Assembly (NCBI GenBank): GCA_963575645.1
Contig: OY754472.1
Span: 3,658,001-3,722,000 of the forward strand
Length of the DNA stretch: 64,000 nt
DNA from: Xanthostigma xanthostigma
Taxonomy: Eukaryota; Arthropoda; Insecta; Raphidioptera; Raphidiidae
Direction of reading: 5' to 3'
Part shown: positions 1-64,000 of the stretch, piece after piece
Layout of the letters: each line of letters opens with the position of its first letter
Numbering within the stretch: the first letter of the stretch is position 1
The notes under the pieces: model-generated
What the model was told of the DNA's origin: nothing
The model's input: the letters and a program-made list of their open reading frames with translations, nothing else
The model's database searches: none
Translations under genes and position numbers: made by a program

Positions 1-80
1 TATCAACAAGTAACTTCGTTCTTTATGCCCTCTTTTTCTCTTCTTATTTTTTCGTTCATCTCTTCCACAACTCAATCAGT

Positions 81-312
81 CTTTTATATTCACTAAAACA
101 TTTGCAAGATTAAATTGAAAAAAATAAAATGGAATTACGAGACTAGTACCGGGTTGCAGAAAGCATTGTCAAAAAAATATGATTTGACAATGACATTAGA
201 TTGTGATCATACAATATTACAGTTTTTATACATTCTGGAGCAATCTAACGTCGGTGTGAACATTAGAGTGTACTCACACAAAAACAAATGTTTGATCAAC
301 ACAGACAGTAGG
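81..312 (+). other. possible exon with strong splice signals, identity unknown
   Basis: A 50-nt pyrimidine-rich tract ends in AATCAG at 80, and a consensus donor TAG|GTAAGT starts at 313. Between them one frame is open from 97 to 312 (about 66 residues, including TMTLDCDHTILQF and VGVNIRVYSHKNK). No frame is open across the whole interval from 81, so it cannot be a simple internal coding exon from that acceptor. A weaker acceptor (GCAAG, 107-108) would allow one. I recognise no family. It may be an untranslated or alternative exon, or chance. Confidence 0.2.
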
Positions 313-642
313 TAAGTGATTGCTTAGAGGTTAAGAATATTATATTCTATAGACTATATTCTATACTAATTAATACCGGGAATAGAGACATTTCAGAGTA
401 AAGAAATAAGGGGAAAACTGGATTTTTGCATGATTATTTTGCGGATTATTTAAAAATTTCCTTAAAAATACGTCAAAACTGTCTTTCACTGTCATGTTTC
501 TATCAGAAATCACATATATACGTCATAACAACTGTTGTACATTTACGTCTTCCCTTTTTCATTGCACAAAAAAAATTTATAAAAAAAATTCTGCAATTAA
601 AATGGCTAATAACACTGTTATATGTTATATAAAATAATACCT
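313..642. other. AT-rich sequence, nothing recognised
   Basis: No repeat family, tRNA-like sequence or credible coding frame is visible between the possible exon and the THAP-bearing element. Confidence 0.4.
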
Positions 643-1495
643 AATAGGGAATATGCATGTGATTTAAATTTACATGATTTTTTTTTCCAAGAATCTTTAT
701 TGTCCGGACATTATGCCTAAACAATTATTTTACAATTTAGTTCGCTTTTAATTGTAAAAAATATTAATTAAAAAGTGCAAAATAAGCGAGGGAAATTCAA
801 TTTTGCGAAACGCATCACTATTGGTCGAAACAAAACGTGACGTCACATGGCACGTCACGTCATCTGATTTCTCGGCGTCGCAAATAGTGTTTGAGTGACA
901 AATAGTTTTTATTTGTGTTCCTGTAGTGTTTTAAGTTAGCTAGTGCAATTTTAGTGTTTTGGTGAAATTAGGAATCATCTAGGACGATGACTGAAAGTGG
1001 TTTTGTCAAAGCACAATCGGACAATCTACCGAAAATAGATGCATTCATGATGACAGAATATTTTGCCACAAATCCATCTCTTCTCATTACTTTACACCAT
1101 AGTTTTCGTGTTTTCGCATCTCTTGGAACCGAAAAAAACATTTTATCGGGTGTACTTCTAATAGTATTTATGCACTTTGGTACAAGGCAATATCTATAAA
1201 ATAGTTTTTTATCTTTTTCCATCGTCTGGATGGCTATTAAAACTGAAAATTGTTATAAAATAACTGTAAAACTATAGTAACAAACACTGAACTGACAGAA
1301 CGTGCCATGTGACGTAACACAAGGCTCGCGAAAAATGGCAGCGTTCAAACAAGTCGAATTTTATCGATGTTTTAAAATGTATTTTAATAATTAATTTGAA
1401 CATTTCCAAGAGTGTTTATATTTTTTATGGTGTTATAATGATGTAAAAAGTGAATTAAAAATATAAAAAAAATGCATGCATACTTATACCCTATT
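643..1495. mobile_element. non-autonomous inverted-repeat element carrying a THAP fragment
   Basis: The left end reads AATAGGGAATATGCATG and the right end, reverse-complemented, reads AATAGGGTATAAGTATGCATG. A second inverted pair lies inside: ACGTCACATGGCACGT near 840-858 and 1300-1318. The nearly 0.85-kb unit carries a minus-strand THAP-like frame, which suits a deletion derivative of a THAP-transposase (P-like) element. I could not find a clear 8-bp target duplication, so the superfamily is an inference. Confidence 0.5.
968..1222 (-). pseudogene. THAP zinc-finger N-terminal fragment
   Basis: The 84-codon frame starts MEKDKKLFYRYC. Residues 12-50 fit the first half of a THAP (C2CH) DNA-binding domain: CLVPKC as the paired cysteines, then FFSVPRD and a W in KLWCKVMRRD. 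The second half (the usual C-x2-H and AVPTIF-like end) is missing, so it is broken. It lies inside the inverted-repeat element on the minus strand. In such elements the domain would contact terminal DNA, but this copy is probably inactive. The next frames are full of stops. Confidence 0.55.
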
Positions 1496-1788
1496 GTGTA
1501 TTTCCAATGGATATTTTACACATCGAGTTATCGTACTCTATAACCGGAATTTTATTTTCTTTATTATAATATGTCAAAAACGATACAAAATAATATCTGT
1601 TATATATTTATTATAATAATCTATATTGTTTGATTTAAAAAGTTGACTTGAACTTTTCATTGACCCCTCTTTGAGATTTTGCTGGACACCCCCCCCCCAT
1701 TTTGAGCTCACCTAATTAACGAACTTCTCCTTCGGATCAAAAGTGTCGTGTGACTTCGGACCGCGTTTTACAAACTTTGTTAAGTGAC

Positions 1789-1848
1789 TATATATACGAA
1801 CGTTAACAAGGAGAGTAATTTTTCACGTTATAATACTATCGCAGTGCC
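1789..1848 (+). promoter_or_regulatory. candidate TATA promoter
   Basis: TATATATAC at 1789-1797 lies 30-36 nt upstream of TTCACG (1822-1827), an acceptable arthropod initiator. The preceding 70 nt are richer in CpG than the surroundings. The ATG of the putative first exon follows at 1849. Supported only by motif spacing. Confidence 0.3.
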
Positions 1849-1891
1849 ATGGGCCTTGGTCTGAGTTTCAAAGGCGGTTCACATGAACAAC
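1849..1891 (+). CDS. candidate first coding exon (14 codons), N-myristoylation type
   Basis: GTGCCATGG is a good translation context. The frame reads MGLGLSFKGGSHEQ and then meets the donor C|GTAAGTAAC at 1892, leaving phase 1; unspliced, it stops two codons later. M-G-x-x-x-S is the classic N-myristoyltransferase substrate start, typical of membrane-anchored signalling proteins. The family cannot be named from 14 residues. The TATA box upstream and the recursive splice site at 31.55 kb on the same strand fit a gene with a very long first intron. It could still be chance. Confidence 0.35.
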
Positions 1892-2309
1892 GTAAGTAAC
1901 TACCTACATTATTATCTATATACTCCCACGCACGTCTTTCATAATGCATATTGTAGGAAAACACGGGCGTGAAAATTATTTAGTGCTGCTCGAACTTTTC
2001 TATACCGCAGACTTTCAACAAGAAACCACTCTCAGACCTTACTGAAATATTGTTTTATCAGGTGTAAAGGATTGGTGAACTGATAGCGAAGCAACGATGA
2101 TCATTAACTGTACATTTTCCCAACCATGATTGCATTCTGTCTTTGTCGCACTATTAATTTTGTTTATGTCTTCCTTGTTCGTTAATTTTCTAGTATTATT
2201 TCTAGTACGATTATACTAATTTTAATATGTAAAACTTTTATAATTTTTTTCTTCTCTTTTGACGACTGTATACAATGTACATTGTTTTTCGCAGAATAAA
2301 TGAATATGA
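1892..2309. other. start of putative intron, nothing else recognised
   Basis: Begins with the GTAAGT donor. No repeat shared with the rest of the window and no coding potential was seen. Confidence 0.3.
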
Positions 2310-2313
2310 ATAT

Positions 2314-2983
2314 GGAGGGTAGAGGTAAGGAGGATTATCTTATATGGACGATAAGTTGAAAAAGTGTCCTGCATCTAAATGCTGTAAATAACAGGTCAAA
2401 AATCGTCCGGAATGGCGCTAGCGCTGCATCCGAGTATCAAATGAATTTAGCAGTTGTTTACCCTCCATGACAGTCATAAACGAATTGAAGTACGTTGGAA
2501 AATTTAATATTTTTAATGATTAGAGTCGTTAATAACACTGCAGTATATAAAATCTAAACTGTTTACTTAGTCCAAAATAATTTAATAAGTATAACCTAAA
2601 AACCTGCTGTGAGATAGTATCTATAAAGTGATTTAATTTTTATTAGCTTTTACTAATATTTTTATATTATGTTATTCATATAAGTGTAATCGTTTATTTA
2701 GTACTAAATGCAAAATAGCACGTTTAAAAATGACATTTAAATCAAAAAATAATTTATATCATATTGTTTTTTTATTTTTTGTTTTACTTTCGAAAAGTGC
2801 GCCATAAAAAAGCGGAAATTCTTCTTTCCTCGTTTACGTTTCTATCCTACTCTAATAATTGTTGCCCTCCATACGCTTGCTTTAAAATTTACCCTTTTGC
2901 GACAGTGGCGGTCCCCTAATTGAACGATTTTTGATGGACACTTTTTCCATCACAGAGATGGTTCTCCTTAACCTCTACCCTCC
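2314..2983. mobile_element. GGAGGG-ended inverted-repeat element, full copy
   Basis: Left end GGAGGGTAGAGGTAAGGAG and right end (reverse complement) GGAGGGTAGAGGTTAAGGAG form terminal inverted repeats of about 55 bp that continue into GAAAAAGTGTCC on both sides. ATAT flanks both ends (2310-2313, 2984-2987) and may be the target duplication or an extension of the repeats. Relatives lie at 11265-11638, 18474-18891 and 63229-63330. The 18.5-kb copy retains the start of a THAP protein, so this family probably derives from a THAP-transposase element. Confidence 0.65.
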
Positions 2984-3130
2984 ATATTTTCTAGATAAAA
3001 TTCTACTGAATGGGCACATGCGATTATTAGTGAAATTTTAGACGTAGGCACCGACTGCCTATTGCTATAGAACAGTTAAAGAATATTTTTCTAGTTGAAA
3101 CGTACCTTTTCCAAAAACTATAATTTCGTG

Positions 3131-3284
3131 CGCAAACCAAACCCATCTACAAAGCAAGCTTCAATACACGCATCGTGTGAAGCGTACCTAAACATAAAAG
3201 CCATCACGAAAGTCAACGCCATAGCTCACTTGAAACCTAGCAGCCAAATCTAGCGGCAGAACCAGCCTCGTGTGCGGCGATCTT
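3131..3284 (+). mobile_element. right-end fragment of the CACACGAGGC MITE family
   Basis: Matches the right third of the full copy at 53993-54405: a CAAACCC-TCTACAAAGC block, then ATCTAGCGGCA, CAGCCTCGTGTGC and the end. It is followed by TTAA, as in some other copies. The left end is absent. Confidence 0.55.
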
Positions 3285-3611
3285 AATCGCACAATCGTGA
3301 TACAAATGGTAGCATATGCGTGCGCGCCCCTCTTAAAAATGTGTGTTAAACGAATTTTCGACGTTTAAGGTTCCGTTAATCGATGAAACGTAAATATTTC
3401 GCCCAGCCTTGCGGTTTCCGTTAACCAACGTATATAGATCTAAAGATGGGAACCGATTCATTTCGATGCTGTGCATAATTTAATTTGTTCATTTTACCGC
3501 CTTCTGTGCTTTAACTGAACAAACAACACGCCTTCACTCTACATTTTCTGTAACCGTGGAGCAGACATTTTAACGCAGAGTTTGCCGTTTTGCGATCGAA
3601 AGAGGTACCTA

Positions 3612-4861
3612 CTCTCCAAACACGAATCAGTGATTTTTCAGTTTTTCACTAATTACAAGTGCATATTAATTATTCACTATTAATTGTCAATATAAGAGTC
3701 GTACCACGCAGAATGAGTGAATATAAAAATTCACTAATTATGTAAGTGAATATAAAAATTCACTAGTTATGTAAGTCAAAATAAAAATTCACTAATTATG
3801 TAAGTGAATGTAAAAATTCACTAATTATGTATCTAAGTGAATATAAAAATTCACTAATTATGTAAGTGAATATAAAAATTCACTAATTATGTAAGTGAAT
3901 ATAAAAATTCACTAATTATGTAAGTGAATATAAAAATTCACTAAATATATAAGTGAATATAAAAATTCACTAATTATGTAAGTGAATATAAAAATTCACT
4001 AATTACGTAAGTGAATATAAAAATTCACTAATTATGTAACTAAATATAAAAATTCACTAAATATGTAAGTGAATATAAAAATTCACTAATTATGTATCTA
4101 AGTGAATATAAAAATTCACTAATTATGTAAGTGAATATAAAAACTCACTAAATATGTAAGTGAATATAAAAATTCACTAAATATGTAAGTGAATATAAAA
4201 ATTCACTAATTATGTAAGTGAATATAAAAATTCACTAATTATGTAAGTGAATATAAAAACTCACTAACCATTAAATGTCATAAAAAATGTATTTAAATCT
4301 TCATTCATTCGTTACTTTTACTAATATACCTAAATGATTTTTATATTTTTACAAGTCGATTAAAAATTGAATACAAAATAAAGAATTAGGGAATTCGCGT
4401 CCAAAAAACATAACCTTAATTCATTGTTAGTTATGATCCTATTTCATTGACTATATAAAAAAACAATAGTATACACACAATGCTTCACTCTGAATCTATA
4501 AAAATATATTCAAAATAATGTAATTAACTTACCTGATAAATTATATTACTTGTTTGTTTATCGGTTAACAAGGAACTTGCAATAGAACGATCTACATTCT
4601 ATACATAATAATAAGTAACTGTATGGAGGCGCCACAAGCGTCACGTATAAAATCAGGGGTATCACTATTCTGACAGTGAATTTTACTTGAATTCACTAAT
4701 CAGTGTATCAGAAGTCACTATTTCAAATAGTGACATTTTCACTATTTCAGTTTTAGAGAGTAAATTTAGTAGTGAAAATTCACTATTTTGTTGTGAAAAT
4801 CAAGTGAATAAAACTTCACTTACGCAATTAGTGACAATTTCACTAATTCATGTTTAGAGAG
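3612..4861. mobile_element. TA-flanked inverted-repeat element hosting a minisatellite
   Basis: Left end CTCTCCAAACACGAATCAGTG and the reverse complement of the right end CTCTCTAAACATGAATTAGTG are terminal inverted repeats of about 25 bp. TA lies on both sides (3610-3611, 4862-4863), as in Tc1/mariner-like insertions. The subterminal parts contain many short AGTGAA/TTCACT motifs on both strands (for example 4675-4850), from which the internal tandem array seems to have been amplified. No transposase frame is present. Confidence 0.6.
3716..4267. repeat. 29-bp minisatellite, about 19 copies
   Basis: The unit is AGTGAATATAAAAATTCACT plus AATTATGTA. Starts at 3716, 3745 and 3774 fix the period at 29 bp. 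Each unit contains the inverted pair AGTGAAT/ATTCACT, so it can form a hairpin alone or with any other unit. Copies differ by a few substitutions, and two units carry a 4-bp insertion (TATC). It lies wholly inside the TA-flanked element. Confidence 0.9.
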
Positions 4862-4865
4862 TATG

Positions 4866-5403
4866 TTTCCAGCTCAAACTCCCTGGATTATCTCTGGACT
4901 ATCTCTCTATTTACTGTATCTCTGCATTACAGAGTTCTTTTCGATTTTATAGACTGCCGGTCGTTTAATGTTGCCTATGTGTTCATGTGTCTGTGTGTGT
5001 GTTGTGTGTATTTGGAAAGTTCTGCTTTTACCCCTCCCTTTTCACCACTTATTGTGTTCCGTGGAATTTTAAAGCAATTCATTTTTTATGTACGTATTTA
5101 ATAAAACGTTTTAAAATTGAGAAATATTCAGTTTGCTGACTGGATGTTTGTTTTAAATTAAAAAATGATTTATTGTTTTGGTCTGTACCTTCACAAATCT
5201 TAATTGAATATTGTTACTAAACAAAGTGTTAGCGAGCTTACCAACTGCTATTATTGCGCTAAAATTATTTTTTCTATTGGCGTTTTACTTTGACCATGTG
5301 CCATCTACGAGCAGGCTGCAGATTCGTGCTGTGCTGGTTGTTGCTGGATAGGTATGCGCGGTTTTTTAATAGTCATCAAACCATGGACATCTATGTCCAT
5401 GCA
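4866..5403. other. no gene; short GT-rich stretch
   Basis: A GTGT-rich tract lies near 4990-5010. The 83-codon frame at 4850-5101 starts inside the element end, has a low-complexity character and matches nothing I know. Confidence 0.3.
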
Positions 5404-5822
5404 TCAAACCGAGCGGTGTAGCGTAGTGGTTAAAGCACTAGACTCGCATTCGGGAGGTATTGGGTTCGAATCCGGGCGGGGGCAGATGTGGCTGGGGACT
5501 TTTTTCTGCTGCCTCTCGCCGAGAAACGGTAATTTCTGTAGAAGTTTTCCATGGTTTCCCTCGATAATTCCAGATAAATATCGAGATGGTTCCTTATTCA
5601 AGGCCACAGCCGATTATATCTGTCAAACTCCTATGATCAAAATTTGCCTAGCTTATCCTAATGTCCTAAAATTCCTTCATTCGCCCATTGCTATTAATTG
5701 AAGTTGAAAAATGTAGAAAATACCGGGAAGTGTGATAGATGGAAAATAGTAATGGTGCGAATGTTGTCTGTTATGACATAAAGTCGAGAAACGGACGTTA
5801 AACGCATTATTATTATTATTAA
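5404..5822 (+). mobile_element. tRNA-derived SINE, near full length
   Basis: The head (5408-5485) has an A box (TAGCGTAGTGG) and a perfect B box (GGTTCGAATCC), as in a tRNA-derived Pol III promoter. A body of about 330 bp follows, ending in ACGGACGTTAAACGC and an (ATT)n tail, as in insect SINEs. A T6 run directly after the head could terminate Pol III early. The head recurs at 60040-60135 and the tail at 63774-63875, so this is a dispersed family. Frames inside are by-products. Confidence 0.8.
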
Positions 5823-6465
5823 TAGATGAGTTCTTTTACAGTATAGGTCGTAATTACTAAAATAATTATTAATGGTCATTAATGTTATTTTAACTCAAAT
5901 ACGTCATAAGTGGTTTTGGATAAGAACCATAGATATTTACCTACCATTAACATTTATTTATTTATAGAAAAAGTAATAAAATTGATAACATATTGCGAGT
6001 CGTTTAATCCAAATAATATTATTTAACGCAATAAATATAAAAAAATGCCAATAGAATTATATTTTATAAACTAATTGAGAAAAGTCGGCACAGATATTTA
6101 GAGGCATTTTTATGAATGTATTTTAATAGAGAGACTTCTTTAATTAATGAATTTATTTCTCTAGTTTTTCTGGTCATGGCATTTTATTAAAAAGACTCAC
6201 CGCTTATAGTTATCATAAAATTTGTGCCGGAGGCAATAAATGGCACATAATTTAACATGGCTTTATAAATAATATGCTTTTATAGATTTTATTGAGACAC
6301 AAACATTTAACAGCGATTTTAATTTTTACACCTGTAATAATACAAAAAAAAATAACACAGCGGATACATTTGGTGAAATCTCTAAAAAGTGGGTGCGTTA
6401 GATACTTTTTTGACGTGATCAAAAACTAATTGTTAATTTGAATGGAATAAATTTATAGACATAAA

Positions 6466-6540
6466 AGTAGCGGCTCGGCCCGGTTTCACCCGAGTGTGAT
6501 AGATATATTTTGTGCATTTTGGAAAATTCTGCCACACAAA
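6466..6540 (-). mobile_element. Helitron 3'-end fragment
   Basis: GTAGCGGCTCGGCCCGGTTTC with CACCCGAGTG is the reverse complement of the hairpin-plus-CTAG type of Helitron 3' end seen intact at 11115, 49521 and 50124. It is followed by the same ATAGATATATTTTGTG stretch. The CTAG is mutated to GTAG. Confidence 0.5.
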
Positions 6541-6755
6541 AAAATGTCACCTACATATCATTGAAACTTTATGACAAGATCCTAAATGATATAAAAAAAC
6601 TTGCCATTTAAAAAATTTAACAATTTTATCAGAAAACTTTTGACTGATAATTGTTTATATTTTATCGATGAATAGTTCAATTGTAAATTAGAAATGTAAA
6701 TTCCTTGTATGACTTCACTTCGCGAATTGTTTGTCACAGTGTAAAAAATAAATAA

Positions 6756-6800
6756 ATAGTATACACCACACTGGCCGAAAGTTTGATATCCTTTAATTTG
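6756..6800. repeat. ACACCAC-GGCCGAAAGT repeat end
   Basis: AGTATACACCACACTGGCC followed by GAAAGTTTGATAT matches copies at 12492, 19436, 27397 and 42499. Only the end of the family is present here. Confidence 0.5.
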
Positions 6801-7230
6801 CACAATGGAGCTTTCCCTATGTACGGTTTTCTGTATTACACCCTGTATATGTACACTTATAGCATATCCTGCATTACAATGCATGTATAAAGTATGCATT
6901 TGCTCAAATTGAACAATTTTTTTGTACTATGTGCAGCAGACAAATACATAACGTTACGAATATCCGTTTTTGTCAGCTTTCAATTTCCATTTGTTAGAGG
7001 AAATTACTTGTCGTTAACTCCTGGCTTGCCGAAAAGCTTTAAGCTTGTACCTAATGTTACATGATGTATATTTTATACCTGCAGTGGAGTTACACTCAAA
7101 AAAATATATCGGGTTTTTTTTTCTATTTTTCAAGCATTTTCCTGAAAATGCATAAAATTCGCTGTCCCCTACTGTTATCACCTAAAGTCTAATATAAATC
7201 ATGCACATTGAGAATTAGGTGCAGCTTGAA

Positions 7231-8232
7231 AGAAAATTGTCAAAATTGAGAAATTCTAGCGCGATCAATTCTCATAATCGCAGAGCCGTGGGTTCGAGCC
7301 CCACGCTAAGCGAAAATGTATTTTTTTAGTGTATTCTTCTTTGTATTAAGTATCATTTTGAGTAAAAAACTAAAATAAAAAATAACTAAAATAAAATTAA
7401 CAAGATTGAATAATTCTACCGCGATCAATTCTCATATTCGCAGAGCCGTGGGTTCGAGCCCCACGCTAAGCGAAAATGTATTTTTTTAGTGTATTCTTCT
7501 TTGTATTAAGTATCATTTTTAGTAAAAAACTAAAATAAAAAATAACTAAAATAAAATTAACAAGATTGAATAATTCTACCGCGATCAATTCTGATATTCG
7601 CAGAGCCGTGGGTTCGAGCCCCACGATAAGCGAAAATGTATTTTTTTAATGTATTCTTCTTTGTATGAAATATCATTTGTAGTAAAAAAATAAAATAAAA
7701 AATAACTAAAATAAAATTAACAAGATTGAATAATTCTACCGCGATCAATTCTCATATTCGCAGAGCCGTGGGTTCGAGCCCCACGCTAAGCGAAAATGTA
7801 TTTTTTTAGTGTATTCTTCTTTGTATTAAGTATCATTTTGAGTAAAAAACTAAAATAAAAAATAACTAAAATAAAATTAACAAGATTGAATAATTCTACC
7901 GCGATCAATTCTCATATTCGCAGAGCCGTGGGTTCGAGCCCCACGCTAAGCGAAAATGTATTTTTTTAATGTATTCTTCTTTGTATGAAATATCATTTTT
8001 AGTAAAAAACTAAAATAAAAAATAACTAAAATAAAATTAACAAGATTGAATAATTCTACCGCGATCAATTCTCATATTCGCAGAGCCGTGGGTTCGAGCC
8101 CCACGATAAGCGAAAATGTATTTTTTTAATGTATTCTTCTTTGTATGAAATATCATTTGTAGTAAAAAACTAAAATAAAAAATAACTAAAATAAAATTAA
8201 CAAGATTGAATAATTCTATCGCGATCAATTGT
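7231..8232 (+). repeat. 160-bp tandem array carrying tRNA-Lys 3' halves
   Basis: GCGATCAATT recurs at 7261, 7421, 7581, 7741, 7901, 8061 and 8221, an exact 160-bp period over six full units. Each unit holds GCAGAGCCGTGGGTTCGAGC with CCCACGCTAAGCG, which matches the variable region, T arm and acceptor 3' strand of tRNA-Lys (known: TCGTGGGTTCGAGCCCCAC). The D arm and 5' acceptor strand are missing. Each unit therefore carries a B box and, 10 nt after the tRNA piece, a T7 run, but no complete tRNA. The rest is A/T-rich (TAAAATAAAAAATAACTAAA). Confidence 0.85.
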
Positions 8233-9459
8233 AGGTAAACAATTTAGTTATTTCTTTATAATTGCAAAACCAAAATGTGCAACACACAATTTCGGAGGGG
8301 AGGGCACCGAATTGTGCAAGTATAGCTTGCCCTGAACCAATTTTTTAAATTGTTGCCCTTTTATAGTCACTGAGATTCAATACTCGAATGATGTCGCGTA
8401 AATTTTTATTCCATAAGCATATATAGCTAATATTGAAAAGAATTTTCCGAGTATTGGAATTTATATTTTTGAAAACCAATTTACTGAAAATATATGATTC
8501 TCTTAAATCTGTTTAACACAAGAAATCAGTCTGTTTACGTGTGTGAAAATTGCACAAAAATTGAACTGCAGGAACCTCAGATAAATAAATGAAAGTGATA
8601 TAGCTTTGCTCACATTCTTTGCATCCCGTAACTAATCACATTCTATACGAACTCGGTGAAAACAAATCTATATCAACGTTGTCAGACTGTAACTGATAAT
8701 TGAATGATGTAATTGATAAATCATAGATATTAATAGAAATGTCACATTCAAACCAGTTGAAATATTGATGTTATCAGTAGTTATCTTTATTGGGAGCTGA
8801 CTCCGTACGCTCCGCTCACTAAAAAAAGTCGCTCAGAGCGAGTCGTTCAAAGGAGCGACACTAGACAGTACGCACTACACAAGTGTGCAGACTGCAGAGC
8901 TGTGAACTGTCATCATGCATGCTCAGGAGTCATGTAGCACTGCACAGCACAATACACACACTCAGCTCTGAGCTCATTTTAATATGATTCTGATCTTATG
9001 TTATTCGCATTTCGGATAAAGTATAATAAAAGCTGAACAATAATTATGTTTGTTGTTACGACGTCAATGTAAATGGTTTAAGTCACTGTAAGCTTAGTAC
9101 TATTACAGCAGCGGGCCTTTATATAGTGAATGCTAGGTCCATTTATATATTGCACGTCTTTGGCACGAACCGATGGCAGAAAGCTGTCAAGAAAAGGAAT
9201 AAAATAAATTTAATTTAGGTAAATCCACCTCTGCGATATAGATTGAAGTGCATATGAAGAACGCATATATATATGTCTCTCTTTTTCCTGGTACATGTAG
9301 AGAAGTAATACAATATAGCATAAAACCGAAAAAAAGAAGGTTGAAACGACGATAAACGAAAATGGAGTAAAGTCTACGAATACCTCTGCATACGTCTTAG
9401 CTATAACACAATAAACCGATTCGTTGACTGGCACAAAACAACAAGACGTTTTGAGATAA
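8233..9459. other. no gene; GC-richer block at 8790-8970
   Basis: Most is AT-rich unique sequence. The 8790-8970 block is rich in GAGC, CTGCAG and GCATGC motifs in both orientations and begins GGGAGCTGACTCCG. It may be part of an unrecognised element, but I could not define ends. Confidence 0.3.
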
Positions 9460-10405
9460 TTTTAAACGGTTTTATTTAGCTTGACTCCGTATATTTGTTT
9501 AGATGTTTGTTCATTTATTTGTTTATAACTTCGTTTCAAATCTTGCAACAGCTTTTTCAACTACTTCCCGTTATCCCTTTGAGTTGAAATTTTGCAAAGG
9601 TATGTAGTTCCGATGACAATACAATATTATAATTAGTGTTGGGCATAATCGATATATTTCAATAATCGAATGAATCGAAATAATCGGTTTTTATAATCGA
9701 ATTTTCATTCGAATTATCGATTATGAATGATGCGCAAACTTGGCAATTATTAATTTCGTTTTATTTACTTTTACAGTATAAGCGAATGATCATTCAAAAT
9801 ATCGATTATGAATTATGTTCTAAGTTTGCAATTTCAATTTGTTAATATTACTTAACACAATATTAATAATGGAATCACTGGTATGATCGAATAGAAATAG
9901 AAATATATTTGTTATGCCCTAGATGGATACATCGTCAATTTACATAATGAGTTAAACATTAAAATTTAAATTTAAAAAATCCTTAATGTCAGAAAAAACA
10001 ATTTTTTAGGAATTTGATTTAAGTTTGATCTTAAATTCTTTACCACACTGAATTTCAGTTAAGCTATTTGGTAGTTTATTAAATAAAACACTGCCAGCAA
10101 AGACTTCCCATCCCAGTGCATGTAGATGCAGAAACCGAATGATATATCGATATATCACATTAATATCGGCAGTGGACATAGCAATAGTAGCAATAGTAGG
10201 GATTTAATATTTATTTCATATTTCATAATCGATTCAACCGGTCCGGCTTTCGTCCGGATGCAAATCGCACTTTTAATAAAGCACACTAAAAACTTAAACA
10301 TAAAAAGAGGTAATAAACTTTTAAGTTTAACGGTTTTATTGTACAATCGATAATGTACTAAAAACTAGAAAATAATTATGAGTCACTATAGGGGGCTTTG
10401 ATAAA
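9460..10405 (-). repeat. dispersed repeat split by an insertion
   Basis: 9460-9630 and 10210-10405 are both reverse-complement matches to the single continuous stretch 57290-57600 (landmarks: TTTTCTAGTTTTTAGTACAT, AATAAAACCGTT, GGAAGTAGT, TTGCAAGATTTGAAAC). The intervening 580 bp begins TAGTGTTGGGCATAATCGAT, which resembles a hAT-type terminus, but no matching right end was found. Confidence 0.6.
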
Positions 10406-11114
10406 ACTAAAATGAAATCGTAGGAGGAATTTATAAGTTACGTTTTGTTAAATGACAGTGCGTAACGTTTGCTGTGTGTATGCGTTGGATTGTAACATGG
10501 ATTTAGTTGACGGGGACATCTAACGGAGATTCATTAGTCACTAAAATAGTCACTTAAGTGGCGCTACGAGTAACTTAAAGTTGCAGTGCCTCCATAGGAC
10601 TTTAGGAAGTGTCCTCAGAGTGTCCATAGGGCCTTACAGCTTAAAGTTGCATTTGGCAAGTTTAAATTTATGTTTCACATCTGCCAGGCACCCCACGACG
10701 ACTCCTAATTGTTTTGTTTCACTTAGTATATTTCTTCAGACTATCTAAGCCAAGTTTCATCACAGAACTCGACGTATAGTATAGATTCTGCTTTTTGTTA
10801 TTCTGCAAGAAGATAAATTGTTTACAGGTCAAAAGAATAAAATATTTTTGCGTTTTGCAGTGTTCCGGAAAATGACAATGACTTATGAATGAAGATCAGC
10901 CGGAATGATTTGCTATAAATGATTCTGTTTTTATCTGTTTTTTTCATTAATTTTAACACAAAGCTTGTATATATATTTGGAAAATACAATAATTAATTAA
11001 ATACCTCTCATCTATGATCTATATTGTGGAAAACAATTCCGGCGAATAATTCATTCAAGAGTAGATATAAATGTACAATCTCTCAAATTTTCATATTTCT
11101 ATTTTATATACTTA
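10406..11114. other. no gene recognised
   Basis: Unique AT-rich sequence with no tRNA-like motif or shared repeat noticed. Confidence 0.3.
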
Positions 11115-11820
11115 CTAGCGGTTCGTCCCGGTTTCATCCGGGTGCGATAGATATACTTCTGCAAAATGTATTTCTGAACTAATTAGCGTTGAGCAAATTC
11201 TACCAGATTTGCTTCTGAACTAATAGCTTTGAGCGAATTCCATCAAATGTCCCTACTTAGTACTATAGAGAGTAGAGGATAAGGAGAACCATCTCTGTGT
11301 ATGAAAAGTGTCCATCAAAAAGAGTGAAATTAAGATGGCGCTACCGTAGGAAGACTGTCAATTTCTCTCTGATGATTCTATAGGTTATATTTACCAAATA
11401 ATGTTTGACAACGTAAGTGATTGAGATTTTATTTGCTGTGAATATATATTAACTACTCTAATGGACAAAAATAAAAATATTTCCTTTCAGCACACTTCTC
11501 TTCGTCTACAACTGCAAAGCTTACATTAAACACGTTTTCTACTAGCGCCATTCTGGTCACTCTTTGGCGCTTTCAGATGGACACTTTTTCAGTTTTACTC
11601 TCATATAAGATGGTTCTCCTTACTTCTAACACAGTTTTTGTTTGTTTGCTTCTGAACTAATAGCTTTGAGTAAATCGTATCAGATGTCGTTACATGTTAC
11701 TAAAACAGTTTTTTTTGCGAAAAAACCGTAATTTTGTACGAAATATTTAATAAGAACTACCCTACAGCGTAACGGAAGCCTCGGTGCGCGAGTCCGACTC
11801 GTACTTGGCCGGTTTTTTAA
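11115..11820 (-). mobile_element. Helitron-like element with a nested MITE
   Basis: On the minus strand the element ends in the hairpin CCCGGATGAAACCGGG, GACGAACCG and CTAG followed by T, as expected for a Helitron 3' end (insertion between A and T). Internally TTCTGAACTAATAGCTTTGA repeats, as at 49.5-50.1 kb. The right side (11765-11818) is a CCGGCCAAGTACGAGTCGG block also found at 23.98, 49.2 and 56.88 kb. The exact 5' end is not clear. A GGAGGG-family element interrupts it. Confidence 0.6.
11265..11638. mobile_element. GGAGGG-family element nested in the Helitron
   Basis: AGAGTAGAGGATAAGGAGAA at the left and TTCTCCTTACTTCTAAC at the right are diverged terminal inverted repeats. Both continue into AAAGTGTCCATC. 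Comparison with the uninterrupted sequence at 49900-49960 shows that the host sequence was TACTAAAACAG at the insertion point. Confidence 0.6.
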
Positions 11821-12491
11821 ATAATATACCTATACGTTTACGATCACTTATAAGTCTCGCTTAAGTACCATCCACCAGAAAACTATTATTATTAGCAATC
11901 TGATCACACGGTATCTGTAAAATCTTATTTTAAAACTTTTTGAAAACCAAACTTTTGTTTACTTTTTGTTCTGAAACTTTGTTCTAGCTCTGGGGCTGGG
12001 TAAATAACGTGGAAACTAGTTGATATTCACTGAAGTTATTTTGCATGACATCTTGCTCCACAAACAAATAAGAAATTTACATTCAGTTATAATAAATCAA
12101 TGGCGGTTTCTCTACGACATAGTTTCTCAACCATTTTTATGTCGCGGCCCACGATAAAGCCAAAAAGTTAAGTAAAAAGTCTTGCTACCCCGTCACTATA
12201 AAATCATAATAATATTTTAATTTATAGTTTATTTATACGTTTAATAACTAATTTTTATTATTTTATTTTATTATGTCTCGATATTGTATCATTTGAAAGG
12301 GGTATAGTTTTTAATTTTTTAGTTTCTTCCGGACTCACAATCAAGTCATTCAACTATCGGCTGATAAAACTTTACAACTGGTCCCGCCATCCGACCGACG
12401 CCAATAGAGGAACGATAGTAACATAAAATGTTAATTAAAACATCTGCTCATTAAACTTCTCAATTACAAAAACGTCAATAATCGGGAAAAA

Positions 12492-12905
12492 TGTTACACC
12501 ACAAGAGTCGAAAGTGTGATATCTTGCCCTGAGGCGAAGTCGAGGAGCAAAGTATCACACTTTCGGCCAGCGTGGTGTATACTATTTTTCTTCATACCTC
12601 GGTCGTAAACTCGCTAATTAAATACATTAATTAATTACATAAAAACACAGATAAATTCCATGCAAGAAGCTTTGAGGTTATAGGTAAAAACAAGAATGAC
12701 AGCTGTTCGCGACTATTAGCTAAAATGTAAGAGCGTTGTTATGGAGACGTCAAAGTTGATTGGTTGTTTTTGCTTTAACTACCGCACGAACGTACGTAGT
12801 TCCCGTATTGTATAGCGTGTAATCCCACCACGGAGTAAATGTTAGACTTTCTGCCTTACAATTGGTGCCGAAAGTATGGACTTTCGATCGAGGTATGAAG
12901 GAGAA
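12492..12905. repeat. inverted-repeat cluster, ACACCAC and CTTCATACCTCG families
   Basis: 12492-12590 is an inverted pair (TTACACCACAAGAGTCGAAAG and the reverse complement ATACACCACGCTGGCCGAAAG) around a 40-nt spacer. 12591-12905 is a second unit with ends CTTCATACCTCGGTCG and, inverted, CTTCATACCTCGATCGAAAG. A shorter assembly of the same two families is at 42499-42632. These look like MITEs sharing one insertion locus. Confidence 0.5.
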
Positions 12906-13364
12906 TTATTATGACCAATGAAGACTATCATTAGGCGTATGTAATTCCTTATATAATGTTAGTTTACGAAATTTATGTGCATTCGATATATGGTAGATAT
13001 TATTTCATTTCAGTTATATTCTTACTTCTTCCGCTTTGCTTAAAACATTTTCTCTGTTTCTTACATAAATATGAAATATAAAACATTTGGCTATCAAAGT
13101 TGAATATATACATCTATATATTATATACATTATACATTTATTGTATTTTATGTGAAGCTCAGTAGCGTGCCGTATAAAAAAGAATCTGTTTCGACGCAGT
13201 CGATAAGAACAAAAAAAGACAAGAGGTGTCGTGGAACACCCGGTTGAATCGAAGTTCTTTTCGCTAATTATTATGTATCATAATAATTTTTTACAAAGTC
13301 TATAAATTATTCGAAAATTTTATTTATACTGTAATATGATTATTAATTAAACCTTTTATATCTT

Positions 13365-14240
13365 TTGAACGGAGTGTCCGACTGAAACGCGGTTTGCGGC
13401 ATCTGACGTGATCTTGGTGAACTTAGACTTCCTGAAAATTTGAAACGATTCGGCCCTAAAAATTTTGAGAAATCTTAAAAAAACAAGTTTCAAAAATTTT
13501 TTTAAAATTTGTTTTTGTAAAATATTTTCTAAACTACTAAACCGATTAATTCCAAAATCTAATCAGCTCTTCTCCTTAACAAACTGCGTCGATTTCCGCA
13601 AACCGCTTCAAATTGGGTTCATTTGTTCACGAGATACCGTGAACGAAAAAATCGTAAAAAAGTGTTTTTTTAAAATGACTTAAAATTGTTATCAGATCGA
13701 TTTTTTTGTAATAAATTACTTTCTTAGGCTAAAAAAACTGCGTCGATCGCCGCAAACCAGATCAAAATTGGTTCATTTGTTCATGAGCAACGTGAACGAA
13801 AAATTAGGAAAAAAGTAATTTTTTATAATTACTCGTAAAATTCTTATCAAATCGATTTTTTTGTAATAATTTACTTTCTTAGGTTAAAAAAACTGCGTCG
13901 ATCGCCGCAAACCAGATCAAAATTGGTTCATTTGTTCATGAGATAACGTGAACCAAAAATTAGGAAAAAAGTAATTTTTTATAATTACTCGTAAAATTCT
14001 TATCAAATCGATTTTTTTGTAATAATTTACTTTCTTAGGTTAAAAAAACTGCGTCGATCGCCGCAAACCGCATCAAAATCGGCTAATTTGTTCATGAGAT
14101 ATCGTGAACGAAAATTTCGTAACAAAGTGTTTTTTTTTTGAGCTCGAAGAGCTAAAAAATAAACTTCTTGCTATATTTTATATATTTTTGAGCGTTTTGA
14201 ACTCGAAAATAGCGGGAAGTTACAGGGATGGCCCGCAGGG
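13365..14240 (+). repeat. dispersed repeat with 155-bp tandem expansion
   Basis: GAACGGAGTGTCCGACTGAA starts a family also present at 31860-32250. Here its second half is tandemly repeated: GCGTCG...CGCAAACC occurs at 13586, 13740, 13895 and 14051 (periods 154-156). Each unit carries GTTCATTTGTTCATGAG and GTGAACGAAAA. Short open frames in it are by-products. Confidence 0.75.
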
Positions 14241-15242
14241 TCAAACTTCTTTTCAAATTTTTTTTTTTAGAAATAGAAAAATAGTAGAAAACTAGATAAT
14301 GTTGGAAGGTGTCACCGTGTATAAAATAATAATGTCATATTCGGATTCAGCGCACTCAAAAACATATTACTAGAGCTTAGGATTTTTTATGATTGTGAAT
14401 TCAGTGGATATCCCTATATCTAAAATCTCGCTAAACATATCTGTAGCTAAAAATCTATTGGCTTTTAGGCTATGCGCCCATGGACACTTTTTCTTAGTGA
14501 CCTTTAAACAATAAAATAAAACCATTTTCGATCGATTTAACCGTGTACCAAATACCATAAGGTTTGTACGGGGTCCTTTATTTCAGTGAAAAAGGAATCA
14601 TAATTTTTGTACCTCCACTGGTAATAATTTGAAAACTTCAGAAGGCTGCTGCATAGGTATTATCGACATTTTCTTTTCATATACTTTATCGTATAAATGC
14701 CTCTTTTCGTACACAATAAATTTATTATAATGTAAAAATATACTTAGTTATTTTTTGAATAATAAAAAAAATCGCGTTATTCCTTATTTCGTTTCGTCTT
14801 TAAAAAGATATGTACTTTCGTTTTGTGAATACGTTTGTCAAATTTAATATATTTAAAATATTCTCATTCACTGATTCTTCGGGATTATAAATATGTATTA
14901 GCAAGGTTGCCAAGCTAGTTTAAATTTTTAAAAATCAATTTAATTTTTTTCCCATACGATATCTATTTTCTTTTTTCTGAATTCCTTCATTAAAAAAAAA
15001 ATAGGACTCGTCGTAGGACGTCTTTTAGGTGTGAAACATATTTAAGCGTAATTCTAGTAACTAAATTTCGCCCTGTAACTTTTCATGGATATCTCTCTTT
15101 ATCAAAAGTTTTGTCTTTGTTTATGGCGTTAGCCAATCAGAACCAACGAGTTCTTACGACTTAAAAAAAGACAGAAGTATACGTTTGCGCCGCAATGGTT
15201 CGTTTGCGGTTTTATTCCTATACTCGGTATATAGTGAAAATA
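14241..15242. other. no gene recognised
   Basis: AT-rich with no recognisable motif. The 62-codon minus frame at 14370-14558 matches nothing I know. Confidence 0.3.
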
Positions 15243-15244
15243 TA

Positions 15245-15617
15245 CAGGGTGTTTCAAAAGACCCGGAACGACTTAATATTTCTTATCGGGTAAGCCGGTC
15301 TAAAAATGTTAAAATCGTTTTTATTGAATGGCAAAATTATATTGTGGCCCGAGGACCCTAAAAGGGATTAAAAAAATACTAAGATGTATTCGTATGTAAA
15401 AATTTCCACAGAATCCGAATATGAAATAAAAATATATGGTTTCCATTAAAATTTCAAAGTTGGGCCCTACGGGACCCTTTTAGTGTCCTCGGGCCTAAAA
15501 TCTATTTTTGCCATTCGATGGACAGGAAAAAGTTATTAAAAAAACCATTTTGACATTTTTAGTCCGGCTTACCTAATAAGAAATATTAAGCCGTTCCGGA
15601 ACTTTTGAAACACTTTG
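15245..15617. mobile_element. mariner-like MITE with TA target site
   Basis: Left end CAGGGTGTTTCAAAAG and the reverse complement of the right end CAAAGTGTTTCAAAAG begin inverted repeats of more than 60 bp (both continue GGAACG, CTTAATATTTCTTAT, GGTAAGCCGG, CTAAAAATGT). TA flanks both sides (15243-15244, 15618-15619). The 373-bp unit has no coding capacity. A fragment at 55267-55570 is split by a hAT-like MITE. Confidence 0.85.
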
Positions 15618-17178
15618 TATGAGTTTAATATATTTTTCTCGGTTATTTAGTAGATTATTTAGTAAACTTTCGATTGTTGGCAACACTGTATGTATTGGAA
15701 TAAAATTTTCTGACGTAGGTACCCACACATAAATGTACATTTTGAAAATATAAGTACATACAGTTTTTCTTTCATTGAAATATACTTCTTTCTTCTTTAA
15801 GTTGTTTGCTTGGGTACTGGAAAAAGTTTACTATACCTCAAGAGTTCATATTCAATAACGATTCCCGCATAAAAAGTTGCTGATTTTGTTCAAGGTCATA
15901 GATCAGCATTCAAACCGAAATCAAGTGAAGCAGATGAAGTGCACCTTTCTTTTAGATTGTTTTCAATAAAAAATATTCTTTTACATCTAATTATTATAAT
16001 GAAGAAATGTAACTAATTCAAATAATTTTCAATTGTAATGAAAATAAGAAGAAATCCATTCCAAAAGCAAAAAAATCAATATTTTTTTAAAGTTTTATTA
16101 ATACCACACAAGAATTCTCACAAAGGAAGGTGTCAAGCAAAATATCAATTTCCAAACCAGTTTTACAAATTTTTTTTTCAAGAAGTGTTTCTAAATTTTA
16201 TTTTTTAGGCAGAAATTCGTATCATTTTCAGTTTTATTTTTTTTTATTATGATCCTGGGGGGTAATTACGCCCTTGGATAAAGTTGTTGAAATTGACACC
16301 CGTTTCTATCTTCAAAAATTGAATGAACCCAATAAATTCTATTAATAAATCCATCGCTTTACTGTCTGTTCTGTGTGGTTCATTTGTGGTTGTACCAACG
16401 TCACCGTGACCACAAAACTGTTGTTGGAAAGTGGTCGAATTCAACCACATTACGACCACTTTTTTGTGGTCGGAAAGTTGTCTGTGTGAGTTAAGCCTAA
16501 GTAAATTTATTATCTGGGTAGAAGCTTTCGTAGCTTTCGAGTAATTTATTTTAAAAGTAGGTTGAATAATAAATAATACGATATGGGTCTGATGTGAAAA
16601 AGCAACATAATTGTTTTGACATTAAACCATTTAAGTTTTGTTAAAATAAAAAAAATTCACATTTAATTCGCATTAAAATAAATCAAAGATCGAATTTGGT
16701 GTTCGTTTACTAAAAGTATATAAAAAGTATCTGCAATTGCTTTTATTGGAGAAACTTTGATATAATGCTCACTGAAAAGTAATTTTGTTTGCAGCACATA
16801 TTTTCTAAATGTATATTGACATCGTTAAAATAAAGTGCATGCAATTTTCATCGAAAATTATTGCCTTCCAAATATACGTCGCAATGCATTATCACTATAA
16901 TAAAGCATAAATCAGAACATTTCGTATTCCAACTGAATATCGTAATGACCAAGACCCGGTTGGAGAGCTGCAAAGAAAACAGCTCCGCACATACCATCTA
17001 TTAACTTCCCAAGTTGTAGTCAGAGCCGTAACTATCTTTTTTTGAGGCCCTGAGCAAGATCTCATCACTTAGTTCGCTTTAAAAACGCGGTATATTAAAA
17101 AAAATTTAATTATTTTATTTTTATATTTTTTAGTAAAAAAAACAAAAATTCATCATAGAAAACAAAAATTATTATTTG
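15618..17178. other. no gene; possible Harbinger-like end near 16495
   Basis: The 16360-16500 stretch holds GTGGT/ACCAC repeats on both strands and ends CTGTGTGAGTTAAGCC, reminiscent of PIF/Harbinger termini, but no partner end was found. The 70-codon minus frame over it matches nothing I recognise. Confidence 0.3.
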
Positions 17179-17248
17179 TCCCTTGGGGGGCCGAACCCGT
17201 GACCTACGCGTTATTAGCACGACGATCTAACCAACTGAGCCATAGACC
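17179..17248 (-). pseudogene. tRNA-Ile(AAU)-like sequence
   Basis: The minus strand reads TATGGCTCAGTTGGTTAGA and then CGTCGTGCTAATAACGCG, the D and anticodon arms of tRNA-Ile with anticodon AAT, followed by a B-box-like GGGTTCGGCCC. The acceptor pairing has two mismatches and the T stem is damaged, so it is not a functional tRNA. A T5 run lies about 12 nt downstream, and the tail beyond is A/T-rich. Confidence 0.75.
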
Positions 17249-17976
17249 AGTGACTGCTATACGCCTTACAACGGTAAAGTAAACAAGTAAGAATGAATTA
17301 TATGTGTCTGTCCACCGGGACAGACACACAAGAAATCTAGTTAAATAAAACGTGGTAAAGATGTACGTTGACTTTATTTATAATCATTAATGTCAGTAAA
17401 ATTACTCCTAGTCTCTTTTTGTTTCAAAGGAATGGTTATTGCATCAGAAAACTGGAACACGAGGGTCGAACGTGTCAGTTTATGGACGAGATACGACGAA
17501 TAAGATTGTTTTGTCGGTAAAAACATTAAATTCTTCATTTGTCTGTGAATGTTGTATATTTTGTTCCTTTGTTTTATACGCCATATCAGTTATATTTTGT
17601 GGTTTTACGGAAATGACTTTAAGCGGATTTATATAAATGTTATATGTGCAGTACAATACTGTACAAATTAAATTTTTACTGTACAAAGTCAATATTTAAA
17701 AAAAATCCCTGGGGGTGACTCCACGAATCTCTTCGAAATGTCTTCGTTCCAATATGTTGAACCGGCTTCTCCACCAAAAATGGATCGTCGGTCGTCTCAG
17801 TTATAGATGAATTAAGTGCGCTGAGTTGAAAAATGTAGTATTTTTACGCGCTTTATATAAGTTTCACTTGTAAGTTTGTATGTATGTATGTAAGTATGTA
17901 TGTTTGTTTGTAAACTCGTTTGGACTACAGCAAGTGGTTTATTACTGTTAGTATGTTATGCCACTAATGTAAGAGC

Positions 17977-18065
17977 AATCGTTGACCGAGCGGTCTAAGG
18001 CGGCTAGTTTTCGCTGATGTCAACTCTCGGATTCACCGGTCGTGGGTTCTAATCCCGTCCACGCC
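17977..18065 (+). pseudogene. tRNA-Leu/Ser-like (long variable arm) sequence
   Basis: GACCGAGCGGTCTAAGGCG is the D arm of class II tRNAs (Leu or Ser), and CGTGGGTTCTAATCCCG is a T arm with a slightly altered B box. The 5' and 3' acceptor strands do not pair, and no clear anticodon stem forms. A T8 run follows about 15 nt downstream. It heads directly into the A/T-rich direct and inverted repeats at 18.1-18.5 kb. Confidence 0.65.
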
Positions 18066-18186
18066 AAATAAAAAATTTGTTTTTTTTCGGAAAATTTTGA
18101 CAATAAATCGAACTAAAAAGTGGAAAATAAATATAGTTTAAAAAAACTAAAAAACACGCTTTATATCAAACTAAAAAGTGAAAAAT

Positions 18187-18477
18187 AAATATAGTTTAAA
18201 AAAAACTAAAAAACACGCTTTATATCGAACTAAAAAGTAAAAAATATTTTTTTAAAATAAGCTTAAAACAACAATGAATAAAAAATACTATAGTATTATT
18301 GTGAAAAAAGCGTGGGGCGCTCGATGTACGAAAATGTGGAACAAAGCGCCCCATGCTTTTTTCACAATAATACTAGTATTTTTTATTCATTATTGTTTGA
18401 AGCTTATTTTAAAAAAAATATTTTTTACTTTTTAGTTCGATATATAGCGCGTTTTTTAGTTTTTTTTAAACTATATT
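18187..18477. repeat. very long hairpin: two 133-bp arms, 25-nt loop
   Basis: Arms 18187-18320 and 18346-18477 are almost perfect reverse complements and meet at a GC-rich apex (GTGGGGCGC / GCGCCCCATG). Landmarks in both arms are ATATAGTTTAAAAAAA, CGAACTAAAAAGTAAAAAAT, TTATTGTGAAAAAAGC. The left arm sequence is also partly repeated in direct orientation at about 60-bp spacing (18108, 18168, 18226). A transcript would fold into a long double-stranded RNA. Confidence 0.9.
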
Positions 18478-18891
18478 TTTAATGATTAGAGTCGTTAATA
18501 TCACTGCAGTATAATACCTATATAAAATCTAATCTGTTTACGTTGTCCAAAATAATTTAATAAATATAACCTAAAAACCTGCTCTCAGAGTCATTTAATT
18601 TTTGTTAGCTTTTACTAATATTTTTTAGTCATTTTATAGTTTTTACTTTTTAAAATAATAGAATAATGGGAAAAATTTGTGCTGTGAAAAGTTGTCAAAG
18701 TGGACGTAAAAAGAAAGATAATAATAAAAACGCGGAAATTATTCTTTCCTCGTTTACTTTTCTATCCTACTCTAATAATTGTTGCCCTCCATACGCTCGC
18801 TTTAAAATTTACCCTTTTGCGACAGTGGCGGTCCCCTAATTTAACACTTTTACGTATACACAGAGATGGTTCTCCTTAACCTCTACTCTCC
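18474..18891 (+). mobile_element. GGAGGG-family element, left end lost
   Basis: Matches 2507-2983 (TTAATGATTAGAGTCGTTAAT, TATCCTACTCTAATAATTG, TGCGACAGTGGCGGTCCCC) and ends in the diverged terminus CCTTAACCTCTACTCTCC. Its left half is replaced by the long hairpin, whose right arm stops where the homology begins. Confidence 0.7.
18666..18839 (+). pseudogene. THAP-type N-terminus, 57 codons
   Basis: The frame starts MGKICAVKSCQSGRKKKDNN, where C-x4-C right after the methionine and the basic stretch are typical of the start of a THAP domain. It then continues ILSSFTFLSYSNN and stops at 18837 with no further domain landmarks. The copy at 2.7 kb has lost this start. It suggests the parent of the GGAGGG elements encoded a THAP protein. 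I regard it as a relic. Confidence 0.4.
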
Positions 18892-18899
18892 ATAAGTAG

Positions 18900-19200
18900 C
18901 TTTTAACTTTCTGCATTGAATGTCGGTTGAAGGTCAGTTGAAGGACATACGGACGACGGGTGGACGTGACGTGACCGCTTGCAGTCATATATTATATCCA
19001 GAAACCGCAGCACAAGATGTATGCGTTGCGGTGGCCTCGGACTTACCGGCCGTAAGTAACCTGCCCTGTTCCGTAAGGTGTCCGGTTTTAACCTCTGACC
19101 TTGTTATATACGAACTGAAGATACGCGGTCCACGGTGTATTATATAACGCACGTGTTGAATGGATGCGCTCGCTGGCGACGTGAAATATTAAAACGGCTC
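18900..19200 (+). other. GC-rich unique island with splice-like signals
   Basis: CpG-rich compared with neighbours and not shared with any other part of the window. One frame is open for 75 codons (18920-19147). A possible acceptor GCTTGCAG (18985) and a donor CCGGCC|GTAAGTAACC (19051) bracket 65 nt that are open in the same frame. The product is unrecognised. It may be a small exon or a regulatory element. Confidence 0.25.
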
Positions 19201-19435
19201 GTTTTTCATGTCTAAAACTTAATCCCCGTTCAAATGTTACACTTTCTTAACTTTTCATCCTTCTTTACCGAATTATAAACGGTTATACAGCTTAACAGCT
19301 ATATATTAAAGCCAGCGAAGGATGTCATTTAACCCGGCTTCCATGTCTTGAATAAACAATGTAGTAATTACTGTAAAGTTGTTATCCTGTCTTTTTTTTA
19401 TCCCTTGTTGAATTTATTAAGGCATCAATAATATG

Positions 19436-19500
19436 TTACACCACAAGGCCGAAAGTGTGATATTCTTGCCCTGCGCGCCATAATGCCTAAGGCGAAGTAA
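19436..19500. repeat. ACACCAC-GGCCGAAAGT repeat end
   Basis: TTACACCACAAGGCCGAAAG, then TCTTGCCCTGCGCGCC and AATGCC-AAGGCGAA, the same order as at 42499. Confidence 0.5.
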
Positions 19501-19593
19501 TTTATTTTTATTTTATTTATTCCTCAAACATGTTACAAATTTGTTCCAAATATTATAAATAAGGATTTCCTGCCCAACTTGGTGACTGCCAAA

Positions 19594-19970
19594 TCTATAC
19601 TAATATATAAAGCTGAAGAGTTTGTTAGTTTGTTTGTATGTTTGTTATTTAGTGTGTTTGTTTGTTTTTTTGGTTGAACGTGCTAATCTCAGGAACTACT
19701 GGTTCGAATTGAAAAAATTTTTTTTGTTGGATAGCCCATTTATCGAGGAAGGCTATAGACTATATAATATCACGCTACGACCAATAGGAGCAGAACATCA
19801 ATGAAAAATGTAACTCAATATTTGTCCGTCCGACAAAAACTTTTGAACGGTAACTCCGATCATCATGAAATTTGGACACAACATTCATCTCGGTAAACTA
19901 AGATGAACGTGCTTATTCATGTCACTCCTCCCATTAGTTCTTTTGCGCCCGGGTGAAACCGCTCGGCTAA
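19594..19970 (+). mobile_element. Lep1-type non-autonomous Helitron
   Basis: It starts A|TCTATACTAATATATAAAG and carries the family landmarks GAAGAGTTTGTT, GAACGTGCTAATCTCAGGAA, GATAGCCCATTTATCGAGG and ATCACGCTACGACCAATAGG. It ends with the hairpin CCCGGGTGAAACCG, CTCGG and CTAA. A second copy lies at 32856-33213. This is the widely dispersed lepidopteran Helitron, moved by rolling-circle transposases in trans. The 60-codon frame within it is not a gene. Confidence 0.85.
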
Positions 19971-20142
19971 AGAAGACCGGCGGGGAAAGGGGGAGAAGTC
20001 GCTGATATGTACTATTGTGCCCCTTATTGCATACAGAATCGTTACCTTTTACTAATATAAAATGCATGTGCGCTCTTCTGCAATAAGTTCATAGTACATT
20101 CCATAGACCAATCTTCTTTTAAAATTTGCACTATACCTATAT

Positions 20143-20253
20143 ATGACCAAACCCATCTTTGCAGAGCCAGCTTCGATACACGTAAGGGCACAAGACATTT
20201 CAAATCTAGCAAGGAATCTAGCGGCAAAACCGGTCTCGTGTGCAGCAACCTTT
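20143..20253 (+). mobile_element. right-end fragment of the CACACGAGGC MITE family
   Basis: CCAAACCCATCTTTGCAGAG, GCCAGCTTCGATACACG, AATCTAGCGGCAAAACCGG and TCTCGTGTGCAGCAACCTTTA match the right part of 53993-54405. No left end is present. Confidence 0.55.
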
Positions 20254-20529
20254 ATAATATAACTTCAGTGTTGTTGACTGATATGAATAGTTAGAGAGCA
20301 CATAATTTGCTTTTAACGAAAACTTAGCTCGTTTGCAAGCTAACAAAATACATGCTGCACATTCGTTTAGTCGCTAATTTAAAATCATTACTGTTTCGTC
20401 GTCTAACCATAGAGTTTCAAAGAACTCATCAAGGAGGCAGTGCCGGATTTGCAGTCTTAGCCGTCCCAGGCCCTGTAGTAAGTACGAGCCGCCCCTTTTT
20501 CAGCCTATAAAGAAATTATTATTAAAAAT

Positions 20530-21034
20530 AGAAACTACTAATCATGGAACAAATTTATTCGTTAGAATAAAATTTACTTTCAGTTCACCAAGCAAAATAT
20601 CAGGTAGAAATGTTAGTAAAAGAATAAATATACACTGCATTATACTCCTTGCTCTTTTTGTTGAATATTTTGACGTTCATCCAAAAATCAACCGATGGCG
20701 TTAGCGTAAACGTCAAAAAGAAAAATTTCACAAAATAATAATGTTTTATCCTAACCCAATTGCACACAAAACTTCTACTAACTTTAATGTTTTACAACTG
20801 TACACTTCACAAATGGTTTATAAACAACACAAATAAATTCACAAGAGCAACTGTAGATATAAGACTCCACGTTTATAGGTTAGGTATTATGATCTATGTG
20901 ACGGAAGTAAGACAGAGTAGATTCATACCTGGAGTAAACATAATTCAATTATCGCTATTTATTCGGAGGAAAAATTACCTGAAGAACAAATGAACCGAAT
21001 AAATAACTACTTCCGTTCGATGAATGCGGCCATA
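20530..21034 (+). repeat. 505-bp dispersed repeat, copy 1
   Basis: Nearly co-linear with 44903-45411 in the same orientation: CTTGGAACAAATTTATTCG-like start, TGATGGCGTTAG-GTAAACGTCAA, AATAATGTTTTATCCTAACC, CACGTTTATAGGTTAGG, and the end CGTTCGATGAATGCGGCCAT. No inverted ends or tRNA head were seen, so its class is unknown. Confidence 0.75.
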
Positions 21035-21963
21035 TGAGGAATAATGCGTAGGACGTAGGTATTGTTCAAAAATTATCCACCCCGCTATTTCTTCGACAAC
21101 AATCAAAAATTAATTTCACATTGATTGTTTGTAATAAAAAATTAGTCGGTGTCTGCAAAAACATAAATTGATTTTCGTAACTGATTCTGTTTTGTGAACA
21201 CAAGAAGCCCAACGTGTCGTCCGCTTGTCCTGTTCCCATTGTCAGTCCACTCACGTAGGGCTTGTAGTGGTGCATTCTGTTTATAATCCATTATATGACA
21301 CCAGTCGAGAGAGAAAGAGAGAGAGAGACCCGACTTCCTGTCCGTTTAACGCCGTCTCTTACTGATTTTATACCGACTGGACTGTTCCACATCCGCAGGA
21401 ACAGATATTATTTTCAACGGACTTAAAAAAAGTGTTATTCGACACGTATTTTTTTACCCGACTACGGCGAAGCCAAAAGGAAGGGTTATGAGTTTAGTAG
21501 TCTATATGTATGTATGTTTGTATTTACGGATGTTCCACCGTAGCGCCTAAACTGTGCATCCGATTTTGATAAATAAGGTGTCAAGCGATTCGTTATTATG
21601 GCCCGGGTAACATAGGCTACATTTATTTTTGAATGTTAAGGTCCCAGGGGTGAGCAAATTGAAAACAAATAAAAAATAAGTTAAATAAAAAATAAACTAA
21701 AACCCGACTACTGAAAAGTATGAAATTATTCTCATCTTTGGATAGCCCTGGTCGTATGCCACCTCATATATACGAGTCCCCTCTAGATGTATATAGCGTG
21801 ATACACTTTGCCCTAGAGCTTATGATCGCTTACTACTGTTAAAATGTAATGTTTTGTTAGGGTAGGTGGCATATGTCCACGGCTATCCTCAGATGAGAAT
21901 ATTTTCTTGTTTCATACTTTTCAGTATAGTCGTGTTTTTGAACTTATTTTTTTTATATAATTA
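21035..21963. other. no gene; GA microsatellite and a helitron-like stretch
   Basis: A short (GA)n tract lies near 21308-21328. At 21450-21560 the text CCCGACTACGGCGAAGCC with GTTTGTATTTACGGATG resembles the degenerate body of a common insect repeat, but no ends were found. Confidence 0.3.
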
Positions 21964-22345
21964 TCGTCGTTGGTTCTGTAATCGCTCTTATGTGCATAGT
22001 TGGCAGATTTTACGTTTTTTAGATGAAAATATTCAGGAAACAGAGCTCTATACACTAGTAATACCTCCAAATTAATTTTACAGTAACCAACAAGGGGAAT
22101 TATATGTGAAAAGTTGTATCAAATAATTCCTCCCATGTGCCAATAAATTCGAAATTAACGTTAAATATTTTTTTAATAAAATACATCGTCTTAATTAAAC
22201 ACGTATAGTAAAGATAAGTATGAATTAGTAATATACCTCTGAAATTGCTAGTTCTTACCATCCATTGCTGAAATAACCACTTTTTGGCCTTTCCTGCAAA
22301 TTTTACTTTTTGCACATAAGAGGTATTACAGAACCAACGACGATA
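21964..22345. repeat. inverted pair with CGTCGTTGGTTCTGTAAT ends
   Basis: TCGTCGTTGGTTCTGTAATC and TCTTATGTGCA near 21963-21995 reappear inverted at 22307-22346. The 300-bp interior is AT-rich, so this may be an unrecognised MITE. Confidence 0.45.
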
Positions 22346-22357
22346 TATACTTAACAA

Positions 22358-22496
22358 GATTACGTCATAAAAATATTTAAAAGTTATTTTGTTTATGATA
22401 ATTTTTTAAAGTTAACAAAAAATGACAAATCTATAATTTTGTTAACTTTAAAAAATTATAATAAAATAATAACTTAAATATTTATATGACGTAATC
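22358..22496. repeat. 60-bp-arm hairpin, 16-nt loop
   Basis: Arms 22358-22420 and 22437-22496 (GATTACGTCATAAAAATATT at the base, AAAGTTAACAAAA at the tip) are nearly perfect complements around the loop AATGACAAATCTATAA. Part of one arm and the loop recur at 27455-27515, so it is a dispersed foldback element. Confidence 0.85.
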
Positions 22497-23978
22497 TAAA
22501 TCCCGTCTAAAATTATGTACAACAGTTTAAATTTTATCAGACGTAGTAAACGAAACAATTGACTGTTCAAAAGTGCAAAAGAAACGCTATTTTTTATATT
22601 TATTTTCTTCAATCGAAGTATAGTTGTATTGAGACGTATCAAGAGATGAGGTAATATGCAGGCAGTCAACTGAAACTTTGAAAGTTTTTAGATTCTTTAT
22701 TGAAATGTCTGTCACTATAAAAAAACACAGTAATTGCTGTAGATTTCAATACATACTCAACGCTTTTCAATCGACGACTGAAACTTTTAGATGTGTATGA
22801 AGGGTTCAAGGGAAAAACAATACATTAACTTCGAATATAATATAAAAACTGTCTCTTGCATTAACGTTTTAGACTATTATGTAGAATACTAACAGCTCGG
22901 CCCTGGGCTTCTCCCGGATTTGTAGATTAAAGATAGACGTACGTATGGGATATGTGCAAGGAGGCGGAGTTAAAAATTATCGATGCGTGCGTTTATTGTG
23001 AGCACTAGGGGAAATTTCAAACTCAAATTTTCCGTATGTCAGAGAGCAATGTTTATTAAACGTGCAAATAGTAATAATTTTATAAAGTTTTTTATTTAAG
23101 TACAAAGAAAACATGGGCAAACCTAGGCGATCTGCAGGAAATGCTTGTTGTGTTCTGGGCTGTTGCGCTGATGGCGATTTAAGTAAAATAAAGATCATTG
23201 GCGCCATAATTTGACGTTACGCTGTCAGTGTAAACAAATTAATTATTTATATATATTGTACGTCATAATCGATAAATAAATAATTCTCACGTACCTTTTA
23301 TGTTATGCTATTTATATAATGGTTTACAATCTGAATTTTATTGTATATAAAATAGCAGTTTTCCTTATTACATTTTTTTTTTTTGACGCATCATGGCCAA
23401 CTGAAGTTTTTGACTTATCACCATAGAAACATGTCGCGATTTCCATAAAAAGTGAGTTAAATAATTCTCTATTACGCACTGGCGGCGCTAGTATAGGCTT
23501 CGTGTACACAGCCTATACAGGCGGGTTTTGTATTTTATTAGTCGAATTAAGCATTTTTGTAAAATCGTGCTACCCTGTTTTAGCTCTGAACCCTCAATAA
23601 ATGTATGTAGGAATATAATCATTGACGTTGCCAACACTATGTTAAACGTATTTTCTATTCAAACAAATTTTCTCAAAGCATAAAACTCAGTTGCGCGAAT
23701 TTTTGTTTTTCTATTCAATTTTGAAATGTATTTTTTGTTTATATTCGGCGAGTAAATAAAATTACTTGATATGTAAATTTTTTCATAAAATAATGAAGTA
23801 CAATATTTACTTTTTTCATTTAACTAATGTAGTTTTTAAAAGTGAAGATTTTTCTTCCTATTTATATGTAAACGAGAATGGAAAAATATGAAAATAAAAA
23901 CTGATGGTCTTCACTTCAAGATTTTATTCTGCGGACATTTAACTTTTATTTTTATGATGTAAACTTTTAAATTTATTA
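22497..23978. other. no gene; degenerate Helitron end near 22890
   Basis: CAGCTCGGCCCTGGGC and TTCTCCCGG at 22892-22920 look like an eroded Helitron 3' terminus. The plus-strand frame at 23113 (MGKPRRSAGNACCVLGC) is too short to assign. Confidence 0.3.
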
Positions 23979-24053
23979 AAAAACCGGCCAAATACGAGTC
24001 GGGCTTGCGCATCGAAGATTCCGTACAAATATTTCAAAGTTCAATAGGAAGAT
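23979..24053 (+). repeat. CCGGCCAAATACGAGTCGG repeat head
   Basis: AAACCGGCCAAATACGAGTC and then GCGCATCGAAGATTCCGTAC match 11765-11818 (inverted), 49190-49225 (inverted) and 56883-56935. This is a very common lepidopteran dispersed motif. Here it leads directly into a hairpin. Confidence 0.65.
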
Positions 24054-24165
24054 AATTGAGAAAATTACAGGTGAAAAATAATTTTTCTTGAGTATTTCAT
24101 GAAAATCTCGTTCTGTCCATGAAATACTCAAGAAAAATTATTTTTTACCTGTAATTTTCTCAATT
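24054..24165. repeat. near-perfect hairpin, 48-bp stem and 16-nt loop
   Basis: Arms 24054-24101 and 24118-24165 (AATTGAGAAAATTACAGGTG at the base, AGTATTTCATG at the tip) differ at one position. The size is within the range of small-RNA precursors, but I see no proof of transcription. Confidence 0.9.
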
Positions 24166-25010
24166 AAAATTTGATTTTGATAGCTCGGTAACTTGACAGA
24201 TTTGCATTTTCCAAAAAAAAGTTTCCAACGAAAGTTGTATTTTTTTGCCAACTCAATCAAAATACGTCATAAAAAATGTGGGTTGCTATTTAAAAAATTC
24301 GACATACCCCCACCTCCCGAGAAGGGTTGGTGGTAAGGGGGATGATTGTGCCCCCGAACGATGTCCCTCTAACAACCGTAAAACTTTTATTGGAAACTTT
24401 TTTTAACCCTACTGTTTTCAAATATCTGCCTGGTAAGATTAAAATGGATCATTCTGTATATCGAAACCCGAAAAGCAAGTGCTAAACATTCAGCGTCAAC
24501 TCGGTTTTTTCCCAGTGTAAAAATAAAACGATATTAAACACCTATTTATGATGGCATTTTATAGCAATGTTTTACAATCAACTGGTGTCGGTTGACCTTA
24601 ATGATTCGGAGAGCCATTAGAAGCCAGTTAAATTAAACATCCTGTGTATTTTGTACTTCATCGTGTAGAGACGAAATCCATAAAGACGGCAACCAACACG
24701 TAGTAGATATAATGGGGATACCCTATATATACCTTCTGCATTCATACATTGTACATTGTACAATCGCAGATAGCAGGTACTGGGGGCTAGGGAGGACGAA
24801 ACTCGTTGATTTTTTGAATCGGGTATCTGATTAATGAAAAACAATAGGCATGATGACAGATTTTGAAATCTATAATGTAGGCACACGTCTATACTATTTC
24901 CGAAAAAAACATAATTTCAGCAATGCATTTTTATCTTTCTATTTTGAAGTAATCGCGAAAACGCTTGTGACGTCACGCCTCAGTAACAGCTGACATTAGA
25001 TGTTGTATTT

Positions 25011-25622
25011 GAGGAGCTTGTTTGCAAAACTTGACAAATCCATTTTAAATAAAAATCGAGTTATATATCGTACGTCAGTATTCAGCCCTAAACAAATCGG
25101 AATTTCTGGCTATTTTTAATCTAAACTCAACATATCATATACGAATTAAACGACGAAAATGGCGTTTGTGATCAAAAGTTGACAAATCCCGGATTTGTCA
25201 AGTTTTGATCACGAACGCTATTTTCGTCATTTAATTCGTAATATTATTATGGAATCTCTGATGTTTTATGTGTATTTAAATACTCATAAAACGTCAGAGG
25301 TTCCATAATAATATCACAAATTTCTATTTTAATATTGCTCCTTTCTTCCAAAACTTGACATATCCAACATATTTGTTTTCTTAACTTAACAAATCCATTG
25401 CTTGTTTTCAAAACTTGACAAAACCAAAAGTTTTTTATAAAAAAAAAATAACCATTTAAATTTAAAATTCCATCTTTGGCTTATTTTAACACAAAGACTC
25501 AGCGCTACCAAACGAGCCCAAAACAAAACAAAAGTTTATCAGTCCTTCGATGTGGCGGGTTTTTTACCTTTTTTGAGGATGTTGGTTCTTTGGATTTGTC
25601 AAGCTTTGCAAACGAGCTCCTC
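25011..25622. mobile_element. 612-bp MITE with reiterated TTGACAAATCC motif
   Basis: Terminal inverted repeats are GAGGAGCTTGTTTGCAAAAC and GAGGAGCTCGTTTGCAAAGC, both continuing TTGACAAATCCA. ATTT lies on both sides (25007-25010, 25623-25626). TTGACAAATCC or close variants occur about seven times in both orientations, as expected of transposase-binding sites. Two hairpins lie inside: 25140-25240 (apex CCCGGGATTT-like) and 25240-25315 (loop near TGTATTTAAATAC). Confidence 0.75.
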
Positions 25623-26419
25623 ATTTATGGGTGTAGAACCGTGGTTCAGAGGTATTTCTTAGAAAGGTATGTAAATCTAATTAAAGATATGATTTATATT
25701 AGGTATTTTCTTAAGAGTAGGTACTTAGTAGTAAAAATAGTAGCGGCCGCTCCTGATATCTGGCGGCCCTAGGCCCGGGTCTAGTCGGCCTTATTTGGAA
25801 ATCCGCCTCTGCTCTAAGCTTTCAAAAATCTAGACACCAGGTACTCACTCTCTCTTGGGTACTGGTCGTCAGTCACAGATAGTAGGTACTATAACTATAC
25901 CTACATGAAAGGACACAGTATAATGTTTTTTTTTTGTGGACAAGGGTTCTTTTTCGAGCGAAACGCGACATCCAGCAAGGGAGATATGGCATTCCGTAGG
26001 ACGTGTCCTGTTTACATTATTACCAGTAATTAACTCTGAATGTATGAATCATTTTTATAAATGCCCGGCCTGCCATGTTTGTTTTAGGAAAGGATTTTGT
26101 CTTTCTGTCCACATGCCTTGTTTGGTATTAGTTTAACCTCGAAATTAAATGGAGTCCATTAAATTGTTTTTATATAAATTTATATTATACAATAAACAGA
26201 CATATTCATACTAATTGTATAATCTCGGATTTAATAATAAATTATCATAACTGAAGTAGCTACAAAGCGAAGTGGCTTATGTCGACTTTTTGGCAAAAAA
26301 ATCTCTTAAACCACTGATCCTATTTTAAAATTTTTTCACCAATATTTAGAATGGACCTTGAGGGCAACTAAGAATATAATAACTTATCGATAAGCAGCTA
26401 AACTAAACATATGAAAGGT
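25623..26419 (+). other. no gene; Helitron-like fragment at 26245-26350
   Basis: CACCAATATTTAGAATGGAC at 26339-26358 and its upstream context match the inverted Helitron head at 43330-43429. The rest is unassigned. Confidence 0.35.
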
Positions 26420-26685
26420 AATCCCCACAAGCAAATGAACAAATTTCTTAGAATCTCGGGTACGCATGATGCCGACAACAAAGCAACAAAATAACAAACA
26501 AGTACTGTTTATTGCTTAATGATGACGTATTGTTGTCGGTATTTAGAGTGGGTGTGTCGTTATTTAGAGTGTATCATTGTATGAGCAACAAGGTAAACCG
26601 ACTATAGTTAAGTAATTTCGACGTTTTAAGGAGTTTGTCGTTATATCGAGTGACGGTAAATGGAGTTTACACTGTATATTAAGTT
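26420..26685 (+). mobile_element. pogo-like repeat, right part
   Basis: ATGCCGACAACAAAGCAAC, TTAGAGTGTATCATTGTATG and AGGTAAACCGACTA match 35230-35329 joined to 36119-36150. It ends GGAGTTTACACTGTA, the inverted form of TACAGTGTAAACTC at 34999. It supplies the empty site for the Harbinger-like insertion at 35330. Confidence 0.65.
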
Positions 26686-26814
26686 TTGAAGCAGTACATA
26701 TTTTAGCGTAACATTGAACTGTGAAACCATTACATCAAACTGAAATATGAAAGAACTTGACACTCCCTGTTGAAAAGTATTGATAAATTGGTCATCTGTA
26801 GATTATTTACAAGT

Positions 26815-27010
26815 TGAATGGTGAGCATGGGCTCGTGTCTTCCGGTTGTAGCGAGCCTCGACTGCAGAAACAGCTGCGAAATGTTTTATTGTCAGTTCCG
26901 GCAGTCGGTTTTGTGTAAGGTTTGTGTGTGGAAGCACTTCAAGATTTGTTACATTCCACGCTAAAGCTCGGTGGCCGCATTTGCGCGCTTTAAAGATAAC
27001 TGACTTTTAA
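26815..27010. promoter_or_regulatory. unique, GC-richer block
   Basis: Not shared with other parts of the window and richer in G+C than its surroundings, with CAGCTG and several CGG/CCG motifs. It has no open frame of note. A conserved regulatory element is possible but unproven. Confidence 0.15.
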
Positions 27011-27396
27011 CTTTATTCTGCTGTAACCTTACAAGCTGCATAATATAAATAAAATTAGGGTTGTAACATAACTAGCGCATGTCACTTTTTTTACTAAAAA
27101 TAATACAAAGTCACTAGGTACACAGAAACATATTATACAAGAAGTATTTATCTAACCGCTCTATAAATTTATATCCGAACTCAATGATTTATGTCTAGCC
27201 ACTGTGTGCACTTGCAGCGGCTTACACAGACTGTCTGACTGACTGTCTTACTGTGTTCTGATCTTTGAACTGCAGGCGCGGTGTATTTATATGCGTGGGG
27301 TAGGCTTCTGGCTTTTTCTCGAATGTTCGAAAACCCTTCTACCTGCTTCTACTAATACCAGTGGCGTATGGCGTGCGTAACAATAATGTAATATTA

Positions 27397-27515
27397 GTAT
27401 ATTACACCACTAGTGCCGAAAGTTTGATGTTCTTAAATTGTTTAATATTTAAAAGTTATTTATTTTGTTTGTTATAGTTTTTTAAAATTAACAAAAAATG
27501 ACAAATCTATATTTT
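27397..27515. repeat. ACACCAC repeat end plus half of the 22.36-kb foldback
   Basis: ATTACACCACTAGTGCCG is followed by AAAGTTTGATGTTCTT, then AAAAGTTATTTATTTTG and TTAACAAAAAATGACAAATC, the arm-loop junction of the hairpin at 22358. Confidence 0.55.
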
Positions 27516-28065
27516 GAAAATTTATAACGGCGTTAAAACCGCGTTGATTAGACGTCAATGACGTAGGTTCTCGCTTGAATGTGTAGAACAGTTCCAAAAT
27601 ACCTGTTACTAAAAATAACCTCCGTCACTCTAATGCGTACAAATAGTAGAATCTCAATTTCATATATCATGTCAGGAGATAATACTTATTCTTATATAAT
27701 ATAAAAAGCACTCGCGTTCACGGCCCTTTGTATGTGCTTCGTCGTGATTTATTTTGACAATAAAACTGTCCTTTATAAGATCGTTAATTTCTTCTATAAC
27801 TGTTGAAACATTTTTTTTATCCACATGTTATTTTTTGCTTTATGTTTCATAATATAACGAATCATTTCCAATCTGCTGGCTAAAAGTTTAATATAATTTA
27901 TCGTGTGTAGCTTCTTGTCATTTTTTTATGATTTGTTCAAAGTCTATTTAATCTTCTGTGAAGTGTGAAAAAGAAATTATTTTTCGTTGACTGATTGGCG
28001 TGGAAAAATCGTCGAAATGTGACACTCTACAAGCTATACGTCGATGGTTTGAAATTAAATTTTAA

Positions 28066-29525
28066 ATGGGTGCTCTACAGCTTACGCTCATTGAATTCCG
28101 AGTATTTTTTTTTGTAAACATTCTCAATTTCAAAAGTATATTAAAGACATCGATTTTTGCAATTTTTTCAAGGCATACCCTTTTAAAAAAATGTGATTAT
28201 AGTCGAAAACCGAAATCTTTCGGAACGTTGGCAAAATCATCATCCTTATAGAAAAAAAAACACGCTGAATCTAATGAACACAAACAAACGTCTGTATGTC
28301 TTTCGGTTTAGAAGTTATTTGCGATTATAGTTTTCAAAAAATCATATGAAAGCTTCGAATGGCCGTAGTTTCCAAATTAAAAGAGATATAGAATTTTGCT
28401 TATGCTCATTGAATTCAGCGTAATTTTTTCTGTACACATTCTCAATTTCAAAGGTATATTAAAGAAATCGATTTTTGCAATTTTTTCAAAGCATACCCCT
28501 TTAAAAAAATGCGACTTTGGACGAAAACCGAAATCTTTCGGAACGTTGGCAAAATCATCATCCTTATAGAAAAAAAAACACGCTGAATCTAATGAACACA
28601 AACAAACGTCTGTATGTCTTTCGGTTTAGAAGTTATTTGCGATTATAGTTTTCAAAAAATCATATGAAAGCTTCGAATGGCCGTAGTTTCCAAATTAAAA
28701 GAGATATAGAATTTTGCTTATGTTCATTGAATTCAGCGTAATTTTTTCTGTACACATTCTCAATTTCAAAGGTATATTAAAGAAATCGATTTTTGCAATT
28801 TTTTCAAAGCATACCCCTTTAAAAAAATGCGACTTTGGACGAAAACCGAAATCTTTCGAAACTTTGGAAAAATCATAATGCTTAGGTATAGAAAAAAGCA
28901 CACTATCTAATGAGCTCAAACAAACGTCTGTATGTCTTTCGGTTTAGAAGTTATTTGCGATTATAGTTTTCAAAAAATCATATGAAAGCTTCGAATGGCC
29001 GTAGTTTCCAAATTAAAAGAGATATAGAATTTTGCTTATGCTCATTGAATTCAGCGTAATTTTTTCTGTACACATTCTCAATTTCAAAGGTATATTAAAG
29101 AAATCGATTTTTGCAATTTTTTCAAAGCATACCCCTTTAAAAAAATGCGACTTTGGACGAAAACCGAAATCTTTCGAAACTTTGGAAAAATCATAATGCT
29201 TATAGAAAAAAGCACACTATCTAATGAGCTCAAACAAACGTCTGTATGTCTTTTGGTTTAGAAATTATTTGCGATTATAGTTTTCAGAAAATCATATGAA
29301 AGCTTCGAATGGCCGTTATAGTTTCCAAATTAAAAGAGATATAGAATTTTGCTTACGCTCATTGAATTCAGCGTATTTTTTTCTGTAAACATTCTCAATT
29401 TCAAAAGCATATTAAAAAAATCGATTTTTGTAATTTTTTCAAGGCATACACCCCTTTAAAAAAATGCGATTTTTGACGAAAACTGAAATCGTTCGGAATT
29501 TCGAATAAAATAATTTTTGGACAAA
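28066..29525. repeat. 318-bp tandem repeat, about 4.6 copies
   Basis: CTCATTGAATTC landmarks at 28087, 28405, 28723, 29041 and 29358 give a period of 317-318 bp. Units carry ATCGATTTTTGCAATTTTTTC, GACGAAAACCGAAATCTTTCG and GAAGTTATTTGCGATTATAG. Internal copies are almost identical and the outer ones more diverged, the usual pattern of satellite-like expansion by unequal exchange. The two 74-codon minus frames are repeated by-products. Confidence 0.9.
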
Positions 29526-29820
29526 AGATTGATATTTAATAAATAATGTGAACATCGTTCCTAACAAACGTGTTTATAGATAGAGCACTGTATACATCAT
29601 TCTACCTGTACAGCTCGTTCTGCCTCCCTAACAAACAAACAAACAAACGCATTGTTTGGCGTACGTTAGTCTCACAGCTAGTATTGTTTGGTTAATTCGT
29701 GTTACATTAACCAGTTTATTGTTGTTTTGATTATTGTTAACACAATGCGTTAAATATCTACCTGTAAGTAGTAGGAGAGCTGACAGAAGTTTTGAAGCAG
29801 CGTGAAAATTTATGTTAAAA

Positions 29821-30262
29821 CCGCGGCACACGAGGCTAGAAACACTGCTTGGACTTCTGCTGGCCAGTAGGCTGGGTACGAAGCTGGAAATGACGTCACG
29901 GCGGGCTCGCCTGCTAACTCACAAGATAGGTTTAAAAAATTGGAACAGGGACTATTCTTCTTGCTAGGTTCGCTGCTAGGTATGAGCAAGAACCAATCAG
30001 GGAAGAAGTATCTTCTCACGTAGGCGCCCACAAGCCAACATAGCGTCATTCTGCTCAGTCAGACAACAGACACGTTTTTCTCTGTGTTTATATTTGAACT
30101 GTCACTGCGCGCGTACCGAATCTACCTTGCAGAGCAAGCTTGAAAAGACGTCTCGTGTGAAGCGAGCACATAACAGCAATCAAGAAAACCAGCGCTAGAA
30201 AACTAGTAGGCAAATCTAGTAAGGAATCTAGCAGCGTTTTCCTGCGTCGTGTGCAGCGGCCT
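29821..30262 (+). mobile_element. CACACGAGGC MITE, full copy A of an inverted dimer
   Basis: It starts CGCGGCACACGAGGCTAG and ends CGTGTGCAGCGGCC. Internal landmarks are CTTCTGCTGGCC, GAAATGACGTCAC, GCAAGAACCAATCAGGG, AACTGTCACTGCGCGCG and CCAGCGCTAGAAAACTAG. Same family and orientation as 38125-38556. Confidence 0.75.
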
Positions 30263-30264
30263 TT

Positions 30265-30632
30265 TGTTTTCTAGCGCTGGTTTTCTTGATTGTTTTTATA
30301 TGTGCTCGCTTCACACGAGACGTCTTTTCAAGCTTGTTTTGTAGGTACCTAGATTCGGTGCGCGCGCAGTGATAGAACGGTAACAAAAGTGGACGTTTAT
30401 TGTCTCTGAACAGAACTATGACGCCGTGTTGGTTTGTGGGCGTTTGTTCATGTCGCCCACGTGACACGATACTGTTCCCTGATTGGTTCTTGCTTAGAGC
30501 AATTAGCCCCTAATCTAATTTTAAAATTCATTTTGTGAGCTAGCAGGCAGTGACATCATTTCTAGCCTCGTAGCCAGCCTGCCGGACAGCAGAAGTCCCA
30601 GCAGTGTTTCTAGCCTCGTGTGCAACGGCCTT
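30265..30632 (-). mobile_element. CACACGAGGC MITE, copy B of the inverted dimer
   Basis: Reads the same family in reverse, from TTTTCTAGCGCTGGTTTTCTT to CTAGCCTCGTGTGCAACGGCC. It abuts copy A with only a few bases between, so the pair is a large foldback of about 370-bp arms. Its inner end lacks the terminal 40 bp. Confidence 0.75.
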
Positions 30633-31528
30633 TACACAAATTTTCACGCTGCCTTAAGAGCCCGTTTGCCGATCTCAGAGGGGAAGCTGTATTTTGCGGC
30701 GTGTGGTGAAGAAACATTTTGAAACATTCCATTCATAATAGTACAACTAATATATTGTGGTCTATGAGAATTGAATGCTCTCTCTCTATCTTTCACACAT
30801 ATGAGAAGGATTGACAAAGAGAACCGAATTATCATATGCCTATACTACATGTATACATACATCAACATGTGTTGGTACACCAACACACACGCATAGTATA
30901 CAGCAGGTATAAAATAGGGATGTGCTATATTCATTTTATATCCAGAATTACAAAATATTACAACATAATTTATCGGCAAAGAAATATTTTACAAAAAATA
31001 GATTGATATTAAATGTCACATAAAATGGAAAAAAAATGTATATTCATAATAATAATTATAATACATTAGTTTTTTTACGGCATACCCGAAAATGTTTGAT
31101 GGCTCTTGGACTATAGTGTGCTTGCATATAATTTTGTCTACTTAGAATGCTATTGTTGCCATAATATCCTAGGGCACTCTGCGTATATATACCTAGATAA
31201 TGTTCAAGGGACACGAACAAATGCTACCCGTCTCCTGCTTTTGACAGATACACATAGATTGTGTCAACTGGCGACGTGAGCATCTTTAATTATTCACGCC
31301 GCTGTCACGAAAGTCGTCGCTCTAGAAAAATTGTTTAAACGTCGCGAGAAAAAGAATGACCTTGTAAAAAGTTTGTTTGAACGGTTCGACGGCGACGGAT
31401 TCGCGATTACTAAAGGTTGTTAGCCTAGTACTTTATTAGCAGCATTAAATATTTAAAAATTTCGCGCTCTTGTTTATTACCGACTAGTAACCCATGCAAC
31501 CATTCTGAATTTATATTTTTCTATATTT
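30633..31528. other. no gene; unique GC-richer block at 31200-31440
   Basis: The 31200-31440 stretch is CpG-rich, unshared with repeats and contains TAATTATTCACG and several GTCGCG/CGACG motifs just upstream of the recursive splice site. It may be a regulatory element. Confidence 0.2.
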
Positions 31529-31560
31529 TACTAACAATCATTTCTTTGTTTCAGGTAAGC
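31529..31560 (+). promoter_or_regulatory. recursive splice site (zero-length exon)
   Basis: TACTAAC (31529-31535) is the ideal branch-point sequence. It is followed by a pyrimidine-rich ATTTCTTTGTTT, CAG (31552-31554) and directly GTAAGC (31555-31560). An acceptor fused to a donor with a branch adenosine 20 nt upstream is the defining layout of ratcheting points in long insect introns. After the first splicing step the regenerated 5' splice site would be used again. It implies + strand transcription through this region. Confidence 0.55.
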
Positions 31561-31785
31561 CTTTGAGCTTTGTTACATCATTATGCAAGGTTGGTTAACT
31601 TTTTGTCTTTTAAATGGCTACTTATTTTTAACTTCCGCTTAAAAAAAACAAAATTTTTCTTCAAAAAAATTGGGAAGTTATTGTTTTCACCCCGATTTTT
31701 GAAAATCGAGTTTTCGTCAGATCTCGACATTTTGAGGTCCTGGGAAGCTATTCTGACTATTTTGGCAATGATGTCCGAAGGGCTT

Positions 31786-31825
31786 GGGGTGTGTGTGTGT
31801 GTGTGTGTGGGGGGGGGGGGTGTGT
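31786..31825. repeat. (GT)n microsatellite with a G12 run
   Basis: About eleven GT units are followed by twelve G and TGTG. It is likely to be length-polymorphic and a slippage-prone spot. Confidence 0.9.
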
Positions 31826-31857
31826 TGCTGTGTGTGCATGTATAATTGTAATCCTCT

Positions 31858-32250
31858 TATTACTTTTGAACGGAGTGTCCGATTGAAACGCGATTTGCGG
31901 CATCTGACGTGACTTCGCTGAACTTAGATTTTCTGAAAATTTGGAATGATTCGACCCAATATATTTTTAGAAATCTAAAAAATACAAGTTAGAAAATTTT
32001 TAGAAATTTGTTTTCTTGCAAAATTTTCTAAACTACTCAACTGATTAATTATTAAAATGTAATCAGCTCTTCTCCTTAAAAAACTACGTCGATTTCCGCA
32101 AACCGCATCACAATCGATTCATTTGTTCACGAGATATCGTGAACGAAAAATTCGAAAAAAAGTGTTTTATTAAAATCACTCGTAAAATTCTTATCAGATC
32201 GATTTTTTTGTAATAAATTACTTTCTTAAGTTAAAAAACTGCGTCGCACC
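31858..32250 (+). repeat. second copy of the GAACGGAGTGTCCG repeat
   Basis: Co-linear with 13365-13740: GAACGGAGTGTCCGATTGAA, GCGGCATCTGACGTGA, TTTCCGCAAACCGCATCA, GTTCACGAGATATCGTGAAC. It holds one unit only, without the tandem expansion. Confidence 0.75.
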
Positions 32251-32855
32251 CTGAACAACGACTTTCTGTTTAACCCTGTGTAGAAAATTGAAGATGGATG
32301 TACAAAGGTAAAAAGATATTACTAATGTTTTTCTTGTGTCAGCAGTTCTGTAAATCTAGATATTATATTATGTCGTATCAAAGTAAATAAATGCAAAGCA
32401 CAAAGCTGGCATTTCTTTATTGAAATGTTTTTAATTGTGTGGAGATTTTTTTTTTGTAAATTAAAACCTCGTATTCTTTTTACTGAAACATTCTACAAAA
32501 GAATAATATATTTTTGTCCCGTAATGAGTTACAGAAACCGTTTTTATATGAATGATATAATTTATTAAAAACGATCATATTTATTAGAAACGATATAACA
32601 AAATAATATGACAAGTTAAACAAGAATTTATTGTTTAAATAAAAGACGAGTGTGGCGTGTGCTTTAGATCACACGACTGAAGTAAAACTTCTTCCTGCCA
32701 TAATTTGTTATTATTCACCCGAAAATTCACTAAATATGAATTTTAAAATGAATTTACAATTTTATTCACTTTAAACGTAGAATATTACATAAAGATAATG
32801 AAAACAAAAGTAATACGTTGCAACGTTGTCACTGGCAAGTAAAGAGTACTGCTTA
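32251..32855. other. no gene recognised
   Basis: AT-rich unique sequence without shared motifs. Confidence 0.3.
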
Positions 32856-33213
32856 TCTATACTAATATATAAAGCTGAAGAGTTTGTTTGTTTGTGTGTT
32901 TATTTGTTTGGTTGAACGCGCTAACTCTGGAACTGCTGGTTCTAATTGAAAAATAAATTTGTTGGATAGCCCATTTATCGAGGAAGGCTATAGGTTCTAT
33001 AATATCACGCTACGACCAATAGGAGCGAAGCATCAATGAAAAATGTTGCAAAATGTAACTCAAAATTTGTCCGTCCGACAAAAACTTTTGAACGGTAACT
33101 CCGATCATCATGAAATTTAGAAACAACATTCATTTTGGTAATCTAAGATGCGTGCTCATGTCCCTCCCTTCCCTATTCGTTCTTTTGCACCCGGGTGAAA
33201 CCGGGCGGAACTT
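32856..33213 (+). mobile_element. Lep1-type non-autonomous Helitron, copy 2
   Basis: It starts A|TCTATACTAATATATAAAG and matches 19594-19970 throughout. It ends CCCGGGTGAAACCGGGCGG with the terminal CTAG eroded. Relative to copy 1 it has a short TTGCAAAATG insertion near 33045 and small deletions. Confidence 0.85.
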
Positions 33214-33996
33214 TTATCTACCTTGGCGGGACCGCTATTTTATAATAAAAAAGTACGCAAAGGCATTTTAAATCAAATTTTAACAACTACCAGCCGAAAC
33301 GATAAAATTACTATGCAAAGTAGCATATGTGTATGTTCTGTTCGATATCGAACATTGAATGTAAATAATTCATATCATTGATATTCTAAAAGCGTCTTTC
33401 ACTGAAATTTGAATTATATTTTTGTGCTACAAACTTGTGAATGTTTTATGAGAGCAATTTTTACGAAAATTTATTTTGAATGAAATTCAATTCGGATGAT
33501 ATTTGTATTCCTTTAGCTCTGATTCAGGATTTCAAATTGATTTTCATAATATCGTTCTTTTTTTCGGAACAGTTCTAGTTTAGTTCACATAATACCGCCG
33601 TATAAAGGGTCGTTCACACTAATTGTCAAGCATCAACCTGCATAGTTCACATGTTCATTTTTTATGGATTCCAGTCCTCCTTCACCGAAAATTATGATCA
33701 TGGTGTCATTCGAATCGGAATGACATCTAAAAACTTTTTGAAAAAATTGAAACGGGGGACTAAAAAATTGCAAAAGTTTGAAACATTTTAGTAAAAAAAG
33801 AGGGGTTTGGTTTTTTATGAATATCTCAAAAACCATTGCAGATATTTAAAACCACAAAAAAGATTCAGAAAGAGCAGAGAATTTCCTACAAAAAAGTCCT
33901 ATCTCCCGAAACTCTACCACCAATATTTCTAATTTTAATTTAGAGTTGAAAATAGGGCTAAACATTTTGTGTTCTCTTTTCCAAATACAGGGTACA
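33214..33996. other. no gene recognised
   Basis: Unique sequence. The open frames here are short and match nothing. Confidence 0.3.
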
Positions 33997-34315
33997 ACAC
34001 GCGTCACGAATCTAAAAGGCTCGGAAGTTAGATGCGAATGCGGGCTTGCGCTTGTACAGTCTGTTGAAAAACTACAAGCTCGCAACTCAACCAAATTAAA
34101 ATAACAATAACAACTTGACAATAGCGTACTCGATTGTACTTTAAAGCAGGAAAGCGACAAGTGACAAAGGCAACGAGCGATCACGACCAATCACCGACGA
34201 GCGCACGTTCCGTGCAGGTAGCTGGGAGATGGAGGGAGTCTCAACGGCTCTAAAATGTGCCTTTGCGACGCTGTTTGTGACTAACTTCCGAACCTTTCAA
34301 ATCCGTGGCGCGTAT
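33997..34315 (-). mobile_element. GCGCGCCACGAATC MITE, copy 1
   Basis: Ends CGCGTCACGAATCTAAAAGG (left) and, inverted, CGCGCCACGGATTTGAAAGG (right) are terminal inverted repeats of about 37 bp. The interior has GCACGTTCCGTGCAGGTAGC and CTTTAAAGCAGGAAAGCGAC. It is inverted relative to copy 2 at 40708. The long minus frame (114 codons) is carried by the repeat and is not a gene. Confidence 0.75.
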
Positions 34316-34539
34316 TATAAACTATATATAGCGAAATTTAAGGGATCGGGTATTTTATTGCGTTATAAAGATTTCTCGTTAAAGATTAAAAGAAACAATA
34401 TAATTTTACGAATAAGTGTATTTAATTTTGACTAAATTAAGTGTAAAAAATAACCTTGTTTTTTTTTTCCAGTGCCAGTATTTTAATTCTCTCTTTTTAC
34501 AACAAACAAACACATTTCCAAGAATTCCATTGTTGGGGT

Positions 34540-34700
34540 CTAAATAATGATGTATTGTTTCGCTATTGAGATTTGAGAGTGATTGTTACATTTTAATATA
34601 TGGGTAACAATGTAAACCTAACAAATCTTTGTAATTTCTACGTTTTAAGGAGTTTTTTGTTAAATAGAAGTTCGCTATATAGAGTTTACACTGTACTTAA
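34540..34700 (+). mobile_element. pogo-like repeat fragment
   Basis: CGTTTTAAGGAGTTTTTTG and GCTATATAGAGTTTACACTG correspond to the right end at 26620-26685. Confidence 0.5.
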
Positions 34701-35000
34701 ATTTTGCCGTCAACTCTTCAATAAAATAATTTGAAAGTCAATGAATAAAATCTCAATTTATTGTATTAACTATCAAATTAAACGCCATTTTACGATCGTA
34801 TTGTAAAACGAAAGTGTACTAGCAGCGTTAATGGCATTAAAATTTTAATTTGAAAATTTATTAGTGTACTAAAATGCTAACTATACGAACGATAGCTTGT
34901 AAAAATGTTCGAGATTTGGCCACTTTGAACAATAAATTTATAGACTTCGGGGGGAGAACGGGATAAAAGATGAAGGAATAACGATAATATTATGTATATA

Positions 35001-36155
35001 CAGTGTAAACTCTATGCAGCGAAACAGGACACTCAAGGACTTTGTGGCGTTATTGAGAGTTGTCGTTAAACGGAAAGAAATAATAATCCATTAATATTCT
35101 TTTGCTATAATATGCATTTACTCATAATACATAAAGCTACTGACCAACAAACATTCATACTATATCACAAATTACAACAGCTGAGCGAAACATATGAAAA
35201 ATAATCCCAACAAACAAAAGAACGAATTTCTAGAATTTTCGGTACTCGTGATGCCGACAACAAAGCAACAAAATTGTTTAATGACATATTGTTGTCGTTA
35301 TTTAGAGTGTATCATTGTATGAGCAATAATAGGCCCCACTCACGATCACACTTCATGCAACAGTTCAGTGTTCAAACTTATAGTTCAGTGAAGCATGATA
35401 GTGTGTGGGACAAATAAACACTGAAACCAACACTGAAGTCAAGCATGAACTCATCAAATGCATCTTGATTTTTGAACGACTTCAGTGTTCAGTGTTCAAG
35501 TAAACTGTTGTGTGTGTGGGTGTTTTTCAGTTCAGTTTTTGGAGTTCTGTGTTTTGTACAACCAGAAGCCAAAAATCTCAATGTTGCTGCCTTTCTTGTG
35601 CAGAAATAGATTTTCACATATTTGTGTCCTGGTTCTTAATAAATAGGGTAACTAATTCCAGTAAATAATTGTAAGTTAATTCATTCATTCGTAAATAATT
35701 ATTGCAATCAAGCGGCTCAAGATGTAATTCATTAATCAAATAAACATGACTTCTTGAATCACGCATTTCTAACCAATTTTTCACCCATATTCTTCTTTTT
35801 TTTTTCTTATTTCTCTGTTTTAAATACAATCCCATAGCTCTGAACAGCCAATCCTCACCATTTAAATTACTCAGTTAGTTCTTATTAATGAACTATACTC
35901 TATAGTATAATATTATAGTGTGTATATAATATAATATATCTTATGTATCTATACTCGACGAGTGTATGCCAACAACTGAACCAAATTGAACACAAAAAAT
36001 TTAAAAAACTGAGCAGTTTGCATGAACTGTGTGTGGTGCCAGTCAGTCTTTCGATTAATCTGTCCAACTTCACTGAACACTGAACTGTGGCATGAAGTTT
36101 GATCGTGAGTGGGGCCTATAAGGTAAGCCAACTAGAGTGAAGTAATCTATACATT
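35001..36155 (+). mobile_element. pogo-like repeat split by a Harbinger-like MITE
   Basis: It begins TA|CAGTGTAAACTCTATG and continues with ATGCCGACAACAAAGCAAC and AGAGTGTATCATTGTATGAG up to 35329. It resumes at 36119 with AAGGTAAGCCAAC and fades near 36155. The ends resemble pogo/Tigger-type termini. No transposase frame is present. Confidence 0.55.
35330..36118. mobile_element. Harbinger-like MITE with TAA target duplication
   Basis: Both ends begin TAGGCCCCACTCACGATCA, and the inverted repeats continue ACTTCATGC, ACAGTTCAGTGTTCA for over 45 bp. TAA flanks both sides (35327-35329, 36119-36121). The related sequence at 26575 reads GAGCAACAAGGTAA without the insert, a paralogous empty site that supports the 3-bp duplication. 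A 3-bp TWA target and GGCC-type ends suit PIF/Harbinger. Internal short TTCAGTGTTCA motifs recur on both strands. Confidence 0.8.
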
Positions 36156-36629
36156 CTAATAATATAGTCAACAATTTGGTATGTTTTGAAAATATTAAGG
36201 AAAATAAATTTTACACGTTTTTTGAACAATTATACTTATAATCACATTTCTCACGATATCTGCATAGCTAGGAGTGTTTTATTTAAATATTCATAGCGGC
36301 AATCATTTAATTTTATTCAAATTTCAAACGTGCATGCCTTATTATGATAAACATGTTTTATTTTGAAAATATAGCTCATGTATATTTCATATCATTGTAT
36401 TTTTTCATATTCTAGGTACAGTGTGTCCGGACAGCGTGTGCACGTAGAAATCTAATTACAGTAGTTTTTAGCGTTGAGATGAAATGTGCGGATGAGAGTG
36501 CGCTATAACAAAAAATATTTGTGTGATAGAGAAATGATTAACAAAACTTTAAGTTATTAAAAATATGTACACAACTGTATTGTGATTCATAGTTAGACAG
36601 ATGGCCAAGGTCAATGGTCAAGGAACACT

Positions 36630-37116
36630 GGGTGCAAAAATAATATAAATAACGAAAAACAAACGAATTCTAAAACAACAATAACAACACTAAACCACTA
36701 TGTACACAGAATATTTGTATCACTGTTCTCTATTTATTTAGAACATTTATTTATCTCATTCGCGCGCTATTTACTGTCACTGACTGCCCGACTGACTCGC
36801 TACGCGCTGTTTATATACCTCTCCAGTCGCTTTCTGGAACATTCTACGACATTCTGAAAGCTTCGACATTATTCTATGCGATTCCGATAACAATGGGCGC
36901 CAACAAACCGTGCATAGTTGTCTATGCGATTCTGACAACAATACGAGTTTTGTTGTCTGCGCGGCTTTGACAACAACGCGAGTATTGTTGTCTGCGCGGC
37001 CCTGACAACAACGCAAGTATTGTTGTCTGCACGACTCTGACAACAATGCGAGTATTGTTGTCGGAACCGTATAGACAACAATGCACTGTCGCCGCCTCCA
37101 GTAGTGTCCCGTTACA
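36630..37116 (-). mobile_element. partial LTR (solo), with a 35-bp minisatellite
   Basis: On the minus strand it begins TGTAACGGGACAC and contains GGTATATAAACAGCGCG (TATA region), then CAGTCAGTGACAG and TTGTTGTTTTAGAATTCG, as in the LTRs at 39.5 and 57.9 kb. The 3' end is lost. The part upstream of TATA (36915-37075) holds about five 35-bp units, each with TTGTTGTC and GACAACAA in inverted order. No primer-binding site or coding sequence follows, so it is a solo remnant. Confidence 0.7.
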
Positions 37117-37424
37117 ATATTAATATATTCGTCCTAACCACGAGCCGCTACTGGTTTTTGGTTGTCGACTGAAAATCTGATGTGGAATTTTGTCGGCGAA
37201 GTAAAAGTTTAACAATCTGCATGTTGCAAAGATTGTAAAAGTCATATATGAAGACGTTATGTATTTTATTTCATGAAACATGAAACAGGAAAACATAGGG
37301 GACACTTTGATGTGTCTCTTGTATGCAGTTAAATATTTTGATGTTTTTTTTTTTTCATAAACTGCAGTAAGTGCATAAGTTTACGTATTACTAGGTCGCC
37401 TTCTTAAGTTCTTATACATATTAT

Positions 37425-38012
37425 TGTTACACAGTCCCCGTTGGGACGACAAAGAATTTCGTGAGACAACAATCGGCTCATCATTCTAACAATGTTGTGG
37501 AACAACAATTGGCTTGTTTGTTCAAACAATAACAATATGCGTAGGTAAAAAGGCTTTGTTGCCAAATTCCAGACAACAATGAATGCAAGAAAAAGAAAGA
37601 ACTATCCAGCGCATATATACATCGAGGGATAGCTCAGTAGACAGACAGTCATACAGTGTGCTTCATCGAGTTAACAATCGACAAATAGTTGTGACATAAA
37701 TTGACAGTCAGTACCGTGAACAGTTACTTAAATAGATAAATGAACTGTGTAAATAAACAGTGCGCGAAATAAATAGTTTAACATAAATAATCTCGTGTAT
37801 ATAGTTAATAAATAAGTGTGCTAAATAAACTTTGGTGTACATAAATAGTGATTTGTATTCATTATTACTTATTCTTTTATTTTATTAGTTAGAATTGTTG
37901 CTTTGTTTCTGTTACGTTATAGAGAAGTACTTTTGTTTGTTTAACTGTTTTGTTAACGTTTCACTATTATAAATAAATATTTTATACCACGGATTAGAAC
38001 AGTTTTGTTACA
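37425..38012 (+). mobile_element. solo LTR of a related family
   Basis: It begins TGTTACACAGTCCCCG and ends AGTTTTGTTACA. It has CAACAAT-rich 5' sequence, CATATATACATCG as a TATA region, then CAGACAGTCATACAGTG, GAGAAGTACTTTTGTTTG and a close, all in the same order as the 39.5-kb LTR. Its sequence is more diverged, so it is a separate subfamily. Flanking target duplication is not clear. Confidence 0.65.
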
Positions 38013-38124
38013 ATATAATAGAAACGGTAATAATATATTCATGTTAAAGTAAAATGTCTATACCGAATGCGCAATAATAATAAATGTCTAAATTTAAAAT
38101 GTTTGTCTTCAACTATTCCCTAAA

Positions 38125-38556
38125 GGCCGCTGCACACGAGGCTAGAAACACTGCTTGGACTTCTGCTGGCCGGTAGGCTGGGTATGAATCTGGAAATGAC
38201 GTCACTGCGGGCTCGCCTACTAGCTTACAAGATAGGTAGGTTTTAAAATTAGAACAGTGGCTATTTTCCTTGCTTGGTCCGCTGCTAGGCATGAGCAAAA
38301 AAGCAGTATCTTGTCACGTGAACAACTTGAACAAACGCCCACAAACTAACACGGCGTCATTCTGCGCAGAGTAAGACAACAGACACGTTTTGCTCTGTAT
38401 TTATATTTGAACTGTCACTGCGCGCACATTAGATTTATTCACAAAACTAGCTTAAAAAGATGTCTCGTGAGAAGCGAGGACACGACAGCAATAAAAAAAA
38501 CCAGCGCTAGAAAACTAGTAGACAAACCTAGGAATCTAGCCTCGTGTGCAGCTGCC
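38125..38556 (+). mobile_element. CACACGAGGC MITE, full copy
   Basis: It begins GGCCGCTGCACACGAGGC and ends GCCTCGTGTGCAGCTGCC, terminal inverted repeats of about 20 bp, with TAAA to the left and TTAA to the right. The body matches copy A at 29.8 kb. The TTAA seen here and at 3281 and 39210 could mean a piggyBac-like target, which remains unproven. Confidence 0.75.
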
Positions 38557-39167
38557 TTAAAATCGCATATTGAAGTGAACCCGGTATATTCAGTAAGTAG
38601 GGTAAGTACAAGTAGGTACGTGATACTAAACCGCTTTGCTAGTGACATCTGCCGTTTGCAGACAGCACTAAACACGCTGTGCGGATTGCATCTCGCAAGT
38701 CGCTGCACAAAGTAAGTTAATAAAAGAAGTTCAGTAATAATATGTACAAGTATATATTGTTAGAAAAGCTTGCAATGTTATTAAGTATGATATTTACATT
38801 GCATTTAAAGCTTCTAGACTGTATAATAATCTTCGTATTATTAAGTAGCAGTGCTACGTTTGTCAACAGAACTATATAATGCGATCATTTGTTATAAATG
38901 GGACCAAAATGCAAAATCGTTTATGTTGAATTTTTGGTATCTTCAAGTAGATACGTTTTTTCTCGATTTTGTTTAAGGACGTTGGGTAGGCACTTGTGCG
39001 GGGGACGTGGTGCGGGGAAAACTCTATGCTGATACACAAGCCTCCTAAGTTTATATAGGGTGTGTGTCATAAATACCTGGGCGGTCAATTATTTCGGATA
39101 CTGCACGTTGAATTAAAAAAAAAAAAAAAAACACCTGTCCGGTATTTTCAAAACTAAACTTGACTAG

Positions 39168-39212
39168 CAAGGAATCTAGCTGCAAAACCAGCCTCGTGTG
39201 CAGCAATCTTAA
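39168..39212 (+). mobile_element. terminal fragment of the CACACGAGGC MITE family
   Basis: AGCAAGGAATCTAGCTGC, AAAACCAGCCTCGTGTGCAG and CAATCTTAA are the last 45 bp of the family. A poly-A tract precedes it. Confidence 0.5.
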
Positions 39213-39540
39213 ACCTAAATTATGTAATATATGTGCTATAAGCTGCGAAATGTGGCGGTTTGCAGTACTTCTTCCAGTTGTATTCCTTGGAGAGAAAACA
39301 AGGAAACAACATTCTTGGAGAGCGTGTTATTTGTAACTTAAATGTAGGTATATATATACGGATATCTGGGAATTATATTTAGGTTGGGACGAACTTTCCT
39401 GTATGTCTAGAGCAGGCTTGGTCAACCCCTCGGCCTGGCAAATTATTTTTTGTGGACCGTCAGATTATTTTCACTCAAACACGTCGAAGGCCAAAAAGGG
39501 ATGTTTAACAAGTCTGCTAGTTCTTGCAGTGAAGGAATTT

Positions 39541-39877
39541 TGGTGCAGTGCATTGTTATCAGAACTACATAGAAGAATGCCGAAGCTTCTAGAACGTCGA
39601 AGAATGTTCCAGAAGACGGCTGAAGAATATATATAAACAGCGCTAGCGTGGAAAGCAGGGCAGTCAGTCAGAAGTCAGTATCAGTGACAATGAACAGTGC
39701 GCGACAAATAAATAAAAGATATACTCGTTGTTCAGTGTTGTTATTGTTGCTTTAGAATTCGTTTGTTTTTCATTATTTTATTTTTCATTATTATTAGAGA
39801 AGTACTTTTTAGTTTGTTTTTGTAAATAAATAGTTTTTTAAGCACCAACGAAGACTAGTTTTGTCAGTTTCGTTACA
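39541..39877 (+). mobile_element. partial solo LTR
   Basis: GTGCATTGTTATCAGAAC, GAATGCCGAAGCTTCTAGAA, ATATATATAAACAGCGC (TATA), GTCAGTATCAGTGACAATG, GAGAAGTACTTTTTAGTTTG and the end GTCAGTTTCGTTACA match the minus-strand LTRs. The first part is missing. Confidence 0.7.
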
Positions 39878-40436
39878 ATATCTTCTCACGATTTTTCGTA
39901 TTGAATTATCCTTTATTTTATTTTAACTATTGTTGGATATCTAAGATTTCATTATTCTAATGTGGTTTAGATACAGAAACGGTTTATCGTTTGTTATTTT
40001 TGTGTGTTTCGAAACTTAGCCTCCAGGGAAATGAGTCGGAAAATGCATATCGAGATGAAAAAGAATCAATCTGTCATGTTGACAGGAAACTGGGAAGTAC
40101 ATAATTAAACAAATGTGTTTCTTTTGTGGAAAAACGTGATTTGAGTGATGTTTCCGGATTGGTGATTACTAAAACAAAGTGGGATTATAAAGAGGATCTG
40201 AAATTGATTTTGACGTGTAGTTTTTGATATGCGCGCAGTAAAAAAGACATCAGTTGAAAACAAATGAATTAAAAAAACTGCATTTTAATCTCTTTTCTTG
40301 CATATCTTGATCTCCTCCATATAAAATAATAAACTTTATTTCCAAAAAATTGAAGCTCCTTTAAAAAAGAGTTACTAAGAAGCGTAAAATAACAAAGTTT
40401 TGAGGTCGATTATTATCACGTTTTATGAACTTTGAT

Positions 40437-40585
40437 TAACGTCTGAATAGAACTCTTCAAATAAATGAAATATATAGACCAATTTTTTCAGACTATATAT
40501 TAATAAAAATTATAATTCAATAGATGACGTTTCGGTACGGTTTTGGACTTCTTCAGAAATAATCTAAAATATATAAAAATTAATT
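40437..40585 (-). repeat. CTGAAGA-GAAACGT repeat, copy 1
   Basis: On the minus strand CTGAAGAAGTCC is followed by ACCGTACCGAAACGTCATC, and the plus strand carries GAACTCTTCAAATAAATGAA and GACCAATTTTTTCAGAC. Copy 2 is at 61128-61272. The CTGAAGA...GAAAC spacing recalls the hammerhead-ribozyme core, but the flanking stems are not obvious. Confidence 0.55.
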
Positions 40586-40707
40586 AGTATCATACTTATT
40601 TTCTAATAGAATTAAGTTTAAATTTGTTTTATTAACGAAATATTAATGAAAAATGTTTAATTAATATTTCATTAAAAAATAAATTCAAACTTAAGTACCT
40701 AGATATA

Positions 40708-41028
40708 ATGCGCGCCACGAATCTAAAAGGTTCTGAAGTTAGTCCAAAACAGCGTCGCAAAGGCGCACATTTTAGAGCAGTTGAGGCTCCCACCACCTCC
40801 CAGCTACTTGCACGGAACGTGCGCTCGTCGGTGATTGGCCGAGATCGCTCGTTGCCTTTGTCACTTGTCGCTTTCCTGCTTTAAAGTACAGTCGAGTACG
40901 CTATTGTCAAGTTGTTATTGTTACTTTAGTTTTGTTGACATGCGAGTTTGTAGTTTTTCAACAGACTGTACAAGCGCAAGCCTGCATTTGCATTTAACTT
41001 CCGAGCCTTTTAGATTTGTGGCGCGTAT
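40708..41028 (+). mobile_element. GCGCGCCACGAATC MITE, copy 2
   Basis: Ends ATGCGCGCCACGAATCTAAA and, inverted, ATACGCGCCACAAATCTAAA are terminal inverted repeats. TA lies on both sides (40706-40707, 41029-41030). It is the inverted counterpart of 33997-34315. Confidence 0.8.
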
Positions 41029-41651
41029 TATACTAATTAATTTTTATATTTTTTACCCTATCGAATAAAAAAATAATCATCCAAATAGGTTCATAACCGG
41101 CGAAGATATCGACGGACAGACATACAAAACGAAAAATATCCTACAAAATAAAATAACGATTTCATCCCTCGTCGAATTCTAGATGAAAAAGGTGTTTCGA
41201 CTTGACATACTAAACATAAAGTTCCGCTTTTTTTTTATTTCAGCGGAAATACAAAACGAATTAAAAAGAAAACTTCACCTGGCTATAAAAGTCAGATTTT
41301 TCACTTTACAAGGAATCTGTTTTAACTGGAGAGAATTTATCCTTCGACGAAGGCAATAAAAAAAGTTTAATTAAAGTCATATAACTGAGCTTCCGCTAGG
41401 TCCTTGTACTACGATTAGTTTCGAGTGTTTGTCCCGTTTTATGTTTCGACTTAATATAATCGTCCTTAATACCCATACAAAAGGACAGGAAACAATTTCG
41501 AATTATAATTGCAATTGTTACCAATGAAAGGATTTTAAAGGTAGCGCCGGAAATGGATTTTATGACTTCGAGTAGTATAGTACTATCAAACTATAGTCAC
41601 CCAAAGACGTAAAATATAAATGGATCTAGCATTCCCTATCCATACCAATAT

Positions 41652-42310
41652 TATAAATTCCAGCCAATTGGGCGACGGGGCCATTCCAACTTCAAAATGT
41701 TGACATATGATATAGTATAATAAAAAAATAAAATTTCTAATATCGCGTGAGGTGACGCGGGTAATGGCTAGTGTTCAATATGCCATTTGCTATTCTTTGC
41801 CATGGTTACCTACATAATATGTTCCATGTCATGTAAAAATTAATCAAAGCATGCTTAACTAGTTTATTTCTGACAGATCTACAAAACAAAAGAACAGCTA
41901 TATATACCAAATATATTAGTTTAGTGTTTGCTGAAGATGAGAGCATAGCTCCCGAAATGTACATCCGCTAAGAAACTGTTGCGGTAAGAAGTAACTTTTC
42001 TTTATTTTTTTATAAAAGAACAGCTGATTTTTTTTTATTATTCAAAATATTTCCGAAACTATAAAGTTTAGAAAAGAATATTTTAACGAAAATTTCTTAA
42101 AAAAATAAATAGAATAATAATACGTTATGAAAAGTATACCATTATTATATAAAAAACAACGTTATAACATATATATCTCTTCTGCGCATGCGCCGATTTC
42201 CCCCAAAACAATAGGGCTTTTCATATTTGCATACCAAACATCCTCTCACAATTTGGTTTCAATCCACACATCCGTTTTTCCAAAAATATGTTTTTTGGAT
42301 TCGGGGGACA
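41652..42310 (-). repeat. GCCAATTGGGCGACGG repeat, copy 1 (Helitron-like)
   Basis: Co-linear with 59030-59510: CCAGCCAATTGGGCGACGGG, CACGGTTACCTACATAATATG-like block, GTCATGTAAAAAT, ATTTCTGACAGAT, GCGCATGCGCCGATT. The fuller 59-kb copy ends with a Helitron-type TC terminus on the minus strand, so I assign both to that class tentatively. Confidence 0.6.
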
Positions 42311-42498
42311 TCAGAACGAAAAAATATTGTAAAATTTTGAAAAGTGAATTTTTACCTAAACTGGTACCATTTGCGTAATAGAGGTCAGTTTGGGAGTTTG
42401 GATGTTGGATGTAATTCAAGTCTCTCAACTTTATGCCCGTGTGATGCATATTATTTCAGCTGTCATTCGTGTTTTTACGTATGACGTATGAAGAAAAA

Positions 42499-42632
42499 TA
42501 GTATACACCACACTGGCCAAAAGTTTGATATTCTTGCACTGCGCGCCAGAATGCCCAAGGCGAATGGGTGTAATATACTATTTCTTTATAGCCGGTCGAA
42601 AGTACTTACTTTCGACCGAAGTATGAAGAAAA
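42499..42632. repeat. ACACCAC / CTTCATAC repeat assembly
   Basis: AGTATACACCACACTGGCC and GTGTAATATACTATTTC bracket TGCACTGCGCGCCAGAATGCC. GGTCGAAAGTACTTACTTTC and GACCGAAGTATGAAG follow, as at 12492-12905. Confidence 0.5.
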
Positions 42633-42640
42633 TTTAATTC

Positions 42641-44902
42641 TTTACATACCACATCTACCTCCATTTAGAAGCAAATCCAATATATTGGGAACAGCGTAGC
42701 ATAGCTTGGTAATAAAATTTCTTCGCAGACGTTTTAGTTTTTTTAAGTCTTTTTTTGTTTTAATGTTTTAGATGTAGGTAATATTTAATCCAAGAATTCT
42801 TAAAAACATCATATTTAAAACAATCTCTTTTCTTATTCATAAAGACCTACCTTATAAATATTACAAATTATATTCCTTTAATCTTTTCTAAAGAAAATGT
42901 TATTAAAATGATGAGAAAGTAACTGATGCGTAAAAAATCTTAATATTCGTGGAAAATGAAAGTTCGCTTCTTTAAGCATTCTTATTTTGAACTTTTTTTT
43001 TAAATAACGGGTTGGTGTCTATACTATATGTAGGTATAACTACATAATATTGTATTTTTAATATACAGTGTTTCTGTCCAGAAATGCTCCATAGCCTTAG
43101 AACATTAATTTGAAAAATTAAATGATCTGAACATTACATCGGCTGAAATGTAATTTTCAAATTATCATTTCAAAAAACACGGAAGTTCTTACTATTTTCA
43201 TGATTTTTAACGACCTATATAGATAATTGTGTGTTTTGAACAAAATTATACAATATTTACATTGCAAAATTGGTCTCTAATGAAAAGCGTTTTTATTTGA
43301 ACGCGATAATATATAGCCTTTGTTCATCCCGAAGGTCCGTTCTAAATATTGGTGAAATAAATTTTCGAAATCGGATGAGTAGTTTCGGAAATTACATCCA
43401 AACATAGCACTTTATAATATTAGTTTAGATTAAAATTGAAAATACAAACCAATGCATTTTTTCGACCAGGTATAAAAAAATTGAAAATGCCGCAGGAAAA
43501 CAAAATTCCCGAGACTCCGTTATACAAACATAGTAAAGCGACTTAGCAAAATAATTGTTTACTTTTCTATAAAAGCTTGTAATTTTCATGACGAACGGTC
43601 ATAAACTATATAATTAATTTTAAGAAATAGTGCTATTTTGATCGCAAAATGTTAAGTTTAGCATCTGAAAATGGATCTAGATATTAGACCATTACATTTA
43701 GAATACATTAAAATATTGCCCGCCATCTTGGATTTTAATGGGCGCTGAGAAAATTTTGAAGTATTCCAATATCTTAAAATCGTATATTTAATAACTTCTA
43801 TATTGCTAGTGGCCGCAAGTGGAAGCTTGGCCCATGAAGTGAAACAGCAAATGACTGTTTTCTGTCTATTTCTTTTTACTTGATCCGTTGTGCGCAAGTG
43901 TCGCGTCTGTAGTGGGGCAATTAGTAAGTGGAATAGAGAGCAAGCCACCTCCCTTTCACAGCTTAGTTCCATGCGCAAACTGACGCGCATCCGTCCACGG
44001 ACATGCGCACGCGACTCAAAGCATACTAACTGAGACAGACATATCAATGTCTTGTAGTGTTGATGGTTGATAAGGTTCTTTTAAATTAGTAAAACTATTA
44101 AATTTGATTTAATAATGATTTATTTACATTACCAACGTCGACCTACGCCAGCTCGCGCTGGCATAGTCACGTGCATCCAACACCTGACTTCTTGTCCACT
44201 ACCAGACAATCCCTCTTCCATCCGAATATACATACATTTATATCAATTTGAAATGCAAACCCATGCGCATTTAACTAGACCACTTAAGTAAGTGTTATAG
44301 TGAAATACTACGTTTGCTGTTTACATTGCAACTGATATACGTAACGTAACCTACATACTGTATATACAGTACAGTCTGCACCGTAGTGTAACAGTGTCTT
44401 TCTCCCGATCTTTGCTAACAATATAGAGGGTATTAAATATATGCTTAAAATACTCATTTCAAGTTTTTCTACAAAAGATTATTCGAACTACGCCGATGCA
44501 CTATTAATATTTAATATCTACTATAATTTGCGTGGCGTACTTATCGTTATGTTCCATTTTTAACATTTTCTATATTATGCTTACTCTCTTGAGGCTATAA
44601 ATTTTGATTATCTAATTACATTTCATAGCGTATTATCCGCCCGAATTATAAAGACTCTTGATATCGCTGTGAGTTATTATAAGAAACGTAAGAGAAAACA
44701 TTTTTTTAAAGATATCTTATTCCTAAATCTTGAATTCGTGCAAAAATATTCACAATATAAAAAAAACGATCTGATTCCTTTAGCAGCACTCTTTGTTCTT
44801 GTTAATTAAAAAAGACGCTGTTATCATAAATTATGTTAGACGTTTAAGAATAAACCGATTCTAATCTCTAGTGCCCATATTCACCGAACACTCTTAAAGA
44901 TA
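42641..44902 (-). other. no gene; Helitron 5' head at about 43190-43429
   Basis: The minus strand from 43429 reads A|TCTAAACTAATATTATAAAG, then GAAACTACTCATCCGATTTC, the typical 5' start of a Helitron, but the 3' end was not found. The 129-codon minus frame (43658-44047) lies over GC-richer sequence. It matches no family I know and has an unconvincing composition. Confidence 0.45.
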
Positions 44903-45411
44903 GAAGTTACTAATCTTGGAACAAATTTATTCGTCAGAATAAAATTTACTTTCAATTCACCAAGCAAACTATCAGGTAGAAAAGTTAGTTAAAGAATAAA
45001 TAAGCACTGCACTATATTCTTTGCGCTTTTTGTTGAATATTGTGACGTTCACCCAAAAATCCGACTGATGGCGTTAGTGTAAACGTCAAAAAAAAGTTTC
45101 ACAAAATAATAATGTTTTATCCTAACCCAATTGTACACAAAACTTCCACTGACTTTAATGTTTTACAACTATACACAACACAAGATAATAATCCACGTTT
45201 ATAGGTTAGGTATTATGATCTATGCGGCGGCCATTATTATTTTATCAAGCGAATAAATATTTATACCCTGGAAGACAGGATAGATTTATACCTGCAGTAA
45301 ACATAATTATGGTTGGTGAATTGAATTATTGCGATTTATTCGGAGGAATAGTTACCTGAAGAACAAATGAACCGAATAAATAAATACTTACGTTCGATGA
45401 ATACGGCCATA
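44903..45411 (+). repeat. 509-bp dispersed repeat, copy 2
   Basis: Same order and orientation as 20530-21034. It differs mainly by a short deletion after CTATACACAACACAAGATAA and an insertion near 45235-45275. Confidence 0.75.
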
Positions 45412-46269
45412 AATTGTTTGAACATAAAGTTTTTAAAATTGATCAGATATATAGGAAGGTAGCTTGGATTTCAATTTGCGAACACTTGGCGTGAACGATT
45501 TCAATTCTTTTTGTTTAAAGACGCCATTAAAACAAATCCACAGCACACCGAAACTGTGCAGAACGAAGATGAAGACGGGCTGTGATCTAGTGGTGTATGG
45601 TGGACCAGTGGCGTGGAATGTAGATATTAGGGGTATTGTTTTGACATTGACCCCACAAAAATCTGCTGGACAACACAAAATTGTATCATTGAATTTAACA
45701 GACAATATGATGACAAACGCCAAATTGATGGCGGACTAATTTTTTTTTGCATACTTGGCAGACCTCTCTCTTAATGTTTGTAAACAATTGATACATTTCT
45801 GTATTTCATCAAGTATAGTGCTGGGCCATATTTGAAATACTGAAAACAAAAATGTTAAAACAGTATATTGTGCAACTAGTGCGACAATGCCGCACGAGTT
45901 GCACATACTATTTTTTATTATGAATTAAATTAAATTAAAATTAAAATTTTATTACAAATCAAAAAAAAGAAATTAGAAGTAATAAAAATTAAAATTACAT
46001 CATTAAAAATTTGAAAATTAAGTTAAAATTGTTAAAATTGTCAAGAATAAAAGTCCATAATCGAAAATTTTAACCTAAATCTGCTTCAAATAACAGTTTG
46101 TTTCGTTGACATTAACACCGTTATAATTTTGTTTTTTTCTCTGAATTTGCGTGCGGCAAACAATAATTTCATTGCGACAAATAAAGTTTCCGCACGCAAA
46201 TGAAAATAGCTACTTTTCAACCGTAACAGCGTGCGTAAACATACCACTTTTCCCGCATGAGTAATAAAA
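45412..46269. other. no convincing gene; perfect-like hairpin at 45870-45904
   Basis: Two overlapping opposite frames of 91-96 codons lie at 45433-45739. Neither has a known domain. GTGCAACTAGTGCG and CGCACGAGTTGCAC form a 14-bp hairpin at 45870-45904. A (TTAAAATTAAAA)-type low-complexity tract follows. Confidence 0.4.
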
Positions 46270-46530
46270 AAAAAATTGGTTGTCTGTAAAGTCGGTTTAC
46301 GGACGATAGTTTTACGTGATAACGTCATAAAGAAACATTGATGAACTCTCTGACGTCACGCGAGAAGAGAGAGAAATGCGTACAAGCCGACGCTTGGGCC
46401 GATCGTGCCTCTCTATCGCTTATACCGCGCTCTCGCTTGCACGCTCAGGCTCAGACGGAACGTGACACTTTTTCGTGCGTGCAGCCGGTGTTTCATCAAT
46501 TTATAAGACGTTATCACGTCAAAAATTGAA
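46270..46530 (+). mobile_element. ACGTGATAACGTC element, copy 1
   Basis: The core 46314-46519 has inverted ends ACGTGATAACGTC. The GC-rich interior includes GACGTCACGCGAGAAGAGAG, GGGCCGATCGTGCCTCTC and CACTTTTTCGTGCGTGCAG. A 40-bp left flank (GGTTGTCTGTAAAGTCGG...) is also conserved in the copies at 50.14 and 60.4 kb, so the mobile unit is larger than the core. An almost identical inverted copy lies at 60160-60418, and a rearranged one spans 50143-51605. Confidence 0.7.
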
Positions 46531-46976
46531 AAAGAATATTGCCCTTACAAATCCAAGCAGACGCCTCTGGTGATATTCGTGTGAACTATGGGAAGTACGC
46601 CCCCCCCCGCCCTTTAACTGTGCATTAAATCTCTATTAAAACGTTCATTCACGGCTCTCCGCTGCTCTGTTCTTTATTTTGTGTACCGAAATCTCTAGCA
46701 TCGAGCCATTTCTCTTTTGTTTTATTGTATTTTATAGTTTATAGTCCTCTGTACTCGGATATTGAAAAATTGAAATGTCTTCGATTTTTTTCATATTCAC
46801 GCTAGCTAGACGTCTGTCGTATGCAATTATTTTCTTCTGTTATTAGCTTTTTGTTTCGTGAACGTTCGATTTCCAGAGGTGTCGTTTGCGTCGACGTCGG
46901 TTTTGACGCTAACTCTATCTTAATGAAAAATCTACCCCACACCTGAAGGCTGATAAAAAAAACTGGGGTCTATACG

Positions 46977-47025
46977 ATGCTCGTCTGCCACGCGGGCGTC
47001 CTGTGTTCGATTCCCGACCGATACA
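46977..47025 (+). pseudogene. tRNA-Gly(GCC) 3' part
   Basis: ATGCTCGTCTGCCACGCGGG, CGTCCTG and TGTTCGATTCCCGACCGAT match tRNA-Gly with anticodon GCC from the D-arm end to the acceptor strand, with a few substitutions. The 5' third is missing. A TTTT terminator follows within 5 nt, then an A/T-rich tail. Confidence 0.8.
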
Positions 47026-47169
47026 GTTTTCTTTTTGTTTTTAGAATTGCAAATAATTTAATTATTTTTTTTATAGATAGATAAAGTTTATTATTATAGT
47101 CCTCTATATGAGGTATAAATTCGTCATACAAAAAATTACAATAAAATATATGGTAACTTAGTCAACATA

Positions 47170-47395
47170 TTTTTAAAAATTTTAAAATTAGTATCAATGT
47201 TATACTCAGACAGTTAGGCAAAACATCGTACCCACGTGGTTGAAGCAGAAATAGATAGATAAATAGATAGAATATATTTCGTATGTATACGAAATATATT
47301 CTATATATTTCGTATACATACGAAATATATTCTACTGTCTGAGTATAACATTGATACTAATTTTAAAATTTTTTAATTTTTATGCGTTAAGTCAT
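47170..47395. repeat. nested inverted repeat
   Basis: TTAGTATCAATGTTATACTC plus AGACAGT (47185-47216) is repeated inverted at 47334-47366. Between them GAATATATTTCGTATGTATAC forms a second palindrome (47270-47333). Confidence 0.75.
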
Positions 47396-47985
47396 TTAGT
47401 GTCGATATGATACATAAAATTATATTAGATACTAGCGGCCCTGTACGTGCTTCGCTACGTATAAAGTGAAAAAACTCCGGGTCGCAGTGCCAAACCCTGC
47501 CGACAATATAGTGTATTTGCTTTTATAGGCAGTGTGGCTCTATTATATGAACTTAACTTTGTTTTTGGACAAAATAAAAAAATTTACCCCTTAATACACC
47601 CCTTGAAACAACATTTTTTACTTAATTTCAATACTACATATCAATTCAACATCTGCACCAAATTATATACACCCTTCAGTATGTAAATCTATATCAGTAA
47701 ACTTGTGTTTTCATAAAATTTATAAGTCCGGTCCTGTCGGGCCGATTTTTTTAAAATTTTAGCAGCATATTTTAATAATTACTAAAGGGTTAAATTTCAA
47801 ATTTGAAACGATTCCGAAATTTTTTTCGGTATTTTTGGGCCCAAAACACTTTTTTAACCCCTAAATACCACCCTTAACGTGGCCCGATTGGGCCCATTTT
47901 AAATAGGCTTCGTGCGGTGATGGATTCCAACATGTGGCCTAAATTTCGTTTAAATCGATTAAGTCTGTCGAGAGTTATCGTGCTA

Positions 47986-47989
<4 letters not shown>

Positions 47990-48039
<50 letters not shown>
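47990..48039. repeat. (TA)n microsatellite
   Basis: About 24 uninterrupted TA units inside the Helitron. Confidence 0.95.
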
Positions 48040-48044
<5 letters not shown>

Positions 48045-48326
48045 TAAACAGACTTTTCCAAAAATGGTGCCAAACTTCTTAGAAAGTTATGAAACGTCGA
48101 GAAATTTTGGTCCGACCCCTAGGTCCCGCCATCCGACCGACGCCAATAGTGTAAGTGCCTTATGGCAAATACACTAATAATAAAACAATAGCGTAAAGTA
48201 TTCGTGGATAACTGGTCTTTAAAACACTTGCTCTATTTCGAGGGTTCACTTCGGCTGCGCCGTCGTGCTCGAAAAAAAAAGCATTTGTTTTAAACGTTAT
48301 TCAGTTTTTTTACATCCTCGATCTAG

Positions 48327-48480
48327 ATATATGGTTGTTAAGTTCGTTGCGCCATCTATTGAATATTCACTCAATCCAGTCAACAGGTATCGCCATCTTA
48401 TATGTTTGTTAAGTTCGTTGCGCCATCTATTGAATATTCACTCAATCCAGTCAACAGGTATCGCCATCTTATATGGTTGC
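48327..48480. repeat. 71-bp tandem duplication
   Basis: TTGTTAAGTTCGTTGCGCC occurs at 48335 and 48406, and both copies run through CACTCAATCCAGTCAACAGG to GGTATCGCCATCTTATATG. The copies are nearly identical, so the duplication is recent. Confidence 0.9.
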
Positions 48481-48673
48481 ATTATGACTGTCAAGGAATA
48501 GACAAATAATTTGCAATAAAATAATATTGCGACTATAAATTGAAATGTAAGCTATCCTATCTTTCAAGTTGGGTCGAATTGCACACGGTGTGCAAATCAA
48601 ATTTAAAATTGGTTCAGTAGTTTAGGAGTTCATCGCGGACAAACATGTGACACGTAATTTTTATATATAAAGA

Positions 48674-49520
48674 TTTAATTGCGGATCATATAGACAGATA
48701 TTTAAGAGATGTTCTTTTACTTTCTTTTTAAATAGTTTTATCTTAATGTTTTTAATTTCATCCGGTAATCTATTGTATAATTTACTGCCCTTGCATATAA
48801 TGGATTTTGACTGTACATTGTTGTTCTGTATTTTCCAACATGTAGATTATTATTAATTCGGGTACTGTAGTTATGTATATGTGAGTTGAGAGGTATATTT
48901 TGTAGATTTTCTCTTATATAAATAATTATGCCATAGTAAGTTAATATTTTCTTATCATTAAATATCTGTCTACATGATTCTCGAAATTTATAATTAAAAA
49001 TGAGCCTTAATATCCGCTTTTGGGCTCTAAATATACTGTCTCACTTATCAAAACTTTTAATGTTTCCCGTTAACCTAGAATCTTGTTTGGCGCGAAAGAA
49101 GGTTGCATAGCACAAGCAAAGAAAAAAATCCGAAAATTATAAATTTCTGCGACGCATGACAAATATAATTTTTATGAAATTACGGTACGGAACCCTCAGG
49201 GCGCGAGCTCTACTCGCACTTGTATGTCTTTTTTTTCTCTGGAAAATGCTAAAACAAAATTGTTGTAAACGTGCATACTTACGTTTTGTCAGTTTTATTA
49301 CAAAAAAATGCGTAACTTAACTTATGCGTGGAGCTATTGTAATTATTTTGCTTGTTTCCTTTTAATTTCTTAATTTAAACTTTCCAAATTACGTAATAAC
49401 AACGCAAATACTTGCCGTTGAGGTACAAAATTAAAATATTTTTGTTTAATTAATGTATATTAGTCTTACCGCACACCGCGAAGGAGCTTAGAAAACTAAT
49501 TTAATTGAATTTATTAGTAA
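48674..49520. other. no gene; CCGGCC-family motif near 49190-49225
   Basis: GTACGGAACCCTCAGGGCGC and CTACTCGCACTTG are the inverted, eroded form of the CCGGCCAAGTACGAGTCGG repeat. The rest is AT-rich. Confidence 0.35.
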
Positions 49521-50124
49521 CTAGCGGCCCGGCCCGGTTTCACCCGGGTGCAAAACTGTTCTTTTTATATAGTATATATATAGATAGAGTATAGATATAT
49601 TTTGTGTTATAGGAAAATTCTGCATTAAGGACGTGGCTATGAAAACGACTACAGCGCAGAAATGTCTGAACTAATAGCTTTGAGCAAATTCTGTAACGCA
49701 AAAAATTATTTTCCCGCACGTTTCAAATTTTGCCGCCCCTGAAAATTTTTCGCCCTGGGCACTAGCCCCTACTGCCTCTAGTGTAAATCCAGCGCTGAGC
49801 TATAGGATAGTTTTTATTAAATGTTTTGTACAAAATTACGGTGTTTTAAAAAACTGTTTTAGTGGCATGTAACGACATCTCATAGAATTTCCTCAAAGCT
49901 ATTAGTTCAGAAGCAAACAAAAAACTGTTTTAGTACCAAGTAGCGACATTGTTAGATTCGCTCAAAGCTATTAGTTCAGAAGCAAACAAAATACTGTTTT
50001 AGTACCAAGTAGCGACATTTTTAGATTCGCTCAAAGCTATTAGTTCAGAAGCCAGGCCGCAAACGAAATACATTTTTCAGAATTATATCTATCGCACCCG
50101 GGCGAAACCGGGACGGACCGCTAG
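49521..50124. mobile_element. two Helitron 3' ends facing outward
   Basis: The left edge is CTAGCGGCCCGGCCCGG, an inverted Helitron 3' end. The right edge is CCCGGGCGAAACCGGG, ACGGACCGCTAG|T, a direct 3' end. TTCAGAAGC with CTATTAG recurs three to four times in the right half. So it is a head-to-head composite rather than a single element with one 5' and one 3' end. Confidence 0.65.
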
Positions 50125-50324
50125 TTTGTTTATATAGAAAAAAAATTGGTTGTCTGTAAAGTCGGTTTACGGACGATAGTTTTACGTGATAACGTATTCC
50201 TTAATACATAACCTAAATTTATATAATAATTATAATAATTCGAATCTATGATATTGCATCATTCGCTTCAAATTTAGGTAAATTTTATTAAGTAGAATAA
50301 TAAAACACTATAAAAAGTACACTA

Positions 50325-50793
50325 CAGTAGAACTCCAATTATCCGAATTAATGGGGACCGGGACCCATTCGGATAATCAAATATTCGGATAATCGGATTT
50401 TTTTTTTTAAAATTGCCATTGGAGAGAATAAAAGCTACGTTTTGATATTGCACTATTTTTTTATTGAATTAAATGAAAGAAACATGAAATTTTCACATGT
50501 TTTAAATATAAATAAAATGTACTTATGTACATACAAGTTTAGAAATAAAAATCATTGTTTTTTAAACATCTCCGTTAATGTAAGCTGTTTTGCGGTCTTC
50601 AACCGTTTTCGGGCAGCCAGGTCACGCATTCGCTTGACGGTGAGCAGTTGCAAGTGGTCACACTCGGGCTGACGCTCCATCCACTTCAAAGCAGTCTCGA
50701 GGCCGGCAAATGCTTCACTAGCTGATGGATTTTTTGTGATTCGGATAATCGGCGATTCGGATAGTCGGAGTTCGGATAATTGGAGTTCTACTG
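50325..50793 (-). mobile_element. pogo/Tigger deletion derivative
   Basis: Terminal inverted repeats CAGTAGAACTCCAATTATCC match at both ends, with TA target duplications at 50323-50324 and 50794-50795. Subterminal TTCGGATAATCGG motifs repeat. The 469-bp unit keeps only the 3' end of a transposase gene on the minus strand. Confidence 0.9.
50552..50735 (-). pseudogene. Tigger/jerky-type transposase C-terminus
   Basis: The open frame's last 60 residues include SEAFAGLETALKWMERQPEC, HLQLLTVKRMRDLAARKR and LTLTEMFKKQ, typical of the C-terminal end of Tigger/jerky-like (pogo superfamily) transposases, beyond the DDE catalytic core. The N-terminal DNA-binding and DDE domains are absent. The upstream part of the frame (to 50986) is formed by the inverted repeat and unrelated sequence, so the 144-codon frame is not a real gene. 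Confidence 0.75.
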
Positions 50794-50795
50794 TA

Positions 50796-51060
50796 TTATT
50801 ATATAAAAAACAACTATGGCATGTATCTCTTTTGCGCATGCGCCGATTTTCCCCAAAAAATTTACAAAAATTTCTAGTAAAAATAGATAGAGTAAAAACC
50901 GTTTTAAAAACTATATTATTATTATATAAAACATCATTATAAGAGATATATTCTTTTACGCATGCGCCGATGTTCCCCAAAAACAATAGGCCACTTCATA
51001 TTTGCATATCAAACATCCTCCCAAAATTTGGTTTCAATCCGCTTATCCTTGGTGTCGGAA
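50796..51060 (-). repeat. GCGCATGCGCCGAT repeat fragment
   Basis: Two partial units (TTATATAAAAAACAAC...GCGCATGCGCCGATTTTCC at 50800-50860, and again at 50925-51050) match 42127-42300 and 59385-59500. Confidence 0.6.
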
Positions 51061-52578
51061 TGATAAGAAATGTCAAAAGTGACGTTTGCAACTGTCAAAG
51101 TATTATGTTCTAATAATAATTAGTTATTCCAATAGTTAACTTATAAGGCGTTGCATTTCACAAAATACTAATGTCAAAAAATTGAATTAAACATTAGAAA
51201 TGCAGCCGTTTTCATGTTAAGACAAGACATACGTTATTTTCTAATTTCCATGTACGGCAAACAAAGACGACCGACCGCGTCGCGTCATGCATTAGACAAC
51301 ATTGCATTTATACAGCTATTTTTCTATATAAATTTGTATAAAAAACTGTTTAGGCAAATTCTGTTATACGAAATCTATGTAAAATGTTCTCCTCTTTCGT
51401 TTAAGACTGGTTTCAAACCGATCTGATTTAAATTGAGCGAGAAATTAGCAAAAAGCACGCACAGGGTCAGGCGGAACGTTACGCGTTACGAACGTTAGGA
51501 ACGTTAGGAACGTTACGTTACACTTTTTCGTGCATGCAGTCGGTGTTTTATCAATTTATAAGATTGGTGATTCATCAATTTATAAGACGTTATCACGTCA
51601 ATAATTTTGGATTAGTATAATCCTCAATTAAAACTTTTAAATATTGCACATACCGCTAAACTAGCGGTATGTGCTTTATTATCGCTTTGTGCGTCAGAGC
51701 TGACTTTCGTTCATATAAGAAGTTATATTTAAGTTAATTTCACACGAAATCCATTCAAATTGAAGCTTTTTGAAAAGAGGAGATTCTAATCTATAAAATA
51801 GAACCATTTTTAAATCAATTTGAGTTCATAAATACTATTAAAATTGTAATTGAAAATCACAAACAGCAGTTGTCGGTTGGTCTGTACGTATGTACGTACG
51901 TACGTCACGACTCTACAGATCGCAATTTTGGTCGGATTGCCTTGGGTTATATTTTATTCACTTTGTTTACTATCAGACCAGAACCCTATTTAAATTCACT
52001 AAAATGTGTTCAGTAGTTTAATTTTTATAAACAGTTTTATTTTTTATTATTTTTGACAGCTAATATAGTTTAAAAACAATAGTTGGCAAAACCAAAAGTG
52101 CACATCCCGCAAGTTTTCCACTGTATGATAAAAAAATAACAATTAAAAAATATTTTTAATAAATTTAAAAAGATTTAAAAATTTAAAGAAATAAATAATT
52201 AAAAATTGAAAAAATATTTTTTTAAGTTTGCAAAAATAAAGACAATAAGAATTTTTTTTTAGCAATTATGCACGGGTTTTGCTCTCAAAAATCCCGATTT
52301 TTTGAGTTTCTTGTCCTAGTTTATTGACTTTCTAGTTTATCGAAGAACGCATTTTATAGACACAATATCCCAAAACACTATTTTTCAAGAATATCCCACC
52401 GCTACACTAGCGGTATGTGCAATAGATTAAAAAAAACAATTAAAAAATTAAAATGAAAAAAATAAAATGAAAAAAAAAAATAATAATAAAAAAAATATAT
52501 GAGAAATATATTATATATAATATATAAATATTAAGTGGAATTAAGTGGAATAAAATGGAATATAAAAAAAAATTCTTA

Positions 52579-52652
52579 TGTCAGCGGGAATCGAACCCGG
52601 CACCTTGGGATTACAGGACTTACGCTTTAACCGTTCGGCCACACCGATGCCG
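52579..52652 (-). pseudogene. tRNA-like sequence 1 in the 2-kb structure
   Basis: The minus strand reads GGCATCGGTGTGGCCGAACG, GTTAAAGCG and then GCCGGGTTCGATTCCCGC: an A-box-like D arm, a clean B box and a T arm with CGGG/CCCG. The acceptor strands do not pair well and the isotype is unclear. A T9 terminator follows within 10 nt. Confidence 0.65.
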
Positions 52653-53278
52653 TACAACGCCTTTGTTATTATGGTATAGAAGTGTAGCAGTTATTTTACG
52701 TATCATACTACATTAATTGAGTATATTTATTATGTTTTTTGTTTTTTTATTTTAATTAGCTGTCAAAAATAATAAAAAAAAAACTGTTTATAAAAATTAA
52801 ACTACTGAACACATTTTAGTGAATTTAAATAGGGTTCTGGTCTGATAGTAAACAAAGTGAATAAAATATAACCCAAGGGGATCCGACCAAAATTGCGATC
52901 TGTAGAGTCGTGACGTACGTACGTACATACGTACGTACGTACGTACATACGTACAGACCAACCGACAACTGCTGTTTGTGATTTTCAATTACAATTTTAA
53001 TAGTATTTATGAACTCGAATTGATTTAAAAATGGTTCTGTTTTATAGATCAGAATCTCCTCTTTTCAAAAAGTTTCATTTTGAATGGATTTCGTGTGAAA
53101 TTAACTTAGATATAACTTCTTATCTGAACGAAAGTCAGCTCTGATGCACAAAGCGATAATAAAGCACATACCGCTAGTTTAGCGGTATGTGCAATATAAT
53201 AATCGCTATGAAAATATAGTGTAATCCATAAAACAAGTGCTACACTTGTATACCGTGATAACACCACTAGACGTATTA

Positions 53279-53352
53279 GGCAGCCGTGGCGTAATGGTTA
53301 TGCCGTTGGATTCCCAAGGGCAAGGTCCTGGGTTCGATTCCTTACGGTATCA
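53279..53352 (+). pseudogene. tRNA-like sequence 2 in the 2-kb structure
   Basis: CAGCCGTGGCGTAATGGTTA and TGCC make a good D arm (GGC/GCC), and CCTGGGTTCGATTCC is a perfect B box. The anticodon region is TTGGATTCCCAAGG, and the isotype is uncertain. A T6 run follows 7 nt downstream. It shares its leader and tail with tRNA-like 1, though the tRNA parts have diverged. Confidence 0.65.
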
Positions 53353-53992
53353 TTGACTTTTTTCTTTTTTTTTCTTTTTATTTTGTTTTATTTTATTCCA
53401 CTTGATATTAATTATATATTATATTATGTATAGTTCTTAATTTTTTTTATTTTTGCAAACTTAAAAAAAAATATTTTTTCAATTTTTAATTATTTATTTC
53501 TTTAAATTTTTAAATCTTTTTAAATTTATTAAAAATATTTTTTAATTGTTATTTTTTTATCATACAGTGGAAAACTTGCGGGATGTGCACTTTTGGTTTT
53601 GCCAACTATTTAAGTTTGCAATCGCCATCCATAAATTATGTACAGAAAACAATGTTGAGCGGAGTTGTAATCAGAGAGAGAGAGGGGAAGTGAGAAGTGA
53701 AGTAGTTAAGAAGGTTTTATAATGGAGGGATAATTACGTAGTTCCTGAAAACACATATTTACAAAGTTTTAACAATAGATGCTCTTCAAGTTTAATAATT
53801 AATTCACAGCAATGTGCGGCCTGCCCATTGCCAGCCATTCGGAATCCGGATATAATAACGTCAGTTCCGTTATGGTAGACTTCAATTGTTTACAATTGGC
53901 GCCAAACTTAAATGTTTGCGGTTACACACAAACAGAAAACAGCACAAACTTAACTGTCAATTTTGTTAATAGTCGTATTTAATGGTGTTGAC

Positions 53993-54405
53993 GCCGCTGC
54001 ACACGAGGCTGGTTTTGCCACTAGACTCACTGCTGGGACTTGTACTGGCTGCCGCGCTGGCTACGAGAATAAAAATGAAGTCGCTGCAAACTCGCGTACG
54101 TGGAACCGGGGCAATTTTTCGTGCTTGTTTGTCCGCTTGTTTTGAGGCAAGAGTCAATCGGGAAACAGTTTCTCGTCACGTAAGCGATATGGAAAAACGC
54201 GCACAAACAAACATGACGTCATAGTGTGTTCGGTTCAGAGACAAGAAACGTTCACTTTTGTTAACATTCGAACTCTCACTGCGCGCGCACCAAACCCGTC
54301 TACAAAGCCAGCTTCGTATGAAGCCGTCACGAAATCCAGCACCACAGCACGCTTGAAACCTAGCTGCCAAATCTAGCGGCAAAACCAGCCTCGTGTGCAG
54401 CGATC
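53993..54405 (+). mobile_element. CACACGAGGC MITE, full copy of a second subfamily
   Basis: Both ends read CGCTGCACACGAGGCTGG and TTTTGCC in inverted order. The body (TGGGACTTGTACTGGC, TTTCTCGTCACGTAAGCG, CTCACTGCGCGCGCACC) differs from the 29.8/38.1-kb subfamily but is partly shared. The 62.8-kb fragment is closest. Confidence 0.75.
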
Positions 54406-54587
54406 TCGATTCTGGTTCTAAAATAATGCTGTTAGATTTTTGTCATTTTCTTACAAGTATAGTTAAAATGTGGTGGGAGTACGGGTATGGACTAAAAATG
54501 TGGTGGAAGTACGGGACTAATAATAATTTTTAAACTCGTTTATGCTGTCTTGTTCGAGTATGTGTGTGTCAGCTCCGACGCACGACT

Positions 54588-54860
54588 AGAGTTTACTCCT
54601 TAGATCCGCTGTGTAATGTATTCCATCGCATTCTTTGGCACGTTAAATCCTACGGATATATTTTTGTCTCTTTTGTATTTCATCTCATTAGTTCGCACGT
54701 TGAATCCTACAGTTATATATGTTTGTCTCTTTTGAAGCGGACGAGCGTAACGCCACACTTGAAGCGGTGGAGCGTAACGCCTCACCAATTGATTTTACTA
54801 CTCATAAAATTTACGTACCGGGCCTTATAACTCAAAATCGTTTCTTAAAGAGTAAACTCC
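54588..54860. mobile_element. short inverted-repeat element with an internal duplication
   Basis: AGAGTTTACTCCTTAG at the left is mirrored by GGAGTTTACTCTTTAAG (inverted) at the right. CACGTT-AATCCTAC followed by TTTGTCTCTTTTG occurs twice about 70 bp apart. No target duplication is evident. Confidence 0.4.
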
Positions 54861-55266
54861 AAAAAATAGACTACTAAATGCTACTAACAGAACTATTTGA
54901 CCGAGATGCTTATGGCTTATTTTGTCCAGCATCAAAATTTGCTATTTATATCAAATTAGAGCTTTTTAGAACTGGTTCAGATTCAAGCGAAAGACTTGAG
55001 ACAAAAATTAAAAGAGAGACAGTCGTTTTATATGGAAAATTGAAATGCAGTCGCCGGCAAGTCGAAAGTAATTTAATTTAGGACTAGGGGAGTTGAAAAA
55101 ACGCAATCCATCAAGGACGGGTAAACTTGGGGACTTTGAAATGTCATCAATATGCTCCCCGTTGTTCCTTAAAGAACCCTTTTTATGTGCATATTCGAGA
55201 TTCTTTTGTGACACATGAGATATTGTTTATTGCTAATATTGACTCCCTTGAACAACTATATATATC

Positions 55267-55570
55267 GGTGTTTCAAAAGTCCCGGAACGGTTTAATATTT
55301 CTTATCGGGTAAGCTCATAGAGATATTAGAGTAGAGTACGCGAGTGAGCCGTGAAAGTGTCTGCAACTCAGAGAGAGAACGGTTCCTTATATCTATGGTA
55401 ACTAATGGTACAAAACAATGCTGATTTGAGTAAACAAATATCTGCTTTTCTGGGTTTTCTGCAGCGTTCTCTCTCTCAACTGAGGACACTTTCACTTATG
55501 GCAAGCATACGGACTAGCGAACTCTAGTTACTTATAGCTCTATGGGTAAGCTGGACTAAAAACTAGTATG
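55267..55570 (+). mobile_element. mariner-like MITE terminus, split
   Basis: GGTGTTTCAAAAGTCCCGG, TTTAATATTTCTTATCGGG and then, after the insertion, GGTAAGCTGGACTAAAAACT match one end of 15245-15617. The other end is missing. Confidence 0.7.
55316..55544. mobile_element. 229-bp hAT-like MITE with perfect 8-bp target duplication
   Basis: GGTAAGCT lies on both sides (55308-55315, 55545-55552) and occurs once in the uninterrupted host element. The ends are CATAGAGATAT and, inverted, CATAGAGCTAT. The inverted repeats continue imperfectly to GTGAAAGTGTC and GAGAGAGAACG. An 8-bp duplication with a CA-x-x-G start fits hAT. Confidence 0.9.
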
Positions 55571-55849
55571 CGCGACACTTCTGGCTGTTTCTAAGCACGC
55601 ATACCAAGATATTTTTGAAATTGACATTAAAACACGTAAAATTAAAAAAAAAGGATTCCGTGATAATGGAGAAATTGTACCCCCTATCACGTCATCATTT
55701 AAATAGGTTTGCGGGACCTTTCCGGCTAAAAACATTGGTCGGCCGGATTTTTTCTGAATAAGTACGTGCACAAAATTACCTAGGAAAGATCAAAATCCGC
55801 GATGACAGGGAAACATTAAAAACATTTAACAATATATAATTTATTTTAA

Positions 55850-56480
55850 AACATTTTCGGCTAATAAAATCCACGCCGACCAAGCGCATCTTATTCGTCT
55901 AAGTTTAAACTTCCAATTTTCATTAAAAATTGTATTGTCCTTAATCACGGAGCTTTCAGGATTGCTGGCTCCTCGCCTATAATGTTTGCCGCAGTTGTAG
56001 ACGAAATGTCAGGTAGAAATACCAATGGAACAAGGCATACAAGCCCGGAAACCAAGAAGATTTAAATGTTCCTACCGTGAATTCTTCATTCATCTTTTGG
56101 GATGGCCCTTTAATTTGGCAGTACATACAGCCCTGAATTTTCATTCTTTAAAAGACGCCGTGTACTTTTCCATTCTCAGTTTCTGGCTGTCAAAATGAAT
56201 TAATCTCCATCCCTAAGACGTGAATAAAAAACATAGGCCATACACTGTTGAATTTCACTACGCTCTGCACTTAACAGTGAACAATGATGAGCAGCCGGCG
56301 TCGCCAAAGAGAAATGATAAAACTCAACAAGCGTTAATATTCATGAAGTACTTGATATAATAATTATTTGTCGTCGCCATTTTCAACGTCACTTGTCGCC
56401 CTTGTCGGCGAAAATAATGAAATTGTAATCGCCTGCTTCAGTATTCAACAAGATAATGTAATATGAATCTCCTGAAATTG
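55850..56480. promoter_or_regulatory. 630-bp unique block without repeats
   Basis: The longest stretch in the right half that is not shared with any repeat and has mixed composition, including TAATTATTTGTCGTCGCC, GTCACTTGTCGCCC and GAATTAATC. It has no open frame. Such repeat-free islands in a TE-rich intron are candidates for conserved enhancers; this is inference. Confidence 0.2.
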
Positions 56481-57289
56481 TTATACAAACTTAAAGTTCG
56501 CGCATTTTTACTGAAAATATTCAACAAACAAGTTTTTTGAAGTGAAAACTTCTTTAGCGGCGTTGTACACTTTTTTTGTAATGGGTAAAAAATGTTAAAC
56601 TCGCGTCAGGACAAGTAAGAACTGGGTGAGACTCTCTAAAAGATAGTAATTGCCAGATACTTTTTATACAACGTTAGACATCTAGCGTTGAAATATCGTA
56701 CATAAAAATGCAATCTATGATACAAACCATTTTGATCGAAAATTCGTAAGACGTTAATATTCAAGTTTTCACTTCCGCAGGCACTCCCGGAGTGCAAAGG
56801 GTTTTTTTTTTATTTAATAACAATTGAACAGCACAACTTTTAATTACAAATCATATTTCAACAGTATTTACTGAAAAAAAGCCGGCCATGTGCGAGTAGG
56901 ACTCGCGCACCGAGGGCTCCGAACAAACTTGCAGGTGTGTAAATAGTTCGTCTATCACGGGAATCGAGTCTCGAAGATTTTTCTCGCTTAGCCGTTGGAA
57001 AACTGTTGTCCCCATACATTGACATAGGTCGCGGTCAGTTTGCCAACTACCTGAATACCTAGTTGTCGTACCGAGTTGTATGCGAGAGATCGCATATTGT
57101 GCTGTATAAACGCACCGGTAGCGGACGCTTGTTTTGTATTAGAACGGTTACTGTGTACGTGCATAGCATGTTGTTGCGGATAAAAAACATTTTTTTTTGT
57201 GATGGAACTACAAATTTACTAAATATGATTTCTAATCTCAAACAAATTAAAGTTTTTTACTAAATGCGCCCCACGATTTTTTTTTTAGT
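56481..57289 (+). other. no gene; CCGGCC-family head at 56880-56960
   Basis: GCCGGCCATGTGCGAGTAGG and CTCGCGCACCGAGGGCTCCG are a further copy of the common lepidopteran motif. The two opposing frames near 57059-57263 match nothing. Confidence 0.4.
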
Positions 57290-57640
57290 TTAATCAAAAC
57301 CTCTATATGGTGACTCATAATTATTTTCTAGTTTTTAGTACATCATCGATAATACAATAAAACCGTTTCACTTAAAAAGTTTTTAACCTATTTTATTTTC
57401 AAGTTTTTAGTGAGCCGAACCGGTCAGTTAGTTATTATAATATAGTATAGTCCTCGGAACTAACATATGCAAAATTTCAACTCAATCGGATAATGGGAAG
57501 TAGTCGAAAAAGCTGTTGCAAGATTTGAAACAAAGATAGTTACTTATACTTAGTAATAAATGAATATACGAGGTTCAACTAAAAAAAAAAAAAACAGAAA
57601 CACAGAAATATACGGAAAAAAGCGTTTAATAAAACCGTTT
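57290..57640 (+). repeat. dispersed repeat, uninterrupted copy
   Basis: Continuous version of the repeat that is split at 9460-10405 (inverted). It ends in a poly-A tract near 57580-57594 and then AATAAAACCGTTTAATTTTATT. Confidence 0.6.
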
Positions 57641-57934
57641 AATTTTATTGTAATATAAAGTTGAGAATCTTTACAATCTGAATAGTAAACGTTATTGGGA
57701 ACATGTATAAAATTCAAAATCGTTATTTTCTGTTAGTCAGCCATGTTGGGGCGATATCATTGTTGTCTCTTTAAATGCAGGTGTGCTTAGTATTGGACCG
57801 TCATCTCTAACCGATGACAATATTAAATTGTATTAGATTATGGAGGTACAGCTGTGTTCTACCAGTACTTGACTTCTCAATTCTGTAACACTGCAAACGC
57901 CCGATCTTCTATTTCACTCTGACATACAACATAT

Positions 57935-58808
57935 TGTAACAAAACCGACAAAACCGTTCTTCTTTGGTGGTTAAAATATGTATTCACAAAAAGAAACTAA
58001 AAAGTACTTCTCGCATAACAATGCAGCAGTGAAATAATAGAATAAATGACGAAAAAAACAAGCGAATTCTAAAACAACAATAACAACACTAAACTACTGT
58101 GTACACAGATTATTTATATCTCACAGATGTCTATTTATCTCTATATTTATTTTGAACACTTATTTATGTCGCGCACTGTTCATTGTCACTGACTGGCTAG
58201 CGCTATTTTTACAGCCGCGTTCTGGAACAATCTTCGACATTCTAGGAGCTTCGGCATTCTTCTGTGTGGTACCGATGACAGTGAGTATAACAATAACCAT
58301 GGCACGCCGTTTTACTATTTAATAGTAAAATATTTTTCCAAAAATTATAAAAATATTTAACAATTTTTAATTTCAGAAAAAAAAATATTTTTTTTTATGT
58401 GCTGACATAATAAAAATACATTATTATTATGTCATGACATAATAAAAATACATTATTTTTATGTCATGACATAATTATAATTCGTCGTTTTTCCTATCGC
58501 TTCTATGAATAAGCATTTAATTTTATGTCATGACATAAAAATAATGTATTTTTATTGTCATGACATAATAATAATGTATTTTTATTATGTCACCACATAA
58601 AAAAATTCACTCAAATTTTTTTTCTGAAATTAAAATTGTTAAATATTTTTATAATTTTTGGAAAAATATTTTACTATTAAATAGTAAAACGGCGTGCCAT
58701 AAATAACCGCGTTGTTGCTTATGCGGTTCTGACAACAATGCAAGTATTGTTGTCTACGCGACTCTGACAACAATGTACTGCCGCCGTCTCCAGTGGCGTC
58801 TCGTTACA
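57935..58808 (-). mobile_element. solo LTR split by a palindromic MITE
   Basis: Minus-strand reading begins TGTAACGAGACGCC and ends GGTTTTGTTACA, with ATAT on both sides (57931-57934, 58809-58812) as a 4-bp target duplication. It contains TTGTTGTC/GACAACAA units, GAATGCCGAAGCTCCTAGAA, CAGTCAGTGACAATGAACAG and GAGAAGTACTTTTTAG. Without the insert it is about 465 bp. No internal retrotransposon sequence or primer-binding site adjoins. Confidence 0.8.
58299..58700. mobile_element. 402-bp palindromic MITE inside the LTR
   Basis: Ends ATGGCACGCCGTTTTAC match inverted, and the arms of about 175 bp are near-perfect complements around a 45-nt loop (about 58475-58520). CAATAACC / AAATAACC flank it (58291-58298, 58701-58708), an 8-bp target duplication with one mismatch. 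The self-complementary TGTCATGACA occurs four times. The LTR it interrupts is recognisable on both sides. Confidence 0.85.
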
Positions 58809-59029
58809 ATATCAATGTTTCGAGAGAGATGTAAATATGAACGATAAAGTTACAAAACTGACTAGAGATCGCTAGATACTTTCATCACTGTAAAAGTTAC
58901 AGATGTTTATTGCGATTCAACAAGACGTTTATGTCCTTGTCAAAATATAATTGATGTAGAAGTATCTATAAAAGTTATTCGCATGTACGTCAAGTATTGC
59001 GACGGCTGGGACTAACTGTCGCAAAACTT

Positions 59030-59644
59030 ATAAATAAAATTCCAGCCAATTGGGCGACGGGACCATTCCAACTTCAAAAATATTGATATTTGATAGAATA
59101 TAATAAAGAAAATAAAATTTCTGATCTCGCGTGAAGTGACGCGACTAATGGCTAGTATTCAATATAATATTTGATTTTCGTTGCCACGGTTACCTACATA
59201 ATATGTTTCACGTCATGTAAAAATCAATCAAAGCATGCCAAGTTTATTTCTGACAGATGTACAAAACAAAAGATCAGCTGATTTTTTTTATTTTCAAAAT
59301 ATTTCCGGTACTATATAGTTTAGAAAAAACATTTTTTTAACGAAACTTTCTTGAAATAATAAATAGAATGATAAGCCGTTAAAAAAATTGCCATTATTAT
59401 ATAAAAACACCGTTATAGCATATATCTCTTCTGCGCATGCGCCGATTTTCCCCAAAAACATTAGGACTCTTCATGTTTGCATACCAAATTTGGTTTCAAT
59501 CGATTAGTATGTGAGCACGATCACAGACTAACCGACTACGTTGAGAAAGGAGTAACTGTGCCAAATTTCAAGTCAATAGCGCGTATAGTTTTGGTGATGA
59601 GTCAGTAAGTCAGTGAGTGGTATTTCGATTTTATATATTATAGA
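59030..59644 (-). mobile_element. GCCAATTGGGCGACGG repeat, fullest copy (Helitron-like)
   Basis: On the minus strand it starts A|TCTATAATATATAAAATCG, then CACTCACTGACTTACTGAC and GTATGCAAACATGAAGAG, as expected of a Helitron 5' end. It extends to CCCGTCGCCCAATTGGCTGG near 59045. A clear CTRR end with hairpin is not visible. Fragments lie at 41652-42310 and 50796-51060. Confidence 0.5.
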
Positions 59645-60039
59645 TAATGTCGAGATAAAATTATTTTAAATTTGTTTTTGTCACTGATAAGCAGATTAGA
59701 TATGCTCTATTTTAGTGAGTAAAATCAATAAAAATTGCATAACAAAACGATTTATTTATTTTCTTCTTATTATAAATTCTACAATATTCACGAAATGATA
59801 AAATGAAAAATAAAACAAAAGTTTTCATCTCATAAACAGTAGACGAACGATTTTACTTACAGATTTTTATTTGTCTTAAGACGTAATAAATAGTCAATAT
59901 TATAGAGACACTAGCAAAACAAAAATACATTTTGTGCCTCTAAGAAGGCATGATTAATCATAGTATTAATATTAATTGATATATATTCGAGCGTTCTTTC
60001 GATTTATACAGCTCTTTGTTTGATTATAATAATGGAATA

Positions 60040-60135
60040 TACCGAGCGTTGTAGCGTAGCGGTGAGAGCACTAGACTCGCATTCAGGAAGTCCTGGATTC
60101 GAATCCCGGCGAGGGCAGATGTGGCCGGGAACAAA
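60040..60135 (+). mobile_element. SINE head (5' part)
   Basis: TAGCGTAGCGGTGAGAGCAC and GGATTCGAATCCCGGCG match the tRNA-derived head at 5404. The B box has one change. The body is cut off by the ACGTGATAACGTC element. Confidence 0.75.
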
Positions 60136-60159
60136 GAAATCACATTTTTAATGTACGTG

Positions 60160-60418
60160 TTTTTGACGTGATAACGTCTTATAAATTGATGAAACACCGG
60201 CTGCACGCACGAAAAAGTGTCACGTTCCGCCTGAGCCTGAGCGTGCAAGCGAGAGCGCGCGGTATAAGCGATAGAGAGGCACGATCGGCCCAAGCGTCGG
60301 CTTGTACGCATTTCTCTCTCTTCTCGCGTGACGTCAGAGAGTTCATCAATGTTTCTTTATGACGTTATCACGTAAAACTATCGTCCGTAAACCGACTTTA
60401 CAGACAACCAATTTTTTT
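60160..60418 (-). mobile_element. ACGTGATAACGTC element, copy 2
   Basis: Near-identical reverse complement of 46270-46530 (core 60166-60373), including the conserved 40-bp flank ending in CAGACAACCAATTTTTT. The high identity suggests recent activity. Confidence 0.75.
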
Positions 60419-62252
60419 TTAAGTTACCTAGCGCACGGAATTGATTTCTCAAGTTCTCGAGGCGTTGAGTTTTTTTCCCGTCTCGACTATAAAGTCAATT
60501 TTCTCGAGAATTCTCGAGCAGAAGCCCTCTCTCTCCTTCCACGTGTCATATTTATTGGAACAAAGTTTATTACGGACTAAAATCGTATCTCAGCTGAAAA
60601 TGCGACACCGGTAACGTATCTAAAATACGAACCTGAAACCGATCGAAATTTGAATCCAATCTCAACAATGAAGGGACTCTAGTCAAGATGAAATTGATGT
60701 TATTTGAGTGACCCCTACTTGAAACAGTTGAAACAGTACTTCATTCTATTGTGTGCTAGTTCCGTTTCCGTATATATAGAACTATGTATAAGCTTTAAAA
60801 CAAGTTCCAAGTCTTCGATATCTTCTTGGAATATGACAGCATTTGTAGACGCCATTCGGAAAACTTTCTGTTTATTGAGTTGTTACGAGTCAGTTTAAAA
60901 ATATATTTGTCTTTTTTACTCGGAGATAAATGTCAGACAGACAAACAAATGTGTAATTTTGCTTTAGTGCATTCTATTTTTACAGTTATCGGACATTGTT
61001 CTAAATTGAAATCAAAAGATGTTTAAATGTTTTATCCCCATACAAAGCTGAATTATTTATCAAAAGTTTTCAGCATCTTTGCATTCCCATACGCGAGTAT
61101 ATAAAAGAAGATTCAAATCTTTGATTAAAGTCTGATTAGAACTCTTCAATAAATAAAATTATCGACCAATTTTTCAGACAATATATTAACAAAAAAATAC
61201 ATAATTAATACATTAACGTTTCGATCCGGAATCGGACTTTCTTCATAACTGATCTAAAAAATAATTAATATTTAGTTTATATGTGTGAAAACTTGGCATC
61301 TTTTTAAATCTCAATTCTTTTTATATTGAATGTTGAACTTGGCTCCCTTTTTTCACATTTATGTCTTTTTATGGGATATAAACTTACCGGTTTTGTTTAC
61401 TTTAAATGTTTTAACAATAGGCTTACAATCGACTGGTATAGTTTACCCCGGTTTACCCTTCCTACTTTCAAATGCTTGGCTAAGTTCAGTACGATTCCGT
61501 ACGATAAATACACGAATATAATACATAACCTACAAAGTTATGTATAAATGCATTCGAAGTGTCCTTCCGCTGGCTTTAACACACTAGCCTGGCAACAAAC
61601 CGTCGTTATCTAGGATTCCTGCGGCACGTATAATTCTCCTGCCCAATGCAGTGGAATTCCCGTTTCCCCATTTCTCTCTCTCTCTCCCTTCATTCAACCT
61701 CTTTAACCCCTTTAGTTATATAACTGCTCCGGCATACATATTCCACTTGACTATAGGCGTTTTCAATAACCCAGAGACAATTAACCATCCCACAAAACTT
61801 AAATTAACTTTTTCTTATTAGGTACTAATCAATCCATCTTATATACGTATATGTATATGACATAATGTCTAATAATCTAATTCGTAGTTTATTAACAAAA
61901 GTGAAGCATTCAAAACTAGACAGTTTAAACAATCGGCCATGTTGGCGGGCTTATGTGACGTCATGATATGTCAACCTTGATGTCCAACTGTCAATGTTCT
62001 AAGCTTTTTCATGATATTTATGCTCAGTTTTGTAATTTTTTAAACGTTTCAATATAAAAATAGGTTTTGGAGCGAAATATCACTGTTTACTGCGAGATTT
62101 ATTGTTTTTCCTATTAACATCATATTATAGAATATTTAATCTGTTTGAATTTCGCGCCCTTTTGACGGCGTTTCCCACGATCAAAATGGCTTCTAATTGG
62201 TACCGCACAATGCTCAAGGATAAGCATCCGCTATCTATTATTATATTTATAT
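60419..62252. other. no gene recognised
   Basis: Contains the CTGAAGA repeat at 61128-61272 (listed separately), a short (TC)n tract near 61673-61688 and otherwise unshared sequence. The frames of 60-73 codons match nothing. Confidence 0.3.
61128..61272 (-). repeat. CTGAAGA-GAAACGT repeat, copy 2
   Basis: On the minus strand ATGAAGAAAGTCCGATTCC and GGATCGAAACGTTAATG correspond to copy 1, with TCCG/CGGA able to pair between the two conserved blocks. Plus-strand landmarks are GAACTCTTCAATAAATAAA and GACCAATTTTTCAGAC. Confidence 0.55.
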
Positions 62253-62786
62253 TAGTGATGTGCCGGATCGTTAAAAATGCATATCCGCGGATACGGATCT
62301 GAATACGGATATTTGGTTTCAAAATCCGCGGATACGGATACGGATCTTAACTTTCTTAGAGTACGCGGCGGTAAATATTGCACACCGACCTTTGGAAAGA
62401 GACTATCTAATATGGGAAAAAGTTATTGACCTCTTTAAGAGTTAACTCTCATAACAGATTGTCTCTTTCCAAAGATCGATGTGCAATATCTCATTATAAA
62501 GATAGTTTTTTAGTACCTTTGAGTTATGTACTATTGGTATGGTACTCACTACGATAAATGTTTGCAATAGGTATAAATTGCCAAATACGATTTTAAAAAA
62601 TAAAAATTAATCTGAATGGAATTTAACAGTTTTTCATTATTACCTAATCACCTATATATATATAAAATTTCATCTATGAATTGAAAATTAATAAGGTAAA
62701 AGATCCGCCAAAAAACTGACGGATACGGATCTCTCTTCTCCCTCGGATATCCGCGGATACGGATACGGATATCCGGCACATCACTA
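62253..62786. mobile_element. 534-bp hAT-like MITE with perfect 8-bp target duplication
   Basis: Ends TAGTGATGTGCCGGAT match inverted, and ATTTATAT lies on both sides (62245-62252, 62787-62794). GGATACGGAT and CCGCGG motifs repeat in both subterminal regions, as transposase-binding arrays do. A second inverted pair (ATTGCACA-GA...CTTTGGAAAGAGAC) sits at 62375-62408 and 62457-62492. No coding sequence. Confidence 0.9.
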
Positions 62787-62807
62787 ATTTATATCTATAT
62801 GTTCAAA

Positions 62808-62982
62808 ACAGGTAGACAAACAAGCACGAAAAATAGCCCCGGTTCTAATTGTGAAATCCAGCTTGTGACCACGCACGCGAGTCCGCAGCGACTTTATTTC
62901 CATTCTCGTAGCCAGCTCGGCAGCCAGCACAAGTCTCAACAGTGATTCCAGCGGCAAAACCAGCCTCGTGTGCAGCGGCCTC
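62808..62982 (-). mobile_element. CACACGAGGC MITE, partial
   Basis: Reverse complement of the left part of 53993-54405: CAAACAAGCACGAAAAATAG, GACTTTATTTCCATTCTCG, GCGGCAAAACCAGCCTCG and the end GTGTGCAGCGGCC. The inner half is missing. Confidence 0.65.
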
Positions 62983-63228
62983 AATGTAAAAATGTAAACG
63001 GCATCCCATCGATATCGAAAAAAGTTTTTATTATAAACAGTTGCACACTAGAGTTCAGGCATTATTACATTTTCTTTGTTTCTCTCGAAGTTGGCGATGG
63101 AAAACAAGAAAACAAATTGTATTTGAACAAAACAATTGAATTGTTCTACGTTCATGGGTTAGATTACAATGACCGCTCGGTGCGTGACGGTAGCACCGCC
63201 TATCGCACGCAATTTCTTATGGTTTACA

Positions 63229-63330
63229 ATATGGAGCGTAGAGGTAAGGAGAACTATCTTATATGGGAGATAGGTTGAAAAAGTGTCCATCTAAATGCTG
63301 TAAATAACAGTTCAAAAATTCTTCAAACTT
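63229..63330 (+). mobile_element. GGAGGG-family left end
   Basis: TATGGAGCGTAGAGGTAAGG, TTGAAAAAGTGTCCATCTAA and ATGCTGTAAATAACAG match 2311-2405. The rest of the element is absent. Confidence 0.6.
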
Positions 63331-63773
63331 CCGGTCTGGATTGGAAGTCGTAATATGGACCTTTCATTCATCGGTGCCCTACTATTTTTGTCTGAAACTT
63401 TTTTCGAAATAATCGAATCCAACCGAGATATTAATTTGTCTCAAGATAAATGACCCATTCTGTATGTGTTATAGACGATTCAATGCACGAGGAGGGCGGA
63501 TATTATTGCCTTTCGTACAAAAACTATAATACTGTGCGACTAATAATTTACTGCCTTATGATATTGCTAGAATAATATAAAAAAAATGTAATGGCGTAAC
63601 CACGAATTTACGGTCACAGGATATGCAAAGTTATAAATAGTGTTGCTAACCGGAAACTGGAACAAGTACAAAACAAAATTCTGCTTGAATTCATTTTGTT
63701 TTTCAACAAACAAATTTGGAGACTTAAAGAACGCCCTTTTTTTATTGTACGGTTCAGAAAGACTAAAAAATAA

Positions 63774-63875
63774 ATGGTAATGGTGCGAATGGCGTCTGTT
63801 ATGACATAAAGTCGAGAAACGGACGTTAAACGCATTATTATCATAATAATAATAATTATTATTATTATCTTTTCT
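63774..63875 (+). mobile_element. SINE tail (3' part)
   Basis: GGTAATGGTGCGAATGGCGT, ATGACATAAAGTCGAGAAAC and GGACGTTAAACGCATTATTA match the 3' end of the SINE at 5404-5822. It ends in an (ATT/AAT)n tail. Confidence 0.75.
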
Positions 63876-64000
63876 AAACGATACTACAGTATCTTTCGTT
63901 TCAGAAGACAATTGATGTAGATGAGTTGATCAGTGAGTTAAATCCGTCAGTTTTATGTTATAAATACACACATAATTATTTATGAGAACAAATATCATAC

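Follow-up and report, generated by a model that had tools for sequence, protein, structure and literature searches.

In agreement with the initial annotation, which had read it as a recursive splice site on the plus strand, the segment 31529-31560 is very likely a ratchet point, a recursive splice site inside an intron, through which a giant intron would be removed in two steps. It is one of hundreds of strand-coherent fused acceptor-donor sites in a 623-Mb genome of 28 contigs. Positions refer to the window, i.e. the whole stretch of 64,000 nt that was analysed (1..64000, corresponding to C9:3658001-3722000). Recursive splice sites themselves are known; judged from the DNA, the new element here appears to be a G at position -7 that marks these sites.

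Architecture and rarity of the fused site

Acceptor and donor are juxtaposed at a single AG|GT (CAG|GTAAGC, 18.8 bits). A branch element and a pyrimidine-rich tract lie upstream of the junction, and the site is located within a long predicted intron on the gene's own strand (+; Table 1). Direct reading of the letters confirmed every element that had been described before, namely TACTAAC, the pyrimidine-rich stretch, CAG|GTAAGC and a branch adenosine at -20. The tract is indeed rich in pyrimidines, but its one exception, the G at -7, had not been mentioned before and is the informative base.

Table 1. Features of the fused site and of its predicted host intron. Plain numbers are window positions.
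Feature	Position	Strand	Basis or remark
Branch element TACTAAC	31529-31535	+	Letters read directly; branch A 31534, 20 nt 5' of junction
Pyrimidine tract TTTCTTTGTTT	31541-31551	+	10/11 bases pyrimidine
Tract plus acceptor TTTCTTTGTTTCAG	31541-31554	+	Direct reading, matrix score
15-mer core TTTGTTTCAG|GTAAG	31545-31559	+	263 exact genome copies
G at -7	31548	+	Class-specific base inside pyrimidine tract
Acceptor CAG	31552-31554	+	Junction 31554|31555
Fused donor GTAAGC	31555-31560	+	12.2 bits including preceding CAG
Candidate cryptic RS-exon, 35 nt	31555-31589	+	Weak evidence
Candidate RS-exon donor GTTGGT	31590-31595	+	5.6 bits; weak evidence
Predicted intron, 123,082 nt	C9:3647156-3770237	+	Exon A/exon B model from sequence; whole window inside
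Kazal-type inhibitor domain PF00050	L032:6469-6678 = C9:3758469-3758678	-	Pfam, E 7.3e-13

All bit scores rest on self-written splice-site weight matrices. With these matrices, the fused site has the highest score on both strands of the window (runner-up 14.7 bits) and keeps this rank across 284 kb (runner-up 15.5 bits; expected number 0.057). Sixty sequences of 128 kb each were simulated with a third-order Markov model; two of them contained an equally strong site, neither with TACTAAC upstream. The matrix score alone is thus compatible with chance in one window, so that context is needed to decide. Within the window CAGGTAAG is present twice, at 31552 (+) and 4528 (-), and TACTAAC seven times; a CTRAY branch element together with YAGGTRAG is found once, at the site described here.

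A genome search with 31400-31700 gave 1,154 candidate places, 40 of which were scored; 39 of them were other places. None of the 39 starts before query base 212, which corresponds to window position 31611; hence, an abundant repeat begins about 57-72 nt past the junction. The preceding part, 31400-31610 with the junction included, had no match elsewhere in the genome among the places scored.

Predicted host intron and proposed splicing steps

The assumption that the window is located inside a very long plus-strand intron agrees with a gene model built from the sequence. Exon A (C9:3646860-3647155, +) is the best internal exon in a scan of both strands of 284 kb, with a score of 69.2 compared to 37.8 for the runner-up, which is a piece of a copia element. 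Its donor, CGCAAG|GTGAGT, has its junction at C9:3647155|3647156, 10.8 kb 5' of the window. Exon B opens at C9:3770238 after ttttgatttcag, 48.2 kb 3' of the window, and encodes YYPEGGWGWIVCGAGFLAHL. Since the coding frame is in phase 1 at the end of exon A, and the two missing bases come from exon B, the two exons join in frame. The fused site splits the predicted intron at 34% of its length. A donor at 1891 had been suggested as the upstream partner; it was dropped after the identification of exon A, whose donor is the likely partner instead.

In the first of two proposed steps, the CAG ending at 31554 would serve as acceptor for the exon A donor, which lies 42,399 nt upstream. Removal of segment 1 would place the intronic GTAAGC immediately after exon A and thereby recreate a donor with the sequence CGCAAG|GTAAGC. 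In the second step, this recreated donor would be spliced to the exon B acceptor, which lies 80,683 nt downstream, and 0 nt would remain in the mRNA. The acceptor of the fused site would probably be recognised first by exon definition of a short downstream cryptic exon, the weak donor of which would lose to GTAAGC. This order is proposed for the studied locus because the steps are known from fly ratchet points, as far as the accessible parts of the respective papers describe them (PMC8605326, PMC6110457).

Apart from the studied site, the plus strand of the predicted intron contains three weaker fused sites of at least 11 bits (14.2, 12.1 and 11.1), which amounts to four, compared to 15 on the minus strand (best 15.1). 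Some of the minus-strand sites derive from one repeat family. This surplus of weak fused sites on the minus strand counts against the ratchet reading.

The host is probably a plus-strand SLC16 (monocarboxylate transporter)-like gene. The resemblance of exon B to monocarboxylate transporters is weak but consistent. In a comparison of exon B with PDB sequences, the best 8 of 11 matches were MCT2, MCT8 or MCT10 (E 0.01-0.06), and exon B also matches profile positions 8-37 of TIGR00892 (E 0.015). Further plus-strand matches of this profile are located at C9:3785967-3786230 (positions 76-163, E 0.0013) and C9:3791168-3791479 (positions 318-423, E 1.7e-4). The name of the host is only probable, because exon B is absent from the 74 matches of the TIGR00892 genome profile search and because this unspecific profile also has matches among prokaryotes, in 10 of 14 control genomes. 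No Pfam match was obtained for exon B. For exon A, nothing significant was found in Pfam or the PDB, and a literature text search with four peptide pieces retrieved no paper. A possible relation of exon A to teneurins gave no match to PF06484; this null result is uninformative, since 0 of 14 controls matched. A nested antisense gene with a Kazal-type domain (Table 1) is located inside the predicted host intron, outside the window.

A genome-wide class of fused cores

The studied site is a member of a genome-wide class of several hundred near-identical fused cores. In the whole genome the 15-mer TTTGTTTCAGGTAAG has 263 exact copies, compared to 2 for the reversed control and to 2.7 expected from composition, i.e. 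an approximately 100-fold excess. The GTGAG form of the core has 174 copies (reversed control, 1). A pattern combining branch element and fused site with T required at -7 gave 67 matches versus 16 for the reversed pattern; it is unable to match the studied site, which has G at this position. With any base allowed at -7, the numbers were 206 and 79, and by eye about half of the 100 matches listed (of 206) read GTTTYAG|GTAAG, like the studied site.

Strand relations were analysed on contigs C1-C3, for which the set of sites is complete (98 + 68 = 166 sites of the GTAAG and GTGAG forms). Of 62 neighbouring pairs not more than 200 kb apart, 61 are on the same strand, with a median spacing of 61 kb. 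Random placement on the same contigs yielded a mean of 24.2 and a maximum of 38 such pairs in 2,000 trials, and none of 20,000 strand shuffles reached 61 same-strand pairs. Neighbours of different form (GTAAG-GTGAG) agree in strand in 24 of 24 cases. Among all 89 GTAAGC sites, the studied copy included, 17 pairs agree and one disagrees, a value of 17 being reached in 2 of 20,000 shuffles. Same-strand runs with members tens of kb apart would be expected from successive ratchet points in giant introns.

Two local arrangements were observed in addition. At C1:9960609-10217731 (+), six cores form a run on one strand, with GTAAG and GTGAG forms interleaved at a spacing of about 39-61 kb; a single gene with very long introns may underlie this run. 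At C7:39514290 and C7:39514492 (-), two cores are only 202 nt apart; either the site is doubled there, or the sequence has been duplicated locally.

For a comparison of the flanks, every fifth of the first 100 GTAAG sites (of 263) was taken with 500 b each (n = 20). What these sister sites have in common is mainly the stretch between about -20 and +6. In addition, some longer but weak alignments cross the core, reaching 78 nt at 72%, and short matches elsewhere are present in two pairs. Donors of at least 7 bits are present in the bin +35..+70 at 10 of 20 sister sites, all at +36..+65, compared to 0 to 2 sites in each of eight other downstream bins and none in two upstream bins, the bins having been set after the donor positions had been seen. 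The best RS-exon donor of the studied copy is AAG|GTTGGT at +35 with 5.6 bits, and this weakness counts against the ratchet reading. Between -50 and -16, CTAAY is found in 7 and YTRAY in 14 of 20 sister sites, whereas a control stretch gave 2 and 9 of 20, respectively; hence, the branch element is no sharp mark of the class.

A guanine at position -7

The core variants with a base other than G at -7 (TTTHTTTCAGGTAAG) together have 60 copies (reversed control, 5), compared to the 263 with G. Shifting the G to -8, which leaves the composition unchanged, reduces the number to 8. Among acceptor-like 10-mers genome-wide, TTTGTTTCAG is present 6,006 times (reversed, 4,279) and TTTHTTTCAG 34,810 times (reversed, 21,431). 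GTAAG follows directly in 263 of the 6,006 with G at -7 and in 60 of the 34,810 with A, C or T. Expressed as shares, G accounts for about 10% of the acceptor-like excess over the control (fused sites removed) versus 83% in fused sites, and the odds ratio between fused sites and generic acceptor-like 10-mers is 26.5. Consequently, the G at -7 marks fused sites and does not reflect a general preference of acceptors.

A literature text search, with the founding papers Burnette 2005, Duff 2015 and Joseph 2018 outside its scope, found no report of the -7 feature, which is not proof of absence. The 15-mer core was in none of the papers among the matches listed.

A dedicated factor may bind the G; alternatively, the G may fine-tune the usual binding of acceptors. 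Tentatively, and with more doubt than confidence, we suggest that the ratchet points of this lineage could be a separately specified class, with a fixed U3-G-U3-CAG core whose purine at exactly -7, mostly missing from ordinary acceptors, would be read by such a factor. Candidate readers would presumably be a U2AF variant or an ELAV/Hu-type protein binding UUUGUUU. If a dedicated factor does read the core, the acceptor would be marked for splicing into and then out again, and a dedicated code, not just any strong AG|GT, would direct the cutting of hundreds of giant introns. Because the distinction at -7 is visible in the sequence, a cis code is testable by a single-base change; the comparison is also open to RNA pull-down with UUUGUUUCAG versus UUUUUUUCAG as baits. 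Moreover, the core allows the listing of ratchet points in an unannotated genome, which would make very long introns predictable from DNA alone.

Alternative explanations

A dispersed transposon bearing its own fused splice site would account for a core that is dispersed in hundreds of copies, and a different repeat family of the region does bear a fused AG|GTA. However, 31400-31610 has no match elsewhere in the genome search, and the 20 sister sites are alike mainly in the short segment around the junction. Transposon insertions would be expected in both orientations, whereas neighbouring sites are on the same strand in 61 of 62 pairs. We regard this origin as extremely improbable. A chance match within non-functional intron sequence is also highly improbable, although equal scores did arise in the simulated sequences (2/60) and weak fused sites are plentiful in large introns. 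The 15-mer exceeds the expectation from composition about 100-fold and its copies are strand-coherent; taken together, these two properties mean that few of the copies can be due to chance.

It is similarly hard to credit that 31555-31589 is an ordinary or alternative 35-nt exon which starts with GTAAGC by chance. The donor-like AAG|GTTGGT at +35 and one open frame would fit such an exon, but the donor is weak, inclusion would shift the frame and lead to a stop in exon B, and the fused core is common to hundreds of sites. Inclusion of the segment as an RS-exon in some transcripts is compatible with the ratchet reading.

Other features of the region

Scans of the window for tRNA genes and Rfam families found none. 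A repeat whose sequence includes an acceptor-donor-like TTTGTTCTTCAG|GTA is present in 12 copies with not more than 6 substitutions on both strands of 324 kb, one of them without AG|GT; two copies are in the window (20967-21001 and 45344-45378, both on the minus strand) and the others in the flanks. At 7229-8230 a tandem array comprises 6.3 copies of a 160-bp unit, in which we take the stretch GGTTCGAGCCCC to resemble a tRNA T-arm; ARAGORN found no tRNA in this array. A 318-bp tandem array of 4.5 copies with an adjoining imperfect palindrome occupies 28080-29498 and 29797-30652, the palindrome matching its own reverse complement at 70.6%. Outside the window, at C9:3494874-3498761, a copia-type element has an open frame of 1,296 aa, with gag, integrase and reverse transcriptase domains in the scanned part. 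This element looks recent.

Comparison with known recursive splicing

Human recursive splicing is alike in that long introns are removed stepwise via internal sites; it differs in a use described as stochastic and in a CG-rich feature close to the 5' splice site upstream (PMC13105047). What sets recursive apart from ordinary splice sites in human introns is called unknown there, and the accessible part of this paper makes no mention of a fixed core like that of the class described here.

For mosquito, bee and beetle, RP-sites have been predicted within large introns (PMC2773006). According to the available portion of that study, the ratio of fused sites between introns longer than 50 kb and their complement is 4.0 in bee, 8.0 in beetle and 21.7 in fly, a sense-strand enrichment in several insects and the point of likeness to the present case. 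The study differs in its human-derived scoring matrix, and the same portion does not mention a signature at -7. The consensus quoted there for ratchet points is (y)nncag|gtaagt, whereas in the class described here G is strongly preferred at -7; the contrast is with this quoted consensus and not with the fly logo itself.

Fly ratchet segments usually measure about 9-15 kb in the accessible text (PMC6110457). The segments of 42 and 81 kb proposed here are far above this range, which counts against the ratchet reading. In other respects, the Drosophila intronic ratchet points are alike as far as the available parts of the sources describe them, with an acceptor and a donor juxtaposed at AG|GT in sense orientation within a long intron (PMC8605326, PMC6110457). 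Cryptic RS-exons of flies comprise about 50 nt in the part of the source at hand, and the short cryptic downstream donor at 10 of 20 sampled sites makes the present class similar to them (PMC8605326).
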